Below are positions 1 to 64,000 of a stretch of DNA of 64,000 nucleotides, piece by piece. Position numbers and translations under genes: made by a program. Each line of letters opens with the position of its first letter. The stretch's first letter is position 1. The stretch covers positions 62,001 to 126,000 of the forward strand of contig JABXIG010000004.1 of the NCBI GenBank assembly GCA_013373205.1, in the 5' to 3' direction. This DNA comes from Methylocystaceae bacterium (GTDB lineage: Bacteria; Pseudomonadota; Alphaproteobacteria; Rhodospirillales; Terasakiellaceae). The notes beneath the pieces were generated by a model. It saw only the letters and a list, made by a program, of their open reading frames with translations, ran no database searches and was not told the origin of the DNA.

Positions 1-230
1 TTGCTGGCATCACTTGGGTCAGGATAAGCCTCTTTGACGACTTCGAGAATTCCCACAACCGCACGTTCTTTGCCGGAATGGTAAAAGAACGCCTGATCGC
101 CCACAGTCATCTCTTTCATGAAATTACTCGCCTGATAGTTGCGCACGCCATCCCAGGGTTCTACCCCTTTTTTAACATGATCCTGCCAGGACCAACAATC
201 CGGTTCGGATTTAACAAGCCAGTGGTTCAT
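1..230 (-). CDS. EVE domain-containing protein (3' part beyond the window)
   Basis: The first 76 residues are visible and begin MNHWLVKSEPDCWSWQD, the usual start of small EVE-domain proteins, with WDGVRNYQA and FFYHSG further on. EVE domains have a PUA-like fold and are thought to bind modified bases in nucleic acid; the cellular role of this family is not settled. The gene lies downstream of gpsA and the YciI-like gene on the same strand. Its C-terminal half is off the left edge. The fold is clear; the function is not known. Confidence 0.85.
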   Translation of the reverse strand, partial: MNHWLVKSEPDCWSWQDHVKKGVEPWDGVRNYQASNFMKEMTVGDQAFFYHSGKERAVVGILEVVKEAYPDPSDAS

Positions 231-248
231 GCAGATATCCCCCTTGTC

Positions 249-304
249 TTCCGCACATGATGCGGAACCTGTTCATCCAAGAGATCCCGTATCAAGTACG
301 GGAT
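249..304. repeat. Pair of palindromes, probable dispersed intergenic element
   Basis: Two perfect hairpins stand side by side between the EVE and YciI-like genes. One has 7-bp arms (249-255 and 261-267) and a 5-base loop; the other has 8-bp arms (284-291 and 297-304) and loop TCAAG. The second, read on the minus strand as ATCCCGTACTTGATACGGGAT-like sequence, resembles palindromes repeated many times between genes in alphaproteobacteria. No T-tract follows directly on the minus strand, so a simple rho-independent terminator is less likely. Repeat status is inference from one copy. Confidence 0.5.
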
Positions 305-316
305 ACTGCCCGCTTT

Positions 317-598
317 TTAAGCCGGCAGTACCTTTTTCCATTTAGAAATGCTGACCGATTCAAACAATCCTGCTTTGGCATAAGGGTCGTTATCACAGAA
401 ATCTTGCGCTTGTGCCAAACTTTCCAGATCCAGAATAACCACGGATCCGTTCATCTGATCATCTTCTTCAGACAGGGTTGGCCCGGCAGCAAATAGTTTT
501 TCGCCATAGGATTTTAGATATTCCACATGGGCCGGGCGATTATCCAGACGGACTTGCAGGTGATCGGGTTTATCAACGCAGTTAATGACATATAACAT
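317..598 (-). CDS. YciI-like family protein
   Basis: This 93-residue protein fits the YciI-like family (dimeric alpha/beta, ferredoxin-like fold). It has the conserved His in RPAHVEYL (residue 24) and an Asp in the strand SVVILD. The family is related to muconolactone isomerases and polyketide cyclases, but the substrate is unknown. Its ATG overlaps the gpsA stop by one base (TAATG), so it is probably translationally coupled to gpsA. Family assignment is secure; the reaction cannot be given. Confidence 0.85.
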   Translation of the reverse strand: MLYVINCVDKPDHLQVRLDNRPAHVEYLKSYGEKLFAAGPTLSEEDDQMNGSVVILDLESLAQAQDFCDNDPYAKAGLFESVSISKWKKVLPA

Positions 599-1587
599 TA
601 CATTTCTTCCTTAAACGGGCGGGAAAGCAACATATCAACCACCTGATTGAGATCTGCCCCCTTGTTCAAAATTTCGTTCACTGCCGCACAAATCGGCATT
701 TCAACATGGAGACTGGCTGCCAATTTACAAACCGAACGTGCCGTAAAGACGCCTTCGGTCACGGCTTTTCGCACCTTTAAGATATCATCCAGCTTTTCAC
801 CCTGACCTAAAGCGACACCTAAAGAAAAATTGCGCGACTGCATGGAGTTACAGGTCAGGGTCAAATCCCCCATACCTGAAAGCCCCATCAGAGTTTCAGA
901 CTTTGCCCCTTTGGCCACGCCCAAGCGCGCCAGTTCAGAAATCCCGCGGGTAATAAGGGCCGCACGGGCGTTATCGCCAAAGCCTTTACCCGAAACCATC
1001 CCGCTTGCAATCGCCAGCACGTTCTTCACTGCCCCGCCGATTTGCGCGCCAATAATATCATCGCTGGCATAGATACGAAAACGGCTGGATCCGATCATTT
1101 TAGCAATTTCCATTGCCTGATCACTATTGTCCATCGCCAAGGTACAAGCTGACGGCAAACCATTGGCCACTTCGCTGGCAAAGGTGGGACCGGACAAAAT
1201 ACCGATTTCAGCCCCAGGCAATTCCTCACCCAGAACCTCGCTCATCAATTTACCACTTTCAAGCTCAATCCCTTTAGCGCAAATCAGCAAAGGTGTGCCT
1301 TTTTTCAGGTTAGGTTTTAATTGTTGCGCTGTAGATCGGACAAATTGGGCCGGAGCGACAAATAAAATAACATCACAGCCTTTCAAGTCAGAAAGATCTG
1401 GCGTTGCCTTAATATGCGGGTCCAGATTGGTATTTGGCAGATACGTTGGGTTAGAGTGGCTTAAGTTAATCGCATCAGCCACTTCTGGTTCATAAGCCTG
1501 AATGAGCACGTCATTTCCAGCACGGCGCGCCGCACAAGCCAAAGCCGTCCCCCAAGCACCTGCACCAATTACACCAACTGTCGTCAT
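598..1587 (-). CDS. gpsA: Glycerol-3-phosphate dehydrogenase [NAD(P)+]
   Basis: This cytosolic enzyme reduces dihydroxyacetone phosphate to sn-glycerol 3-phosphate for phospholipid synthesis. The 329 residues match the family length. The N-terminal Rossmann motif is GAGAWG (8-13). ICAKGIE (103-109), LSGPTFA (132-138) and the GAVKN segment with the likely catalytic Lys188 follow in family order. It looks like a housekeeping gene flanking the polysaccharide locus. In relatives gpsA commonly follows tsaD; here a carbamoyltransferase of the polysaccharide locus is upstream instead, suggesting that the locus abuts or was inserted beside this block. Confidence 0.96.
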   Translation of the reverse strand: MTTVGVIGAGAWGTALACAARRAGNDVLIQAYEPEVADAINLSHSNPTYLPNTNLDPHIKATPDLSDLKGCDVILFVAPAQFVRSTAQQLKPNLKKGTPLLICAKGIELESGKLMSEVLGEELPGAEIGILSGPTFASEVANGLPSACTLAMDNSDQAMEIAKMIGSSRFRIYASDDIIGAQIGGAVKNVLAIASGMVSGKGFGDNARAALITRGISELARLGVAKGAKSETLMGLSGMGDLTLTCNSMQSRNFSLGVALGQGEKLDDILKVRKAVTEGVFTARSVCKLAASLHVEMPICAAVNEILNKGADLNQVVDMLLSRPFKEEM

Positions 1588-1657
1588 TTATTGATCTGCC
1601 TTCCCAAGCAATTTCATTTTATCCTTTATGCGATGGACAAAGGGCATGGGTCAAACA

Positions 1658-3496
1658 TCAATCCAATTCAAACGCATTTTTGTAATCAAGCTTCAGCTTT
1701 TCATCCTGATCTTCTTTTTTCAAGAAGCAGTTGCCGACCACAAGGTTATCCAGCTCGGTCCCCATAAAACAACGAAAAGCATCTTCCGGCGTGTTCACAA
1801 TCGGCTCCCCACGTACGTTAAAGCTGGTGTTGACCGAAACCGGACAGCCTGTGCGTTCTTTAAAGGCTTTAACCACCGCATGGAAACGCGGGTTTGTTTC
1901 CTCATGAATTGTTTGAATGCGCGCTGAATAATCCACATGCGTGACCGCCGGAATGTCTGAGCGCGGCACATTCAATTTTTCAATCCCGAACAAGGCATCT
2001 TGTTCCGCCGTCATTTCTTTTTGCTTGTCCTTATGAACATCAGCAACCATCAACATATACGGGCTATCGCCGTCCAACTGGAACCAATCCGCCACATCTT
2101 CGCGCAAAACCGATGGCGCAAAGGGGCGAAACGATTCACGGTATTTAACTTTTAAGTTCAGCGTCTTTTGCATTTTCGGTGAACGCGGATCAGCGATGAT
2201 AGAACGACCACCCAACGCACGCGGTCCAAATTCCATACGACCTTGCATCCAACCGATAGCGCGTTCTGCTGCCATAGCGTCCGCTGTAGCGGCGATGGTA
2301 TCGTCATCAGACATAACTTCAAAGACAGCACCGGCTGCTTTTAAACGTTCTTCAATATCTTTTTGCTCATAAACCGGACCCAGGTAAGATCCGCGCATAA
2401 AATCTTTGCCTGTATCTGCAACACGTGGCTGGCCTTTATGGTGGAAATGCGCCGTCATGGCCGCCCCCAACGCCCCACCAGCATCACCCGCAGCAGGTTG
2501 CACCCATACATTTTCAAAAGACGCATCACGCAAGACTTTACCGTTTGCCACACAGTTCAGCGCCACACCACCAGCCATACAGAGATTTTTAATCCCGTAT
2601 TCCTTGGCAAGAGAACGGGTCAGACGCAGGACAATTTCTTCGGTCACAGCCTGAACAGAGGCCGCAATATCCATATGGAACTGTTCCAGATCCTCACCAT
2701 CACGACCGCGCACAGGCTTGCCAAACAAATCGGCAAACTTCTGGTTCGTCATCGTCAACCCGGTTGCATAGTTAAAGTAGGACATATCGAGGCGGAACGA
2801 GCCATCTTCTTTCACATCGATCAGGTTATCCATAATCAGGTCTTTATATTTCGGCTCCCCATAAGGAGCCAGACCCATGACCTTATATTCCCCGGAATTC
2901 ACCCGAAAACCCGTGTAGTAGGTAAAAGCGGAATAGAGTAAGCCAAGGGAATGGGGGAAATGGATTTCTTTGACCATTTCCAGCTTGTTGCCGCGACCAA
3001 TGGCTACTGACGTAGTTGCCCATTCGCCCACCCCATCCATGGTCAACACCACGGCTTCTTCAAACGGGCTAGGATAAAAAGCAGAAGCCGCGTGACTTTG
3101 GTGATGTTCAGCAAACAAAAGTTTGTTCATCCAGTCAAAGTCGGGGTCGTATTTCTTAAATTCCTTGCGCAGAAAATCTTTTTGAAAAAGTTTTTCCTTC
3201 ATCCAGACCGGAATGGCTGTTTTAAAGGAACGAAATCCACGCGGCGCAAAAGCCAGATAGGTTTCCAGCAAACGTTCAAACTTCAAAAATGGCTTGTCAT
3301 AGAACGCGACATAATCCACATCTGCCATGGAAATGTCGGCTTCATCCAAGCAATATTCGATGGCATTTTTCGGGAAGGCCGGATCATGTTTTTTACGTGT
3401 AAAACGTTCTTCCTGGGCGGCAGCAACGATCACGCCATCTTCCAGCAAGGCCGCGGCACTATCATGATAAAAAGCGGAAATCCCGAGAATGCGCAT
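1658..3496 (-). CDS. NodU/CmcH-type carbamoyltransferase
   Basis: The product is predicted to transfer a carbamoyl group from carbamoyl phosphate to a hydroxyl, here probably of a sugar. It has the N-terminal ASKHA-like carbamoyltransferase domain, including EHHQSHAAS near residues 130-138, which supplies metal-binding His residues in the family. The C-terminal NodU domain carries MEFGPRALGGRS. At about 612 residues it is full length. An AGGA 7 bases upstream favours the ATG at 3496; ATG 3499 is possible. That ribosome site overlaps the stop of the DUF5989 gene, so the two are coupled. The actual acceptor cannot be read from the sequence. Confidence 0.9.
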   Translation of the reverse strand: MRILGISAFYHDSAAALLEDGVIVAAAQEERFTRKKHDPAFPKNAIEYCLDEADISMADVDYVAFYDKPFLKFERLLETYLAFAPRGFRSFKTAIPVWMKEKLFQKDFLRKEFKKYDPDFDWMNKLLFAEHHQSHAASAFYPSPFEEAVVLTMDGVGEWATTSVAIGRGNKLEMVKEIHFPHSLGLLYSAFTYYTGFRVNSGEYKVMGLAPYGEPKYKDLIMDNLIDVKEDGSFRLDMSYFNYATGLTMTNQKFADLFGKPVRGRDGEDLEQFHMDIAASVQAVTEEIVLRLTRSLAKEYGIKNLCMAGGVALNCVANGKVLRDASFENVWVQPAAGDAGGALGAAMTAHFHHKGQPRVADTGKDFMRGSYLGPVYEQKDIEERLKAAGAVFEVMSDDDTIAATADAMAAERAIGWMQGRMEFGPRALGGRSIIADPRSPKMQKTLNLKVKYRESFRPFAPSVLREDVADWFQLDGDSPYMLMVADVHKDKQKEMTAEQDALFGIEKLNVPRSDIPAVTHVDYSARIQTIHEETNPRFHAVVKAFKERTGCPVSVNTSFNVRGEPIVNTPEDAFRCFMGTELDNLVVGNCFLKKEDQDEKLKLDYKNAFELD

Positions 3497-3505
3497 CATC
3501 AAATC

Positions 3506-3655
3506 CTAGAACAAAGTATAGATAAACGGCGCAACGGCTGAGCCTTGTGCCAGCACCAACAGACCACCAAACAGAACCATCACAAGGAGGATGGGCAACA
3601 GCCAGAATTTTTTGCGCTCTTTCATGAACGCCCAGAGTTCAGCAATAAAAGCCAT
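3506..3655 (-). CDS. DUF5989 family small membrane protein
   Basis: This is a 49-residue protein beginning MAFIAELWAFMKERKKFW, followed by one hydrophobic helix (about residues 18-36) and a short C-terminal tail. This pattern matches DUF5989 proteins, which recur next to carbamoyltransferase and SxtJ genes in polysaccharide and toxin loci. The function is unknown; a membrane anchor or partner for the carbamoyltransferase is plausible. The gene ends 10 bases before the carbamoyltransferase start and is easily missed because it is so short. Confidence 0.8.
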   Translation of the reverse strand: MAFIAELWAFMKERKKFWLLPILLVMVLFGGLLVLAQGSAVAPFIYTLF

Positions 3656-3726
3656 GGAAAATCTCTTTTAATTATTGGCACAATTCTCGTGCGTTCCTTT
3701 TTCAGAACGACCAGAAAACATGAGGT

Positions 3727-3755
3727 TTTATAAGCATAATAAATAGCAAGAGCAA
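3727..3755 (-). promoter_or_regulatory. Candidate sigma70-type promoter for DUF5989-carbamoyltransferase
   Basis: On the minus strand a -35 TTGCTC (3750-3755) and a -10 TATAAA (3727-3732) are separated by 17 bases. Transcription would start near 3720, about 65 bases before the DUF5989 start. It lies back to back with the promoter of the SGNH gene. The -35 match is weak (3 of 6). Confidence 0.4.
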
Positions 3756-3781
3756 GCCCCAATTATTCCGCTATTTTCCAC

Positions 3782-3810
3782 TTTACGAAGATATGTTTAT
3801 TGAATATAAA
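3782..3810 (+). promoter_or_regulatory. Candidate sigma70-type promoter for the SGNH hydrolase gene
   Basis: TTTACG (3782-3787), a 17-base spacer and TATAAA (3805-3810) precede the hydrolase start by about 35 bases. The surrounding DNA is A/T-rich. Prediction is from consensus only. Confidence 0.45.
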
Positions 3811-3844
3811 ACTAAAACATCGCCATTAATCAACAGCGTATGCA

Positions 3845-4966
3845 ATGAAACTCTTAAAAATATTATTCATAAATTTAGTCATCTTGCTTGCATGCCTCGA
3901 ACTTGGCTCATTTCTCTATTATAATCTCGGATTATCAATTTCAAATTACACGACCTCTTATGTTTCCAAAACATATGACAATGATTTGCAATGGATGACG
4001 GAGCATAATAACTGGGGGGCATGGCATGTACCTAATGGACGCGCCCATATGGAACGACGTTGCTTTGGTGTCGAATTGATTTCTAACAGCTATGGTGCGC
4101 GCGATATTGAACGCAACATGAAATCCGAAAAATCTCGCGTTCTTGTTTTAGGCGACTCCTTTGTTGAAGGTTATGGCGTCAATCGTGAAAAACGCTTTAC
4201 CGATCTGTTAGAAAAAAAACTGGGAAGAGAATTCTTGAATTTTGGGACTTCTGGGAGTTCAGGCCCCACCCAATACGCCATTCTTTATCGTGAGTTGGCA
4301 TCAAAGTTTGATCACGATGAAGTTTTAATCGCATTCTTGCCTGACAATGATTTCACAGATAATGATCCAGCAATTTGGTTGGGTGATGACAAAACTGCCT
4401 TTAATATACGCTATCGCCCTTATTGGAAACGCGTTGATGGGACAAACGACTTTGAGGTGTTTTATCCTACTGATAAACCGAAACATATGGTGACCTTTGG
4501 GGATTATCGCTCTGAAAACCAACAAAAAGGCCCGTCCTTAAAATCCAGAATTCAACGTCTTTTCTGGACATATGGCGTCTACCGCGAAATTCGCTATATT
4601 TCAAGAGGATCAACATATGATGATGGCATTTATTCCGGCTATTTTGATGGAACAGATGAACAAGTAGACGCGGCCCTTTTCTTCTTAAAAAAAATCAAAG
4701 ACATGGCAGGTGATAAAAAAGTTTCTATGATTTCAATTGCTCGCCCTAATGATTTGAAACGCCAAGCTGAAACACCTAGCCCAATCATCGCTCGCCTGTC
4801 AGCCTTCGCTGCAGAAAATGACATTAAATTTGTCGATCTCGCCCCCGAAACACTAGAACGAGAAACTGATATTAAAAGCCTCTACTTGCCTTGTGACGGT
4901 CATTGGAGCCCCAAAGGCCACCAACTTGCTGCAGACATTATTGCCAATACAATATTTAATCAATAA
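3845..4966 (+). CDS. SGNH/GDSL-family hydrolase, membrane-anchored
   Basis: The 373 residues start with a hydrophobic signal-anchor (about 5-28). An SGNH domain follows: the GDSF block holds the probable nucleophile Ser105, and DGHWSPKGH near the C-terminus holds the Asp351/His353 pair. Such proteins in polysaccharide loci are acyl esterases or O-acyltransferases of the AlgJ/AlgX kind, acting on the periplasmic side; which applies here is unknown. It is the only plus-strand gene in this part. It splits the DUF5989 and SxtJ genes, and its base composition is more A/T-rich than that of its neighbours, suggesting separate acquisition. Confidence 0.8.
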   Translation: MKLLKILFINLVILLACLELGSFLYYNLGLSISNYTTSYVSKTYDNDLQWMTEHNNWGAWHVPNGRAHMERRCFGVELISNSYGARDIERNMKSEKSRVLVLGDSFVEGYGVNREKRFTDLLEKKLGREFLNFGTSGSSGPTQYAILYRELASKFDHDEVLIAFLPDNDFTDNDPAIWLGDDKTAFNIRYRPYWKRVDGTNDFEVFYPTDKPKHMVTFGDYRSENQQKGPSLKSRIQRLFWTYGVYREIRYISRGSTYDDGIYSGYFDGTDEQVDAALFFLKKIKDMAGDKKVSMISIARPNDLKRQAETPSPIIARLSAFAAENDIKFVDLAPETLERETDIKSLYLPCDGHWSPKGHQLAADIIANTIFNQ

Positions 4967-4973
4967 TCGTAGA

Positions 4974-5399
4974 TTAAAATTGTTTTTTCATAGACTCAGG
5001 ACTTGGGCCCGCAGGATCACGCTCAATCCAATAGGTCTTGGCGTCTTTATCCAGTTTTATGCGCATAGGATCCTTGCCCATAACTTTCAGGATCAACCCG
5101 ATAGGCACAATGGTCAGCACATAAATCGCAAACATAATAATCGGATTAACGATCTTGAACATCAAAAAGCCCAGCTTGGTCCACGCTTTATTCAGCGCGG
5201 CAAGGGCTTTCGGATAGATTAAACCCAACAGAAAAAGCGGAGCTGCCACACATAAAAGCACGATACCCAAAGTATCCAGCGTGCCACTGGACCACAGACG
5301 GTAAGCTTCGATCAAAGCCAAAATGCCCCCCACCGTCAAACCAAAACTTCGGTCCGAGGAGGTTTCAATTTCATGTGTTGATTGATGTTCTTCGTGCAT
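4974..5399 (-). CDS. SxtJ-type membrane protein
   Basis: This 141-residue protein has an acidic, polar N-terminus, then about three to four hydrophobic segments (roughly 24-40, 44-66, 84-108) and a charged C-terminal tail. The pattern, including SFGLTVGGILALIEAYRLW, fits SxtJ-family proteins, which accompany carbamoyltransferases in saxitoxin and polysaccharide clusters and have no established role. Its end converges on the end of the SGNH gene with 7 bases between. A weak promoter (TTGCTT, 17 bases, TACAAA, 5425-5453) may serve it. Confidence 0.75.
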   Translation of the reverse strand: MHEEHQSTHEIETSSDRSFGLTVGGILALIEAYRLWSSGTLDTLGIVLLCVAAPLFLLGLIYPKALAALNKAWTKLGFLMFKIVNPIIMFAIYVLTIVPIGLILKVMGKDPMRIKLDKDAKTYWIERDPAGPSPESMKKQF

Positions 5400-5424
5400 A
5401 TCTTCTCACCTAAATTACGATGCC

Positions 5425-5453
5425 TTTGTATCTATTCTTCACTTTAAAAGCAA
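5425..5453 (-). promoter_or_regulatory. Weak candidate promoter upstream of the SxtJ-like gene
   Basis: The minus strand has TTGCTT (5448-5453), a 17-base spacer and TACAAA (5425-5430), about 26 bases before the start codon. Both hexamers match the consensus only partly. Confidence 0.25.
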
Positions 5454-5553
5454 GCCTAACCCGCCCCAAATCCCCAATAGGTGCTACAAATGACCAACAG
5501 TTATAAAAACAACATCGCCAAAACTGTTCGCAACTTGAAAAGGTTTTTGGTGA

Positions 5554-7410
5554 TTACCCCACCCCTTTCTCATTAAATTTTTGCAATATCATCCAGTTCC
5601 ATAAGAAAAAGCGATAGTCATTTCGTCCCGATTGATGGCCCTGAATATTGTCCCGTGCAACTTCTCTAGTCAGACCGTAACTATTTAAGAGGTCTGGATT
5701 TAAATCGATATCCTTCATCCAGTCCATCAGCGGAATTCCAAAGCCTTTTTTCCGTCGGTTCAGAATGTCGTCTGGCACCATACGTGACAAGGCGCGTTTC
5801 AAAACTTTTTTGGTCGTCTTTCCATCAAACTTGTAATCTGCTGGCAGGGTACGGGCAAAATCCACCAGATCATTATCCAGAAAAATAGATCGTGCTTCCA
5901 ATCCGTTCATCATGGCGGCGCGATCCACTTTGGTCAGAATATCGTCAGGTAGATAAAAGTTTGTGAAGAACTCCAGCGATTTATCCACATGGCTTTTATT
6001 TGGGTCTTCTGCCCATAAAGAGATGGCCTCGCCATAAAGCTCTTCAATGTTGGTCGGTTCATTGAACAGCTCTTCAATATCGTTTTTCTGCAAGGGTGAC
6101 ATCCAGACCGGATTCCACAGCTCCGGTCCATAGTCCAGCCCCATCAACACCCGGCGCAGTTTAAAATCCAGACTCATATTTTTACCCGACTTCGGGATAA
6201 AATCGACCAAAGCTTTCATTGCCTTATGACCAAAGCCAGGCATAACGCTGTGATAAAGACTTGCTGGCTTTAAGGCCTTGAACGGATCATAACCCGCAAA
6301 GATCTCATCGCCCGCATCGCCACTTAACGCCACGGTCACTTTCTGACGGGCAAACTCACACAACAGGTAGGTCGGCAGCAACGAGCCATCGCCCATCGGT
6401 TCATCCAGCTTGGTAAACACGTCGCCAATCAGCCCGCGTGCCTTGGTGAAATCAAGGATTTTTTCATTATGATCACAACCAAGATACTGCGCCATAAAGC
6501 GCGCATGTTCCGACTCATCAAAAGATTTTTCTTCAAAGCCAATGGCGAAGCTTTTGACACTGTCAGCGGCGCGCAGACCACACATACTCGCAGCCACCGC
6601 ACTGCTATCGACGCCGCCACTTAAAAACACCCCTAAGGGTACATCGCTCATCAAGCGACGTTTAACCGATTGTTTTAACAGATGCTCAACCTCTTCGGCT
6701 GCTTCTTCAAAGCTGGGGGGATTATCTGCCACAGCAATGCGAAACTGCCAAAAGGGTTGGATATTCAGCTGTTGATTATCCAGATCAAAGCGCAGCCAAT
6801 GCCCCGGTTTCAGCTTATGACAATCGTCATAAAAACTATGGGGCGACGGGATGTAGCCATAGGCGAAGAATTTCTTTAAAGCCGTGCGATCTACCTGGGT
6901 CTGAAAGGCTCTATGTTGCGAAAAAACCGACAATTCAGACCCGAAAGCAAATAAATCGCCTTGTTTCGCCCAATAAAGCGGTTTTTCCCCAAAGCGATCA
7001 CGCGCTAGAAACATGACGCGACGGTTCTGATCCCAGATACAAAAGCCAAACATTCCGTTTAACTTTAACGGCAGTTCTTCACCCCATTCTTCCCAACCAT
7101 GGACCAGAACTTCTGTATCGCTATGGTCGGTGACAAAGATATGTCCTTTGGCTTTTAGCTCGGCACGAAGTTCTTCATGGTTATAAATTTCGCCATTAAA
7201 GCTGACCCAGACTGTGCCATCTTCGTTGGCCATGGGCTGATGACCGCCAGCCAAATCCATGATGGAAAGACGCAAGTGGGCCAGATGCACAGGCTGGTCC
7301 GCATCAATATAAAACCCATCGCCATCAGGCCCGCGATGCGCAATGGCATGGGCCATGGCCTGAAGGTCGTCTCGATCACCGGGACCATAAAATCCTGCGA
7401 TACCGCACAT
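5554..7410 (-). CDS. asnB: Asparagine synthase-type amidotransferase (first of three)
   Basis: This is a glutamine-hydrolysing, AsnB-fold enzyme of 618 residues. Cys2 is the class II glutaminase nucleophile, with FNGEIYN and DRFGEKPLY in the N-terminal domain. The C-terminal synthetase domain has the PP-loop SGGVDSS (264-270). The family makes asparagine, but in O-antigen loci relatives (WbpS type) amidate uronic acid carboxyls. With two more paralogues in this locus, a sugar-amidating role is likely though unproven. It ends the operon that includes the GT2 and GT-C genes. Confidence 0.9.
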   Translation of the reverse strand: MCGIAGFYGPGDRDDLQAMAHAIAHRGPDGDGFYIDADQPVHLAHLRLSIMDLAGGHQPMANEDGTVWVSFNGEIYNHEELRAELKAKGHIFVTDHSDTEVLVHGWEEWGEELPLKLNGMFGFCIWDQNRRVMFLARDRFGEKPLYWAKQGDLFAFGSELSVFSQHRAFQTQVDRTALKKFFAYGYIPSPHSFYDDCHKLKPGHWLRFDLDNQQLNIQPFWQFRIAVADNPPSFEEAAEEVEHLLKQSVKRRLMSDVPLGVFLSGGVDSSAVAASMCGLRAADSVKSFAIGFEEKSFDESEHARFMAQYLGCDHNEKILDFTKARGLIGDVFTKLDEPMGDGSLLPTYLLCEFARQKVTVALSGDAGDEIFAGYDPFKALKPASLYHSVMPGFGHKAMKALVDFIPKSGKNMSLDFKLRRVLMGLDYGPELWNPVWMSPLQKNDIEELFNEPTNIEELYGEAISLWAEDPNKSHVDKSLEFFTNFYLPDDILTKVDRAAMMNGLEARSIFLDNDLVDFARTLPADYKFDGKTTKKVLKRALSRMVPDDILNRRKKGFGIPLMDWMKDIDLNPDLLNSYGLTREVARDNIQGHQSGRNDYRFFLWNWMILQKFNEKGVG

Positions 7411-7419
7411 AATAAAAAC

Positions 7420-8397
7420 TTATTCTTTTGGAAAATTATTATGATTTTTAACTTGATAAATCTTTTTATCCTGGGCTTCGAAATAGGTTCGCATCAGCAA
7501 TTCTGCCAATAACCCCATAAGGATACACAACACCCCGGTGGTAAAGAACGTCCCCACCAATGTTGGCAATGGCGTTAGAATAAAGGATGTCCCATCAAAG
7601 ATTTTCAACCAGATTGCCCACAAAGCACACAGGCCGGAAAGCGCCAAAGACAAGAAGCCAAACCCACCGAAAATATAGATCGGCTTGGTCATATAGCGTT
7701 CCATAAACATGACGAGGAACAGGTCTAACAACACCTTAAAAATACGGTTCAACCCATATTTAGATTCCCCATGCACACGGGCGCGATGGTTGACCGGGAC
7801 TTCTGCGATCTTACCGCCCTGCCAGACCGTATAGATCGGAATAAAGCGATGCATTTCCCCATAAAGGCGGACTTGTTCCACCACTTCGCGCTTATAAGCT
7901 TTTAAAGCGCAGCCATAATCATGTAGATGCACGCCAGAAACTTTAGAGATTAACCAGTTGGCAATGCGACTGGGCAATTTGCGGGTAAATTCTTTATCTT
8001 GGCGATCTTCACGCCAGCCAGACACGACGCTGAAGCCTTCATCCAATTTTTCCAGCAGCTTAGGAATTTCACCCGGATCATTTTGACCATCGCCATCCAT
8101 AGAGACAATGATTTGACCGCTAGCATGATCCAACCCGGCCATCAAGCCTGCCGTTTGACCGTAATTGCGCAGCAGATCGATCATATGAACATGCGGGTCT
8201 TCCTTGGCAATTTCGATCCCGCGTCCCAGCGTCTTGTCATGGGAGCCATCATTGACAAAGATCATCTCGTAAGATCGACCGATTTTTTCCAGCGTATCGC
8301 GGATTTCTTCATAAAGCGGGCGGATATTGTCTTCTTCGTTGTAAAACGGAACGATAACCGACAGTTCAATATCCTGTGTCGTTGCCTCAGTGCCCAT
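7420..8397 (-). CDS. Family 2 glycosyltransferase, GtrB/DPM1-like, membrane bound
   Basis: An N-terminal GT2 domain (VIVPFYNEEDN at 14-24; DxD at Asp101/Asp103) is followed by two transmembrane helices in the last 95 residues. This architecture is that of GtrB, ArnC and DPM1 enzymes, which load a sugar onto a polyprenyl phosphate on the cytoplasmic face. It overlaps the upstream GT-C gene by 11 bases and lies near a gtrA gene, so the three probably form a Gtr-type side-branch modification set. The sugar is unknown. Confidence 0.88.
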   Translation of the reverse strand: MGTEATTQDIELSVIVPFYNEEDNIRPLYEEIRDTLEKIGRSYEMIFVNDGSHDKTLGRGIEIAKEDPHVHMIDLLRNYGQTAGLMAGLDHASGQIIVSMDGDGQNDPGEIPKLLEKLDEGFSVVSGWREDRQDKEFTRKLPSRIANWLISKVSGVHLHDYGCALKAYKREVVEQVRLYGEMHRFIPIYTVWQGGKIAEVPVNHRARVHGESKYGLNRIFKVLLDLFLVMFMERYMTKPIYIFGGFGFLSLALSGLCALWAIWLKIFDGTSFILTPLPTLVGTFFTTGVLCILMGLLAELLMRTYFEAQDKKIYQVKNHNNFPKE

Positions 8398-9883
8398 GTT
8401 CTCGCGATCCCCTATTTTTAAAGTCGCTGATTTTTGCCCGAATGCGATCCATCGGCCCTGTCAGAACCATCATCGCCGCCAACGTCCCCAACGGAATGAC
8501 CGGCATCAAATAACGTTGTTCCATATGAACCATCGCAAAGGCAAATGTATAGCCCAAATAGACTAACCAAAACATAAAAATCAGCATGCAATCGGGTCTG
8601 ATTTTCTGCGGATTAAATTTTTCAGCGAAAAAATGCCGGATGGTGAAAAAAGGCACGGCAAAAATCAGCGCAACCGACAGGACAATTGATATCACCCGAC
8701 TGATATGACGCCCTATATAGGCAACTAACAGGTCATATCGACCTTCTTCTGTGACCTTGACCATCAAATCCCGCTTTTTCTGAAACGGTTTTGTCCCTGT
8801 TGCCCAAAAATCAATACTCATCATGGCCTCAAAAGGCATAAAAGCGTTAAAAGCCTGCTTTTCACGAATATTCGATAAAGTCACAACCGCCATATCCAAC
8901 GGATAGTTTAGCCAGTAATCAACAAACTTTTTAAAGGCATAACGCGAAATATCCAACGCGTTCCACCCGTAAGTCTCCACCAAATGGCGATTAATTTGGG
9001 CCGCATGCTGAAGATCGGTATAATATTCAAACGGCTGGCGGAATGGTGGCTTGCTGGCAAGATAGGGGTCCTGTTCAAAAGCATTCACCCCGCGTGCCGC
9101 CATATCAAGAGCAGGAAAATACATGGTTGTCTGCCCGGCCGTAGTGATAAAACGCTCCCCTGTGCGATGCTCATTCCATGTCTTATAGCCCTGTGTAAAC
9201 AGCAACATAGGCGCAAGGAAACAAACGAAGAGAACACCGCGCTTGACCCATCCACCTTGTGTCGACAAAAGCCACCAGATCACAAAAGGCCAATAAAGGA
9301 CCTGCAGCTGATTCCCCGATTCCCGAATAAGAAAAGCCAGTCCAATCAATAGTCCCATAACCAGCATTTCCCAAACTTTCGGCGGTGTCTGACGCATAAT
9401 GCCCAAACCAGCGATGATCAAAGCCAGCAAAATCAGGTTGGCATTTAAGCTATCGGTCAAAACCGATTGATCCAACAGCAATCCTTGGCCTAGGGCTTGT
9501 GCCACAGCAACAAAAGCAGACAAACCAAAACGCCCACTGATAACCATCGCAAGTTTAAACAGCATAAAACTGGTGAATAAGGACAAGACCATCTGAATAA
9601 TAACTGTCAGCCAGTCAAAACTTGTTGGTGAGATCAATTTCATCAAAGCCAGAAAAGCCGGATACCCGATGGAACGAAAAGCCGTATCGGGATACCAATA
9701 ATCCGTCAAATCGACATAATGGCGCCAGGTAATTTCATTAAGAATTTTTTCGGCAAAGGCAGTATAGCCAGAACTATCAGGTGACAGAATGGGACCATAG
9801 GCCCCCAAAAAAACAGCTTTCAACCCAATGATAAACAGAGCAAAGCCCCATAAAATCTTTCGATGGTGTTCGCTTAATACCAT
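8387..9883 (-). CDS. Multi-spanning GT-C-like membrane protein
   Basis: A roughly 498-residue protein with many hydrophobic segments. The first extracytoplasmic loop contains SPDSSGYTAFA, the kind of acidic motif found at the active site of GT-C transferases that use polyprenyl-phosphate sugars. With the GtrB-like and GtrA genes beside it, it is the likely periplasmic transferase of the set. I chose the ATG at 9883, which has GGGGCGAG just upstream; a TTG at 9895 is the alternative. Family membership rests on topology and one motif. Confidence 0.7.
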   Translation of the reverse strand: MVLSEHHRKILWGFALFIIGLKAVFLGAYGPILSPDSSGYTAFAEKILNEITWRHYVDLTDYWYPDTAFRSIGYPAFLALMKLISPTSFDWLTVIIQMVLSLFTSFMLFKLAMVISGRFGLSAFVAVAQALGQGLLLDQSVLTDSLNANLILLALIIAGLGIMRQTPPKVWEMLVMGLLIGLAFLIRESGNQLQVLYWPFVIWWLLSTQGGWVKRGVLFVCFLAPMLLFTQGYKTWNEHRTGERFITTAGQTTMYFPALDMAARGVNAFEQDPYLASKPPFRQPFEYYTDLQHAAQINRHLVETYGWNALDISRYAFKKFVDYWLNYPLDMAVVTLSNIREKQAFNAFMPFEAMMSIDFWATGTKPFQKKRDLMVKVTEEGRYDLLVAYIGRHISRVISIVLSVALIFAVPFFTIRHFFAEKFNPQKIRPDCMLIFMFWLVYLGYTFAFAMVHMEQRYLMPVIPLGTLAAMMVLTGPMDRIRAKISDFKNRGSREHGH

Positions 9884-9977
9884 ATCTCGCCCCAATCAAA
9901 TGATGCGCAGACTTATAATAGAACAGAAAGACGGTAAAGACTTTTTCTTTTTCCCGGGCTGGTATAAAGTGCGCGCC

Positions 9978-10349
9978 ATGAAAAAAGAAGTCATCAGTTT
10001 CCTGATTGTCGGGGGCATTAACACAGTCATTCACTGGCTCGTCTATTGGGGATGTTTATCTTTCATGACCCACCAGCCCGCCTTTGCCATCGCCTTTGCG
10101 GTCGGCACCCTGATCTCTTGGGCGCTGAATTCTAAACGTACCTTCGATGTGGACCTGAATGCGAAAAAGCTGGTGCTTTATTTCATTTTTTACGGCTTTT
10201 CTTATCTTTTAGGGCGCAGCGTATTGTACCTGTGCGTTGATTTGGCCGAAATTAATAAATACCCCGCTATTCTAATCGTCACCCTAGTCGGTATTCCGGT
10301 GAATTTTATCGGGTCGCGCCTCGTCCTTAAGGGATCCCTGCGCACTTAA
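9978..10349 (+). CDS. gtrA: GtrA family membrane protein
   Basis: The 123 residues have four transmembrane segments and the family signatures FLIVGGINTVIHWLVYW, NSKRTF and a C-terminal NFIGSRLVL. GtrA proteins are thought to flip polyprenyl-phosphate-linked sugars across the inner membrane. The start is placed at MKKEVIS, giving normal family length; an in-frame extension of 50 residues upstream is uncharacteristic. It is transcribed away from the GT-C gene. Its stop overlaps the stop of the following minus-strand asnB-like gene within the shared bases TTAA. Confidence 0.9.
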   Translation: MKKEVISFLIVGGINTVIHWLVYWGCLSFMTHQPAFAIAFAVGTLISWALNSKRTFDVDLNAKKLVLYFIFYGFSYLLGRSVLYLCVDLAEINKYPAILIVTLVGIPVNFIGSRLVLKGSLRT

Positions 10350-12226
10350 CGGCTTTTTTGCTGATCTAGCCATGCCTCAAACATCAAGACCGTCCATAGT
10401 GGGTATGTCCAAGCGCGTTTGCCACTGCGATGATCAGACCAGCGTTGCTGGACCACATCTGCGTTATAAAATGGATTATCCTTAATCCGATTGCTGGATA
10501 ACAAATCATCACCCCAGTCTTTTAAGGGACCGCGTAACCAGTCGATCAAGGGCGGTTCAAACCCTTGCTTGGGGCGATCTACAATCGATTGCGGGACATA
10601 TTGATACAACAGATCGCGCAATATCCCCTTTTTATGGTCATCAACCGTGTAATCATCAGGCAAAGACCAGATAAATTCAATTAAGTCATGATCCAGCAAT
10701 GGCGCGCGAATTTCTAAGCTGGTGGACATGCTGGCACGATCCGTCTTGACCAACAGATTACTCGGCAGATAAGCCTGACAATCGCGATGCATCAGGGCGC
10801 GTTCCAGCGAAATATCACGGCCTTCAACCAAAGGATCATCATAGATATTGGGCGCAATCTGATGAATATCATAAAGCCCTTCATCCAGACGCCAGCGGCT
10901 CATATTGTTGGCATAATATTCTGCCGGACTGTTGTGATAATTGCGGTTCAGTTTTTTTCTAAAACGTCGGGCCAACCGCGATGGACTTTTCGCCAGCCGC
11001 ATCAACAAGGCCTTATTCAGTTTTTTGCGATAAGCGGGCAAGTTGGCAACTTTGCGCCAATGGCTTGCCGCATCCCAATAGCGCCCATAACCGCCAAACA
11101 ATTCATCGCCTCCATCGCCCGCCATGGTCACGGTCACATGCTGGCGTGCCAAGCGACACAACAAGGTGGTTGGCACTTGGGATGGATCAGAAAAGGGTTC
11201 GTCATAGACATCTTGCAAAGATGGGATCACGTCTAAGCAATCTTGTTCAGACATTTTAAAGGTGGTGTGATCGGTCTTTAAATGGTCTGCCACCGCTTCG
11301 GCATGGGGGCTTTCATCAAAACGCGGATTATCAAACCCGATGGCAAAACTACGCACCCGGCCCGGCGCCACTTCGTTCATCAAACCAACCACGGTTGAAC
11401 TATCAATCCCGCCCGATAAAAACGCCCCGATGGGCACATCGGCGATCATACGCTGTTCCACCCCTTGTAACAGACGGGATTTTAATTCGACCATCGCCTC
11501 TTCACGACTACCCACAAAAGGGTTTTGCCGCGCTTTTACAAATTCATCACGCGGTGACCAGAACGCCTTAACCTTAGGCTGTTCACCGCGAGCCACAGAT
11601 AACATATGACCCGGAGCAAGCTTGGCAAACCCTTTGTAAATCGATAGCGGATCAGGGATGTAAGCAAAGCGAAAATACGCATTGGCGGCTTGCGGATCAA
11701 TCGTGGCCGTAAAATCAGGATGGGGGTTTAACGCGCGGACTTCGGATGTAAAAAAGAATGTTCCGTTTTCAAAGCCATAAGAAAGCGGCTTTTCCCCCAT
11801 ACGGTCACGCGCCAGAAACAGTCTTTCATCACGTTTATCCCACAGGGCAATGGCAAACATGCCGTTTAGTTTTTGCAACGTCGCTTCAAAACCGATGCGG
11901 CTGACCAATGCAAGGATGACTTCTGTATCGCTATGACCCTGCCAGTTCACATCCGTTAGGTCTGCACGTAAGTCCTGAAAGTTATAAATCTCACCATTAA
12001 AAACCATCATATAGCGCCCACAGGCAGACGCCATGGGCTGATGTCCCGCATGTGATAAATCCTGAATGGAAAGACGCCGAAACCCTAACGCAATCCCGCT
12101 TTCATCCACCCATTGTCCTTGGTCATCCGGTCCGCGCGAGATGATTTGATCGGTCATTTTAACAAGCAGCTCTTCCGCCTCGGCAACGGGTCTACCTTGT
12201 CCTAAAAATCCGACCAATCCGCACAT
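10346..12226 (-). CDS. asnB: Asparagine synthase-type amidotransferase (second of three)
   Basis: A class II glutamine amidotransferase domain starting at Cys2 is followed by the AsnB synthetase domain with SGGIDSS (271-277), 626 residues in all. The start is set at MCGLVGFLG, because Cys must follow the initiator Met and be exposed by its removal; a TTG start 20 codons upstream would bury it. It sits directly after wbpE, so it probably amidates a carboxyl in the diaminouronate or another uronic acid of this glycan. This is the last gene of the long operon starting at rfbF. Confidence 0.9.
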   Translation of the reverse strand: MCGLVGFLGQGRPVAEAEELLVKMTDQIISRGPDDQGQWVDESGIALGFRRLSIQDLSHAGHQPMASACGRYMMVFNGEIYNFQDLRADLTDVNWQGHSDTEVILALVSRIGFEATLQKLNGMFAIALWDKRDERLFLARDRMGEKPLSYGFENGTFFFTSEVRALNPHPDFTATIDPQAANAYFRFAYIPDPLSIYKGFAKLAPGHMLSVARGEQPKVKAFWSPRDEFVKARQNPFVGSREEAMVELKSRLLQGVEQRMIADVPIGAFLSGGIDSSTVVGLMNEVAPGRVRSFAIGFDNPRFDESPHAEAVADHLKTDHTTFKMSEQDCLDVIPSLQDVYDEPFSDPSQVPTTLLCRLARQHVTVTMAGDGGDELFGGYGRYWDAASHWRKVANLPAYRKKLNKALLMRLAKSPSRLARRFRKKLNRNYHNSPAEYYANNMSRWRLDEGLYDIHQIAPNIYDDPLVEGRDISLERALMHRDCQAYLPSNLLVKTDRASMSTSLEIRAPLLDHDLIEFIWSLPDDYTVDDHKKGILRDLLYQYVPQSIVDRPKQGFEPPLIDWLRGPLKDWGDDLLSSNRIKDNPFYNADVVQQRWSDHRSGKRAWTYPLWTVLMFEAWLDQQKSR

Positions 12227-12236
12227 AATGAACCCC

Positions 12237-13355
12237 TTACCCGTAAAAATCCTGCACTGCTGTAATGATCTGATCCTGTACATCACTTTCCAGATACGGA
12301 TGCATGGGCAGGCTTAAGACTTCCTGAGCCGCCAATTCAGATGCCGCCACACCTGTGCTGACCACCGGATCATTTTGATATCCGGTCTGTTTGTTCAACG
12401 GCATGGGATAATAAACCGCCGTTGGGATGCCGCGTTCTGCCAAATGCGCTTTTAATGCGTCACGATTTTCCAAACGCAGCGTATATTGCGCCCATGCAGA
12501 GCGATAGCCGTCTTTTACAAAGGGCGTCGTCACCAGATTATGTAAAGCATTTGTATATCGGTCCGCCACCACTTGGCGTTTGTCCAGTTCTTCGGCAAAA
12601 ACAGACAGTTTCACCGACAAAATCGCAGCTTGCAGACTATCAAGGCGGCTGTTCAGACCAATACGCACATTGTCATATTTTTCCGTCCCCTTGCCATGTT
12701 GCGCAAGCGAGGTCAAAAGCGCGGCCTTTTCCCCATTTTCACAAAAGATCGCTCCGCCATCGCCATAACAACCCAAAGGCTTTGCCGGGAAAAAGCTAGT
12801 TGTGGTGTAATCGGCCAGTGTGCCGACTTTCTTCGCCTTTACTTCCCCGCCCAGAGATTGCGCCCCATCAGCCAAAACGATCAGGTCATTTTCTTTTGCG
12901 ATGATCGTAATCTGATCATAATCGGCTGGTTGGCCAAATAAATCGACCGCCACCACCATGCGCGGGCTCAAGCCAGATTGTTTTGCATCTATAATGGCCT
13001 GCTTCAAGCTCGCCGGATCCATATTATAGGTATCGGGCTGCACATCGACAAAAACCGGGGTGACGCCCAACAGGGAAAAAGCTTCTGCCGTTGCCACAAA
13101 GGTAAAAGACGGCACAAACACCGCATCACCTTGACCCAGATTTTCCGCCATTCCGACAAGGGTCAATGCATCCGTTCCGTTGGCGCAACTGACCACATGG
13201 GCCGCCCCTGTGAATTCAGCCAATTCCGTCTCAAAGGTTCTTACAGCTTGACCCTGAATGAAATCACCACGATCCAACACCGCTTGAATTGCTAGACTAA
13301 CTTTTTCACCTAGAACTTTACGTTGGGCTTGTAAATCAATGAAAGGAATAGACAT
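12237..13355 (-). CDS. wbpE: DegT/DnrJ/EryC1/StrS aminotransferase, WbpE-like
   Basis: This PLP enzyme of the sugar aminotransferase family has SCANGTDAL for cofactor binding, DGAQSLGG, and the catalytic Lys192 in TSFFPAKPLGCYGDGG. The 372 residues are typical. Next to WbpB and WbpD homologues it should convert the 3-keto UDP-GlcNAcA made by WbpB to the 3-amino sugar. Family and fold are certain; the exact substrate is inferred from context. Confidence 0.9.
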   Translation of the reverse strand: MSIPFIDLQAQRKVLGEKVSLAIQAVLDRGDFIQGQAVRTFETELAEFTGAAHVVSCANGTDALTLVGMAENLGQGDAVFVPSFTFVATAEAFSLLGVTPVFVDVQPDTYNMDPASLKQAIIDAKQSGLSPRMVVAVDLFGQPADYDQITIIAKENDLIVLADGAQSLGGEVKAKKVGTLADYTTTSFFPAKPLGCYGDGGAIFCENGEKAALLTSLAQHGKGTEKYDNVRIGLNSRLDSLQAAILSVKLSVFAEELDKRQVVADRYTNALHNLVTTPFVKDGYRSAWAQYTLRLENRDALKAHLAERGIPTAVYYPMPLNKQTGYQNDPVVSTGVAASELAAQEVLSLPMHPYLESDVQDQIITAVQDFYG

Positions 13356-13363
13356 ATTTTACT

Positions 13364-13942
13364 TTAAGCCTCTGTTAAAGAACCATCATTTTCCACATAT
13401 TGGGTCCCATCGATGGGACATTTTAAGTCTGCGTCCAGCTTGCCGCCCTGCTTGCTCATCCAACCAATGCGTTTGGCCGGCACACCCGCCATCAAGGCAA
13501 AAGGCTGTACATCGCCCGCCACCACGGCCCCAGCTGCAATGAAGCTATATTCCCCCAAGGTCGCGCCACAAACAATAGTCGCATTGGCCCCGATGGTGGT
13601 GCCACGTTTCACCAAGGTCTGGCGAAATTCATCTTTGCGTTCAATCTCTGCTCGTGGGTTATTGACGTTGGTGAAAACGCAAGACGGGCCGCAAAAGACC
13701 CCATCTTCCAGCACCACGCCTTTATAAACGCTGACATTATTCTGGATTTTACAGTTATTGCCGATCTGTACATGGGGACCAGCCACCACATTCTGGCCCA
13801 GCACACAATTTTCACCGATCGTGGTATGGCCTAAAACGTGGGAAAAATGCCAGATTTTAGTGCCTTTTCCAATCTCGCACGGTTCATCCACATAGGCGCT
13901 TTCATGAATTGTTACGCCATCAAAACTTGGTGCTTTCCCCAT
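13364..13942 (-). CDS. wbpD: Hexapeptide-repeat N-acetyltransferase, WbpD-like
   Basis: The 192-residue protein is built of left-handed beta-helix hexapeptide repeats (for example [28 protein letters not shown] and [14 protein letters not shown]). The WbpD-like segments are [14 protein letters not shown] at the start and [14 protein letters not shown] in the middle. WbpD acetylates the 3-amino group of UDP-2-acetamido-3-amino-2,3-dideoxyglucuronate using acetyl-CoA. It sits 8 bases from wbpE and 5 from wbpB, in one operon. Assignment is strong on context and sequence. Confidence 0.9.
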
Positions 13943-13947
13943 AAAAA

Positions 13948-14889
<942 letters not shown>

Positions 14890-15993
14890 TTACTTTACTA
14901 CCGATTTTAAAAGCACGTGTGTATCTTTTGCCCGGGCAAACCAAGAATGATCTTCAACCGCCACCATGCGCGCATTTTCGCCCATTTTCTGGCTCTCTTT
15001 AGGATTGGCAAGCAGCTTGTTGACCACGCTTGCCAGCTCATCCGGTTGACCCGCAGGCACAATGTATCCGCATTGCCCGTTTCTGACAACATCGGACTGA
15101 AAGGGCATGTCACTGGCAATGACGGGAATACCACAAGCCAGACTTTCAAACAGCTTCAGGGGCGCCAGACCCGTTGATCCGCGACCTTCCAAATTTTCGG
15201 TGCAGATAAAAGATGTTTTGGCGCGCGCCACAAGGCTGGGCAAATGCTCATAAGGGATACGACCCAGATAGGTCACCCGACCCGGCTGGCGGGCCGCGAC
15301 CTCTTCCACATGGGGGCGTTCAGCGCCATCGCCTGCCAGATAGAGGGGGAAATTTTGCGGCCAGCTGTCGCTTTCCACCGCTGCCAAAACCGTGCGAATA
15401 CCCTGCCAAGCCGCCATGGTGCCGAAAAATATACAGAAATTTTCCGGCAGATCACGGGTATAGTCGTTTTCGGCAACAACCGCATCGGGGCTGAATTGAT
15501 CCGTATTGGCGCCATTGGGAATAACAGCGATCTTTTTATCAGGACCCACAACGTCGCGGCACACTTGCGCGAGACCATCTGTTACCGGAACAAGACCCGC
15601 TGCCCATTTCAGCTGACTTTCCATCAACCAGCAAAAGAGACCTTTAAATCTACGCGTGATCGGCCAAGCAATAAACAAATCATCCACCGGACCGTTCACC
15701 TCAATCACACAAGGCACGCCGCGTAGTTTCGCCCAAAAAGACAGGGGCCAAGCCGCAAAGTGCCAGCGCATATAATAGGCATCCGGTTTGCCACCGCGCA
15801 TGGCACGCAATAAGGTCTTGCCGATTTCTTTTAGGCGCGACACAGCCCCGGGCAAGGCTTTGTCATCATAGCGTGGACAATAAAGATCGATGTCCCAGTC
15901 CATCTTTTTCAGATTATTGATGATCTCATGCACATGGGTGTAGGACGCATGGCCTTGGCGTTCCGGCTCCGGGCTTAGGTAAATCAGCTTCAT
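14890..15993 (-). CDS. Glycosyltransferase family 4
   Basis: The 367-residue GT-B protein has a C-terminal donor site LKLFESLACGIPVIASD with the conserved Glu, and FCIFFGTMAAWQGIRTV in the second domain. GT4 enzymes retain the donor anomeric configuration and act at the inner face of the cytoplasmic membrane. It abuts wbpB without a gap and follows wbpG, so it may transfer the diaminouronic acid made by these neighbours. Donor and acceptor are not deducible. Confidence 0.87.
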   Translation of the reverse strand: MKLIYLSPEPERQGHASYTHVHEIINNLKKMDWDIDLYCPRYDDKALPGAVSRLKEIGKTLLRAMRGGKPDAYYMRWHFAAWPLSFWAKLRGVPCVIEVNGPVDDLFIAWPITRRFKGLFCWLMESQLKWAAGLVPVTDGLAQVCRDVVGPDKKIAVIPNGANTDQFSPDAVVAENDYTRDLPENFCIFFGTMAAWQGIRTVLAAVESDSWPQNFPLYLAGDGAERPHVEEVAARQPGRVTYLGRIPYEHLPSLVARAKTSFICTENLEGRGSTGLAPLKLFESLACGIPVIASDMPFQSDVVRNGQCGYIVPAGQPDELASVVNKLLANPKESQKMGENARMVAVEDHSWFARAKDTHVLLKSVVK

Positions 15994-16000
15994 GGCTTAA

Positions 16001-17107
16001 TCAACGCCCCAATTTTCTAGCCAGATTTTTCAGAAAGGTCCGCAAAGCCAGATCAGATTTATAGAAATCATGGGGCTTGGGGGGCTCACTCATGATTTTA
16101 TCAAATTCTTTGGCGCTAAAACCCAACTTTTTCAAAACATACGCTTTATCCCGGCGCAATTCTTCCGAATCATAAAGTGGCTGTGCCAGCTCTTCCAAAG
16201 CCTGATCGCGCGTCATTTCCCCATTGCGCACCAAGGCCGACAGATGAACTTTGCGTTTATCAATCCCAAATTTTTCCGGCAGGATATGGGCTTGGTAGAA
16301 TTTAGTAAACGTGGATTCATAATGTTTGCCGCCGTAATAGCGCCAGCCTGTCTTTTCTTCCAATTCCTTCATGGCTTTAGTTTTATTGAAATTTGCAAGA
16401 TCAAGAATTTCAACAAACTTAAAGCCGAGTCCCAGATAACGTTTCACAATAGATTTCAACAAGCCCATGGTCGGGAAAGATTTAATCTTTCTGGACCCAA
16501 AACGTTTTTGGATATCCTGAATATTGGTCAGATCCTGCTTGTTCCAGACCCAAGCGCGCGGCATACCATGTTCGGTGGCGATATTGGTACCGGACAGCAC
16601 ATATTTGACCTTATGTCGTTTTGCCAGATCAAACATCGCCGCCATAATCGCATGGTCCGACAGCATTTCAATATCAACCACACCCGCTTTGATGAAAGAA
16701 CGCTGTAAATCTTTAAATTCCGGCCAGTCGATCACATAGGTTTCCAAATCAAAACCACATGTTTTCACCACCGATTCAATATTAGCAACGGCAATTTCCG
16801 CATTCCATCCGTTATCGAAATGAACGGCCAGAACCCGCAAACCCAACTTATGTGCGAGCCACGCCACATAGGATGAATCAACCCCGCCGGACATGCCGAC
16901 CACCGCATCATATGTGCACTCTTTTGAATCTGCCTTGATCTGGTCAGCCAATTCTTTCAGGCGCTTTTCTGATTCTTCAGGGCGGATGCGAATTTTTTCT
17001 ATCTGCGGAATGGCATCCCGACAGTGATTACAAACCCCATTGTCATCAAACGTCAGGGCAGGATCAGACGTATCCATCACACATGTTGTACAGACCTGAT
17101 GGGTCAT
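16001..17107 (-). CDS. wbpG: N-acetyl sugar amidotransferase, WbpG-like
   Basis: A PP-loop ATP pyrophosphatase fold with SGGVDSS (73-79) follows an N-terminal four-Cys zinc-type motif (Cys6, Cys9, Cys26, Cys29). WbpG, PseA and LegG-like relatives use ammonia to turn an N-acetyl group on a nucleotide-activated sugar into an acetamidino group. The 368 residues fit the family. The gene shares an ATGA overlap with hisF, and hisH follows, the same trio as in Pseudomonas O-antigen loci making ManNAc3NAmA. The amidino target is inferred from the adjacent wbpBDE genes. Confidence 0.9.
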   Translation of the reverse strand: MTHQVCTTCVMDTSDPALTFDDNGVCNHCRDAIPQIEKIRIRPEESEKRLKELADQIKADSKECTYDAVVGMSGGVDSSYVAWLAHKLGLRVLAVHFDNGWNAEIAVANIESVVKTCGFDLETYVIDWPEFKDLQRSFIKAGVVDIEMLSDHAIMAAMFDLAKRHKVKYVLSGTNIATEHGMPRAWVWNKQDLTNIQDIQKRFGSRKIKSFPTMGLLKSIVKRYLGLGFKFVEILDLANFNKTKAMKELEEKTGWRYYGGKHYESTFTKFYQAHILPEKFGIDKRKVHLSALVRNGEMTRDQALEELAQPLYDSEELRRDKAYVLKKLGFSAKEFDKIMSEPPKPHDFYKSDLALRTFLKNLARKLGR

Positions 17108-17862
17108 GGCAGTAAACCTTCCAGTATTTTGCGTTCCGGATAGGAAATCAGAACGGCGCGATGGGGTCCGTGATACACGAACATAGCACCTGCGGCTACT
17201 GCTGATGCGCCTGCCTTGACCGCTTTTTCAAAATCTTCCACCGATGATGCCCCACCATTGGCAACGACCGGGATATCCACCGCATCGGCAATCTCGGAAA
17301 TCAGCTTGAGATCATAACCTGCCATGGTGCCATCGCGATCAATCGCCGTCAGGAAAATTTCGCCAGCCCCTTTTGCTTCAAGCTCTTTGGCAAATTCAAC
17401 AATATTGCGCTTTAATGCCTTACTACCGTTCAAACTATAGGCATCATAGCCTTTCAACAGACCTTTTTTCACATCCATTGCCGCAACAACAGCTTGCGCG
17501 CCAAAAACTTCGGCCAGTTCAGAAATTAAATCAGGGTGGGTTTCAAGGGCGGTATTCACAACGATCTTTTCCACACCGATGCTTAAAAGTTCACGCGCCT
17601 GTTCCAGTGTGGTAATGCCCCCACCATAAGCCAGCGGCATAAAAGCCTCACTGACGAAATCACGGATCATGTCATAGTCCGGCCCGCGCCCCTGCTGACT
17701 TGCTTCGATATCCAGCACGACCAGCTCATCGACTTCTTTTTTATTGAAGATTTTAACCGCATTGATGGGATCGCCCACATAGGATGGTTTTTTAAATTTT
17801 GTCGTTTTGACCAGACCGCCTTCTTTAATCAACAAGCAGGGCAAGACACGGGTAGTTAACAT
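17104..17862 (-). CDS. hisF: HisF2/AglZ-type ammonia-channel partner of WbpG
   Basis: A TIM-barrel protein of the HisF family, 252 residues. At the position of the first catalytic Asp of true HisF (CLDV) it reads CLLIKEGG, so that Asp is absent, whereas the second (AAMDVKKG) is kept. This is the pattern of HisF2-type proteins that carry ammonia to WbpG rather than make imidazole glycerol phosphate. ATG 17862 is chosen over a TTG two codons upstream, leaving 2 bases after the hisH stop. It overlaps wbpG by 4 bases. Confidence 0.87.
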   Translation of the reverse strand: MLTTRVLPCLLIKEGGLVKTTKFKKPSYVGDPINAVKIFNKKEVDELVVLDIEASQQGRGPDYDMIRDFVSEAFMPLAYGGGITTLEQARELLSIGVEKIVVNTALETHPDLISELAEVFGAQAVVAAMDVKKGLLKGYDAYSLNGSKALKRNIVEFAKELEAKGAGEIFLTAIDRDGTMAGYDLKLISEIADAVDIPVVANGGASSVEDFEKAVKAGASAVAAGAMFVYHGPHRAVLISYPERKILEGLLP

Positions 17863-17864
17863 GA

Positions 17865-18491
17865 TCAAGCGACCTTAGAGAAATTTTCAAGAACCTTCAT
17901 ACCGAAGCGATGGCTTTTTTCCGGATGGAATTGTGCTCCGAAAATATGGCCTTTTTCAACAGCCGCTGTAAAGGAATAACCATAAACTGCTGTGGCCGCC
18001 ACATCTGCTTCATCCTCACAAACCATATGGTAAGAATGGACAAAATAATAGCGTTGCAGCTCTGTTTCGTTTTCAGAATAAAGCTTACCCTCCTTGGCAA
18101 CCGTCACTTCTTTCCAGCCCATATGTGGAATACGCCGTTTGTGATCAAGCCCTGAAAAATCAAACTTTTTCGCCACCCCTTTAATCCAGCCTAGTCCCAA
18201 ACCTTCGGCCTGGCCTTCTTCGCTACCATCACACAATAACTGCATGCCCAGACAGATGCCCAAAACGGGTGTTTTCTTGTCCAGAACGGCTTCATTTAAC
18301 GGATCAATAAAGCCACGCGCGTTTAATTCTTTCATAGCATTAGCAAAAGCACCAACGCCGGGCAGGATCAGTTTATCTGACGCCAGAATTTCTTCAGCAG
18401 ACGAGATAATCTGGCTTTCGACCCCAATATAACTGAGCATATTGGCAATAGAGCCCAGATTTCCCACCCCATAGTTTACAATAGAAATCAT
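17865..18491 (-). CDS. hisH: HisH2-type glutaminase subunit for WbpG
   Basis: A class I glutamine amidotransferase of 208 residues with nucleophile Cys80 in GICLGMQLL and the His/Glu pair in QFHPEKSHRFG near the C-terminus. It hydrolyses glutamine and passes ammonia through HisF2 to WbpG. There are no other histidine-biosynthesis genes around, and the gene order hisH-hisF-wbpG supports the sugar-amidination role over histidine synthesis. Confidence 0.9.
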   Translation of the reverse strand: MISIVNYGVGNLGSIANMLSYIGVESQIISSAEEILASDKLILPGVGAFANAMKELNARGFIDPLNEAVLDKKTPVLGICLGMQLLCDGSEEGQAEGLGLGWIKGVAKKFDFSGLDHKRRIPHMGWKEVTVAKEGKLYSENETELQRYYFVHSYHMVCEDEADVAATAVYGYSFTAAVEKGHIFGAQFHPEKSHRFGMKVLENFSKVA

Positions 18492-18494
18492 TTT

Positions 18495-20429
18495 TTAACC
18501 CTGCACCCCAAACTTTTCCATCCATAGCCCAAAGGTCATCATGCGGATAAAGCGGGTATGAAACGCGCTCTGCCCCTTGGTCATCTGTCCTGCCATAATC
18601 AAAGCTTCCGGTTTAAGCATGCCTTGTGATACATCCACCGCCTTTTCCACAACCTGATAAAAATCATCCGGCTTTTCTTGTGTGACCCAGAGTTCTTCTG
18701 CCGTCACAAAGCCCATTTTATCGCGCCGTTGGGCGATTTTTTCCGGCAGCAGGTCTTTCAAGCCTTCACGCAAGATGCGTTTGCTCACCCCGTCATGCAG
18801 TTTATGACTGGTTTGCGCCCCCAAAATAAATTCGACCAAATCCTTATCCAGGAAAGGTTCGCGACTTTCAATGGAATGAGCCATGGAATCACGATCTGCC
18901 CATTTTAATTGCATTGGCAGGCTCGTCGCGCTTAATTGCCCCAAGGACATAGCCAAAACGCCTTTGCCTTTGCCATCCAATTCAGCAAACGGATCGCGGA
19001 TATTGGCATCCAGACGGGATAACTCCATCCAATTGGGCCGTGCATGGGTTTTCCCCGCAAGGCGGCGCAATAAACTGCCCGCCCAGTTTGGCAGAAAATG
19101 ATCTGCCGTCATCGCTCTTAGCCAGTTTTCAGAACGCCCATGAAGATTACGTTGAGCCGCCCACTCGCGTTTAAATTCTTTGATCCGTCCGGCTTTTAAA
19201 TGACCTGCCAGCAATGGCCCGATAAAAGCGGTATAGCCCAACAAAGTTTCATCCGCACCGTGACCGTCCAGCGTGACTTTCACATCACTTTTACCAACCG
19301 TTTCAAAGACTTTCCATTCCGCGAAAATACTGGCGGAACTGAACGGTTCATCATGATGCCAGATCATTTGATCAAGATTGTGCAAGAATCCATCCGCATC
19401 GGGCCAGCATTCATGATGATCCACATGGGTTTTGGCGACCACGGCCTGCATGAAATCGCCTTCATCAAAGTCTTTATTTTTCGATCGTGCTGAAAAAGCG
19501 TGACGTGAAACCTCGATCCCTTCTTCGCGCAAGGCATGGACAGCACAGACGATGGAAGACGAATCAAGCCCGCCTGACAGGGCTGTTCCCACCGGAACAT
19601 CAGCCCGCAGACGCAAGCGCACGGATTTCATAAAAAGATCATGGAACTGTTCGCTGGCCTCAAAAAAATCTTTGGGCACGAACGAGCTGGGGCGCGGCTG
19701 ATACCATTTTTGGAAATGCGGCGGCTTGCCCATTTTAATCACCGCCATACTGCCCGGTGCGATTTGTTCCACCCGACCAAACATCGTGCGGCGGCTATGA
19801 TCGCTTAAGCCCCATACAAGAAAATCATAAACAGCCTGATCATCCATGCGCGCTTTCCAGCCCTCCAAAACGGTGAAGGCTTTGATCTCAGAGGCAAATC
19901 CGATCATTCCTTTCGGTCCATGCCAGAGATACAGCGGCTTAACTCCAAAACGATCGCGCACCGCAAAAACGGTATTTTCTTTTCGATCATAAAGTACAAA
20001 GGCAAACATACCGTTGAGCTTATCGAGACAATTTGTCCCCCATTCAGCCCAAGCAGCTAAAAGAACTTCGGTATCACTATGCGTTTTGAAACGATGGCCC
20101 AGCTCGATCAATTCTGTGCGCAGTTCCAAAAAATTATAAATCTCGCCATTGTAAGTGACCCAAAAGCGCCCGGATGGGTCTGTCTTGGGCTGGTGCCCGC
20201 CTTCTGACACATCCACAATGGACAGACGGCGATGGCCCAGACCGACCAAAGCCTCTGATGCTAAAGGCTGATCAAGATGATCACGGTCAAACAATTCGGC
20301 TTGGTCTGTGTTTAGGAATGCAAAGCCCTCCCCATCCGGGCCACGATGGGCAATGGTTTGACACATATCGGCTAAGGCCTGCGGCAAAATGCCTTTTTTA
20401 GAATTGACCAGAGCAACGAGTCCACACAT
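18495..20429 (-). CDS. asnB: Asparagine synthase-type amidotransferase (third of three)
   Basis: The 644 residues start with Cys2 of a class II glutaminase domain, with YNGEIYN and DRFGVKPLY. The AsnB domain has SGGLDSS (285-291). Its sequence between domains and at the C-terminus differs from the other two paralogues, suggesting a separate acceptor. It overlaps the stop of the upstream epimerase gene by one base and precedes hisH by 3 bases. A sugar-carboxyl amidation role is inferred. Confidence 0.9.
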   Translation of the reverse strand: MCGLVALVNSKKGILPQALADMCQTIAHRGPDGEGFAFLNTDQAELFDRDHLDQPLASEALVGLGHRRLSIVDVSEGGHQPKTDPSGRFWVTYNGEIYNFLELRTELIELGHRFKTHSDTEVLLAAWAEWGTNCLDKLNGMFAFVLYDRKENTVFAVRDRFGVKPLYLWHGPKGMIGFASEIKAFTVLEGWKARMDDQAVYDFLVWGLSDHSRRTMFGRVEQIAPGSMAVIKMGKPPHFQKWYQPRPSSFVPKDFFEASEQFHDLFMKSVRLRLRADVPVGTALSGGLDSSSIVCAVHALREEGIEVSRHAFSARSKNKDFDEGDFMQAVVAKTHVDHHECWPDADGFLHNLDQMIWHHDEPFSSASIFAEWKVFETVGKSDVKVTLDGHGADETLLGYTAFIGPLLAGHLKAGRIKEFKREWAAQRNLHGRSENWLRAMTADHFLPNWAGSLLRRLAGKTHARPNWMELSRLDANIRDPFAELDGKGKGVLAMSLGQLSATSLPMQLKWADRDSMAHSIESREPFLDKDLVEFILGAQTSHKLHDGVSKRILREGLKDLLPEKIAQRRDKMGFVTAEELWVTQEKPDDFYQVVEKAVDVSQGMLKPEALIMAGQMTKGQSAFHTRFIRMMTFGLWMEKFGVQG

Positions 20430-21298
20430 CAGCTGCCCTCCACCATGGCAGAAAGTCCTTTTGAAAGCGATGTTTCAGGCTGCCAACTACACGCGTTTGT
20501 GATCTTGGAAATATCAGCTACCCGGTAATACACTTCAAGGTTTTTACGTTCATCTGGTACGGGATTATAGATAATTTTGGCAGATGAATGTGTAATATCA
20601 ATGATTTTTTCGGCCAGTTGATTGATGCTCACTCCAAAGCCAGAACCTACATTATAGATTTCAAACCCTTTGACCACATCGGCCACTTTAATCGTTGCCT
20701 CAGCAAGATCATCAATATAGATAAAATCGCGCACCTGCTGACCATCCCCAAAAATTTCAAGGTCTTGCCCAAGGCCTGCCTTAGCGAGCATGGCGGGCAC
20801 AGCCATTTTTTCATATTGACCGGGACCAAAGGGATTAAAATAGCGCAAAGCAGCCACATCAAACCCATAATTCTGCGCAGCTTCTGCCAGCAGATATTCT
20901 GCCGCAAGCTTCCCTTCGGCATAAGGGGACAAAGGGGAATTTTGTGCGGTTTCAGAAACCGGAGCATCCATTGCTTCCTGGCCATAAACAGCACAGGTGG
21001 ATGCAAAAATAATCTGTTCTGCCCCGCACGTCTTCGCCATTTCGATCACATGATCACACATCATCTTTTCAGTTGCCACATCACCCCAGATTTGTCCGGC
21101 AAAATGATAAATGGTTTTGATGGATTTGGGCAAGGACACATCGATTTTATGTCTTGATAAATCAACGCACAGACTGTTCACCCCCACCCCATGGCGGTCC
21201 AGTTTTAAAACAATCTGATTTTCAAGCCCAGCGCAGACGGCACGGCCGATAAAACCATTTGCACCTGTGACTAAAACTTCTGGATTTTCTAATGACAT
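20429..21298 (-). CDS. Extended SDR: NAD-dependent sugar epimerase/reductase
   Basis: The 289-residue protein has the nucleotide motif TGANGFIG (12-19) and the SDR catalytic pair in YAEGK, with STCAVYG before it. It belongs to the sugar-nucleotide epimerase/dehydratase/reductase group. In an operon headed by rfbF and rfbG it may reduce C4 of a CDP-4-keto-6-deoxy sugar, or act on a different nucleotide sugar. Family clear, substrate inferred. Confidence 0.82.
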   Translation of the reverse strand: MSLENPEVLVTGANGFIGRAVCAGLENQIVLKLDRHGVGVNSLCVDLSRHKIDVSLPKSIKTIYHFAGQIWGDVATEKMMCDHVIEMAKTCGAEQIIFASTCAVYGQEAMDAPVSETAQNSPLSPYAEGKLAAEYLLAEAAQNYGFDVAALRYFNPFGPGQYEKMAVPAMLAKAGLGQDLEIFGDGQQVRDFIYIDDLAEATIKVADVVKGFEIYNVGSGFGVSINQLAEKIIDITHSSAKIIYNPVPDERKNLEVYYRVADISKITNACSWQPETSLSKGLSAMVEGS

Positions 21299-21309
21299 AA
21301 AAGGGCCGA

Positions 21310-22431
21310 TTATTTCTTCTCTACAAGCTTGTATGAGATTTCTTCTAATAAACCTGTCTGGGATTGTAAATCAGCTTTTTCGCAAATCAGCTTCATCGCC
21401 TCGCCCTTCATGCGTTCATAAAGCTCATGATCCGACAAAACCGCGCACAATCCCTCGACTATGGCGTTTTTTTCCAAAGGCGTAAACCAGGCACTTTCTT
21501 TATGGGTAAAAAACTCTTTAAAGCGTTCCAGATTGGTCATCACCACAGGCGTCCCACAGGCCATAGATTCCATTACCGAAACCGGCGTCCCATCAGAAGG
21601 CGGCAAGCTGATCAACACATCAGATTCATTATAGGCCTGCGTCATTTCCTGCTGGTTCATCCCGGCAATAAAACGGACATCATCGCGCACGCCCAACTGA
21701 TCAATCAGCTGTTCGATTTCTTCACGGTAGTCATCATCCTGATTGTAGGTCGACATGGCGAGAACGGCATGAGGGACTTTTTTGACAACCTCGCCAAGAG
21801 CTTCAATCATCAAATGCTGATTGTAAAAGGGTTTGAACTGACGCGGACTAAAAATCAGGGCGGCCTTTGGGTCAATATTATAGTGCACCCGAAAAACGGA
21901 TGGCCCGTCCAAAGGCTTGAAAATATCAGTATTCACCCCCCAAATGACCCGGCTGATTTTGGCGCGCTCCACCCCAAAATCAACAACAGCCTCTCCTAAG
22001 AAGTTTGACACCACGGTAACATAATCGCAGGATTTCAAGGCCTGCTTTGTCATCCAGCGGCGCAAGGCACTTTGGCTGCCTTGTTCATCAAATAAGACAT
22101 CTCCACCTAAGCAGCTGATTACCAAGGGCCTTTTGCGCAAAAGCCACGCCATCCAGGTAGTCAGTTCTGCCGCATAATGGGCATGGTACACATCGGCCTT
22201 GACCGAACGCACCCCGTCATAGATCCGCTTCAACCAGCGCAATTTACCCATCAAACTCGTTGGATTATCCACCGAACATTCGATATGGGTCACCCCGTCG
22301 GGGCATTTTCCTGAATTAGGCGATACCAAAGTGACCTCATGACCGAAATCTCGCAAAATGCCACATTGCACATAGGTATGATCGCCATTTGCCTCGGCCA
22401 GAACGCAGATTTTTAACTTATGTTTTTCCAT
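21310..22431 (-). CDS. Glycosyltransferase family 4
   Basis: A 373-residue GT-B fold protein with IFSPRQFKPFYN at the start of the donor domain and SDGTPVSVMESMACGTPVV as the conserved donor-binding segment with Glu. It overlaps the upstream SDR gene by 14 bases, so they are coupled. It may use the CDP-6-deoxysugar made by its neighbours. Specificity unknown. Confidence 0.87.
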   Translation of the reverse strand: MEKHKLKICVLAEANGDHTYVQCGILRDFGHEVTLVSPNSGKCPDGVTHIECSVDNPTSLMGKLRWLKRIYDGVRSVKADVYHAHYAAELTTWMAWLLRKRPLVISCLGGDVLFDEQGSQSALRRWMTKQALKSCDYVTVVSNFLGEAVVDFGVERAKISRVIWGVNTDIFKPLDGPSVFRVHYNIDPKAALIFSPRQFKPFYNQHLMIEALGEVVKKVPHAVLAMSTYNQDDDYREEIEQLIDQLGVRDDVRFIAGMNQQEMTQAYNESDVLISLPPSDGTPVSVMESMACGTPVVMTNLERFKEFFTHKESAWFTPLEKNAIVEGLCAVLSDHELYERMKGEAMKLICEKADLQSQTGLLEEISYKLVEKK

Positions 22432-23356
22432 GGATCAGCCCCTCAAGTACATGGCTTAACGCACTCGGCTGCCAGTCCAGCAATTCACATGCTTTGTCAT
22501 TACTGCCATAAGACACCATGGGTTCCCCCATCCGCATGGGAAAGGCGCCAAAATTTAACAGGCTTTCAGGACGGTCTGAAATCTGACAAAGATCGATCAG
22601 TAGGTTTTTTAATTCGCGTGCTTCCCCCGAACAGATATTGAAAATATCAAAAGGTTTGCGCGCCATATCATCAGCCAGTTTAACATAAGCCAGAGTAATA
22701 TCCTTCACACTTACGAAATCACGCTTCTGTAAACAGGGCGATAAATCAACAGGTTCATTATTTTTAAGCTGCATAATGACATGATCCATCAATTTGCCCG
22801 GCGCATCCATCGGACCAACCGGAATATAAAGCCGCGCCACCCGTGTCGGCACGCGATAAAAATCAGACAGGCGGCGTGCTTCAAGGGTTTCAGCCAGCTT
22901 GGAGAGGCCATAAGGCGTGTCGGGCCAGCAAGCATCATCCTCGCGGTTCGCGTCCTGACTAGCGCTATATTCAGCAGATGACCCGGTGATGATACAACAC
23001 GCCCCAACCTTATTTAAGGCTTCATACAACGCTTTTAACGGCGTGACATTAACAGCAAAAGACGTTGCCAGATCATAATCGGCAGAAGCATAATTTTGCG
23101 CGAACCCGGCATGCTGCACCCACAACTGCGGCTTGGCTTCTTCCACCAACAAGCGCACAGCTGTAGCATCCGTCAGATCACAGACTTCAAAAGTCACCAG
23201 ATGCTTAATCCGTTCCAATCGCTCTGCCCGGATGCCGTCGTAGGCACGCGCAGGCTTGCTGGTGACCGCAATCACCCCCCAGCCTGCCTCACAAAAGGCT
23301 TCGACCAAATGCATACCGACAAAGCTGGAAACCCCTGTGATGATAACTTTTCTCAT
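22418..23356 (-). CDS. Extended SDR, NAD(P)-dependent 4-reductase/epimerase-like
   Basis: The 312-residue SDR has TGVSSFVGMHL (8-18), TGSSAEYSA and the catalytic YGLSK. Together with the RmlC-like cupin and RfbG immediately upstream it fits the C4 reductase of a CDP-6-deoxyhexose pathway. The glycine motif departs from the usual GxxGxxG (GVSSFVG). Function inferred from order; an epimerase role is possible. Confidence 0.8.
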   Translation of the reverse strand: MRKVIITGVSSFVGMHLVEAFCEAGWGVIAVTSKPARAYDGIRAERLERIKHLVTFEVCDLTDATAVRLLVEEAKPQLWVQHAGFAQNYASADYDLATSFAVNVTPLKALYEALNKVGACCIITGSSAEYSASQDANREDDACWPDTPYGLSKLAETLEARRLSDFYRVPTRVARLYIPVGPMDAPGKLMDHVIMQLKNNEPVDLSPCLQKRDFVSVKDITLAYVKLADDMARKPFDIFNICSGEARELKNLLIDLCQISDRPESLLNFGAFPMRMGEPMVSYGSNDKACELLDWQPSALSHVLEGLIHGKT

Positions 23357-23361
23357 GGGCT

Positions 23362-23793
23362 TTAAAGGCTCCAGTCATAAGAAAGTGGCGGATTATCCAA
23401 CGCGCGATTTTCTGCTTCATCCGCACGGTGCAGAATTGACGCACAATTGGCAAGCAACGCAGGTTCGCCGCCCACGCAGGCAAAAGCCGTCCAGACCTGT
23501 GGGGGAATCGTCACCAGCTTATAGTCGTTCGGGTCTGCGCCAAAAATAATCTCTTCCACTGTGCCTGATGTTTCATCCATCAAAACCAGTTTCATCCGGC
23601 CCTGCACACAACACAGGCTGCTGACCATCTCGGTATGTTTTTTCCAGCCCTTGATGACGCCGGGATTAACCATGCTGAAATAAATCTCGCCAAAATCGGC
23701 AAAATGCGGGGCATCTTTTCGCAACATATGAAAGACGGCACCGCGTTCATCATGGATCTGCTTTAAAGGCGTTATGACAACACCGTCAATCAC
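23362..23793 (-). CDS. RmlC-like cupin, probable CDP-4-keto-6-deoxysugar 3(,5)-epimerase
   Basis: A 143-residue single-domain cupin, shorter than RmlC (about 180). It begins like RmlC (VVITPLKQIHDERGAVFHML) and has WKKHTEM and VTIPPQVWTAF in cupin order. It starts with GTG, overlapping the rfbG stop as GTGA. Between a CDP-glucose dehydratase and a reductase it probably epimerises the 4-keto sugar. The isomer made cannot be told from the sequence. Confidence 0.75.
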   Translation of the reverse strand: MIDGVVITPLKQIHDERGAVFHMLRKDAPHFADFGEIYFSMVNPGVIKGWKKHTEMVSSLCCVQGRMKLVLMDETSGTVEEIIFGADPNDYKLVTIPPQVWTAFACVGGEPALLANCASILHRADEAENRALDNPPLSYDWSL

Positions 23794-24851
23794 TTAGCAC
23801 CTGCAAGATAAGCCGCCAGATGATCTTCCGTCACCGCAATCGGGTCTTCGCCTTCGTCCACGCGCTTGTACCACGAGACTGTTTTTTCAACGGCTTGTTC
23901 AAAATCCCATTGCGGATGCCAGTTTACTTTTGTCTTGGCCTTATCAATATTCAGCATCAACAAATTGGCTTCATGGAGTTTAGAATCCGCAGCTTCCACA
24001 CGCAAAGCCCCGCTCCCCCAAACATCAATGGCTTTTTTGGTCAGTTCTTCCACCGTGCGGACATTTTCCGGTTCCGGCCCGAAGTTCCACGCTCCGGCTG
24101 TGGCCTCAGGGTTCAACAGTAATTCACGCGCAATCACCAGATAACCGGACAAGGGTTCCAGAACATGCTGCCAGGGGCGCGTCGCGTTGGGGCTGCGAAG
24201 GACAATTTCTTCGCCTTTTTGCAGCGAGCGAATACAATCCGGCACGATGCGGTTGGCACTAAAATCCCCGCCACCAATTACATTACCGGCACGCGTGGTT
24301 GCGGCTGCAAACCCATCTTGATGCGCAAAGAAGCTATCCTGATAGGATGCAAAGACCAATTCAGCCGCCGCTTTTGAACCGGAATAAGGATCATGGCCAC
24401 CCAGTTCGTCATTTTCGCGGTAGCCCCAGATCCATTCTTTATTGCGATAACACTTATCGGACGTGATAAAGACCAGCGCCTTGATGCTTTTAGAGGCTTT
24501 AACCGCTTCCAAAAGGTTCGTTGCGCCACCTACATTGGTGTCAAACGTGGTTTTCGGATCATCATAGCTGTCACGCACAAGGGCTTGTGCGGCAAGATGG
24601 ATCACGATTTCGGGCTGAACCGCCTCAAACACAGCCATGACAGTATCCAGATCACGAATATCGCCATCATGTTGATCGATACGATCACGCAATTTCAGCT
24701 GGTCAAATAAAGGTGCATCAGGTTTAGGCGCCAACGCAAATCCGGCGACATCGGCACCTAGTTGGGTCAACCATGTACACAACCAGCTGCCTTTAAACCC
24801 AGTGGACCCTGTAACAAGAACTTTCTTGCCCTTAAAAATCGAAAAATCCAT
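23790..24851 (-). CDS. rfbG: CDP-glucose 4,6-dehydratase
   Basis: Converts CDP-D-glucose to CDP-4-dehydro-6-deoxy-D-glucose. The 353-residue extended SDR has the RfbG-typical TGSTGFKGSWL (14-24), ITSDKCYRNKEW and the catalytic YSGSK. It follows rfbF by 9 bases. No RfbH (E1, C3 deoxygenase) is present, so the product should keep its 3-hydroxyl and not become a 3,6-dideoxyhexose. Confidence 0.94.
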   Translation of the reverse strand: MDFSIFKGKKVLVTGSTGFKGSWLCTWLTQLGADVAGFALAPKPDAPLFDQLKLRDRIDQHDGDIRDLDTVMAVFEAVQPEIVIHLAAQALVRDSYDDPKTTFDTNVGGATNLLEAVKASKSIKALVFITSDKCYRNKEWIWGYRENDELGGHDPYSGSKAAAELVFASYQDSFFAHQDGFAAATTRAGNVIGGGDFSANRIVPDCIRSLQKGEEIVLRSPNATRPWQHVLEPLSGYLVIARELLLNPEATAGAWNFGPEPENVRTVEELTKKAIDVWGSGALRVEAADSKLHEANLLMLNIDKAKTKVNWHPQWDFEQAVEKTVSWYKRVDEGEDPIAVTEDHLAAYLAGAK

Positions 24852-24860
24852 CCGTTCGAC

Positions 24861-25646
24861 TTACCACTTAATCCAAGGCGCATCGCCTTTTTCCAACAAA
24901 CTGTTCAGCAGTGCATAATCACGATAGGTGTCCATACATTGCCAGAAACCGTCATGGCTATACATCATCATTTCGCCATCACGTGCGATGTTGCGCATGG
25001 GGTCTGTCTCAAACGTTTCATCATCGCGGGCAGCATCAAGATATTTGAAAATCTCGCGGTTACAGACGAAATACCCCCCGGAAATCCGCCCGCCTGAAGC
25101 ATTGGGCTTTTCGTTAAATTCGGTGATTTGACCTTCAGGGCTATGTTCCAACTCCCCAAAACGCCCTGGGGGACGCACGCCAGAAACCGTCAAAATCTTG
25201 CCGTGGGATTTATGGAAAGCGATCAACTCATTTATATCGATATCACACACACCATCGCCGTACGTCAGCATGAACATATCGTCGTCACCGATATAACGTT
25301 CGATCTTTTTAATGCGCGATCCCGTTAATGTATCCGGACCGGTTTCCGCACAAGTCACTTTCCAATCAATCGGTTCTTGTGCGTTATCAAAAGAAATCTC
25401 GCGACCTTGTGAAAAATCGATAGTGAAATCAGATACCATAGCGCGATAGTTCAAAAAGAAGTTCTTCACCGCCTCGCCCTTGTACCCAAGACACAAGGTA
25501 AAATCCTTATGACCGTAATGGGCATAGGTCCGCATGATATGCCAGACAATGGGATAATTCCCCACCGGGATCATGGGTTTAGGTAAACTATCATCCACAC
25601 CGCGAATGCGTGTACCCTGACCGCCACACAGAATGACAACTTTCAT
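24861..25646 (-). CDS. rfbF: Glucose-1-phosphate cytidylyltransferase
   Basis: Makes CDP-glucose from CTP and glucose 1-phosphate. The 261 residues contain the nucleotidyltransferase start VVILCGGQGTRI, LPKPMIPVGNYP and TYGDGVCDID. ATG 25646 has AGGAG 6 bases upstream; a GTG one codon earlier is less likely. It heads the operon that runs down to 10346, and a good candidate promoter lies just upstream. Confidence 0.95.
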   Translation of the reverse strand: MKVVILCGGQGTRIRGVDDSLPKPMIPVGNYPIVWHIMRTYAHYGHKDFTLCLGYKGEAVKNFFLNYRAMVSDFTIDFSQGREISFDNAQEPIDWKVTCAETGPDTLTGSRIKKIERYIGDDDMFMLTYGDGVCDIDINELIAFHKSHGKILTVSGVRPPGRFGELEHSPEGQITEFNEKPNASGGRISGGYFVCNREIFKYLDAARDDETFETDPMRNIARDGEMMMYSHDGFWQCMDTYRDYALLNSLLEKGDAPWIKW

Positions 25647-25665
25647 CACTTGCTCCTACACCAAA

Positions 25666-25681
25666 AAAGCTTTGAAGCTTT
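25666..25681 (-). terminator. Small hairpin followed by T-run, possible weak terminator
   Basis: On the minus strand 7-base arms AAAGCTT and AAGCTTT enclose a 2-base loop and run into six T. It lies after the GT2 gene and before rfbF. The stem is A/T-rich and its loop unusually small, and it overlaps the expected start point of the rfbF promoter, so an operator role is an alternative. Confidence 0.25.
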
Positions 25682-25707
25682 ATGCGGGTTTACGTCCTTA
25701 GGGTCAA
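25679..25707 (-). promoter_or_regulatory. Candidate sigma70-type promoter for the rfbF operon
   Basis: The minus strand reads TTGACC (25702-25707), 17 bases, then CATAAA (25679-25684). The -35 matches in 5 of 6 positions. Transcription would start near 25672, some 26 bases before the rfbF ATG. It sits where the base composition changes from the A/T-rich block on the right to the more G/C-rich operon on the left. Confidence 0.5.
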
Positions 25708-25717
25708 GGGGCTGCAA

Positions 25718-26641
25718 TTAAGAATATACCGGATGTTTGATGATTTTTAGGGCACAAGCCAGACGAAAGCCAAAATAGGTCGATCCATAAAGCGGACTTT
25801 GCCCCAAGCCACTTAAAATCTGCTTAAGCCCTGCTGCCCATTTTTTTTCATGGCACAACACAAAACCATATTGAATAGTCCGCTTTGCAAGGTTTTTGCG
25901 CCCCAACGCTCGAGCGACAGAACTCAAGCCCGGTAAATTGGCAGCTTCATGAAAGAGTTCACGCGCTTCATAGGCACGCATTTCACTTAATTCCGGGGCA
26001 TTTGACGCCTGCCCACTATGTACACGTAATTTCAACACCACCTCAGGCAGAACCTTGACCTTCCATCCCGCCTTAATCATTTCTAGTGCAAGGGCAAAGT
26101 CCGACCCGTAATGATATTTCGCAGCATATCCCCCCACTTCATCTGCCACATCCTTACGGTACATATAGGTAGAATGCGCAAGTGGGTTAGCAGACTGGTA
26201 CGCTTCCAACAATCCATCAAATGTTTCAGGCAAACGACAGGTTTGCACATATTCTGAGTTTTCATCAATTTCATCAAACCAGCCTGTGACCAGCGCAGTA
26301 TTTTCATCTGCATCCAGGGCTTTGACCTGGGATTCAAAACGATGAAGCAAAGGAACATCATCCCCATCATTCACCGCAATATATTCCCCCGAGGCATTAG
26401 CATAGGCAAGGCGAATGCCATCCCCAAACGTCGGCTTTTCAATGGTTTGATGAACGATTTTAAGGCGCGGATCCTCATAACTGTCCAAAATATCTTGCGT
26501 TGAATCGTTTGATCCATTGTTACAGACAACCAGCTCGAAATCTTTAAAGGACTGCGCAAAAATTGCATCCAATGTTTCACGTAAAAATTCTTCACCGTTA
26601 TAAACGGTCATGATGACTGATACCATTGACGCTTTAACCAT
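25718..26641 (-). CDS. Family 2 glycosyltransferase
   Basis: An inverting GT-A enzyme of about 307 residues: MVSVIMTVYNGEEFL, CNNGSND, then the metal-binding acidic motif VNDGDD. It lacks transmembrane helices of the GtrB kind, so it is a cytosolic or peripheral transferase. ATG 26641 overlaps the upstream gene by 8 bases; an ATG at 26626 is an equally reasonable start. Donor unknown. Confidence 0.87.
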   Translation of the reverse strand: MVKASMVSVIMTVYNGEEFLRETLDAIFAQSFKDFELVVCNNGSNDSTQDILDSYEDPRLKIVHQTIEKPTFGDGIRLAYANASGEYIAVNDGDDVPLLHRFESQVKALDADENTALVTGWFDEIDENSEYVQTCRLPETFDGLLEAYQSANPLAHSTYMYRKDVADEVGGYAAKYHYGSDFALALEMIKAGWKVKVLPEVVLKLRVHSGQASNAPELSEMRAYEARELFHEAANLPGLSSVARALGRKNLAKRTIQYGFVLCHEKKWAAGLKQILSGLGQSPLYGSTYFGFRLACALKIIKHPVYS

Positions 26642-28466
26642 AAACAATCGCTTTAACTATTTTTTCTTCATTTACTGGCGCGATACAATCACCAACCGCT
26701 TTATCCGGTTCTGGAGAACTCCAATCCTTCTGGAATATTTCGTTTATAGCATCACATAATTCAGTTTCTGAATAAACTTTACGCCCAAAACCGCTTGGCA
26801 GCTTATCCAGATTTAATTCACCGTCAACACTGACACATATTGTCGGCATTCCAGCCATAACAGCATCAAATACAACACCAGAAGTATTATATAAAAGCAC
26901 GCTCGCCTGATCGAAAAGATCAACCGCCTTATCGGTTGAAAAAGCCACACGGTGGGCTGCATCCCCCAAAACAGCTTCTACATGATGCTGAATATCCTGG
27001 CGGAATTGATCTTCAACAACTGAGTGAAAATTGATGATCAAATCGATGCCATCCAACTTCAAAATTGCCCGCGCAGCTTTAATTGACATATCCAATGCTT
27101 GTTCAAACACCAGCGTCGGACACACCAGCACCCGTTTTTTCCGCCCGTTCGCCCAATCTTTTACAACACCTTGGTTTTTTTCAAACCTTAAACTACCACC
27201 AACACTCATCAAATTATCTGGCATACCGGTTTCACAGTACCATTTGTGGTACTCTTGCCCCATTACAATAAAATGATGTGGCAGTTCGTTAAGCTCTACG
27301 GCACTTCTCGGTGAAAAAACCCCCAAAAAACGCCGTGGAAAAGGAGCGTGCTGATATCCGATCATACGAGTCTCGGGCAAATGTTTTTTCATCCCCCAAA
27401 GCAATGCTCTTTCCCATCCCTGATTTTCATATGTATAAACAACGGCTTTAGGACGTATGCGTCTTTTTGCCAAGTTTCTCGCTATGTCAGCATAAGAATA
27501 AAACAAACTTGATTGCGGCTTTATCATGTCACGACTGCGTTCAAGATCGAACAAAGCTGTAATATTTTCCCCTTTCAGAGATAAAACTGAGTCAAGTGAA
27601 CGATTTAAACACCAAGAGAAAAAGCAACCTTTTAAAACAGATATGAAGGAACGGCATTCATTCAACAAAACCACCGGGTCATGGGCCTGTGTCACATTTT
27701 TTGAAATATCTTCATAATTTTGCACCCAGCTAAGTGGATGCGCGATAAACCCCACCCGATGACCATGCCCACGTAATAGGCCAGCCATTCTTTCTAAATT
27801 CCAAGAACGATTTGTTGGCTCGTTCCTGTTAAAACTATCTTTCCCAGCCCAATCTAATATTAGAACATCACACTGACGTAAACGAGCCCACACATCACCC
27901 GACGATAAACGACGATGACATTTTGTGGTCTTACGTTCAATCAAATATGTCTTAATTGCAGAAGCGCGTGCTCTGAGAGCTTGTAATAAGCCCCTCCCCT
28001 GATTATCGTGGCTGTTTACTATTGAACAGTTATAGCCGTTTGCTTGAAAACAATCTTTAAACGCTGTAGCTGTCCGGGGGTCCTCAATATAAATAAACTG
28101 TTTCTTTTCATGATCAAACGATCGGATCAAGGCGAAATAAAGCGCAATATTAAGCTGTAAATCACTAACAAACGGACTACGATCCGCCAATAAACTGGAT
28201 ATCCAGCTCAAGCGATCTTGAGATCTAATAGATAGCTTTTGGTCAATATTCAGTAAATCAGGTTCAATCTCATCTGCAATCGGGTCGATAAAATGACTAA
28301 CATCACCAATCTTTACACCTGTGGGTAGACTAGTTTGCAAAGACACCCTGTCTTCAACCTTGCCACTAACAAACCAAAAGACCCCATCTTGTTCAGCAAC
28401 AATTGTATCTAGAGCCTGACGGTATCCCCCTGTCAGAAGTGTAATTGCACCTGCCATTTGCCCCAT
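26634..28466 (-). CDS. Large surface-carbohydrate protein, possible GT-B transferase
   Basis: I do not recognise this 610-residue protein with confidence. The second half has features seen in GT-B surface-carbohydrate proteins: YTYENQGWERALLWG, GYQHAPFPRR, and near the end LLYNTSGVVFDAVMAG, which resembles donor-site segments. No transmembrane helix is evident. The ATG at 28466 has CAGGG 8 bases upstream and leaves 14 bases after the radical-SAM gene. A glycosyltransferase or glycerophosphotransferase-like role is inferred. Confidence 0.6.
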   Translation of the reverse strand: MGQMAGAITLLTGGYRQALDTIVAEQDGVFWFVSGKVEDRVSLQTSLPTGVKIGDVSHFIDPIADEIEPDLLNIDQKLSIRSQDRLSWISSLLADRSPFVSDLQLNIALYFALIRSFDHEKKQFIYIEDPRTATAFKDCFQANGYNCSIVNSHDNQGRGLLQALRARASAIKTYLIERKTTKCHRRLSSGDVWARLRQCDVLILDWAGKDSFNRNEPTNRSWNLERMAGLLRGHGHRVGFIAHPLSWVQNYEDISKNVTQAHDPVVLLNECRSFISVLKGCFFSWCLNRSLDSVLSLKGENITALFDLERSRDMIKPQSSLFYSYADIARNLAKRRIRPKAVVYTYENQGWERALLWGMKKHLPETRMIGYQHAPFPRRFLGVFSPRSAVELNELPHHFIVMGQEYHKWYCETGMPDNLMSVGGSLRFEKNQGVVKDWANGRKKRVLVCPTLVFEQALDMSIKAARAILKLDGIDLIINFHSVVEDQFRQDIQHHVEAVLGDAAHRVAFSTDKAVDLFDQASVLLYNTSGVVFDAVMAGMPTICVSVDGELNLDKLPSGFGRKVYSETELCDAINEIFQKDWSSPEPDKAVGDCIAPVNEEKIVKAIVYG

Positions 28467-28480
28467 ATTGCTGCCCTGAC

Positions 28481-29626
28481 TTATACAAGCGAACAATTAC
28501 GACAAGGCATTAACTTATCCCGATTATTCTTCAAATGCGTATCACGCAAACGGGTGTATGCTTCCCCCGTCCATAATTCAGAAATATGCTGATCTTTCAC
28601 ATTTCCAACTGCCAATGAAGAAAGATAATCAACATCACATGGGTTCATACGTCCATCCCACCAAACAAATGTACGACGCCATAAATCCGAACAAGGGCTG
28701 CTAACTTCTGTCGGTTGGGCATCATAGACACTTTCCCACGGGTTATAATCAACAAAGGCAACTTGATCGACAAAGTCTTTCCAAAAGGCTTCAATTTCTT
28801 GAAAATTCTGCTGATCACTGAACTTAACTCCCGATACGCGCGTGATCACTCGAGAGTCAGAATAATGTTTTTCCTTAATTTCAGAAAATTTTTCAATATT
28901 CTTTAAAACAGTGTCTAACCGTCCGTTCACCCGAAGTTTAGCGTATAATTCATCATCTGCAGCATCCGCAGAAAAGACAATCGTATTTGCCTCTGCTGAC
29001 AAAAGGGCATGGATTTTTTCTTCATTCAAATACCAAGCGTTCGTATTAATTTTTAAACCCAAGAACTTGCCTGAAATATGCTCCAACATCTTCACGATGT
29101 CTTTGCATAATAACGGCTCCCCTCGTGATGCAAGGGTGACGGCCTCTACCTTACCTTCAATTTGCGAAACGACCTTCTTGAATAAATCTAAGCTCATCCG
29201 CCCCTTATGGCCCGCAGAACGGTCTTGAAGCTTCTGATCAGTCTGATAACAAAAGACACAACGATAATTACAAACCGATGTTGGTTCGATCTGCACACAA
29301 GGCGGATAATCGTCAATGATTCGCTTTGCCGGATAAGTATCGTAACGGTACCTGTAAAAAAGATAACGCGGCAGTTCATCATCCGATAAACGACTAATTT
29401 CTTCAACGATATGGGGGCGCAACCAAAATTTATCGCCGCCCTTTTCACTGACATCCAACAAGTTTTGACACGCTGTTTGTAAAACACTCAGCTCATCTTG
29501 AGTCCAATTTTGCGGTTGCGATGTTTCATACAAAGCTTGAATACGTTTAAGGATGTCAACCTCATTAGCATTTAAACCAGACATGCCAACAAAACTATTG
29601 TCTTTAATATAAATTTTTTCTGCCAT
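28481..29626 (-). CDS. Radical SAM protein with C-terminal SPASM-like domain
   Basis: The 381 residues carry the iron-sulfur motif CNYRCVFC (Cys119, Cys123, Cys126) after an about 110-residue N-terminal extension. Cysteine-rich C-terminal segments (SSPCSDLW, NPCDVDY and CRNC at the extreme end) indicate auxiliary clusters. Such enzymes generate a 5'-deoxyadenosyl radical for dehydrogenation, epimerisation or other difficult steps. In a sugar locus a radical sugar modification is likely, but the substrate is unknown. Confidence 0.85.
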   Translation of the reverse strand: MAEKIYIKDNSFVGMSGLNANEVDILKRIQALYETSQPQNWTQDELSVLQTACQNLLDVSEKGGDKFWLRPHIVEEISRLSDDELPRYLFYRYRYDTYPAKRIIDDYPPCVQIEPTSVCNYRCVFCYQTDQKLQDRSAGHKGRMSLDLFKKVVSQIEGKVEAVTLASRGEPLLCKDIVKMLEHISGKFLGLKINTNAWYLNEEKIHALLSAEANTIVFSADAADDELYAKLRVNGRLDTVLKNIEKFSEIKEKHYSDSRVITRVSGVKFSDQQNFQEIEAFWKDFVDQVAFVDYNPWESVYDAQPTEVSSPCSDLWRRTFVWWDGRMNPCDVDYLSSLAVGNVKDQHISELWTGEAYTRLRDTHLKNNRDKLMPCRNCSLV

Positions 29627-29685
29627 ACGCCCTATGACCTTATGTGAGTGAGAAGCCTAATAATAGATTTCGCCACAATCTATTA

Positions 29686-30777
29686 TCAACGTTCATCCGT
29701 GTCCAACTTAGCAACAACCTGCTGCAACGTTTTTATAAAAGGCTCAATAACCTCAGGCATGTCCAATGTCACCCGGATACAACGTGTTAATCCATGATGT
29801 TTAAACCCACCTTTTATCAAATATTGAAATTTTTTCAACTCTTCAACAATGTCTTTTGGTTCAAACCCTGCTGGACAGTGTAAAAGATGAAAATTTCCTG
29901 CACAGGGTGAAGAACCAAAACCTAATGCAAGAGCCGCACGTATCAAACGAGCCCGGCTTTCTTCAACACCAATACGGAAGTCGTCAACAATATCTTTGTG
30001 ATTCAAAAGATAAAGAGCCAATGCAGCGCCAACTGAGTTCACTTCACCAGGGCTTCTAACTTTTTGTATGGGATCAATTAAGCCTTCATGTCCCATTGCA
30101 AAGCCGACACGTAATCCAGCAATCCCGGCCACCTTTGAAAAAGTTCTCAGCACCAACATATTATCAAACTCATCAATCAGAGATGATGCTGTTTCAGGGT
30201 GAAAAGGGTAATAAGCTTCATCAACAACAAATAACGTATTATTTTCCTGTGCCACCTTGGCAATTTGACGAATATCATTTTGACAAAGAGTTGCACCAGT
30301 CGGCTGGTCAGGGTTTGCAACTATACAAATTCGCGCCCCTTGTTTAATCTCGTTTAAAATTTCTTGAAGATCAAACTGGAAATCTGGTCCTTCATTATAA
30401 GGAACAGGTTTATGGCGCGCCTGAAAAATATTTGCCCAGACACTATACATCCCATAACTTGGGTCTGGTGACACAACAACATCATTCGGTGATAAATAAG
30501 CCTGAAAAATTCTTCTTATCAAACCGTCTGAGCCTGCACCCACCGTTATCTGATTCTGCGCAAGCCCTTCCTGTTCGGCAATTTTTGAGTAAAGAGGACC
30601 TAAATCTGGATAGGAACTCCACAAAGCAGAAGTTTGAATATCCCGCATATTTTCAATATGCCGTTCTGCAAAAGAACTAACTCGTTCATTTCGATCAAGA
30701 CAAATCATGCCTTCTCGACCCGACAAAATATCACTGTCGCGTGAAATAAACTCTAAATGCTTATTCGGTGAAATCAT
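29686..30777 (-). CDS. HisC-like class I/II aminotransferase family protein
   Basis: A PLP-dependent fold type I protein of 363 residues: NPDQPTG, the Asp in VVDEAYY (Asp186) and the Schiff-base Lys215 in TFSKVAGIAGLR. It resembles histidinol-phosphate aminotransferase and threonine-phosphate decarboxylase. No other histidine genes of the early pathway are nearby. With a CMP-transferase and a hydroxyacid dehydrogenase in the same stretch it may make an amino-acid or amino-alcohol substituent. Reaction not determined. Confidence 0.8.
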   Translation of the reverse strand: MISPNKHLEFISRDSDILSGREGMICLDRNERVSSFAERHIENMRDIQTSALWSSYPDLGPLYSKIAEQEGLAQNQITVGAGSDGLIRRIFQAYLSPNDVVVSPDPSYGMYSVWANIFQARHKPVPYNEGPDFQFDLQEILNEIKQGARICIVANPDQPTGATLCQNDIRQIAKVAQENNTLFVVDEAYYPFHPETASSLIDEFDNMLVLRTFSKVAGIAGLRVGFAMGHEGLIDPIQKVRSPGEVNSVGAALALYLLNHKDIVDDFRIGVEESRARLIRAALALGFGSSPCAGNFHLLHCPAGFEPKDIVEELKKFQYLIKGGFKHHGLTRCIRVTLDMPEVIEPFIKTLQQVVAKLDTDER

Positions 30778-30862
30778 GCTTTTTTCAATAAAATTTAAAT
30801 CAGATATTCACAGAAAAAGGATGGAATTATTGCTCTGATAACGTAGAAAAACACTGCCGTGC

Positions 30863-31612
30863 TTATTCTCCTGCTGCATTCACACCATTCTTTTTCAACC
30901 AAAATTCAGCTTGTGGCATTTGATAATCATAATCCACATCTAAACCACCTTCATTGCGGATCGGCCATATGTTTTGCCCCATCCATTTCTGTGGCAATAA
31001 TCCATCCTCCATCTTTTCTAAATTTTGAGGACGAATAATAGACACACCCATATCAGCAAACAACACATCGCCCTGGCTATCACGATCACAATTCAATGTT
31101 TTTGGGTCACCAAACGTTTCAAACGGAACAAATGGCTGCAAATGACCTGTGTCATCGACTTTACGAGCGCGCAGTGGGCTCCACATATTATAACAGCTGA
31201 CTGTTACCGCACTGTCCGTTTCAGGATTTTCACGCAAAATACGAATACCTTCATCTAATTGTTCCGCAGAAATGGTCGGTGCATTTGCCATCAATAAAAC
31301 CAGTAGCTCCAGTTTTTCTGATTTTTCTTCACACTCTTTTTTAATGACTTCGAAAGCATGAACATAAGCATCTTCACCCAAAGCTTCTTTGGTTGCTAGA
31401 TAGTCCGGGCGATCAATAATTTCTGCCTCAAAGGAACGTGCTATTTCTTTCAGTTCTTCACTGTCAGTAGACACGTAAATCTTATCAATTGCAGCACAAG
31501 CCTTTGCCGCCATCAAAGGATATGCTACTAAAGGACGGCCCAGAATGGGATATACATTCTTCCCTGGAAAACCGGATGATCCCTTACGGCCGATTAAAAT
31601 TGCTGCGATCAT
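30863..31612 (-). CDS. Acylneuraminate cytidylyltransferase family protein (variant P-loop)
   Basis: A 249-residue CMP-sugar synthetase fold protein. The N-terminal nucleotide loop reads GRKGSSGFPGKN rather than the usual ARGGSKxIPGKN found in the two other copies in this locus, and VSTDSEEL follows. It therefore probably activates a different acid with CTP. No synthase gene stands next to it; a methyltransferase, an SDR and a hydroxyacid dehydrogenase do. Confidence 0.82.
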   Translation of the reverse strand: MIAAILIGRKGSSGFPGKNVYPILGRPLVAYPLMAAKACAAIDKIYVSTDSEELKEIARSFEAEIIDRPDYLATKEALGEDAYVHAFEVIKKECEEKSEKLELLVLLMANAPTISAEQLDEGIRILRENPETDSAVTVSCYNMWSPLRARKVDDTGHLQPFVPFETFGDPKTLNCDRDSQGDVLFADMGVSIIRPQNLEKMEDGLLPQKWMGQNIWPIRNEGGLDVDYDYQMPQAEFWLKKNGVNAAGE

Positions 31613-31623
31613 GACAATTCCCT

Positions 31624-32481
31624 CTAACGAATAAATTGATAATTGTAGATATTTTCAAATGCTGTGCCATCGAACATATCACTATGACGCTTTGAATTCA
31701 GCTTGAAGCCACTATCTTCGATATCTTTAATAATATCGTTGGTGTAATCAGGCCGATTTTCATCTAATTCGATAGAAATGGTGCGTACTCGTTTATCCGC
31801 AAAAGTCTTCAAGGCACCTTTCACAATCTTATCTTCAATACCATCTACATCAATCTTGATATGAGTGGGGAATTCAGGCCGAAAATTTTCGATGAAATTA
31901 TCCAGCGTCATCCCAATCATGCCTTGCTCAAACTTGGCTTCATACGTATTGCCGTTATGGTCAACCGGTTCATTAAAACTTGAAAGCGCAGAACCAAAAC
32001 CTGTGTTCTTCACATGAAAACTACCCATCATATCCTGATCATTCAAAGCCAAACAAAAAGCTCGGACATGATCTGACAAATTATTTTCTTCAATATTTCG
32101 GTTAATTAGAAAATAATTCGCCGCTAATGGTTCAAAGGCAAATACTTTGACATCCTTTTTGATGGCAGCATACATGGTATACACACCAACGTTCGCCCCA
32201 ATATCAAACAGAACGTCACCTGCTTTCATTGTGTCGATCCATTCAATGGTCTCGGGCTCTTTTGTCAATAATGTTTCTGCACGCCACAAAGGTAAATAGT
32301 CCAAGCAATAAAAACGAATATCACCTCGTTTCGTTTCAATGGTTTTAATGATTTCATCAAAACCATTACTAGACATGGCCTCGCGCAAAACAAGTCCAAC
32401 TTTCTTACGCCAAGCTTCACCGAACAGATTAATAAAAAACCGAACAGTGCCCACAAGGGTGTTTTTAATTACTGTTTTCAT
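31624..32481 (-). CDS. FkbM family methyltransferase
   Basis: The 285 residues have the S-adenosylmethionine site DIGANVGVYTMYAA and the FkbM hallmark HIKIDVDGIEDKIVKGA. Members O-methylate sugars or other natural products. It lies 11 bases from the cytidylyltransferase and 7 from the next SDR gene. It likely caps or decorates a sugar of this glycan; the target is unknown. Confidence 0.87.
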   Translation of the reverse strand: MKTVIKNTLVGTVRFFINLFGEAWRKKVGLVLREAMSSNGFDEIIKTIETKRGDIRFYCLDYLPLWRAETLLTKEPETIEWIDTMKAGDVLFDIGANVGVYTMYAAIKKDVKVFAFEPLAANYFLINRNIEENNLSDHVRAFCLALNDQDMMGSFHVKNTGFGSALSSFNEPVDHNGNTYEAKFEQGMIGMTLDNFIENFRPEFPTHIKIDVDGIEDKIVKGALKTFADKRVRTISIELDENRPDYTNDIIKDIEDSGFKLNSKRHSDMFDGTAFENIYNYQFIR

Positions 32482-32488
32482 TATTCAC

Positions 32489-33391
32489 TTATTCTTCCAC
32501 ATGAGCACGCGGTGGGTGCGTTTCAGGATTATCTTGGTCAAGAAATTGGATCATATCCAGCAATCCCAAACCTAGATCAATATAGGTTTCCCGCGTCATC
32601 TTTCGTCCAATCTTCGGCGTATAATTGTATGGCGTTTGCATATAATGCCCGGTCATGGAATCTTTACTCAATGAAATATCAATCTGATTATTCAGTATTT
32701 CATTGATCATCTCAAACATTTCTCCCGTTGTCATACGCTCACGGCCAGTCAAATGGAGAATAGAATTTTTAAAACGATCACCTAAAACATCTGCGCTCAT
32801 CAAAGCGGCATCACGAATATGGATATATTCACGAACCTCCTTGCCATTGCCAGCATATTCGATTTTGTTTTCTTCAAGGGCAGACATCAACATACGATAG
32901 ACGGCATTGGAACGGTCAGCACGCGGCCCATACAAAGAACCATAGCGTAAAATGGTATAATCCAGTCCATAACGATCCTGATAATCCTGAATCAAATGCT
33001 CGCAGGCCTGTTTTGACGTTCTATAAAAGGAGCCTTGATCTGAATAAACGTAAATGGAACTCGAAAAAACAAAACGCTTAACACGAAATTCACGTGCCGC
33101 CTCAAGGATATTTGCCGTTCCCATCAAATTGACAGACAAAGTATCCAATGGGCGATTAATCGCCTGATCAATATCTGCTAACGCAGCAAGATGATAAATA
33201 GCCTCACATCCTTTAACCGTAGAACGCACGTCATCCAAAGACGTAACATCCCCGACAATCATTTTTTGATCATCTCTCAGATAATTAGATTCAACCACAT
33301 CAAAAATACGAACATCATGACCTGCTTCGCTTAATGCATCTGCAACATGACTACCTAAAAATCCGGCCCCGCCTGTAACTAAAATTTTCAT
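32489..33391 (-). CDS. Extended SDR, NAD-dependent epimerase/dehydratase
   Basis: The 300-residue protein has TGGAGFLGSHVADAL (7-21), SSSIYVYS and the catalytic YRTSK, in which Arg replaces the more common small residue after Tyr. It is a sugar-nucleotide modifying SDR of undetermined substrate, sited between the FkbM gene and the hydroxyacid dehydrogenase gene. Confidence 0.82.
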   Translation of the reverse strand: MKILVTGGAGFLGSHVADALSEAGHDVRIFDVVESNYLRDDQKMIVGDVTSLDDVRSTVKGCEAIYHLAALADIDQAINRPLDTLSVNLMGTANILEAAREFRVKRFVFSSSIYVYSDQGSFYRTSKQACEHLIQDYQDRYGLDYTILRYGSLYGPRADRSNAVYRMLMSALEENKIEYAGNGKEVREYIHIRDAALMSADVLGDRFKNSILHLTGRERMTTGEMFEMINEILNNQIDISLSKDSMTGHYMQTPYNYTPKIGRKMTRETYIDLGLGLLDMIQFLDQDNPETHPPRAHVEE

Positions 33392-33402
33392 ATCCGTTCC
33401 AG

Positions 33403-34392
33403 TTAAGTCTTATTTTCCAGAAGCGCTTTTGCCAAGATAAACTCATCCTCAGGAACAGGAGAAATAAAATCTTCCCCTTTGTAAAATCTAATCGCTTCTT
33501 GTGTCGCTTCAATTTCCATTGTCGCTCGGCAATCCTTTGTCATTGACCCTAAATGACAGGTTAAAACAACATTATCAATACCAGTCAATACACCTTTATA
33601 AGGTTCCTCTTCAAATACATCAACTGCCGCACTCTGTAATTTTTTACTTACTAAAGCTTTCCAAAGTTCTGTTTCATTTACGATGCCTCCGCGTGAGGTA
33701 TTTACCAACACGCCATCGTCTTTAAACATCGCCAATTCCTGAGCAGAAATCATATCCTGTGTTGCCGATGTCAAAGGAACATGAATACTGACAACATCAC
33801 ATTCCTTATAAATGCTTTTTTTATCCACCCAATGGACATAAGGACTTAATTCATCTTTGACAGATAAATCATTAGCTAAAATTTCGACACCTTCAAAGCC
33901 GTTATACAAATGTTTGATAACCCGTGAACCGATGCGGCCACACCCAATAATTCCAACTTTACATTGTGATAAACGTCTGCCAGCGACACGGCTCCAACAC
34001 CCTTTGCGAATCTCACGATCAACTTCAGACGTTCGTCGCAAAAGATCAAGAATATGGCCCACAGTCAATTCCGCAACTGCTGGTGTGGGCCCATCTGGTG
34101 TGTAAGAAACAGCAATTCCTCGTCTGCGCGATGCCAAAAGATCAACACTATCCAAACCAATACCAACGCGGCAAATCGCTTTCAAATTTGGACATTGCCC
34201 CATCACTTCATCCGTAATGGGTTCAGTCCCCGCAATCACAATATCCGCATTTCCAATAACCCCACTAACTTCTTCTGGGCGTAATTTGCGATTTAAGGGA
34301 TTGATCTCATATGACAAGTTCTCTTGTTCCATTAAGCGAATTGACAAAGGGTCAATCGTACCAAAAGGAACAGTTGTAACAACGATTTTCAT
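33403..34392 (-). CDS. D-2-hydroxyacid dehydrogenase, phosphoglycerate dehydrogenase-like
   Basis: A 329-residue member of the D-isomer 2-hydroxyacid dehydrogenase family with GIIGCGRIGSRV for NAD binding, catalytic Arg in VNTSRGG, Glu in FEEEPY and His in LTCHLGS. It lacks the ACT regulatory domain of biosynthetic SerA. In this position it may prepare an acid for activation by the cytidylyltransferase two genes away, an inference only. Confidence 0.84.
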   Translation of the reverse strand: MKIVVTTVPFGTIDPLSIRLMEQENLSYEINPLNRKLRPEEVSGVIGNADIVIAGTEPITDEVMGQCPNLKAICRVGIGLDSVDLLASRRRGIAVSYTPDGPTPAVAELTVGHILDLLRRTSEVDREIRKGCWSRVAGRRLSQCKVGIIGCGRIGSRVIKHLYNGFEGVEILANDLSVKDELSPYVHWVDKKSIYKECDVVSIHVPLTSATQDMISAQELAMFKDDGVLVNTSRGGIVNETELWKALVSKKLQSAAVDVFEEEPYKGVLTGIDNVVLTCHLGSMTKDCRATMEIEATQEAIRFYKGEDFISPVPEDEFILAKALLENKT

Positions 34393-34412
34393 ATTCCTAT
34401 CCCTTTGCTAAC

Positions 34413-36269
34413 TTACACTTTTTCCCCAACTTCATCATCTTCATCATCTTCATCATAAACAAGATCCAAATTTTGGTGTTTTACCATATTTGCATATTCA
34501 CCAGACAAGGCGATCAAATCATTATGCGAGCCCTGCTCGACAATCGTTCCATTTTTTAAAACGACAACAAGATCCGCGCGTTGAATTGTCGATAATCGGT
34601 GGGCGATGACCAAGATTGTGCGATCTTTACGCAATACTTCAACCGACTTTTGGATGGACTGTTCAGTAACCGTATCTAGATGACTTGTCGCCTCATCAAA
34701 AATAATGAGTTCCGGATCTCGCAAAATCGCACGAGCAATCGCAATACGCTGTTGCTGACCACCAGACAAACGAATGCCACGGTCACCCAGTTTCGTATCA
34801 TATCCTTCTGGCAAATCTTCAATAAACTCATGGGCAGAAGACATTTTCGCTGCTTTCACAATATCTTCGCGCGTCACGCCCTCCGTCGAAAAAGATAAAT
34901 TATTCGCCACAGTATCGTTAAAAATAAAGATATCCTGACTAACAACACTCACTTTCTTACGCAGATCATGAATATTAATCTGAGCCAATGATTTTCCATC
35001 AATCAAAATTTTACCTGATTGCGGATCATAGAAACGCATCAGCAAAGAAACCAATGTTGTTTTACCTGAGCCTGAAGGCCCAACAATTGCAACCATTTTG
35101 CCGGCAGGAATTTTCAGAGAAACATTTTGAATGATATTGGCACCATTTGCCGTATAGTTAAAGACTACGTCTTTAAATTCTATATTCGAATGAATACCTA
35201 AAAATGGGGAGTCCCCTGATGCTTGTTTTCTAAGTGCAGTTTCTTTAAAAAACAAATCTAATTGTTCAAAAACAAACAAGTGGCTGGTGATCTGTGCCCC
35301 AGCATAGCTAATTTTCGAAATCGGCGACAGTAAGCGCATTAGAACAAACAAGAAGATTAAAAGGCCAGAAATCCATTGACCATCTTCTTCGCTTAACTGA
35401 GAACCGAAATACAACAGAAAACAAACAAAAATACCGGAAAAGGTCGTCAAAAAAGGTGTTATTGTAGATTGATACAAAATCAATTTCTTATTTGTCGCAA
35501 TTTTCTCATCTAATTTCTCCTGATACCTTGGAAACATCACATCTTCAGCAGCAACTGACTTGATCAATTTCATACCACTAATCGTCTCATAAATATGATG
35601 CGCAACTTCGGCACTTTTATCTGATAAACGAGCACCTTCTTTACGAAAAACATTATTTGTAAAAGTTTTCAACAATGCAAAAAGGAAAAGGGAAAATATA
35701 CTCGCAATAATCGCCATCTTCCAAGACAAAGACAACATTAAAATTATATAAATAATCATCAGAGCCATATTCTGAATGATAGAAATATAACTGGTCAGCA
35801 AGAGAGATACTCGCATAACCCAATCAACCAAGCTATTAGAATGATCACCTGCTGTTTTTTCCGAAAAATAACTAAACTCAGCATTAATCAACGAAGTATA
35901 TGTTTCTTTGAATAAAGTCTTCTGAATCAGTAGAGGAATGTAACCATTCAAATATTCAACGATATAAATCAAAGCACCACGCAATAACAAAACTACGCCT
36001 AAAATTAACGCAGTTTTTTGCAATTTTTCAACTTCTTCCATGCCAGAAAAATAATTTGATACATAGCCTAACATGGGAACATTGGTGAAAATAACACTAT
36101 TAGACTGACCTTCCAAAATCGGGACCAACATAGCAATACTGACCCCTTCTGTTATGGAAGCAAATAACGCGAGAAAAACAAAAAAAATAAACAACGCCTT
36201 GTGGTCCGCCATCATCAACCAGCAGCGTCTAAAAAAAATCAAAATATTTTTCAATTTATTAAAAATCAT
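34413..36269 (-). CDS. ABC exporter (fused permease-ATPase), MsbA/PglK-like
   Basis: A 618-residue half-transporter with five to six transmembrane helices in the first 320 residues. The ATPase has Walker A GPSGSGKTT, signature LSGGQQQR and Walker B LIIFDEATS. PglK-type exporters of this form flip lipid-linked oligosaccharides, which would suit a locus that shows no Wzx gene. It begins after the 311-base A/T-rich gap, so it may have its own promoter. The tail is rich in Asp and Glu. Confidence 0.87.
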   Translation of the reverse strand: MIFNKLKNILIFFRRCWLMMADHKALFIFFVFLALFASITEGVSIAMLVPILEGQSNSVIFTNVPMLGYVSNYFSGMEEVEKLQKTALILGVVLLLRGALIYIVEYLNGYIPLLIQKTLFKETYTSLINAEFSYFSEKTAGDHSNSLVDWVMRVSLLLTSYISIIQNMALMIIYIILMLSLSWKMAIIASIFSLFLFALLKTFTNNVFRKEGARLSDKSAEVAHHIYETISGMKLIKSVAAEDVMFPRYQEKLDEKIATNKKLILYQSTITPFLTTFSGIFVCFLLYFGSQLSEEDGQWISGLLIFLFVLMRLLSPISKISYAGAQITSHLFVFEQLDLFFKETALRKQASGDSPFLGIHSNIEFKDVVFNYTANGANIIQNVSLKIPAGKMVAIVGPSGSGKTTLVSLLMRFYDPQSGKILIDGKSLAQINIHDLRKKVSVVSQDIFIFNDTVANNLSFSTEGVTREDIVKAAKMSSAHEFIEDLPEGYDTKLGDRGIRLSGGQQQRIAIARAILRDPELIIFDEATSHLDTVTEQSIQKSVEVLRKDRTILVIAHRLSTIQRADLVVVLKNGTIVEQGSHNDLIALSGEYANMVKHQNLDLVYDEDDEDDEVGEKV

Positions 36270-36580
36270 TTATCAACTTTACCATTGCATTTGATTATTG
36301 AAACGATATACGCAGGATAGATTAGATTATAATCATAAATCTAAACTATATTTTTTAATTAAATACGTTTAGATGATAGTGTGTATACTTCCCAAAATTA
36401 GGTAAGTATTATATATTAAAAAACAAATTTCCGTTTGCAAATCCAACCTCCTTAAACAAATATAAGATAAGTTTTAAAAAATAATAATTTGTCAGCACCA
36501 AACCAATATTCTAAATTTAGAAATTCCAATACTTGATTTAACATATAAAAATATTTACGCTCTCATATCACATAAACATA
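36270..36580. other. A/T-rich 311-base intergenic stretch
   Basis: This is the longest gap without a gene. It is strongly A/T-rich. On the minus strand a TATAAT stands within GATTATAATC about 60 bases before the ABC exporter start but has no fitting -35. An imperfect inverted repeat (36385-36409, 9-base arms, one mismatch) lies further upstream. I see no open frame or RNA gene. It most likely holds the promoter for the exporter operon. Confidence 0.5.
36385..36409. repeat. Imperfect inverted repeat in the exporter upstream gap
   Basis: Arms ATACTTCCC and GGTAAGTAT, with one mismatch, enclose a 7-base A/T loop. No T-run follows the minus-strand hairpin, so a regulator site or random A/T symmetry are both possible. 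Confidence 0.25.
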
Positions 36581-37267
36581 TCAAAAACACTCGTTAAATG
36601 GTTTGGAATGGAGTAATGCTTCCGCAATCTGAAAATCATTCTCCGTATCAATATCTACAGACCGAATAAACGGCATTTCATATGAAATTGTTTGTCCTTC
36701 CGCCCAGAAGGACTGATGTTGTTTAAACCATTTAACATCAGCAACGTAAACCGCACCATTTGGTCTAAAAAGGTCAACATCAGGATCAAAACCCACTTTC
36801 TGCAAATACTCATCCTGATCAACCGAAACAAGCCAACTAGCCGGAAAGCCAATATGAGTGACGCTCTGACATAAAGGGACATTCTTATAAAAACAACAGT
36901 ACATACATTGATCAATGTCATCCGCCGTTCTTAAAGGGGACGTCGGTTGAAGCAAAACAAAGTAACCATCATCAATTTCCAGCTCATTTAACGCATGCAT
37001 GATAGCATCAGCCGATGAAGCCTCATCAGAAGCAAGTTCGGATGGTCGGCGAAAAGGAACCTCGCCCCCCCATTTACGAACAACATCCATTATCTCATCA
37101 TCATCCGATGACAAAATGACACGATCAACCGTCTTAGCCTTTTGTGCTGCTTCAAGCGTCCAAACAATCATCGGCTTGTCGCCAAATAAACGGACATTCT
37201 TTCCTGGAATCCTTTTAGAGCCGCCGCGTGCAAGAATAATTGCGATTACTGGTTTCTTTCCAATCAA
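36581..37267 (-). CDS. CMP-nonulosonate (acylneuraminate) cytidylyltransferase, LegF-type candidate
   Basis: A 228-residue cytidylyltransferase with ARGGSKRIPGKN, SSDDDEIMDV and LQPTSPLRTADD. It activates a nonulosonic acid with CTP. Right after legC and legB it is the natural CMP-legionaminate synthase. The only reasonable start is TTG at 37267, supported by AGAAG 7 bases upstream; the first ATG is 32 codons in and would remove the nucleotide loop. Confidence 0.88.
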   Translation of the reverse strand: MIGKKPVIAIILARGGSKRIPGKNVRLFGDKPMIVWTLEAAQKAKTVDRVILSSDDDEIMDVVRKWGGEVPFRRPSELASDEASSADAIMHALNELEIDDGYFVLLQPTSPLRTADDIDQCMYCCFYKNVPLCQSVTHIGFPASWLVSVDQDEYLQKVGFDPDVDLFRPNGAVYVADVKWFKQHQSFWAEGQTISYEMPFIRSVDIDTENDFQIAEALLHSKPFNECF

Positions 37268-37278
37268 ATCAATTCTTC

Positions 37279-38424
37279 TTATGCCTTTGTTAAGTTCATA
37301 AATGACGAAATAACAAATTCCTGTTCTTCATCTGTCAAGTTTGTCGAACATGGCAGGGTCAATATCCTTGACCAGATATCATCCGTCACCGTCATTGTTG
37401 AGCTAAACATATTTTTATAAGGGCGCTGTAGATGCATGGGCTTCCAGAAAGGACGCGCTCCGATTTCGCATGCCCGCAGTGCGGAAATATATTCAGAAAC
37501 ATTTTTCATCGAAATTGAAAGTAGCACACCACTAAACCAGCAAGCACTTTGTGCCCAAGTGGGTTCTGGAAAAGCAGATACACCTTCAATCCCACTAAGA
37601 GCAGCATTATAACGTTGAGCAATACGCCTTTTTGCAGCAACAAAATCATCCAGCAACTCCATCTGCGCGCAACCAACAGCAGCCTGAAGGTTTGTCATCC
37701 GATAATTGAAACCGACAACATCATGATCATAGGCATCACTGACCCGGGCAGTTGTCGTGATATGCTTGATTTTAGCTAACACATCAGGGTCGCGTGCAAT
37801 TACAGAACCGCCGCCCCCTGCCGTAACCGTTTTATTCCCATTAAATGAAAAAACGGCTACATCCGCACCATGTTCTGCCAATTGCCGATTTTTATATGTT
37901 GCCCCCAAAGCAGCGGCCGCATCGGCTATAACCGGAAGATCATAAGCCTTGGCAATTTCGACAATTCTGTCCATATCAGCTGGCAAACCCAATGTATAAA
38001 CCACCACAATAGCAGATACTTTCTGATTGCTTTCGAAATGATACAGATGACCATCGCGTTTTACAGTTTCGCTGGCTAACATTTGTTCCAGTAAATCCGG
38101 ATCAAGGGTCCAACTGTAGGCATCAACATCAATCAACCATGGATCAGCCCCACAGTGACGAACCGCATTAGCACTCGCAATGAACGTATAAGATGGCACA
38201 ATCACCAAATCACCAGGCTGCACACCTAATGCCAATAAAGCAACATGCAATCCGTCAGTTCCCGATGACGTTACAACCGAAGCCTCAGCACCCGTTGCTT
38301 CTGCCACCATCTCTTCCAGTCGATCAACAAAAGGACCAACCGAAGACACGAAATTCATCTCAATACATTCATTGAGATACTTTGCCTCATTTCCGGACAT
38401 ATTTGGGATTGCAAGGGGTATCAT
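37279..38424 (-). CDS. legC: LegC-type sugar aminotransferase
   Basis: A DegT-family PLP enzyme of 381 residues. NFVSSVGPFVDRLE (24-37), the SGTDGLH cofactor segment and Lys198 in FSFNGNKTVTAGGG match LegC, which aminates C4 of the 4-keto-6-deoxy GDP- or UDP-HexNAc made by LegB. It lies 4 bases after legB. Assignment is strong with legB and ptmE beside it. Confidence 0.88.
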   Translation of the reverse strand: MIPLAIPNMSGNEAKYLNECIEMNFVSSVGPFVDRLEEMVAEATGAEASVVTSSGTDGLHVALLALGVQPGDLVIVPSYTFIASANAVRHCGADPWLIDVDAYSWTLDPDLLEQMLASETVKRDGHLYHFESNQKVSAIVVVYTLGLPADMDRIVEIAKAYDLPVIADAAAALGATYKNRQLAEHGADVAVFSFNGNKTVTAGGGGSVIARDPDVLAKIKHITTTARVSDAYDHDVVGFNYRMTNLQAAVGCAQMELLDDFVAAKRRIAQRYNAALSGIEGVSAFPEPTWAQSACWFSGVLLSISMKNVSEYISALRACEIGARPFWKPMHLQRPYKNMFSSTMTVTDDIWSRILTLPCSTNLTDEEQEFVISSFMNLTKA

Positions 38425-38428
38425 TTCA

Positions 38429-39412
38429 TTAAACAGTATATTGGTCGATTTTGAATTTTTCGATATTTTCTTGAACCCACTGGATTGTTAATTCCAATCC
38501 TTGGTCAAGAGAGTGGGACGGTTGCCAATTCATTAGTTCAAACGCTTTACGGTTATCAGAACACAATCTTTCCACCTCGCTGGCTTTCGGGCGCAAACGT
38601 TCTTCATCACATAAAATTTCAACATCGCGACCAATCAATTTAATAATTTTCTGGGCTAGCTCACCAATGGAAATTTCTTTACCAACCCCCAGATTGATCG
38701 TTTCACCAATAACATTATCACACTCAGCCATCTGAATAAATCCATCCGCCGTATCATGAACAAACGTTAAATCACGTGTCGGCACCAAACTTCCCAGTTT
38801 AATCTGATCTTTTTTTAATGCTTGTGAAATAACTGTTGGGATAATCGCTCTGGCAGATTGACGTGGACCATAGGTATTAAACGGACGAATAGTCGACACA
38901 GGCAATTCAAAAGAACGATAAAACGATTCTGCCATCATATCAGCACCAATCTTAGACGCTGAATACGGAGACTGTCCCACCAAAGGATGCTCTTCATTAA
39001 TAGGAACAAATTGTGCGGAGCCATAAACCTCACTTGTCGAGGTATGGATCACGCGCGAAACATTATAATCACGCGCGAGCTGCAACACATTCAATGTCCC
39101 CTGAACATTGATTTGTACATAAGACTGCGGTGAACTATAAGAATATGGGATTGCAATCAGTGCTCCCAAATGGAAGATTACATCCACCCCTTTAACAGTT
39201 TTAGACATACTGTCTCTATCCAGCAAATCGCCCAAAGTGACATCGATATCCTTCAAGTATGGGGAATGGTCCAGCCAATCATTTGACCCGGCACTGTTAT
39301 AAAGTACCAATGCCCGAACATTAGCCCCCTTCTGAATCAGTCTTTCGCATAAGTGGCTACCAATAAAACCACCGCCTCCGGTCACTAATACTGTCTTATT
39401 TGACCAATCCAT
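38429..39412 (-). CDS. legB: LegB-type NAD-dependent 4,6-dehydratase
   Basis: A 327-residue extended SDR with TGGGGFIGSHLCERL (10-24), the LegB-like LYNSAGSNDWLD, STSEVYG and catalytic YSASK. LegB dehydrates the nucleotide-activated GlcNAc at the start of the legionaminic acid pathway. It is 2 bases after ptmE, and the order ptmE-legB-legC is a pathway signature. Confidence 0.9.
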   Translation of the reverse strand: MDWSNKTVLVTGGGGFIGSHLCERLIQKGANVRALVLYNSAGSNDWLDHSPYLKDIDVTLGDLLDRDSMSKTVKGVDVIFHLGALIAIPYSYSSPQSYVQINVQGTLNVLQLARDYNVSRVIHTSTSEVYGSAQFVPINEEHPLVGQSPYSASKIGADMMAESFYRSFELPVSTIRPFNTYGPRQSARAIIPTVISQALKKDQIKLGSLVPTRDLTFVHDTADGFIQMAECDNVIGETINLGVGKEISIGELAQKIIKLIGRDVEILCDEERLRPKASEVERLCSDNRKAFELMNWQPSHSLDQGLELTIQWVQENIEKFKIDQYTV

Positions 39413-39414
39413 CT

Positions 39415-40482
39415 TTACTTTCCTAATTTACTTTTTACGTCTTGTTTCGCAGCTTCAAAGTCTTGTGGACGCCCTATATCTTTCCAATATTCGTACAATG
39501 GAAAACACACTACATTTTTATTATGTTCTATTAGCTTTTCCATAAGTGTCGGCATATCGAAATATTGCCCCTTTGGAATAAAATCAAATGCTTCCGGTGC
39601 CAAAATATAAATTCCAGCATTCACCATCCAACGGCTGATAGGTTTTTCCTGCACACCTTTCACAAAAACACCATCTGTTTCCATGACACCAAAAGGCACA
39701 GTATATTCATAAGGTCGAACCGCAACCGTCATCACAGCGTCATTATCATTATGAAATTTGCCGAACATACGAAAATTTAGTTCCGTAATAATATCCCCAT
39801 TCATCACCAAAACAGGTTGTTGCGGCTTTTCCATTATAGATAAGGCACCTGCAGTGCCTAATGGATTATCTTCACGAACATAATCGATTTCTAGTCCGAA
39901 TTCATGACCGTCCCTAAAATAATTGGCGATCTGATCATGCCGATAGTGTGTCGTAACACTGACTTGTCCAATACCACTTTCACGTAATTGTTCAATAATA
40001 CGTTCCATGATTGGCTTACCACCAATCTCTAACATCGGCTTTGGCGTTTCTTTAGTCAATGGCATCAAACGTTTGCCAAAACCACCAGCCATCAAAACCG
40101 CTGCTAGTTGACTGTCACTCTCGAAGACAAGATCATCCAACAAAATCAGATCAACCACCCGGCCTTGTTCGTCAACAATTGGAATTTGATGCAATCGATA
40201 TTCCGTCATCAAAGACAAGATAAATCCATCTTCCGCACCAATCTGCGCAGAAATGGGAGCTTTTGGCGTCGCATCATCTTTGTTCTTCAGAATTTCTGCG
40301 GCAAAAGTTGTCATCTCTGCACTTTGCATCAAAGCACGACGTACATCACCATCCGTTATGGTGCCGACAATATGCTTTTCCCGATCTACAACAATCACAA
40401 TGCCGACAGCATTTTCATTCAGCAACGTTATAATTTCTGAAAGCTGCGTCTCAGCACAGATTAAAATCTTATCAAGGTTCAT
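39415..40482 (-). CDS. ptmE: PtmE-like CBS-domain nucleotidyltransferase
   Basis: The first 115 or so residues form a CBS pair (GTITDGDVRRAL is typical). The rest is a sugar-1-phosphate nucleotidyltransferase with LMAGGFGKRLMPLTKE. In Campylobacter PtmE is the glucosamine-1-phosphate guanylyltransferase feeding the GDP-sugar route to legionaminic acid. The 355 residues match. It starts the cluster ptmE-legB-legC-cytidylyltransferase, with a 228-base gap upstream that probably carries the promoter. Confidence 0.88.
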   Translation of the reverse strand: MNLDKILICAETQLSEIITLLNENAVGIVIVVDREKHIVGTITDGDVRRALMQSAEMTTFAAEILKNKDDATPKAPISAQIGAEDGFILSLMTEYRLHQIPIVDEQGRVVDLILLDDLVFESDSQLAAVLMAGGFGKRLMPLTKETPKPMLEIGGKPIMERIIEQLRESGIGQVSVTTHYRHDQIANYFRDGHEFGLEIDYVREDNPLGTAGALSIMEKPQQPVLVMNGDIITELNFRMFGKFHNDNDAVMTVAVRPYEYTVPFGVMETDGVFVKGVQEKPISRWMVNAGIYILAPEAFDFIPKGQYFDMPTLMEKLIEHNKNVVCFPLYEYWKDIGRPQDFEAAKQDVKSKLGK

Positions 40483-40519
40483 TCTTTTTCTTATAAGCTA
40501 TGCATGGAAGGAATTTAAG

Positions 40520-40610
40520 CGAAAAAAGGATCTTGCTGCATTAGTGTTAAACACTTTAAATGCCATAAACTACATTTGATCATATGCATAACAATGATCC
40601 TTTTTTTTCG
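40520..40610. repeat. Long inverted repeat with an inner dyad upstream of ptmE
   Basis: Arms of 13 and 15 bases (40520-40532 and 40596-40610) are complementary except for two extra A/T pairs. They enclose about 63 bases that hold a separate dyad AGTGTT-A-AACACT (40543-40555). On the plus strand the right arm ends in eight T, but no plus-strand gene precedes it. It lies just upstream of ptmE and could be an operator or leader structure. Confidence 0.4.
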
Positions 40611-40710
40611 TCGTGGCCTCTCATCTTAACTAAGTAGACAACTCCACCCTAGTTTTTATACCTCGCGACCCTCATTTACCAGAAAAATAAGGCGAACATT
40701 TTTTTGAAAT

Positions 40711-41691
40711 TTAAATTTTTTGCAAACCCGGTGTTTGAAGACCTTGATAATCAAAACAAGTTTTACAGAGTGGTAAATCATCATGTCGCATATCTGCCAA
40801 CATAGTACGATATTTATTCAAACGTTTAGATTTCCAGATTTCAGAAATTGTGGATTCTTCAAGATCACCGATCAGCATTAAGTTATCACTATCGCCACAA
40901 CAAGCTGTTACAGTACCATCAAAATTAATAGACAACTTGTCATAAACTTCAGGACATTCTGGGTGTTTTTTGACGACAGATTCTTCTGCTTTAAGCATTT
41001 TCAGCATCTCTACTTCTTTCGGACGCATACGCACTGATTCAATATCAAGGTGTTCCATCACAGTTCGCCCGACAGAGACCTGATCTACCAATCCTTCCAT
41101 CAATTTTCTAAAAGCCTGAACTTGTTCTAATGTTTCGTAAGTAATACTTGTTGAAACCTGTAAAAACGGCTGCTCACGCTCACCTCGCAAATCACGAGTC
41201 AAACGAATAATATCAACCAGTTCATTATAAAAGTCTGTGTTGCGCATTTCTTCAAAACTTTTAGCATCAATACCTTGGAATGAAAACTTTAACGAAGACA
41301 GGCCTGCATCCATTAATTCTGTAATCATTTTCTCATTAAGGTAGCTGCCATTCGTATTAATATGCGTAAGGCTACCAGCATCTGTTGCAGCTCGAATAAA
41401 TTCAACCAACTGCTTATGCATAGTTGGTTCCCCAAAACGGATAAAACGTAACGGCGTTTTATGTTCTTTAACTTCATCAAGAATCTTATAAAACAGCTCT
41501 TCAGTCATAAAGCCGCTTTTACGTTTCATTGAAAACGTCCCTGTCGGACACATCAAGCATCTGAAATTACACGTGTTTGTTAGCTCTACATCAATCAACC
41601 GAGGAAAATCTGGGAGATTATTCAATTTCTCCTTTGAGTTTCCTTCATTCATTTTACTGTAGATTTCGCTTAGGGGAGACTTTTTACTCAT
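40711..41691 (-). CDS. Radical SAM/SPASM protein
   Basis: A 326-residue protein with CNFRCLMC (Cys41, Cys45, Cys48) and C-terminal Cys segments ACCGDSDN and CKTCFDYQG, expected for SPASM auxiliary clusters. It differs from the other radical SAM protein in lacking the long N-terminal extension. ATG 41691 has GGA 6 bases upstream. It ends just before the ptmE promoter gap. Substrate unknown; a radical sugar modification is suggested by place. Confidence 0.85.
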   Translation of the reverse strand: MSKKSPLSEIYSKMNEGNSKEKLNNLPDFPRLIDVELTNTCNFRCLMCPTGTFSMKRKSGFMTEELFYKILDEVKEHKTPLRFIRFGEPTMHKQLVEFIRAATDAGSLTHINTNGSYLNEKMITELMDAGLSSLKFSFQGIDAKSFEEMRNTDFYNELVDIIRLTRDLRGEREQPFLQVSTSITYETLEQVQAFRKLMEGLVDQVSVGRTVMEHLDIESVRMRPKEVEMLKMLKAEESVVKKHPECPEVYDKLSINFDGTVTACCGDSDNLMLIGDLEESTISEIWKSKRLNKYRTMLADMRHDDLPLCKTCFDYQGLQTPGLQKI

Positions 41692-41747
41692 CACTTTTCC
41701 ATTTTAATCAATTATCACGCTCAATAAGTATGCTTTTAGACTTTATC

Positions 41748-43700
41748 CTATTCTTTAAGCATATTCTCAAGCTTCATTAACATCGTGTCTACCGGATACT
41801 TGTTAGAAGCGAGATAATGACTTTCTCTTATACGAGAGAACTCTTTTGAATCAACACCATCATAACCTTGCAAGATATTAAGTGCCCGCTTTTCTAAATC
41901 TTCATAATTATGTACAAAAACACCTATATTTTCATAATCATAAACATCTGACACATTATGCGTTCGCATCGGTGTCCAATCATGAAATAATACCGGAATA
42001 CCAACAGACATAGCTTCATCACCGAGTGAGGTTTGTCGCCCAATAACTAAGTCTGCCTTAGACACAAGCTTGTAAGAAACATCCATTTCATCATAATTGG
42101 AATTTACCTCAACATTGGACTTTTGTGAGATTTCTGCAAGTGTGTTTTTGAAATAATCTATTTTTGTCCATTCAATATTTTTACCACGAATCACAAAATG
42201 TGCTTCTGGTATCTTATCCGCAAGCCGCAGAATATCCTGATAAAATGCATTATTGGCTTTCCAACAGATCATTGAATTATCACTGTCAGAAAACGGGTCG
42301 GCATCAGAATGGAAATCCAAAACAACCACCAATTTCTTATATGGTTTTCCATTATTAACCTGAATCAAGTCATCCTGAATTCGATATTCACGTAACCTCT
42401 GAGACCGAACCAAGCCGATCGCTACAATATCTTTAATTGAGTGAAATCTATTCTGTTCAATTCTTTTCTTAATTTTCGGCCCGCTCACAAAATAAAGATC
42501 AAATATAGGATGAAAGGATGGATGATACATTTGGATCAAACGTTCCTGCAAAGCAACAACTTTGACTCCATGCGCTTGCAAGGCCATTGAAAGCAAGGAG
42601 GGAAACAAGAAATCATACCCAACTAAAGCGACCTTTGCTTGGAGAAATGAAGCGCCGCCACTCTTATAAAATTTCACAAAAGTGATGTATGAACGCAGCA
42701 TAATCATGATGGCCGTTATTCTGTCTTTTAACCGAGCCACATGTCTTGAATTCTGCCAAAAAATTGATAACGCACTTAAAAGCTGACATAAAGTGCGTTT
42801 ATTCAGCCCCAAACTCATATTCAAAAAGATATGAGGAATAGCCATGTCATTATAATAAATCCTTGAATTGTCGAGCAGGTCGTCAGACACTTCTACATGC
42901 ATGATATTCTGCTGATGAAAAGGACTATCAGCATCTTCGCAATAATAATGATCTTTATAAAACAAGTTACCATAAACAACCCCACGATGAGGAAAATACA
43001 GTACCTTTTGCGAAGCCTTTGTCACCTCTTCTACCGGTTTTTGGTTATCGGTCCGAATGTTTTGCTGTTTAAACAGAGAGATACATTTACCAAAAAGACG
43101 GCGTCCAAACTTCCAACCCATTGCAAAGACAGACTGAATCTTCAAAAAGAAACAGGGATAATAATTGATAAAACCTGAAATATCTTTGGAAAGAATATAA
43201 CTTTGAACACTATTGGCTGGATAAAATGCACATACAGAATATCCTTGCTTTTTTAACTTAAGGCCAACTGTAAGAAATTCCCCAAAACCAAGAGCATGTC
43301 CAACAATCTGTTCATATAAAACGATTTTAATCTTTTCTTGGGAATCACTTACCTCTTTAAAAATATCTGGCAAATCATCGAATAATACATCTGTAAATAA
43401 TCTGTCAAATAACTTTTCCGCATAAACGGGTGCATTGATAGCATAGCCATAAGGCATAGATCCTTCACCATCACAAAAATGGAACTTGTTGACGCCCCAT
43501 TTTTTCAAAGCGTTTTCATATTTTTCACTGCTTTTATAATGTTCACGCAATGCATCTGGAAAAAACATATAAACCACATGAAAACCTGCCAACGATAACA
43601 GCTTTAAAATTGGCAAATACCAAAGAGATAGTTTTTCAACCAAGATAAGCTTGCCTCGACAAGTTAATCTTGGTTTTTCTTCAGGAGACCCATAATCCAT
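41748..43700 (-). CDS. Unassigned 650-residue polysaccharide-locus protein
   Basis: I cannot name a family securely. There is no signal peptide; the hydrophobic runs near residues 30-45 are short. The last third has a GT-B look: LVVVLDFHSDADPFSD, then ADLVIGRQTSLGDEAMSVG and VLFHDW, where a transferase would bind its donor. It might be a glycosyltransferase or a phosphotransferase relative. Composition is very A/T-rich. A 285-base gap with a hairpin lies upstream. Confidence 0.55.
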   Translation of the reverse strand: MDYGSPEEKPRLTCRGKLILVEKLSLWYLPILKLLSLAGFHVVYMFFPDALREHYKSSEKYENALKKWGVNKFHFCDGEGSMPYGYAINAPVYAEKLFDRLFTDVLFDDLPDIFKEVSDSQEKIKIVLYEQIVGHALGFGEFLTVGLKLKKQGYSVCAFYPANSVQSYILSKDISGFINYYPCFFLKIQSVFAMGWKFGRRLFGKCISLFKQQNIRTDNQKPVEEVTKASQKVLYFPHRGVVYGNLFYKDHYYCEDADSPFHQQNIMHVEVSDDLLDNSRIYYNDMAIPHIFLNMSLGLNKRTLCQLLSALSIFWQNSRHVARLKDRITAIMIMLRSYITFVKFYKSGGASFLQAKVALVGYDFLFPSLLSMALQAHGVKVVALQERLIQMYHPSFHPIFDLYFVSGPKIKKRIEQNRFHSIKDIVAIGLVRSQRLREYRIQDDLIQVNNGKPYKKLVVVLDFHSDADPFSDSDNSMICWKANNAFYQDILRLADKIPEAHFVIRGKNIEWTKIDYFKNTLAEISQKSNVEVNSNYDEMDVSYKLVSKADLVIGRQTSLGDEAMSVGIPVLFHDWTPMRTHNVSDVYDYENIGVFVHNYEDLEKRALNILQGYDGVDSKEFSRIRESHYLASNKYPVDTMLMKLENMLKE

Positions 43701-43743
43701 TTTTGATCTTCACGGCTCTATTCACATGTTAAAACGTACTAAT

Positions 43744-43764
43744 GATATAGCGATACGCTATATC
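43744..43764. repeat. Perfect 9-bp inverted repeat upstream of the 41748-43700 gene
   Basis: GATATAGCG and CGCTATATC enclose ATA, 44 bases before the start of the next gene. On the minus strand no T-run follows at once, so a regulator-binding site is at least as likely as a terminator for the upstream methyltransferase gene. Confidence 0.4.
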
Positions 43765-43985
43765 CCGCTTTCCAACAGAGAAATAAATCCTCCATTTAAT
43801 CCAGTTAAATTTCCAATCCGTACATCAAGAAAGAACTGACCGTTCTATTCAAAATAGCCAAAGCCAGTTTTTAAGGTCGAAAGTTTGCAGAAAAAGTTTT
43901 TGCGACAGAAACCTTCTCCTCCCTTTCTTGCTAACGTAAATGGGTACACTTAAATCAACGCATAAATATTAGTCTTCAACTTTAT

Positions 43986-44756
43986 TTATTCGATGATCAA
44001 ATAAGACTGTGTTGGACTGAAACGACTATGTCTAATTTTATATGAATCCAGCCCCAAGACTTCCTGCAAGGCTAAGGTTTCACCTGGATATGTATTGCAG
44101 TTAAGCTCATCAAAACCAATAACACTACCTTTTGTTAAACGATCTTTGATGGCTTCAAGACAAGCTTTAGTCGGCGTATAAATATCAAAGTCAAAATAAG
44201 CCAAAGAAATAATTGTATGAGGGTTATCATCCAGATACCGTTCGATACCTTCAACCGCATCCCCTTTAACAAGTTCATATTTCTTGATGTGGGAAATAGG
44301 GCTTTCTTGTTCGTGATAATCCAAAACCTGCGTCAGATATTCATCGTAATTATCACTAACATTATAAGCCCCAACAGCAATAACATCATCATCGCCATCT
44401 TTCGCATCCACAGAAGGAAAACCTTCAAAAGTATCGAAGCCTATGATCTTACGATTATGATTAAAAGGTTCATAAATACCGCGCATCGCCTCATACATGG
44501 CAAGGTTTTTACCCCAGCGAACCCCAAATTCCATGATCACACCATGGACATCAATAATATGTTGATACATTTCATTGATAAACAAAACCTGTGACAAGTT
44601 TTGACGGTTTATAAAAAGTGGCAAGTTTTGCATCAGCTCATTATCAGGGATCGGGCATTCCTTGAATAAATTGACAATCCCTTGACGCATTTCTTGTTCT
44701 TGCGTTGATGAATTCCACTTTGCCTTAATATCAATCTCTTTTTTCTTATCAGTCAT
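43986..44756 (-). CDS. TylF/MycF-type methyltransferase
   Basis: A 256-residue protein with FGVRWGKNLAMYEAM, IGFDTFEGFPS, FDFDIYTPTKACLEA and GFDELNC, the order seen in macrocin O-methyltransferase-like (TylF/MycF) enzymes, which bind SAM and Mg2+. It probably O-methylates a sugar or the chain end. ATG 44756 is preferred over a GTG four codons upstream. It lies 17 bases after another methyltransferase gene. Confidence 0.8.
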   Translation of the reverse strand: MTDKKKEIDIKAKWNSSTQEQEMRQGIVNLFKECPIPDNELMQNLPLFINRQNLSQVLFINEMYQHIIDVHGVIMEFGVRWGKNLAMYEAMRGIYEPFNHNRKIIGFDTFEGFPSVDAKDGDDDVIAVGAYNVSDNYDEYLTQVLDYHEQESPISHIKKYELVKGDAVEGIERYLDDNPHTIISLAYFDFDIYTPTKACLEAIKDRLTKGSVIGFDELNCNTYPGETLALQEVLGLDSYKIRHSRFSPTQSYLIIE

Positions 44757-44773
44757 TTTATCCAACACCTAAA

Positions 44774-45451
44774 CTAATATTTTGCCCAAACGAGCCATTC
44801 AAAAATATCTATTTTTTCTTCCTGCTCGGTCCGCAAACTGTAATCTATTTTCAGCTCATCAAAGTCCTGAAAAATCAGTTGTAGATCATTTTTATTAAAG
44901 AAATGAGCAACAGCATTTCCACTACACGGTCCTTGCGTCGGGTTCAATCTTGTTCTATCTCCAACACGTTCACCACTATCACTTCCCGTCGTTTTATCAC
45001 CAAACATCTTACCAAAGAAAAATCCACCTTTTTTTAAGGTACGTTTCACTTCATGAACAACAGTTTTAATGTCATCAAACTTATTCGCATAAAGGCCTTC
45101 AACGTCAATAACGGCATCAAAATAATCATCCGGCCAGGGTAAATTGACAAAATTACCCACCTTCAAATCAACGCTTGGCGGCAAAGACGGTAAACCTTCT
45201 TTTTCCAACCTCTGTTGTGCCTGAGCAATAGCCGTTTTAGAACCATCAATCCCAGCCACACTATAACCTTCTCGCACAAGATACCAAATATTGGGACCTG
45301 GCCCGCATCCGATTTCCAAAATTTTGATACTTGATTTATTTTCTACTTTGCGAAAATTACGCGCAATTGTACGGACCAGCTCTTCTGGTGGATATGCACC
45401 CCATCCCTGTGAAGCGAATATATCTTCCCAATAATCTAAATAATTTTCCAC
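44774..45451 (-). CDS. Class I SAM-dependent methyltransferase
   Basis: A 225-residue Rossmann methyltransferase with ILEIGCGPGPNIWYL for SAM binding and NLPWPDDYFDAVIDVEGL as the acidic loop segment. The start is GTG at 45451 with GGTGG upstream; no ATG is near. It is paired with the TylF-like gene. Target not known. Confidence 0.83.
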   Translation of the reverse strand: MENYLDYWEDIFASQGWGAYPPEELVRTIARNFRKVENKSSIKILEIGCGPGPNIWYLVREGYSVAGIDGSKTAIAQAQQRLEKEGLPSLPPSVDLKVGNFVNLPWPDDYFDAVIDVEGLYANKFDDIKTVVHEVKRTLKKGGFFFGKMFGDKTTGSDSGERVGDRTRLNPTQGPCSGNAVAHFFNKNDLQLIFQDFDELKIDYSLRTEQEEKIDIFEWLVWAKY

Positions 45452-45474
45452 ACTGATCCACCCTACTTCAGAAC

Positions 45475-46530
45475 CTAAATATCATAAAATTGAAATCGTG
45501 ATGATATAATTTGATGTCCAGCTTCAGAAAGTTCCAACTTTAGTTTTTGATAACGCTCATTATTCCAGATTGTACCCCCGATAAACGAGGGATAGACGCC
45601 TTCTGGAGCATAAGCCTTCTTATACTTAAAAATACCATCTTCAGCCTGATGACCACCACCAAGCAAATAATAACGACATCCCATTTTATGAGTCGTTTCA
45701 ATAATCGCTTTCTTCAAAAGGGGGTTTGCTGCCAGTGGCAAAGCTTCATGCCTTGTCCCGCCCAAAAATGAATGAGAATAATCCCCATGTAACAGGACTA
45801 ATTCACACGATACAATCGTCCCTTCATGACGTGCATAAAAGAACAGGAAATCCTCTTTTAACAAGGTTTCTAGGTTTCTGAAATATTCTTCAGGAAAATA
45901 ATGGAAGTCACTAGCGTTATTGCGATCCATTGTTTTGTAATAAATCGCCAGAAAGTCATCCAGATGATCTATAGAGTTCTCACAGAACCATTCCACACCA
46001 TTACGAATTGCTTTTTTAACATCCTTGCGCACTGAAGACTTAAAAGAACGATTTATCTCGTCCATATCTCGTTGAAGATCGGCAATAACAAACCCGCCAA
46101 TTTCCATCGCTTTGCCCTGATGAGGTATGAGGTCATGATTTCCAATGACTGGATGAAAACGATCAAAACTACAAAATACATTTTTATCAGAAAAATAGTT
46201 CTCGAGCTCTCGATAAAACAACTTAAAGACTACATCTTCAGCTTGACCGACGATCCCCCCACGTCCGTAAAGACTAACCGTGTCATAAAAGCCATCAACA
46301 TTCGGATCGTCAATAAATGTACATAAATTGCGCAAGACAAACGGATACATTAACAAGTTACCCTGTTCATCGTTCCAAATAGCGCATTGTACTTTATCTT
46401 GTGCATTTATTGTTTTTTGGCAAAGTTGGGCAAAACCAGATGTATAAAAAACATCTTTCTGATTGCGCTCTAATATATTAAAGCATTGATCCCAAAATGG
46501 GTTATCGCTGCTAATTACTTGAAAAATCAT
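45475..46530 (-). CDS. FemAB/GNAT-like acyltransferase
   Basis: The 351 residues look like the FemAB-like double GNAT fold: FKSSVRKDVKKAIRNGVEW in the middle and HSFLGGTRHEALPLAAN plus YLLGGGH in the second half. Relatives transfer acetyl or aminoacyl groups. The legionaminic pathway here lacks a recognisable LegH acetyltransferase, so this gene, downstream of neuB on the same strand, may fill that step. It may instead aminoacylate the glycan. Confidence 0.72.
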   Translation of the reverse strand: MIFQVISSDNPFWDQCFNILERNQKDVFYTSGFAQLCQKTINAQDKVQCAIWNDEQGNLLMYPFVLRNLCTFIDDPNVDGFYDTVSLYGRGGIVGQAEDVVFKLFYRELENYFSDKNVFCSFDRFHPVIGNHDLIPHQGKAMEIGGFVIADLQRDMDEINRSFKSSVRKDVKKAIRNGVEWFCENSIDHLDDFLAIYYKTMDRNNASDFHYFPEEYFRNLETLLKEDFLFFYARHEGTIVSCELVLLHGDYSHSFLGGTRHEALPLAANPLLKKAIIETTHKMGCRYYLLGGGHQAEDGIFKYKKAYAPEGVYPSFIGGTIWNNERYQKLKLELSEAGHQIISSRFQFYDI

Positions 46531-46547
46531 AATAAAACAGAATCAAT

Positions 46548-47594
46548 TCAGGTTTTTTTGATCATTGACCAATCAATCACTTTATCTTCTTCAATTCGAC
46601 ATGTGACTGCGGATCCAACTACAAGATCGATATATTTAGGTTCAATACCATCCACAACTTTTTTGAAAATCAGGTCTTCTTCCCGAATTGTGTCACCAAC
46701 ATTTAATTCCCGCGCCGCAACCAAAAAACGACGAAATGCTTGGCGTACGTTTTCCTCACAAGGCATAATACGTTTTACCCCATCACCTAGGGCTTTATAT
46801 GCATTTTTTAGCGCAACACAATAATGCTTCATTTCCTCTGGGTTCAAAGAGGCTTGATGGTCTGGCCCCCCCATATCTTTATCCAGCGTCAGATGTTTTT
46901 CGAAGATTCGTGCCCCCATTGCCACAGCCGCACACGCCACTTCCACGCCTTTGGTATGATCAGAAAAACCAATAGGATAGCCAAACATATCTTTTAGGCT
47001 GCTAATGACGCGCAGGTTCATATCCTCTTCTGGCGCAGGATAGGATGAAACACAATGTAAAATGATTAATTGATTGTTCGTTTTCGCCATAGCTTCTACA
47101 CCAAGGGCAAGTTCAGAAATTGTACTGGCCCCAGTCGAAAAGATAATTGGCAAACCGAATTCCGCTAATTTTGCAAGAAACGGCGTATTGGTTACATCCT
47201 GCGAAGCTGTTTTATAAAGATCAACCCCAAGCTCTTTTAAAAAACACGCACTACCCAGCTCATCAGGGGTGGAGAAAAACATAATACCTTTCTCTTCACA
47301 ATAAGCTTTAATCTGGCGAAACTGATCAAAAGATAATTCCAGCTTTTTAACCGTGTCAAATTCCGATTCATTTATATCGGTCGCACGTTTTTGATAATCT
47401 GGCTTCAAAGATTGTTCTTTACTGTATACCTTTTCAGTAATCCAAGTTTGAAACTTAACAGCATCACAGCCTGCCATGACTGCCGCATCAACAAGATCAA
47501 ACGCCGTTTGCAAGTCACCATTATGGTTCACACCTGCTTCAGCAATAATAAATAAATCTGATTCAGATTTCTCGATTAATTCCTTGTAGTTCAT
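46548..47594 (-). CDS. neuB: N-acetylneuraminate synthase family, LegI-type, with SAF domain
   Basis: Condenses phosphoenolpyruvate with a six-carbon amino sugar to give a nonulosonic acid. The TIM-barrel domain has IIAEAGVNHNGD and DAVKFQTW, with FSDHTKG later. The C-terminal SAF/antifreeze-like domain is present (RFLVAARELNVGDTI onwards). ATG 47594 gives 348 residues; a TTG six codons earlier would overlap the upstream gene. It most likely serves the legionaminic route. Confidence 0.9.
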   Translation of the reverse strand: MNYKELIEKSESDLFIIAEAGVNHNGDLQTAFDLVDAAVMAGCDAVKFQTWITEKVYSKEQSLKPDYQKRATDINESEFDTVKKLELSFDQFRQIKAYCEEKGIMFFSTPDELGSACFLKELGVDLYKTASQDVTNTPFLAKLAEFGLPIIFSTGASTISELALGVEAMAKTNNQLIILHCVSSYPAPEEDMNLRVISSLKDMFGYPIGFSDHTKGVEVACAAVAMGARIFEKHLTLDKDMGGPDHQASLNPEEMKHYCVALKNAYKALGDGVKRIMPCEENVRQAFRRFLVAARELNVGDTIREEDLIFKKVVDGIEPKYIDLVVGSAVTCRIEEDKVIDWSMIKKT

Positions 47595-47601
47595 AACGTG
47601 C

Positions 47602-48726
47602 TTAAGCCTCAAACGAATTCATTATATTAATCATATATTTCATTTTTTCTTTCGATATAAATTCACTCACTGGGATCAAAACATGATCCGCAATGAAATC
47701 CTTTTCAAAAGAATAACGTGACTGCTCATTCTCAGGGCGGAAATCCCATTTATCTTCCAATGTTGACAGCAAAATGCCTTCTTGGAACATAAAATCTAAA
47801 AACTTCTGCCTTTCTATATTCTTTACTCTAGCAGGTAAACCAAACGGCACATTTTTTTCTGAAAATTCTGTATGCAACAACGTCACAAACCGAGACTGAA
47901 GATTTTCATGAACCATTTTGCTATTTGCAAGACGTTGTTCTATCAATGCACCATATGGAAAAATACTTTCTATTTGACGCGATTGATCACTTTGAACATG
48001 CACGTCTATCTGGGTATTGATAAAATGATAATAAGCCTCATACCAATCTGACAGATGCTGCAAATGTATTTTCGCCTCTGTCATAGATTTACTTTCATAT
48101 AAATCACGACACGCTTTCAAATGCTTTTCAAAAGCATTTAAAGCCTGTGTTGGTAAGGGTGGGTAGTCTGTTTCTGTAAGCGATACATCAATATCGTCAT
48201 AGCATGAAACAAGTAAAGCGCCATCTCCCACAGGAATGATCTTATTAAACGAATAGAGTGCCAAATCAGCTTGTTCAGCCAAATAACGCCCATCATCGTC
48301 TTTTACAAATGGGGCATGTGCAAAATCTTCTAGAATATAAGCATTTTCACCTGACAAAATGGACCTCAAACTAGGTGTCCATCCGCTATATCCAAAATAA
48401 TGTATCAAAACAAATAAAGTCGGCCCGTTATGTTGAGAAAGTATTTTTCCCACATCAGAAACATCCGGTGTCAATTGCTCTGTCAACTTGTAGAACTGAA
48501 CCTCTACGTTTGCCTGAAGAAAAGGTTTCAATACCCCTTCTGCAACATAGCACGGCATTAAGACAGTGGTTTTTTCTGCATCTGGTAAACGTGAAATTAA
48601 ATGCCAAAGTGCAGATCGTCCTGTGGCCAACCGTGCAGAAGATGTATCTCCTTGAGGAACTGGTAATTCACAATCATCTGCCTGCAAATTATTGAAATCA
48701 GTATATTTTCTCAATAAAGTAATCAT
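47602..48726 (-). CDS. Divergent DegT-family PLP aminotransferase
   Basis: A 374-residue protein with DegT features but weak overall resemblance. LATGRSALWHLI stands for the cofactor segment, EDFAHAPFV for the Asp strand, and the likely Schiff-base Lys lies in YSFNKIIPVGDG. There the loop before Lys is two residues shorter than in LegC, but the Lys-to-Gly spacing is the same. It overlaps neuC by 4 bases (ATGA) and precedes neuB. It is placed to act on the same pathway; the substrate is unknown. Confidence 0.7.
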   Translation of the reverse strand: MITLLRKYTDFNNLQADDCELPVPQGDTSSARLATGRSALWHLISRLPDAEKTTVLMPCYVAEGVLKPFLQANVEVQFYKLTEQLTPDVSDVGKILSQHNGPTLFVLIHYFGYSGWTPSLRSILSGENAYILEDFAHAPFVKDDDGRYLAEQADLALYSFNKIIPVGDGALLVSCYDDIDVSLTETDYPPLPTQALNAFEKHLKACRDLYESKSMTEAKIHLQHLSDWYEAYYHFINTQIDVHVQSDQSRQIESIFPYGALIEQRLANSKMVHENLQSRFVTLLHTEFSEKNVPFGLPARVKNIERQKFLDFMFQEGILLSTLEDKWDFRPENEQSRYSFEKDFIADHVLIPVSEFISKEKMKYMINIMNSFEA

Positions 48727-49898
48727 TGCGTTGGCACGTCATAAAAGTGCTTCATCACCAAATGATCATAATTTTCTATTTTTGCTATTTCCTGCATCAT
48801 GAGTTGCGCACAATCACCCTGTTTATAGGGATTGAGAACCTCTTGTTTACCAAACTCAAGTGCTGCCATTATGGCCTTATAGATATCACCAGTTTCTGCC
48901 TGACAATTAAAAACAGACCTTGCGCGCAACCGGCCTTCTTGGCGATTGCCTATATTAACTGTTGGAATTTTAAAAGAAGGTGCCTCATAGAGACCACTTG
49001 AAGAGTTACCGATCACTACATCCATATGCTTTAAGCAACCCCAATATCGCTCCTGCCCGAGTGAACTAAACACATGAACATTGGAACGGGTTTGCGCATA
49101 ACGATTAAGCAACTCTATGATCGCTCGTCCACCTGTATCAGCATTTGGCAAAGTAATTATAATTTCATCATGCTGATCCAAAAGATCCAACGCCTTCAAA
49201 AGTTCATTAAGCTGATCTTCAGACGATACATTATTCAATGTAACAGGATGAAAAGTTACAAGAAAATTTCGTTTTCCAAATTCAAAGCCAAGTTTTGTAG
49301 CAAGATCATCTTTACCAATAATTTCAGCTCTTTTTATGAAATCTAGACCAGGACTCCCAACATTAAAAATGTGGGTAGGGTCTTCACCCATATACTGCAG
49401 CCTTTTCACCGCTTCTTCATTCGTGGCAAAATGTAAATGGGACATCTTGCTTATACTGTGACGCATTGCCTCATCAAACGCGCCGACCGTCACGTCACCT
49501 CCACCAATGTGCCCAACAGGAATTTTTAGAAACAAAGCAGCTTGTGCCGCAGCAAAAATTTCAAACCGATCGCCCAGAAGCATAATCAAGTCCGGTTGCA
49601 AATTTTGAAAAGCATCGGCGAAACCAATAACCCCTAACCCAGTTGATTTTGCAATACCAACCGCATGATCTGACGACAATAAGGTTTCAACTCTCGCTGA
49701 AATTTCAAAACCATCCTCTTCAATCTTTTCCACCGTCATACCAAATTCGGGGGACAGGTGCATGCCGGTTACAACCAGTTGAAGATCAAATGCCGGATGT
49801 CTTTCAACTTCTACCATAAAATAATATAACAAGCCGTAATCTGCTCGACTACCTGTTACTACACAAATTTTACGTTTTTTATCAAGTGATTGAACCAT
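48723..49898 (-). CDS. neuC: Hydrolysing nucleotide-sugar 2-epimerase, NeuC/LegG family
   Basis: A GT-B-like 2-epimerase of 391 residues: VVTGSRADYGLLYYFM, LLGDRFEIFAAA, GHIGGGD and GNSSSGLYEAP. It removes the nucleotide and inverts C2 to give the free sugar used by the NeuB/LegI synthase. In a locus with legB and legC it probably works on the GDP- or UDP-diacetamido sugar as LegG. The family call is firm. Confidence 0.9.
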   Translation of the reverse strand: MVQSLDKKRKICVVTGSRADYGLLYYFMVEVERHPAFDLQLVVTGMHLSPEFGMTVEKIEEDGFEISARVETLLSSDHAVGIAKSTGLGVIGFADAFQNLQPDLIMLLGDRFEIFAAAQAALFLKIPVGHIGGGDVTVGAFDEAMRHSISKMSHLHFATNEEAVKRLQYMGEDPTHIFNVGSPGLDFIKRAEIIGKDDLATKLGFEFGKRNFLVTFHPVTLNNVSSEDQLNELLKALDLLDQHDEIIITLPNADTGGRAIIELLNRYAQTRSNVHVFSSLGQERYWGCLKHMDVVIGNSSSGLYEAPSFKIPTVNIGNRQEGRLRARSVFNCQAETGDIYKAIMAALEFGKQEVLNPYKQGDCAQLMMQEIAKIENYDHLVMKHFYDVPTQ

Positions 49899-49931
49899 AT
49901 TTCACAATTTCAACTTTCAAATATTGCAAGA

Positions 49932-50786
49932 TTACCAAGCCGAACGGCCACCATCCATGACAATATTCTGACCATTCATATAGCGCGATGCACGAGAGCA
50001 TAAAAATTGAACGGCCGCACGATATTCATCTCGTTCCGCCATTCGCCCCATTGGAATGAGGTCCGTCAATTTTTGCACAAAATCATCATTTTGCCCATTA
50101 AACACCCCCCCAGGAGACAGCGCATTTGAACGCACCCCCTGATCGGCCCAATATGTCGCAATATAACGCGTCAAGCCAACAAGGCCTGTCTTGATGACTG
50201 AATAAGTAACCGGTTTTACTGGTTGCTGATGTAAGGGTAATCCATCTTTTTCATATAATCGCTGGTCCGGCGCAAAAACAGATAAATCCGATGCAATATT
50301 TAAAATGACACCGTCTTTTTCATTTGCCGCCATTTTAGCACCAAAAACCTGCGTACATAAAAAAGCACCGGTTAAACCAACTGCAATCTGCATATCCCAT
50401 TGATCCTGCGGAAAATGTTCCAGCCGAGACGTTTCTTCAAGTCCTTGATCAGCGCGCACTTTAGGGTCAATAGCAGCATTATTAACCAAAATATCAACAT
50501 GCTGATTTTTTTCATCTAATTGATCCGCAACTTTTTGGATCGAAGATAAATCTGCAACATCCATTACATATGTGGATATTAAGGATTTGTCAAAATCTTG
50601 ACCTAAAACATCTTTTGCCTGCTTCAATGATTCAGCATATTTATCCGTTAAAATAACCCCGCAACCACTTTCTAATAAGGCAGCACTATGTTCGCGCCCT
50701 AATAAACCAGCAGCGCCCGTAATTAAAGCACAAGAACCTGTCAGATCAAATTTTTCATTAGCGCAAGTCATTTTTATGTCTTTCAT
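49932..50786 (-). CDS. SDR, PtmA-like
   Basis: A classical SDR of 284 residues: LITGAAGLLGREH (20-32), NNAAIDP and catalytic YSVIK. The leading GSCALITGAAGLLG and the LYEKDGLP insert resemble PtmA, an oxidoreductase in Campylobacter legionaminic-type flagellin loci. It is the last gene of the compact ulosonic module. Substrate not known. Confidence 0.82.
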   Translation of the reverse strand: MKDIKMTCANEKFDLTGSCALITGAAGLLGREHSAALLESGCGVILTDKYAESLKQAKDVLGQDFDKSLISTYVMDVADLSSIQKVADQLDEKNQHVDILVNNAAIDPKVRADQGLEETSRLEHFPQDQWDMQIAVGLTGAFLCTQVFGAKMAANEKDGVILNIASDLSVFAPDQRLYEKDGLPLHQQPVKPVTYSVIKTGLVGLTRYIATYWADQGVRSNALSPGGVFNGQNDDFVQKLTDLIPMGRMAERDEYRAAVQFLCSRASRYMNGQNIVMDGGRSAW

Positions 50787-50791
50787 AACTA

Positions 50792-51550
50792 TTATGAACG
50801 TGTCTGGCCACCATCAAGCGTCCAGACTTGGCCCGTTGCAAATGAAGCTTTAGAGGAAGCCAAGAATGCAACAAGTTCTGCGACCTCGTTTGGATCACCT
50901 AAACGTTTCAATGCCACATTTTCAGCTAACATTGCTTCAACGGCTTCTGAGTTTTCTGCCATTTTACGTGCCCAAACAGAGGTTTCAAATAAAACATTAC
51001 CAACAGCAATAGCATTGATCCGAATACCGTCTGCACCCAACGGCCGTGAAATTGCACTGACATAAGCATTTAATGCCGCCTTTGCAGCACTATAGGTCAC
51101 AGGCGCTCCAGGGATCGTTTCAACGCCACAAATTGAAGAAATACAGACAATGGTAGGCACATCCGACATAGCCAACAAAGGCGATGCGGCTTCAACCATA
51201 TTTGTTGTGCTCCAAAAATTGACATCAAAAACTCTACGCCATTCATCGTAGGTTTCCTGCCCTGGCGGCACGGAAGAACCGCTGCCCACGTTGCACACCA
51301 AAATATCCAACTGGCCAATATTTTTCTGGACTCTCTTTAAAATCGCTTTTGCCTGATGTGGATCACAGACATCCCCCGCGAACGCTTCTGCCTGATCAAG
51401 ACTAGCTGCAACATTCTGGCACATTTTTTCAGAGCGAGAGTTAATAATAACCTGACAGCCTTGCGCGCTTAATTTGTTTGCAATCGCCAAACCAATTCCT
51501 TTTGTAGAACCAGTCACCAACGCAACTTTTCCCCTCAGGTCAGGCGCCAT
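50792..51550 (-). CDS. SDR family oxidoreductase
   Basis: A 252-residue classical SDR with TGSTKGIGLAIA (14-25), CNVGSGS in place of the usual NNAG, Ser of SSICGVE and catalytic YSAAK, and the typical C-terminal DGGQTRS. It overlaps the epimerase gene upstream by 11 bases and lies 5 bases from the PtmA-like gene. Probably oxidises or reduces a sugar intermediate of the module. Confidence 0.84.
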   Translation of the reverse strand: MAPDLRGKVALVTGSTKGIGLAIANKLSAQGCQVIINSRSEKMCQNVAASLDQAEAFAGDVCDPHQAKAILKRVQKNIGQLDILVCNVGSGSSVPPGQETYDEWRRVFDVNFWSTTNMVEAASPLLAMSDVPTIVCISSICGVETIPGAPVTYSAAKAALNAYVSAISRPLGADGIRINAIAVGNVLFETSVWARKMAENSEAVEAMLAENVALKRLGDPNEVAELVAFLASSKASFATGQVWTLDGGQTRS

Positions 51551-52385
51551 TTTCGCTAATCCAGCTTGCTGTCATATCCCTAAATTTTTGCAAAATACCG
51601 AGATGATCCTCATCCTGAGCCCGTGCTGTTTGCAAAATATAATTCCCTTGATATCCAACCTCGGATAAACATGCAAAAACTGCGTCGAAATCAGCATTTC
51701 CCGTTCCGAGCGCAACCGTTGTTCCACCTAGAACTCTGTCTTTGATATGAACATTGACAATTCGTTCACCATAGGCGGTAATTTCTTCTGTCGGATCAAA
51801 CCCCAGTGCAGCACTATTGCCCGTATCATAATTAACACCAAATACATCGGCATCCAGACGCGCAATAAAGCGGGCAAGTTCAGCAGGTGCAAAGTCAGAT
51901 TCAAAGATCACTTTAAGTTTCTTTGCTTTAAAGAAATCCATTTCGCCTTGCAAAAACGTGACCAGAGCATCTTCTTGCGCCTTATTTTCCACACTGCCAT
52001 TGTCAACCAAGGGCACGACAATCATTGTGATACCAATAGAGGCACAAGCCTCTGAAATAGCAAGAAAATCACCTTTTAGACTTTCCTGCTCAGCGCCCTG
52101 TGCCTTCCAAAAAGGAGATTGCATAAAGCAATCCCCTGTCAAAGATGGAATGGTAAAGTCATGTGCGCGCATTAATGTACAGATTTCTTGCTGGTCTTGC
52201 GGACGCATAAGCGGATTATCGTAAAGCCTATTTTGATCCAGCGTCCATTCCATCATTTTCAGATCAATACTGCTCGCCTCAGAAATTTCCTGACGCCAGT
52301 TATCCCAAGGGAAACTCTGAATTAATCCATCGACGATCGGTGACAAACGCCCCTGCATAAAACCAATACGTTGCTGCGCGGACAT
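51540..52385 (-). CDS. Sugar-phosphate isomerase/epimerase, xylose-isomerase-like TIM barrel
   Basis: The 281 residues have RIGFMQGRLSP at the start, VIFESDF, VNYDTGNSAALG and NVHIKDR, which supply the metal-binding Glu, Asp and His expected in this family. Members interconvert ketose or ketose-phosphate epimers. It is 5 bases after the NeuB-like gene. It may shape the aldose or ketose that enters the synthase reaction. Substrate unknown. Confidence 0.82.
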   Translation of the reverse strand: MSAQQRIGFMQGRLSPIVDGLIQSFPWDNWRQEISEASSIDLKMMEWTLDQNRLYDNPLMRPQDQQEICTLMRAHDFTIPSLTGDCFMQSPFWKAQGAEQESLKGDFLAISEACASIGITMIVVPLVDNGSVENKAQEDALVTFLQGEMDFFKAKKLKVIFESDFAPAELARFIARLDADVFGVNYDTGNSAALGFDPTEEITAYGERIVNVHIKDRVLGGTTVALGTGNADFDAVFACLSEVGYQGNYILQTARAQDEDHLGILQKFRDMTASWISENGA

Positions 52386-52390
52386 ATCAA

Positions 52391-53230
52391 TTAACCTGCC
52401 ACGTCCAAACGCAGCTTTTCACGAACAGATTGTTCAGCCTCAGTAATGTCTTTACGGCCTGTCCCCAAAATAGCAGGTACTTCACGCAGAACATCGACAA
52501 ACTTTTTCAACGCGTGTACTTCGACAGAAGCCGCTTGGTCTGAGCCATACATCGCACGGTTCAAAGTAATATGACGTTCAATAACGCTCGCCCCCAAAAC
52601 GGCTGCCGGAAGACAAACAGCAATCAAAGAGGTCTCATGCCCAGAATATCCGACATTGCAGCCATAGCGATCTCGTAACATTGGAATGCAGTTCAGATTA
52701 GCATTCTCAACTTCCATCGGATAAGTGCTGTTACAATGCATCAGTTCAAAAGGACAATTCGCTGCTTTAAACAGCTCCACAACCTCATCAATTTCTTCGA
52801 TCGTCGCCATACCTGTTGAAATGTATGTTTTTCGACCTTCTGAAGCAATTTCCTTCAACAAAGGCTTGTGACCTAACATGGCAGAAGCAACTTTATTAAA
52901 CGGTAAATTAAACTTTTGCAGGAATTTTTGCGCAGGGACGTCCCATGCAGAAGCGGACCAGTCGATGCCCAGTTCTTTACAATAAGCATCAATTTCTTCG
53001 TATTCTGCTTGGCCAAATTCTAAGCCACGCTTTTGCTCACCTTGTGTTGTGCCCCATGGGCTTTCACGAGGGCTATCGAGGAACTCCTGAGTATACACTT
53101 CTTCAATTGTGCGTTTCTGGAATTTAACCGCATCAAAACCAGAATCTGACGCTGCCTTAATCAATTCTTTTGCTATTTTCATGTCGCCATTATGGTTAAT
53201 GCCGATTTCAGCAATTAGATATAAGCTCAT
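52391..53230 (-). CDS. NeuB-family synthase lacking the SAF domain
   Basis: A 279-residue NeuB barrel: IAEIGINHNGD (6-16), DAVKFQKR, GTTQGEQKRGLEFG, ASAWDVPAQKF and YSGHETSL. It stops after the barrel, so the C-terminal SAF domain of LegI and NeuB is missing. Relatives with this form and a KdsC-like phosphatase beside them use phosphorylated sugars, as in KDN-9-phosphate synthesis. It is the core of a second ulosonic pathway here, acting on a phosphosugar plus phosphoenolpyruvate. Confidence 0.86.
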   Translation of the reverse strand: MSLYLIAEIGINHNGDMKIAKELIKAASDSGFDAVKFQKRTIEEVYTQEFLDSPRESPWGTTQGEQKRGLEFGQAEYEEIDAYCKELGIDWSASAWDVPAQKFLQKFNLPFNKVASAMLGHKPLLKEIASEGRKTYISTGMATIEEIDEVVELFKAANCPFELMHCNSTYPMEVENANLNCIPMLRDRYGCNVGYSGHETSLIAVCLPAAVLGASVIERHITLNRAMYGSDQAASVEVHALKKFVDVLREVPAILGTGRKDITEAEQSVREKLRLDVAG

Positions 53231-53765
53231 CGAGTTCCCTATCTGTCATTGTGTTTATACGAAGCAATTTTTCAACAAATGCACGAACAAAGCCTTCGCC
53301 ACCACGTTCATGCAAAACCAAATCCGCAATTTCTAAAATTTTATCATGCGCATCTGATGGGGCCACACCATAACTAGCTTTGCGCATCAATGGCAAGTCA
53401 TTTAAGTCATTTCCAATATAGATAAAACCTTCCCAATGGTCCGCTTGAGACAGCTTCTTATTTTTAAGGTAGTTATCCATAAAATCTAATTTATTGTCGG
53501 TCGCGTTCTGGCAGATAATTTTTAATTTCTTTGCACGCTGTTGCACGACAGCATTCGTTTCTTTCGAAAGAATCATTATGTCTTTCGTCAGTTTTCCCTG
53601 TTTTTGAAAATAGCGCACAAAGTCGAAAGCAAGACCATCGCCGCGATCACAACGTACACTTTCAGATCCATCTTCCTTTACCCAAACTTTGTTATCAGTA
53701 AAGATCCCATCAAAATCAAAAGCAATGGTATGAATGCTGGCCAGTTCGGGCAACGGTTTACTCAA
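53208..53765 (-). CDS. KdsC-like HAD phosphatase
   Basis: A single-domain HAD protein of 185 residues. Asp17 and Asp19 of FDFDGIFTDNKV are the nucleophile and acid, and IYIGNDLNDLPLM holds the metal-binding Asp residues, as in Kdo-8-phosphate and KDN-9-phosphate phosphatases. I place the start at TTG 53765 because GGGAG lies 7 bases upstream; a TTG six codons earlier has no ribosome site. It overlaps the synthase gene by 23 bases and gmhA by 8. It should dephosphorylate the product of the NeuB-like enzyme. Confidence 0.85.
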   Translation of the reverse strand: MSKPLPELASIHTIAFDFDGIFTDNKVWVKEDGSESVRCDRGDGLAFDFVRYFQKQGKLTKDIMILSKETNAVVQQRAKKLKIICQNATDNKLDFMDNYLKNKKLSQADHWEGFIYIGNDLNDLPLMRKASYGVAPSDAHDKILEIADLVLHERGGEGFVRAFVEKLLRINTMTDRELDELISNC

Positions 53766-54348
53766 AACCCAGCTCCCGTTCAATCAGTTCACAGAACATA
53801 TGACCAATAAAGATGTGAGCTTCCTGAATACGTGCTGTTGTATTTGACGGAATTGTCAGTTCATGGGTTGCAAGATCCTTTATACTGCCCCCACCTTTAC
53901 CTAATAAGGCGATACTGATAATGCCCAGCTCATTCGCTGCCTTGACAGCGCGCAAGACATTCTCGCTATTGCCAGATGTAGAAATTGCGATCAAAATATC
54001 GCCTTCACGACCCACGGCTTTCACCTGACGATTAAAAATCTCGTCATAACCGTAATCATTCCCAATACAGGTTAAAACCGATGTGTCCGTTGTTAATGCA
54101 ACTGAACGCAAAGGCTCGCGGTTATTTTTAAAACGGCCAACAAGCTCGGCAGCTAGGTGTTGACTATCAGAAGCGCTGCCACCATTGCCACACCACATTA
54201 TCATTTTGTCATTTTTCAGAGCTTGAGCCATCAAAGAAGCCAATTCAGCAATTTTTTCTGACATTTCTTCTTTTACACGGACCATAACGTCTTGATGTTC
54301 ATCAAAGTGGTCATGCAGAACTTTTAAGGAATTCATTTGATTATCCAT
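53758..54348 (-). CDS. gmhA: Phosphoheptose isomerase, SIS domain, GmhA-type
   Basis: The 196-residue SIS protein has CGNGGSASDSQHLAAELVGR, TTDTSVLTCIGNDYG, ISTSGNSENV and ARIQEAHIFIGH, all GmhA signatures. GmhA isomerises sedoheptulose 7-phosphate to D-glycero-D-manno-heptose 7-phosphate. Starts at ATG 54348 or 54336 are both possible; the latter has GGA 7 bases upstream. No heptose kinase, phosphatase GmhB or ADP/GDP transferase for heptose is close, so its product may feed the NeuB-like synthase instead. Confidence 0.86.
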   Translation of the reverse strand: MDNQMNSLKVLHDHFDEHQDVMVRVKEEMSEKIAELASLMAQALKNDKMIMWCGNGGSASDSQHLAAELVGRFKNNREPLRSVALTTDTSVLTCIGNDYGYDEIFNRQVKAVGREGDILIAISTSGNSENVLRAVKAANELGIISIALLGKGGGSIKDLATHELTIPSNTTARIQEAHIFIGHMFCELIERELGFE

Positions 54349-54373
54349 ATAATTGATATCGTATTTACGTTGG

Positions 54374-55144
54374 TTACAGTCCTTTGATTGACCACCCGCC
54401 ATCAACAAACAATTCCTGTCCGGTCATGTATGCAGAAGCTTGTGAGGCCAAAAAAACACAGGTTCCAACAATGTCTATTGGGTCTCCCCATCTGGGCAGC
54501 ACCATATGGGAAAGCCGATCTTTGTACAAACTAGGATCATTGTAGCTTTTTTCCGTCATCGCTGTATGAATATACCCAGGTGCAATTGTATTTACACGGA
54601 TGTTATCCACACCATAATCCACTGCTAAAGCACGGCTAAGAGCACTAATCCCACCTTTTGAGGCAACATACCCCGGATTTCCAGGAAAACCGAGCTGGCT
54701 ATTAATGCTGGATATATTGATAATCGAACCTTGAGCCGTCTTTTTCATGTAGGGTATAGCCAACATACATGCTGAGTATGCACCCTGCAAATTCACCTGA
54801 ACAGTTTGATTAAATCGATCAGTTTCACTACCTTCTGATGATGGTGGCAAACTTATCCCAGCAGCATTTACTAAAATATCAATACGCCCGTACTTATCAA
54901 AGGCTTGCTGCATCACAGCTTGCAATCCAGACTCATCTGTCACATCACAAACCTGATAATGAACACGACCTTCATCACTTCTTTGAGGTATATGGGAACG
55001 TCCAAGACGAATAACCGTTGCCCCATATTCAGCAAGACCAAATGCCAGTGCCTCACCAACACCACGAGAGGCTCCCGTGACAATAGCGACCTTACCTTTT
55101 AAAGAAAATAAATCCGGTGCACCTGTATTATTTGTCAAGACCAT
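54374..55144 (-). CDS. SDR family oxidoreductase (third in the module)
   Basis: A 256-residue classical SDR: TGASRGVGEAL, NAAGISLPP, Ser in SSINSQLG, catalytic YVASK and a C-terminal DGGWSIKGL. It resembles gluconate 5-dehydrogenase and FabG-like enzymes. It overlaps the cytidylyltransferase gene by 17 bases. Role in the pathway unassigned. Confidence 0.84.
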   Translation of the reverse strand: MVLTNNTGAPDLFSLKGKVAIVTGASRGVGEALAFGLAEYGATVIRLGRSHIPQRSDEGRVHYQVCDVTDESGLQAVMQQAFDKYGRIDILVNAAGISLPPSSEGSETDRFNQTVQVNLQGAYSACMLAIPYMKKTAQGSIINISSINSQLGFPGNPGYVASKGGISALSRALAVDYGVDNIRVNTIAPGYIHTAMTEKSYNDPSLYKDRLSHMVLPRWGDPIDIVGTCVFLASQASAYMTGQELFVDGGWSIKGL

Positions 55145-55820
55145 GCCCTCTCATCAATGACTGGCAAATTTCAATATCACCCAGATCATCAATTTGTTGG
55201 CCTTTATATTTTTCCATCGCATAAGTCCCGATCTTGCCACTAAGTCGATTATTAAAATGGCGAATATCTTCCGGTCTAAACAGATAAAAAGAACCATTTT
55301 CCAGATATTTTTGCATCATATCCTGCCGACGCTGACGCGATCTATAATCGTAACTATCGGATTGCAACGAACCTTGTGATGTCTCACTCCATACCAAATA
55401 ATCTTCAATTTTAATCGAAGAAAATAAGCTATCCCAATTATTCTTCATCAATGCATCGTATGCATTATCAAAATCATGCGCTTCACGAATAGGGGATGTG
55501 GCCTGTAATCCAAAGGCCCAAGTGACCTCCCCTTCATTTTCTTCAATGACGTCTAAAGCATGGATCCAGGCCGACTCAGACGTTGCTGTATCATGTGAAA
55601 TATCATCAGGACGTTTAATCGTTTTCGCCCCTGCATTTTTAGAGACTTCCAAAATTTCATCGCTATCAGACGAAACCCAAACCGATTCAATACACGTCGC
55701 AGCCAAAGCCTGACGAATACTCCATTCAAGTAACGGACGTCCGCATACAGAAATTAAATTTTTCCCCGGTATACCTTTAGAGCCCCCTCGAGCTGGAATA
55801 ACCGCGACCACCTTACCCAT
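55128..55820 (-). CDS. CMP-ulosonate cytidylyltransferase (acylneuraminate type)
   Basis: A 230-residue cytidylyltransferase with PARGGSKGIPGKN, SSDSDEILEV and LQATSPIREAHDF. It would activate the ulosonic acid made by the NeuB-like and KdsC-like pair. Its place at the upstream end of the module, overlapping the SDR gene, links it to that pathway rather than to legBC. Confidence 0.87.
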   Translation of the reverse strand: MGKVVAVIPARGGSKGIPGKNLISVCGRPLLEWSIRQALAATCIESVWVSSDSDEILEVSKNAGAKTIKRPDDISHDTATSESAWIHALDVIEENEGEVTWAFGLQATSPIREAHDFDNAYDALMKNNWDSLFSSIKIEDYLVWSETSQGSLQSDSYDYRSRQRRQDMMQKYLENGSFYLFRPEDIRHFNNRLSGKIGTYAMEKYKGQQIDDLGDIEICQSLMRGHGLDK

Positions 55821-55829
55821 TAAAATACC

Positions 55830-56822
55830 CTATTCATTTTTCAAGGTTAATCTGAAATGATTGCTAACGCCTTGCTTATCCAAAACCGCTTGAACCCAGC
55901 GCATCATTTCATGGAGTTTTTCCGTATATTCATACCCGTCTTCATACTCTTTCATCAGCAAGTAATCCATAATATCAAACCCATACGTCTCAAGTGTATG
56001 GACCTTAAAGCCAGACTCATCGGCCAATCTGTTAAAAGACTTTTCATCATAGAAACAAACGTGTTCAAAAGGTAACAACACATTTTGCTGCGCACCCATC
56101 AATTCAAAACCTATGGAATGAATATTGGGTGTGTAAAGGATGAGATAGCCCCCATCTTTTAATTTACTCTTAGCCAGCTTAAGTAATTCTACGGGATTAT
56201 AAACATGTTCCAAAACGTCAAACATGACGATAACATCGTATTCTTTGTCAGGTTCATCAGCCAAGTCACTGGCTTCAACGTTTAAACCACGTTTTTGGCA
56301 ATATTGTGCCAACCCTTGGGTAACCTCTAACCCCCGGCATTTCACACCATGATCCGTCAAATAACTTAAAAAATATCCAGCACCACAGCCGACATCGAGC
56401 AAATTAATTTGATCCAAAGCCAAACCTAGACGTTTCACGCAATAATCCAAACGTTCTTTACCAAAGGTTTCTTTACGATAATCATATTGTGCATGAATTT
56501 CGCGTTCCAATTTGTCCATATACAAATTAGTCGCATATACATTATCGATATGCTCTTTTTCTTTTTCCGGTGAAATATTTGGTGAAACTGCGCTACAATT
56601 ATCACACTGATACATCTTATAATCAGCTTCCCATTCCAAAAGGAGCTGACCGTGTGTATGGCCACATAATACACATTTAAAGTCTTTCGGCTTCTGAATA
56701 CGGTATTCATGCAAAGGCAGGAGTTTTTTGCGATAATTTAAAATTCCTTCAAAAAACTTTTTTCCGCGCAATGAATGCGCTTTAACATCAAAAAATTTAT
56801 AGGCATTTGATGGAATAAACAA
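55830..56822 (-). CDS. Class I methyltransferase with N-terminal zinc ribbon
   Basis: The 330 residues have a CVLCG...CDNC four-Cys ribbon (about residues 50-80), then a SAM-binding domain with NLLDVGCGAGYFLSYL and VIVMFDVLEHVYNP. The start is TTG 56822, backed by AGGAG 6 bases upstream and no ATG nearby. A similar ribbon-plus-methyltransferase protein is encoded at 58187, with one gene between. Target unknown; probably a sugar. Confidence 0.84.
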   Translation of the reverse strand: MFIPSNAYKFFDVKAHSLRGKKFFEGILNYRKKLLPLHEYRIQKPKDFKCVLCGHTHGQLLLEWEADYKMYQCDNCSAVSPNISPEKEKEHIDNVYATNLYMDKLEREIHAQYDYRKETFGKERLDYCVKRLGLALDQINLLDVGCGAGYFLSYLTDHGVKCRGLEVTQGLAQYCQKRGLNVEASDLADEPDKEYDVIVMFDVLEHVYNPVELLKLAKSKLKDGGYLILYTPNIHSIGFELMGAQQNVLLPFEHVCFYDEKSFNRLADESGFKVHTLETYGFDIMDYLLMKEYEDGYEYTEKLHEMMRWVQAVLDKQGVSNHFRLTLKNE

Positions 56823-56913
56823 TGAATTCTCCTAAATAAAGGCACCAGAAACATGAGATTGCAAACACATGAAATCAATTTCAAAAACAAACATTATTCG
56901 ACAGAATATCTCT

Positions 56914-58152
56914 TTAAACAGCACTATTTTCAAGCGCCGTGCAAGTTAAAACAGCCTCATGCACTGCATCAAAAAATGAATGTTCACTCATCCCATTCAA
57001 AGTAATATACTCTTCTATATAACTTTCATAGAGATCTCGATCCACTGCCAGATTTTCAAAATCGATATTTTCTAACTCTCCGGGCTTATCAATATGAATA
57101 ACCTTCTGACCAACTGAATGGGCAACTGCACTCGTATAACTATATATCGGTGTCTTTTGCGGGTCACACTGTTCCGCCGTTATCACAAAAATACTCGGTA
57201 AATACGACAAGACATTATAACAAAATGAAGTACTATTATGCAGAATTGACAATTTACTTTTAAGAACAAGTTCGGCTGTACGGTGTTTAATGATCTGACG
57301 ATCACCAAAAGGCTTTGCATAATTTTGATAGGTTGACCGGGGATGATCTGCCACAATCACTTCAAGACCTGTTTTTTGTTCAACAATGTCAAACAACCGT
57401 CTCATTGATGAAAAAAATCTATCAATATCGATGGGAGACTCTGCATCGCCTTCCAACTGTTTTTTATGGTCTGTATTCATATAACCACCTAAATAAACAC
57501 AATAGTTTTCTTTTGGGTAGCCTTTTTTTACTTCCTTCATAAACAAGTCAAAATCAGGCGTATGCCCTGCAATAATTGGAACCTGAATAGGGCCAATTAC
57601 CTGTTCAACATCACGACATTCTTGCTTACATAACAATGTAAATGCATCTGGAATATTGATAAAGCGCGTTTCAATATTCATAGACCGCAACATCCTATTT
57701 TTGATCTTATTATAAACTTTCCTTGGTGATAACAATTTCTTGATGAAACGGTATTTATTCGCATACCACGGCAAACCAGACAAACTAGGCCCATCTGGGA
57801 AAAAGCCCGCGGGATTTGCATAAACAAATTTTGTATTCATTTGTTTTAAAGCTGAAAAAAATGGCTCAAACTCAATTGAAAAATCAACACGGTTTTGTAG
57901 CAGCACTTTTCCGCCACTTATCTTAGCAATCTTATTTTTAAACCCTTCGATATCGTCCACTTTATAAATGTAATCTTCATTCACAAGGTCTGGAAGCATT
58001 TGTTTTTTGCCCCGTGACGCAGGATGGGCAATATAAGTAAAATCTAATACAAGAACATCGAACCCATTATTAAGCCATTCCTGAACGTTATACCTGCGAA
58101 AATCTCTTTCCATAAACGGGAAAGTAACAGCGATTAAAATCGTTTTCTTCAT
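56914..58152 (-). CDS. Unassigned 412-residue polysaccharide-locus protein
   Basis: I cannot assign a family. There is no signal peptide. Segments ENYCVYLGGYMN, VIVADHPRSTYQ and SILHNSTSFCYNVLSYLPS in the second half look like the donor domain of GT-B-type surface carbohydrate proteins. Placed between two ribbon-methyltransferase genes it may transfer the methylated terminal sugar. Confidence in the gene is high, in the role low. Confidence 0.55.
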   Translation of the reverse strand: MKKTILIAVTFPFMERDFRRYNVQEWLNNGFDVLVLDFTYIAHPASRGKKQMLPDLVNEDYIYKVDDIEGFKNKIAKISGGKVLLQNRVDFSIEFEPFFSALKQMNTKFVYANPAGFFPDGPSLSGLPWYANKYRFIKKLLSPRKVYNKIKNRMLRSMNIETRFINIPDAFTLLCKQECRDVEQVIGPIQVPIIAGHTPDFDLFMKEVKKGYPKENYCVYLGGYMNTDHKKQLEGDAESPIDIDRFFSSMRRLFDIVEQKTGLEVIVADHPRSTYQNYAKPFGDRQIIKHRTAELVLKSKLSILHNSTSFCYNVLSYLPSIFVITAEQCDPQKTPIYSYTSAVAHSVGQKVIHIDKPGELENIDFENLAVDRDLYESYIEEYITLNGMSEHSFFDAVHEAVLTCTALENSAV

Positions 58153-58186
58153 ATGTTAGCGTCGCTCTATTTCTTAAGCTTCCGAG

Positions 58187-59152
58187 TTACTTTTTAAAAA
58201 TAGACTTTATCTTACGAATCAAACGCCTAAAAAATGATTTTCTTTTTCTTTCAATGGTTTGAATTAATTTCAACTGCTTCAAGTAGGACGAACGAAAATC
58301 ATCAGCCCCATTCTGAAGAGATGTTTCATCAATTTCACAAACACAACAAATAAAATCGTCATGGTGAATCGCTTTCAAGCCATTATTTCTAAGAAGGCGA
58401 AACAAGCTATCAACCGAAAAATGGATCACATGTGAATTTTGAAAATAATTAAGGAAATCATAATTGTAACCACCCTTAGCAAGGTTATCCAACGACGGCA
58501 CTTCGATATAAACCCGCGCACCATTTTTGAGTAATAATTTCACCTGCTTTATAAATTCAAACATATCAACAACATGCTCTAACACATGTGAAATGATAAT
58601 AAGATCGAACTTTCGCTCTGGTTCAATAACATCAAAGCCACCTTGGCGAATTTCTATCCCTTGCTCGTTGCCGTATTTAATATAACGTTCGTCAAAATCG
58701 ATCCCCAAAACCTTATGGCCCTCATCACGAAATGCTTTTAAAATACCGCCAGCACCTGTACCGATCTCTAACACATCGGCTTTTTCAGGAATAAACCCTT
58801 TCGTAAAATCATATATTCTTAGTCCCTTGCCTGATTGTCCTTGGAAACAAGCTTTCGGTGTATCATTTGAATAAACATCACGAAAATATTTAGAATAAAA
58901 AAGAGCTAATGCTTCTTCATTATAATATTGAATTTGCTGAAGATTTCCACATTTCTGACAGACCCCGGTCGGATAATAAAATCCATACCGATCAACTTGA
59001 CCAATTTCTGTAAATTGATCGTGATCACAAACAAGGCAATTCAGGTCCACCAAATCATTTCGGATTTTCTCAAACTCATCACGCTGTTTAAGAGAATATT
59101 CATTCATCGGGAAATGCGTCTCTTCACAAGGATAACGATATCTCTCTAGCAT
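58187..59152 (-). CDS. Class I methyltransferase with N-terminal zinc ribbon (second)
   Basis: The 321-residue protein has CLVC and CQKC pairs (about residues 39-66), then DVLEIGTGAGGILKAF and LIIISHVLEHVVDM. The tail is strongly basic (KRKSFFRRLIRKIKSIFKK), which could bind the membrane. Its ATG has GGAG 7 bases upstream. It is the first gene of the long minus-strand block and is preceded by a well-formed promoter. Confidence 0.85.
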   Translation of the reverse strand: MLERYRYPCEETHFPMNEYSLKQRDEFEKIRNDLVDLNCLVCDHDQFTEIGQVDRYGFYYPTGVCQKCGNLQQIQYYNEEALALFYSKYFRDVYSNDTPKACFQGQSGKGLRIYDFTKGFIPEKADVLEIGTGAGGILKAFRDEGHKVLGIDFDERYIKYGNEQGIEIRQGGFDVIEPERKFDLIIISHVLEHVVDMFEFIKQVKLLLKNGARVYIEVPSLDNLAKGGYNYDFLNYFQNSHVIHFSVDSLFRLLRNNGLKAIHHDDFICCVCEIDETSLQNGADDFRSSYLKQLKLIQTIERKRKSFFRRLIRKIKSIFKK

Positions 59153-59180
59153 TTCAGATCTCCATAAAATATAACTCCAC

Positions 59181-59209
59181 TTTATCCGAGCTCATCAAGT
59201 GTAAGTCAA
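59181..59209 (-). promoter_or_regulatory. Probable sigma70-type promoter for the long minus-strand block
   Basis: The minus strand reads TTGACT (59204-59209, 5 of 6), a 17-base spacer and GATAAA (59181-59186, 4 of 6). The start point would be near 59174, about 22 bases before the methyltransferase ATG, with GGAG in between. It is divergent from the plus-strand operon promoter. Confidence 0.55.
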
Positions 59210-59336
59210 GAATTTATCATAAGCTCAGCCCCCTATCAGATGTCAGAAAAATGTTTTGCAGCTGCTATAGTCACCCATTGCTGTCAACACATAACAAAAT
59301 TTGTAAAAGTGAAATCACAAATTCACCCTTTATCTA

Positions 59337-59365
59337 TTTACCCTCATAAAATCCCTCGTTATGAT
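59337..59365 (+). promoter_or_regulatory. Probable sigma70-type promoter for the plus-strand operon
   Basis: TTTACC (59337-59342), 17 bases and TATGAT (59360-59365, 5 of 6) lie 37 bases before the epimerase start codon. Spacing is ideal. It reads away from the minus-strand block. Confidence 0.55.
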
Positions 59366-59402
59366 GCGGCGCGTTAAGTTAGAGTTTAGAGTGTAAAGCG
59401 TC

Positions 59403-60419
59403 ATGAAAGTCCTTGTCACCGGCACAGCCGGATTTATCGGATATCACCTGTCGGAAAAACTGATTGCCAATGGTCATGAGGTCATTGGCATTGACTGTGT
59501 CTCCGATTATTATGACGTTTCCCTGAAAGAAGCCCGTCTTGAGCGTCTGAAGAAACATACCGCTTTCACTGAAATTCGTGAAGATCTGGCAAATTCGCAA
59601 GCCATCATGGATGCATTTGCGACGCACAAGCCGACCCATTGCGTCAATTTGGCGGCACAAGCGGGCGTACGTTATTCTTTGGAAAATCCTGCTGCTTACA
59701 CCCATTCCAACATCGATGGGTTCTTAAGCATTCTAGAAGCCTGTCGCGCGCACCCGGTGGAACATCTGGTTTTTGCCTCGACCAGTTCGGTTTATGGCGG
59801 TAATAAAAACATGCCGTTTTCTGAACATAACAGCACCGAACACCCGATGACGCTTTATGCTGCGACCAAAAAAGCCAACGAGCTGATGGCGCATAACTAT
59901 GCGCATCTGTTTAATATTCCAGCCACCGGCATGCGTTTCTTTACCGTCTATGGCCCTTGGGGTCGCCCGGATATGGCGTTGTTTTTATTCACAAAGGCCA
60001 TTATCGAAGGCAAGCCGATCAATGTTTTTAACCATGGCAAGATGGAACGTGATTTCACCTTTGTGGAAGATATCGTCGAAGGCATTTTCCGTCTTCTCGG
60101 CGTGCCTCCTAAAAAGGACGAGAACTGGGATGCAAGCAACCCGGACCCTTGCACCTCCGGCATTGGTCCCTATCGCATTGTCAATATCGGTAATTCACGC
60201 TGTGAAAAACTCACCCGCTATATCGAAGTTTTAGAAAAAAAACTGGGACGCAAGGCCGAAAAAAACATGCTGCCCATGCAGGATGGGGACGTGCCCGCCA
60301 CTTGGGCCGATACCAGCGAACTCAACAAAATCACTGGGTATGCGCCGAATACATCGATAGAAGAAGGTGTGGGCAAATTCGTCGACTGGTATGTCGATTT
60401 CTATAATGTGGACCTGTAA
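59403..60419 (+). CDS. NAD-dependent epimerase, UDP-glucuronate 4-epimerase-like
   Basis: The 338-residue extended SDR has TGTAGFIGYHLSEKL (7-21), the family segment GIDCVSDYYDVSLKEARL, catalytic YAATK and RFFTVYGPWGRPDMALF. These are typical of enzymes interconverting UDP-glucuronate and UDP-galacturonate or the N-acetyl forms. It precedes a UDP-sugar 6-dehydrogenase by 3 bases, so the two make and epimerise a UDP-uronic acid. Which hexosamine or hexose is used is not clear. Confidence 0.87.
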   Translation: MKVLVTGTAGFIGYHLSEKLIANGHEVIGIDCVSDYYDVSLKEARLERLKKHTAFTEIREDLANSQAIMDAFATHKPTHCVNLAAQAGVRYSLENPAAYTHSNIDGFLSILEACRAHPVEHLVFASTSSVYGGNKNMPFSEHNSTEHPMTLYAATKKANELMAHNYAHLFNIPATGMRFFTVYGPWGRPDMALFLFTKAIIEGKPINVFNHGKMERDFTFVEDIVEGIFRLLGVPPKKDENWDASNPDPCTSGIGPYRIVNIGNSRCEKLTRYIEVLEKKLGRKAEKNMLPMQDGDVPATWADTSELNKITGYAPNTSIEEGVGKFVDWYVDFYNVDL

Positions 60420-60422
60420 GTC

Positions 60423-61706
60423 ATGACTGAACGTAAAATTGCTGTTATCGGCCTTGGATATGTGGGCCTTCCTGTTGCTGTTTCTTATGGGCGCGCCGGA
60501 TACCCTTGCGTGGGCTTTGATATCGATCAAACCCGCATTGAAGAATTAAAAAAAGGCTATGACCGCACCGAAGAGGTCGAAGATGGCGATGTGCTCCATG
60601 ACAGCCTGACTTACAGCTCTGACCTGGACGACCTAAAGCAATCCGATTTTTATATCGTTACCGTACCAACCCCTATTGATGCAGCGCGTCGCCCGGATAT
60701 GGGCGCGGTTCTTGCGGCCTCGCGAACCGTGGCGCAAGTGTTGAAAAAGGGCGATATCATTGTCTATGAATCCACCGTTTATCCCGGTGCGACCGAAGAA
60801 GATTGCGTACCTGTACTGGAACAAATTTCTGGCCTCAAATGCGGTGAGGATTTCAGCGTTGGCTATTCCCCCGAACGTATCAATCCGGGCGATAAAGAAC
60901 ATCGTTTCGAAACCATTTTGAAAGTGGTTTCCGGCTATGACGCCGCCACATTGGATATTGTCGCGCGCACTTATAAAGCCGTTGTCACAGCAGGTGTTCA
61001 CCGCGCGCCCAACATAAAAACAGCCGAAGCCGCCAAGGTCATTGAAAATACCCAACGTGATCTGAACATTGCCTTTGTGAATGAACTGTCGCAAATCTTT
61101 GAACGTGTCGGCATTGATACCCATGATGTGTTGGAAGCCGCTGGTACCAAATGGAATTTCTTAAAATTCACCCCCGGTCTGGTTGGTGGTCACTGTATTG
61201 GGGTGGACCCATATTATCTGACGCATAAGGCGGAGCAATTAGGCCATCACCCGCAAGTGATCTTGGCGGGACGCCGCGTCAATGATCGCATGGGCCAACA
61301 TATCGCCATACAAGTGGCAAAAATGTTGATGAAACGCGGGCGCACAGACGAACCCCGCGTGACCATCTTGGGTCTGACCTTCAAGGAAAACGTCCCGGAC
61401 CTGCGCAACAGCAAAGTTGTAGACATCGTTACTGAGTTAAACGATATGGGGATCGAAACCCAAATCACCGACCCATGGGCCAACAAGACAGAAGCCATGG
61501 CAGAATATGGCGTCACTTTGCTGGAAGAAACAGACTTAAAACCTGCTGATGTGGTTGTCTTTGCCGTTCCGCATAAAAAATATGTCGAACAGGGCTGGCC
61601 CTTGGTTCAAAAACTGTTGAAAGATCAGTCAGGCTTTATTGTTGATATTAAATCCGTACTGGATCGCGAAGAAACTCCGACAGACATCACACTATGGCGC
61701 CTATAA
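60423..61706 (+). CDS. tviB: Nucleotide-sugar 6-dehydrogenase, TviB/WbpO type
   Basis: Oxidises C6 of a UDP-HexNAc to the uronic acid in two NAD-dependent steps. The 427 residues contain GLGYVGLPVA (10-19), ESTVYPGATEE, GYSPERINPGDKEHRF and GGHCIGVDPYYLTHKA with the catalytic Cys. TviB/WbpO-type enzymes act on UDP-GlcNAc or UDP-GalNAc. It could feed the WbpB-E-D route 46 kb away. Its end overlaps the next gene by 13 bases if that gene starts at 61694. Confidence 0.9.
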   Translation: MTERKIAVIGLGYVGLPVAVSYGRAGYPCVGFDIDQTRIEELKKGYDRTEEVEDGDVLHDSLTYSSDLDDLKQSDFYIVTVPTPIDAARRPDMGAVLAASRTVAQVLKKGDIIVYESTVYPGATEEDCVPVLEQISGLKCGEDFSVGYSPERINPGDKEHRFETILKVVSGYDAATLDIVARTYKAVVTAGVHRAPNIKTAEAAKVIENTQRDLNIAFVNELSQIFERVGIDTHDVLEAAGTKWNFLKFTPGLVGGHCIGVDPYYLTHKAEQLGHHPQVILAGRRVNDRMGQHIAIQVAKMLMKRGRTDEPRVTILGLTFKENVPDLRNSKVVDIVTELNDMGIETQITDPWANKTEAMAEYGVTLLEETDLKPADVVVFAVPHKKYVEQGWPLVQKLLKDQSGFIVDIKSVLDREETPTDITLWRL

Positions 61707-62950
61707 AGCGATCAACTATGCTATTGAATGAAAAACATGCGAACTGGCTGCTTAACTGTGCAGCTGTTTTGGTTGGAATTGCTATTCCTTCCTTGTTTTT
61801 CGGTCGTGCCGTTATTGGCATCTGTCTTGGGCTAGCATTCATTTTAGTCTTAATTGAACTTCCCCATAGAAAAACGTTCGAGGGCCTGCGCCAGCACATT
61901 CCATCACCTTTTGCCGCCTTAGTCTTTTGCGTTATTGCTGCAACCGCACTTAATATTCCCTTCTCTTTTCAGGTTGATCTCTCTTTTGAAGCATGGGGGC
62001 GAAGCTGGCTTTTACTCTTCCTGATCAGCTATATGGTTTTTGGACTTAGAGACAAACTGGACCTGATCTTTAAATCTCTATCCATGGCCCTTATGGTTAC
62101 ACTCCTCTTGACCATTGTTCGTGAAGAATTCTTCCATCTCGTCCCAAGCAAGCCTGTCTTAAACGGGTTCTTATTGGCAATTCCTTTAAGCCTCTATCTC
62201 GCCATTCACTATAAACATATGGTCTGGAAATTATTAGCCACAGGGAACTTTGGTCTGTTCTTTTGGTTTGCCATTACACGCCCCGCCAAAGCCAGTGTTG
62301 CGGGGGTCATTATCATGGTGATCGCAGCCGTTCTCCTGTTCAGCCTATCGCGCTTTCGTCTACGCACAGCCATTTTATCCACCATCGTGGTTTTTGGTGC
62401 CATTGCCTTAGGTCTGTTTTTCTGGCTACCAGACTCGATGAATGCTTCCAGCGCCAACAATCAAGGTCTGACCCAAATCCCGGTCTGGGCATTGGACCTT
62501 CACCGCCAATTAATCTGGTCCTTTTCCCTTGATTTAATTGCTGAAAGCCCATGGATTGGTTTTGGCATAAATGCATCCAACTATCATCCACAAGCCGCCC
62601 AAACCATCGGGGACTATTTTGGCGGGCAATTCTCCCACATCCCTGATATTTCCAACGCCCTTGTCCTGCCAAGCCATCCTCACAACTGGATGATTGAAAT
62701 GTTGTTGGATGCTGGATGGGTGGGGTTTTTCCCAGTGCTGGTTCTCGTCAGCTTTACCTTCATTCGATCAATTATGGCCTTTTGGCACAATAAAAATACG
62801 GCCCTTCTTGGTTTTATCATCGTTAATGTCGGTTATTGGGGAACCGGGCTTCTGAACTTTTCCTTCTGGAGCGTGTGGTGGCAGGTCACATACTTTGTCA
62901 GTGCCGCCGTTTTTTTCTGCCTTTACCTTAAACAACGTGAGGCCGCATGA
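61694..62950 (+). CDS. O-antigen polymerase/ligase-like membrane protein (Wzy/WaaL)
   Basis: A 418-residue polytopic protein with about ten hydrophobic helices. A large extracytoplasmic loop (roughly 250-335) contains WIGFGINASNYHP and PSHPHNWMIEMLLDAGW. The His-Asn-Trp block before a helix is the usual mark of the Wzy_C/ligase family. It would polymerise repeat units or ligate glycan in the periplasm. ATG 61718 is an alternative start that leaves 11 bases after the dehydrogenase stop; neither has a clear ribosome site. Confidence 0.82.
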   Translation: MAPIKRSTMLLNEKHANWLLNCAAVLVGIAIPSLFFGRAVIGICLGLAFILVLIELPHRKTFEGLRQHIPSPFAALVFCVIAATALNIPFSFQVDLSFEAWGRSWLLLFLISYMVFGLRDKLDLIFKSLSMALMVTLLLTIVREEFFHLVPSKPVLNGFLLAIPLSLYLAIHYKHMVWKLLATGNFGLFFWFAITRPAKASVAGVIIMVIAAVLLFSLSRFRLRTAILSTIVVFGAIALGLFFWLPDSMNASSANNQGLTQIPVWALDLHRQLIWSFSLDLIAESPWIGFGINASNYHPQAAQTIGDYFGGQFSHIPDISNALVLPSHPHNWMIEMLLDAGWVGFFPVLVLVSFTFIRSIMAFWHNKNTALLGFIIVNVGYWGTGLLNFSFWSVWWQVTYFVSAAVFFCLYLKQREAA

Positions 62951-64000
62951 AAAAAGCACTCATCGTTGTCGCCGAAGACTGGTCCTTTCTTTCCCACCGC
63001 GTCCCCTTGGCACGGGCCTTAAACGAAGATGGTTTCAATGTCACCATTGCCTGTCGCTTAAGCACCCATCAAAAAACTATTGAAGACATGGGCTTTCACA
63101 CCGTCGGACTTGAACTGGCCCGTGAATCCATCTCTCCATCCAGCGCGATTAAAACCATCCGCGCTCTTGCCCGACTTTACAAAGATCAAAAGCCCGATGT
63201 GATTGTGCATTCCTCGCTCTTTCTCTCTTTTCTGGGCTCGCTTGCCGGACTTGTGAGTGGATATCACAAAAACGTTAATCTCATCACCGGATTGGGCTTT
63301 GTTTTTATCTCAAACTCTCTCAAGGCAAAACTGGTTCGTATGGCCGTTAAATTCTGGTTTCGCATTTTTGCCCGGATGAAGTCCATCGCAGTTGTCGTGC
63401 AAAATCAGGATGATAAAGAGATATTTGCCAAGCTTGGTTTCAAGCAAGGATCAACCTTACATGTTATTCGCGGCTCCGGTGTGGATGATCAGGCCTATGT
63501 TCCCACAGACAAAGAACCCAAACAGGCGCAAGTCACCTTCGTCGGTCGCATCCTTTGGGCCAAAGGGGTTGAAGAACTGGTTGAAGCTGCACGCCTGTTA
63601 AAAGCCAAAGGTAAATTACCCAAAATCGTTCTGGTCGGCGAACCAGACCCGGGCAATCCGCAAAGTGCCACAGAAGATGATATCCTAAACTGGACCAAAG
63701 ATGGTCTGGTGGAAAGCTGGGGACGGCGCAGTGATATTGCCGATATTTATCAGCAATCCACCATTGCCATTTTACCCTCATGGCGCGAAGGCTTACCCAA
63801 AAGCCTGCTAGAAGCCGCCGCTTGTGGGCTGCCTATGATCACAACAGACGTGCCGGGTTGTCGCGAGATTGTCACCCACGAAGAAAATGGCCTGCTGGTT
63901 CCTTTAAAAAGTGCACAAGGTCTGGCCGATGCCATAGAACGCTTAATGAATGACCGTGTTCTTCGTCAAAGGCTTGGACGAAATGCGAGAAAGTTGGTAG
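62947..64000 (+). CDS. Glycosyltransferase family 4 (3' end beyond the window)
   Basis: The open frame begins ATGAAAAAAGCACTC at 62947, overlapping the upstream stop as ATGA, and runs to the right edge (351 codons seen). It has VTFVGRILWAKGVEEL and WREGLPKSLLEAAACGLPM with the donor Glu. LITGLGFVF in the first domain is common in GT4 enzymes acting on lipid-linked sugars. The C-terminal end is missing only because the window ends. Confidence 0.87.
   Translation, partial: MKKALIVVAEDWSFLSHRVPLARALNEDGFNVTIACRLSTHQKTIEDMGFHTVGLELARESISPSSAIKTIRALARLYKDQKPDVIVHSSLFLSFLGSLAGLVSGYHKNVNLITGLGFVFISNSLKAKLVRMAVKFWFRIFARMKSIAVVVQNQDDKEIFAKLGFKQGSTLHVIRGSGVDDQAYVPTDKEPKQAQVTFVGRILWAKGVEELVEAARLLKAKGKLPKIVLVGEPDPGNPQSATEDDILNWTKDGLVESWGRRSDIADIYQQSTIAILPSWREGLPKSLLEAAACGLPMITTDVPGCREIVTHEENGLLVPLKSAQGLADAIERLMNDRVLRQRLGRNARKLV

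Follow-up and report, generated by a model that had tools for sequence, protein, structure and literature searches.

A widely shared gene set around a SAF-less NeuB synthase, probably for making a sialic-acid-like sugar from a seven-carbon sugar phosphate

Which acidic sugar is made by a NeuB-type synthase that shares its operon with a GmhA-type isomerase and a KdsC-like phosphatase? The question is raised by a minus-strand run of eight tightly packed genes, from 55820 to 49932 of the window, by which we mean the whole 64,000-nt stretch analysed (Methylocystaceae bacterium GCA_013373205.1, contig JABXIG010000004.1, positions 62,001 to 126,000, forward strand). The first-pass annotation of this DNA holds in part as an observation and is supported in part as an interpretation: ORF coordinates bear out its eight genes packed on one strand, but it named only seven of them and overlooked the AP_endonuc_2 (xylose-isomerase-like TIM-barrel) gene. 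The eight genes, and two of a neighbouring legionaminic-acid set, are as follows.

55128..55820, minus strand: NeuA-type CMP-ulosonate cytidylyltransferase, 230 aa, first gene (Pfam CTP_transf_3, 6.8e-24)
54374..55144, minus strand: SDR3, short-chain dehydrogenase, 256 aa (Pfam adh_short_C2, 1.1e-57)
53758..54408, minus strand: GmhA-type SIS sugar-phosphate isomerase (Pfam SIS_2, 2.5e-31; probable true start ATG 54348)
53208..53783, minus strand: KdsC/KDN9P-type HAD phosphatase (KDN-9-PPhBT and KdsC models, both below cut-off; possible start TTG 53765)
52391..53230, minus strand: SAF-less NeuB-type synthase of the K39-R40 clade, 279 aa (Pfam NeuB, 3.7e-67)
51540..52385, minus strand: xylose-isomerase-like TIM-barrel isomerase/epimerase, 281 aa (Pfam AP_endonuc_2, 8.6e-21)
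50792..51550, minus strand: SDR2, short-chain dehydrogenase, 252 aa (Pfam adh_short_C2, 4e-52)
49932..50786, minus strand: SDR1, short-chain dehydrogenase, 284 aa (Pfam adh_short_C2, 1.8e-38)
46548..47612, minus strand: context, LegI-type synthase, 354 aa, of the separate legionaminic-acid set (Pfam NeuB and SAF)
48723..49898, minus strand: context, NeuC/LegG UDP-GlcNAc 2-epimerase of the legionaminic-acid set (TIGR03568, 463 bits, above cut-off)

Overlaps of 11 (51540-51550), 23 (53208-53230) and 17 bases (55128-55144) are as had been claimed, while a further one of 8 bases, between the HAD and GmhA genes, depends on a HAD start at TTG 53765 and grows to 26 bases with the longest HAD frame. 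The longest GmhA and SDR3 frames overlap by 35 bases, and not at all if GmhA starts at ATG 54348.

We consider it very likely that all eight genes, GmhA included, serve one dedicated pathway, which would lead via phosphorylated intermediates to a single CMP-activated ulosonic acid. That this acid has ten carbons and is built on a heptose 7-phosphate acceptor is a more tentative proposal, to which we give only just under even chances. In the most likely course of events, GmhA would convert sedoheptulose 7-phosphate to D-glycero-D-manno-heptose 7-phosphate, and the SAF-less NeuB would join phosphoenolpyruvate (PEP) to C1 of this aldose, giving the ten-carbon 3-deoxy-dec-2-ulosonate 10-phosphate. 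The KdsC-like HAD enzyme would then remove the phosphate, SDR1, SDR2, SDR3 and the TIM-barrel protein may oxidise, isomerise or epimerise, and reduce one chain carbon, and NeuA would form the CMP-sugar, destined for surface polysaccharide. We infer every substrate in this scheme, the length of ten carbons, and where and in what order the SDR and TIM-barrel proteins act. Heptose 7-phosphate is, stereochemically, mannose 6-phosphate with one extra CHOH, and NeuB, LegI and KDN synthases accept manno-configured acceptors.

The synthase, as had been noted, ends at its TIM barrel: Pfam finds NeuB alone, with the C-terminal SAF (antifreeze-like) domain absent, whereas the LegI-type protein matches both. 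The other members of its clade were called SAF-less by length (270-306 aa in 96 rows versus 330-362 aa in 27 SAF-type rows), and 17 of 18 scanned control synthases carry the SAF domain. Membership of the NeuB superfamily is evident from the Pfam match and from K113, H198, E218 and H220, found in 96/96 rows, which we take from N. meningitidis NeuB to be the catalytic PEP lysine and metal histidines and glutamate. Judged by sequence, the SAF-less proteins are a distinct clade with basic residues of their own, Lys39-Arg40, which lie at the end of the barrel strand bearing the invariant K36 and occur in 88/88 distinct relatives of the window synthase versus 0/25 SAF-type synthases. An AF2 model of the window synthase has a pLDDT of 94; HHalign, attempted for a phosphate-site analogy, gave no alignment of this NeuB with KdsA. 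The nearest PDB sequence, the Leptospira sialic acid synthetase 6NCS, is likewise short (290 aa), but it has AYN where the window synthase has KRT and thus lacks K39-R40.

The company kept by this clade was counted within 9 kb of the synthase at 90 SAF-less loci, which come from many phyla and were picked by similarity to the window synthase, and at 19 SAF-type control loci, all from one phylum. In this comparison GmhA was present at 40/90 versus 0/19 loci, the KdsC-like HAD phosphatase at 46/90 versus 0/19 and the TIM-barrel gene at 43/90 versus 0/19, whereas the UDP-GlcNAc epimerase NeuC was present at 5/90 versus 9/19; the neighbourhood search for SAF-less NeuB with gmhA and a KdsC-like gene that the first-pass annotation had suggested thus returned a recurrent association. 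Because the clade pairs with a KdsC-like phosphatase and not with NeuC, the phosphorylated route proposed at the outset is supported, and the clade-specific basic residues are consistent with it. The legionaminic/neuraminic pathway (NeuC plus SAF-type NeuB), of which a legionaminic set lies in this same window, shares the NeuB barrel and NeuA with the operon but differs in that its SAF-type synthase and hydrolysing UDP-GlcNAc epimerase, which belong to the neighbouring set (46548, 48723), are absent from the eight genes, which have a phosphatase and GmhA instead.

Since a SAR116 genome (L072) and a Prochlorococcus genome (L078), 2/92 labelled loci, each carry the exact eight-family set on a single strand, and a Rhizobiaceae MAG (L020) retains the order GmhA-HAD-NeuB-TIM-SDR2-SDR1, the recurrence of the set is more than chance. 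Among the 92 loci, single ORFs fuse HAD with GmhA in 8 (Pfam confirmed both of those tested), NeuA with HAD in 5, and NeuA, HAD and NeuB in 1. Clade members were also seen in SAR11, SAR116, Prochlorococcus, Lachnospiraceae and many viral contigs; in the latter, GmhA is present at just 6/80 synthase loci.

The association is not universal. GmhA was not found within 9 kb at 50/90 SAF-less loci, many of them truncated, nor at 27 of the 51 loci with full 8-kb flanks. In 43 genomes whose synthase has no adjacent GmhA, a match elsewhere was found in 31 (E<=1e-20, a count without a matched background; at 1e-25, 24/58 same-class genomes have one). The remaining 12/43 gave no GmhA match anywhere, including one that is 99% complete on a single contig (G207; synthase 43% identical, no HAD labelled in its locus), and such genomes speak against a uniform ten-carbon reading of the clade.

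GmhA itself had been regarded as the odd member of the cluster, a view that its recurrence beside SAF-less synthases and its single-ORF fusion to the phosphatase in eight loci do not bear out. The window protein scores 200.3 bits against TIGR00441, under the 209.45 cut-off, and its nearest PDB chain is 1tk9 (2.8e-56). The genome's other gmhA (C56:173415), which directly precedes an hldE scoring above its curated cut-offs, likewise falls below the TIGR00441 cut-off (200.2 and 198.4 bits in two scans). The four Zn/catalytic residues given in the accessible part of PMC5387315 (His61/Glu65/Gln175/His183, N. gonorrhoeae numbering) are all present in the window copy and in 37/40 NeuB-adjacent copies; of the three misses, the L072 protein has all four by eye, while those of L054, one of the eight HAD+GmhA fusions, and L087 (2/40) lack the catalytic residues. 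In the GmhA tree the NeuB-adjacent copies stand largely apart (6 label changes versus a shuffled mean of 22.3, 0/500 as low), and the window copy lies outside the clade that holds the other gmhA of the genome. The possibility raised earlier that the window gmhA serves LPS core heptose is countered by this separate gmhA adjoining hldE. GmhA is also adjacent at 8/10 Bacillota loci, and LPS is absent from most Bacillota.

The HAD protein, assigned beforehand to the Kdo8P/KDN9P type, matches both models, though below their cut-offs (KDN9P phosphatase NF058599, 78 bits against 180; KdsC, 69.3 against 106.95), and its PDB matches are KdsC and KDN9P-phosphatase-like chains; the genome's own kdsC, elsewhere, passes its cut-off. 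The CMP-transferase scores 122.1 bits with the PseF model (cut-off 205.7) and 27.8 with kdsB (cut-off 155.2). In the SDR tree, 13/15 SDR3 rows, that of the window among them, form one set (SH-aLRT 98), SDR2 rows one clade and SDR1 rows one group. SDR1 is the commonest of the three, near 50/90 SAF-less synthases, and SDR3 is mutually exclusive with an aminotransferase that takes its place in related clusters. In the TIM-barrel protein, E162, D187 and H213 are invariant (44/44 rows).

Could the product be KDN instead? Here the synthase would use mannose 6-phosphate to make the nine-carbon KDN 9-phosphate, to be dephosphorylated by the HAD protein and activated by NeuA, while the GmhA-like protein would interconvert fructose 6-P and mannose 6-P or play a secondary part. 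The operon's synthase, phosphatase and CMP-transferase correspond precisely to the enzymes of the KDN pathway known from Bacteroides thetaiotaomicron and Prymnesium parvum (Kdn-9-P synthase, Kdn-9-P phosphatase, CMP-Kdn synthetase; PMC6200933), with the same superfamilies and the same logic of PEP plus sugar phosphate, HAD phosphatase and CMP activation, but the available part of that paper names no GmhA, TIM or SDR genes, all of which the operon has. According to the same part, the P. parvum enzyme used mannose 6-P alone among seven sugars, a panel without heptose 7-P. The GmhA-less loci and genomes favour KDN, as does the best NCBIfam phosphatase model, KDN9P phosphatase, albeit below cut-off; so does a mannose-6-P isomerase domain in 2 of 103 unlabelled neighbours of GmhA-bearing loci. 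A PF01050 search of the genome gave a single match, GMP_PMI, which may be a contaminant because its contig stretch has 68% G+C versus 44-47% in four other stretches, and mannose-6-P supply by a PF01050-type isomerase is therefore not established. Given that GmhA is recurrent, fused to the phosphatase, mostly equipped with GmhA catalytic residues and matched by GmhA models, and that 0/398 sampled genomes of the phylum pass the KDN9P phosphatase cut-off, we regard KDN as unlikely, though the strongest competitor.

Considerably less probable is an eight-carbon, Kdo-like product, for which the SIS protein would isomerise a pentose phosphate, whether arabinose 5-P (KdsD-like) or another, and the synthase would form a Kdo isomer 8-phosphate. 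The line-up of SIS isomerase, PEP aldolase, KdsC phosphatase and CMP-transferase does parallel KdsD-KdsA-KdsC-KdsB, but the operon has NeuB rather than KdsA, a GmhA-like isomerase rather than KdsD and a PseF/NeuA-like transferase rather than KdsB. Moreover, the SIS protein is matched by GmhA models and lacks, by Pfam, the CBS domain that KdsD carries, and the genome has its own KdsC and, at C59:902038, its own KdsA. The NeuB-type enzymes known to us take six-carbon acceptors. Slightly less probable still is that GmhA feeds ADP- or GDP-heptose to the same polysaccharide and merely shares the operon with a KDN-like set. Heptose-containing polysaccharides are common, an hldE-like gene lies ~8 kb away in L078, three further loci (L048, L077, L081) have weak hldE matches (72-98 bits), and the 103 neighbours include 2 CTP_transf_like and 2 heptosyltransferase family matches. 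The ADP-heptose pathway (GmhA-HldE-GmhB-HldD) has its first step in common with the operon, in which, on gene content, NeuB appears to consume the heptose phosphate. However, the window gmhA is not linked to hldE, and a strong hldE match occurs at 1/40 NeuB-GmhA loci (none above 150 bits at the other 39) versus 10/25 other GmhA loci, the latter with only 1.5-kb flanks. The 25 commonest Pfam families of the neighbours, within 4.5 kb, include no kinase (60 rarer families lie outside this count), and the HAD+GmhA fusions link the isomerase to the KdsC-like phosphatase.

Returning to the heptose 7-phosphate route, our literature search found no paper assigning this gene set to a pathway and no description of a ten-carbon size for such an acidic sugar. 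The gene set is widely shared, and its probable role is to turn a seven-carbon sugar phosphate into a sialic-acid-like sugar. In its widest form, which we hold somewhat short of even odds, the reading is of a class of ten-carbon (deculosonic) sialic-acid-like sugars in at least eight named bacterial phyla, with synthase relatives common in environmental viral contigs, that would be made from heptose 7-phosphate by the K39-R40 SAF-less NeuB clade and varied through exchangeable modules (SDR3, class III aminotransferase with VOC, class IV aminotransferase, Gfo/Idh), while a NeuA-less sub-branch may hand its keto acid to a ThDP enzyme acting on a CDP-sugar. Because public records name such synthases 'N-acetylneuraminate synthase', genomes may be read as those of sialic-acid makers although their gene context points elsewhere. 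If heptose 7-phosphate is indeed the acceptor, bacteria would possess acidic surface sugars of a size class that falls outside standard sialic-acid analysis.

The eight genes do lie packed on one strand, the minus strand, from window position 55820 down to 49932, and are transcribed in the order NeuA, SDR3, GmhA, KdsC-like HAD, SAF-less NeuB, TIM-barrel protein, SDR2 and SDR1. The first-pass annotation had identified seven of them correctly and missed the xylose-isomerase-like TIM-barrel gene. Among the overlaps that it reported, those of 11, 23 and 17 bases are exact, and the 8-base one is obtained with a TTG start at 53765. Its description of the operon as a second ulosonic-acid module also stands, because a separate legionaminic-acid set shares the window:

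49932-55820, minus strand: eight-gene operon
51540-52385, minus strand: xylose-isomerase-like TIM-barrel protein
52391-53230, minus strand: SAF-less NeuB synthase
53208-53783, minus strand: HAD phosphatase of the KdsC/KDN9P type
53758-54408, minus strand: GmhA, SIS-type isomerase
36581-40482 and 46548-49898: legionaminic-acid set (CMP-transferase, LegC- and LegB-like proteins, PtmE-like CBS-nucleotidyltransferase, LegI with SAF, NeuC)
47602-48726: DegT-like protein between NeuC and LegI, weak Pfam match (1.7e-5)
29686-31612: third CMP-transferase-like gene beside a HisC-like aminotransferase, neither gene being part of the two ulosonic modules
41748-43700 and 56914-58152: two proteins of 650 and 412 aa near the modules

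In the legionaminic-acid set, LegB and LegC narrowly miss their curated cut-offs (467.4 of 475 bits and 415.4 of 420 bits, respectively). The 650- and 412-aa proteins, for which neither Pfam at 1e-5 nor NCBIfam at 1e-10 yielded a match, are candidates for surface-glycan transferases or assembly proteins.

The SAF-less synthase represents a distinct clade. Scanning a single genome from each species yielded 89 confirmed relatives, 80 of which were kept, and this sample was enlarged with plasmid and phage records and with same-class genomes. Clade members measure 270-306 aa (96 rows) as opposed to 330-362 aa in 27 SAF-type rows; Pfam detected SAF in 17 of the 18 control synthases scanned (L135, of 19, was left out), and its absence was established by Pfam for the window synthase, the rest of the clade being set apart by length. 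With identical rows removed, Lys39-Arg40 occurs in all 88 clade rows and in none of 25 SAF-type rows. Further marks of the clade that are rare in SAF-types are P58, G60, K67, W91 and W96, as well as SGHE in place of SDHT and GSDQ at the site where GPDH prevails in SAF-types; R55, though frequent in the clade, is also found in 7 of 27 SAF-type rows, and K113, H198, E218 and H220 are common to all rows of both kinds. We rejected a truncated LegI-type gene as the origin of the missing SAF, since the entire clade is short and has residues of its own. The AlphaFold2 model of the synthase is confident (mean pLDDT 94, pTM 0.90). HHalign gave no usable alignment of the window NeuB with 25 KdsA proteins; by analogy, K39-R40-T41 may match the 'NRTS' found in the KdsA of this genome, a motif that binds the sugar phosphate in KdsA.

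GmhA very probably belongs with this synthase. In the neighbourhood search that had been proposed for the gene set, GmhA lay within 9 kb of 40, the HAD phosphatase of 46 and the TIM-barrel protein of 43 out of 90 SAF-less synthases picked by similarity to that of the window (92 loci before L103 and L104 were dropped as duplicates of L022 and L024), as compared with none for all three near 19 SAF-type synthases of the organism's own phylum, controls that are unmatched for phylum. NeuC follows the opposite trend (5/90 versus 9/19 loci), and among loci with full 8-kb flanks GmhA is present in 24 of 51 and 0 of 13, respectively. Gene fusions of the kind seen here usually unite reactions of a single pathway: one open frame encodes both GmhA and the phosphatase in eight loci, NeuA and the phosphatase in five, and NeuA, phosphatase and NeuB in one Nonomuraea locus. 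Pfam confirmed both GmhA-phosphatase fusions tested; in the fusion at L054 the GmhA half is degenerate. GmhA also neighbours the synthase in 8 of 10 loci from Bacillota, most of which lack LPS.

It had been allowed that gmhA might instead serve LPS core heptose synthesis. We rejected this role, since the same contig carries another gmhA approximately 57 kb away, immediately followed by an hldE that scores above its curated cut-offs; the operon's GmhA is not the housekeeping copy. On a tree built from 68 GmhA rows (omitting L087_N, L054_N and L072_N, and with the genome's second gmhA present three times among the 28 'other' rows), the NeuB-adjacent label requires 6 changes versus 22.3 in shuffles, none of 500 being as low. 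The second GmhA falls in a supported same-class clade (100/99) and the operon copy outside it. The NeuB-adjacent copies are not monophyletic: that of L073 groups with six GmhAs of the 'other' set, and a few of that set are placed among the NeuB-adjacent ones. A strong hldE match accompanies 1 of the 40 NeuB-GmhA loci (Prochlorococcus, L078), with weak matches in three more; such a match lies within 1.5 kb in 10 of 25 other GmhA loci. The catalytic residues defined for N. gonorrhoeae GmhA (PMC5387315) are kept in 37 of the 40 NeuB-adjacent copies, the window copy included; among the three misses, L072 has all four by eye and L054 and L087 truly lack some. A phosphoheptose isomerase adjoining a sugar phosphatase is listed for a SAR11 hypervariable region, with the pair left uninterpreted there (PMC2217521).

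The operon follows the logic of Kdo and KDN synthesis. In its simplest reading, GmhA would convert sedoheptulose 7-P to D-glycero-D-manno-heptose 7-phosphate, NeuB would turn the latter into a ten-carbon 3-deoxy-ulosonate 10-phosphate, the HAD enzyme would remove the phosphate, and NeuA would transfer CMP onto the dephosphorylated ulosonate. The heptose phosphate is the normal product of GmhA and equals mannose 6-phosphate plus one CHOH, and manno-configured acceptors are taken by known NeuB, LegI and KDN synthases. We give this route a chance only just short of even. Kdo synthesis would need no extra copies in the operon because the genome holds its own kdsA and kdsC elsewhere, and, as the latter (C59:465279) passes its cut-off, the operon HAD was rejected as the LPS kdsC.

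An alternative is a KDN pathway, in which the synthase would use mannose 6-P. In its favor, 2 of 103 unlabelled neighbours carry a mannose-6-P isomerase domain, the 103 being those beside GmhA-bearing loci out of 269. Of 398 genomes from the organism's own phylum, 186 matched the KDN9P-phosphatase family, and no score exceeded the cut-off. KDN9P synthases are described from Bacteroides and Prymnesium (PMC6200933). An argument from the genome's own mannose 6-P supply by a type II isomerase was withdrawn, given that the match lies on a contig stretch of 68.4% G+C. This match (GMP_PMI; L234, approximately 4 kb, G000:C1) is the only one of its type in the genome, four other stretches of which have 44-47% G+C, and the contig may be contaminating. 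Because of the withdrawal, the ten-carbon route slipped slightly from even, its extension across phyla became a little more tentative, and the KDN pathway gained slightly; we still consider the latter unlikely.

A uniform ten-carbon reading meets evidence against it in 43 genomes that have the synthase and no adjacent GmhA (L012-L017 excluded; L022, L024 and L105-L108 covered via G194, G287, G378, G300, G160 and G207). A GmhA-like gene occurs elsewhere in 31 of them, a figure that has no matched background (at a stricter limit, 24 of 58 same-class genomes have a match), and 12, including the 99% complete G207, have no GmhA match anywhere. This leaves two readings: part of the clade draws on a different acceptor or source, or the ten-carbon product is confined to the GmhA-bearing subtype, which includes the window operon. 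On viral contigs, GmhA lies beside the synthase in 6 of 80.

These contigs (IMG/VR, L235-L314) were kept from at least 582 confirmed synthase relatives among 600 stretches listed, and many have NeuA, class III aminotransferase, VOC, SDR or TIM matches; two phage records, L016 and L017, also carry a relative. On an Azospirillum thermophilum plasmid (L012), an IS21 element splits the synthase and HAD from the SDR and TIM genes, the HAD there forming the C-terminus of a 361-aa protein that looks NeuA-like by eye in its first half. Twelve loci form a ThDP-enzyme subtype (L028, L031, L040, L044, L050, L058, L060, L062, L079, L082, L083, L094), with a HAD-GmhA fusion in four, RfbF and/or RfbG in six, and, within the sequence stretch examined, no NeuA match in 11; here ThDP chemistry may couple the keto acid to a CDP-sugar.

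SDR1, SDR2 and SDR3 each form a conserved family distinct from the other two. In the TIM protein, E162, D187 and H213 are invariant across all 44 rows, and Q252 is present in 35. Where TIM, SDR1 and SDR2 occur together (27 loci), 18 loci have a class III/IV aminotransferase, six have SDR3, none has both and three have neither (p = 0.0003, kinship ignored). We infer that the modifying genes act on a single keto intermediate, which some clusters aminate and the window operon reduces. The swap is not absolute, because SDR3 and aminotransferases are found together outside this set in L029, L037, L055 and L106.

The remark that no described pathway is known with this gene set agrees with our searches of the PMC open-access literature (bioRxiv preprints and most subscription papers lie outside it): among the papers listed, we found neither an assignment of the set nor the pairing of a SAF-less K39-R40 NeuB with a GmhA that is dedicated to it and in some loci fused, and none of six spellings for a ten-carbon ulosonic acid gave a paper. 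Taken more broadly, the K39-R40 NeuB clade may conceivably make a ten-carbon, sialic-acid-like class of sugars across at least eight phyla, a proposal that we put forward as somewhat less probable than not.
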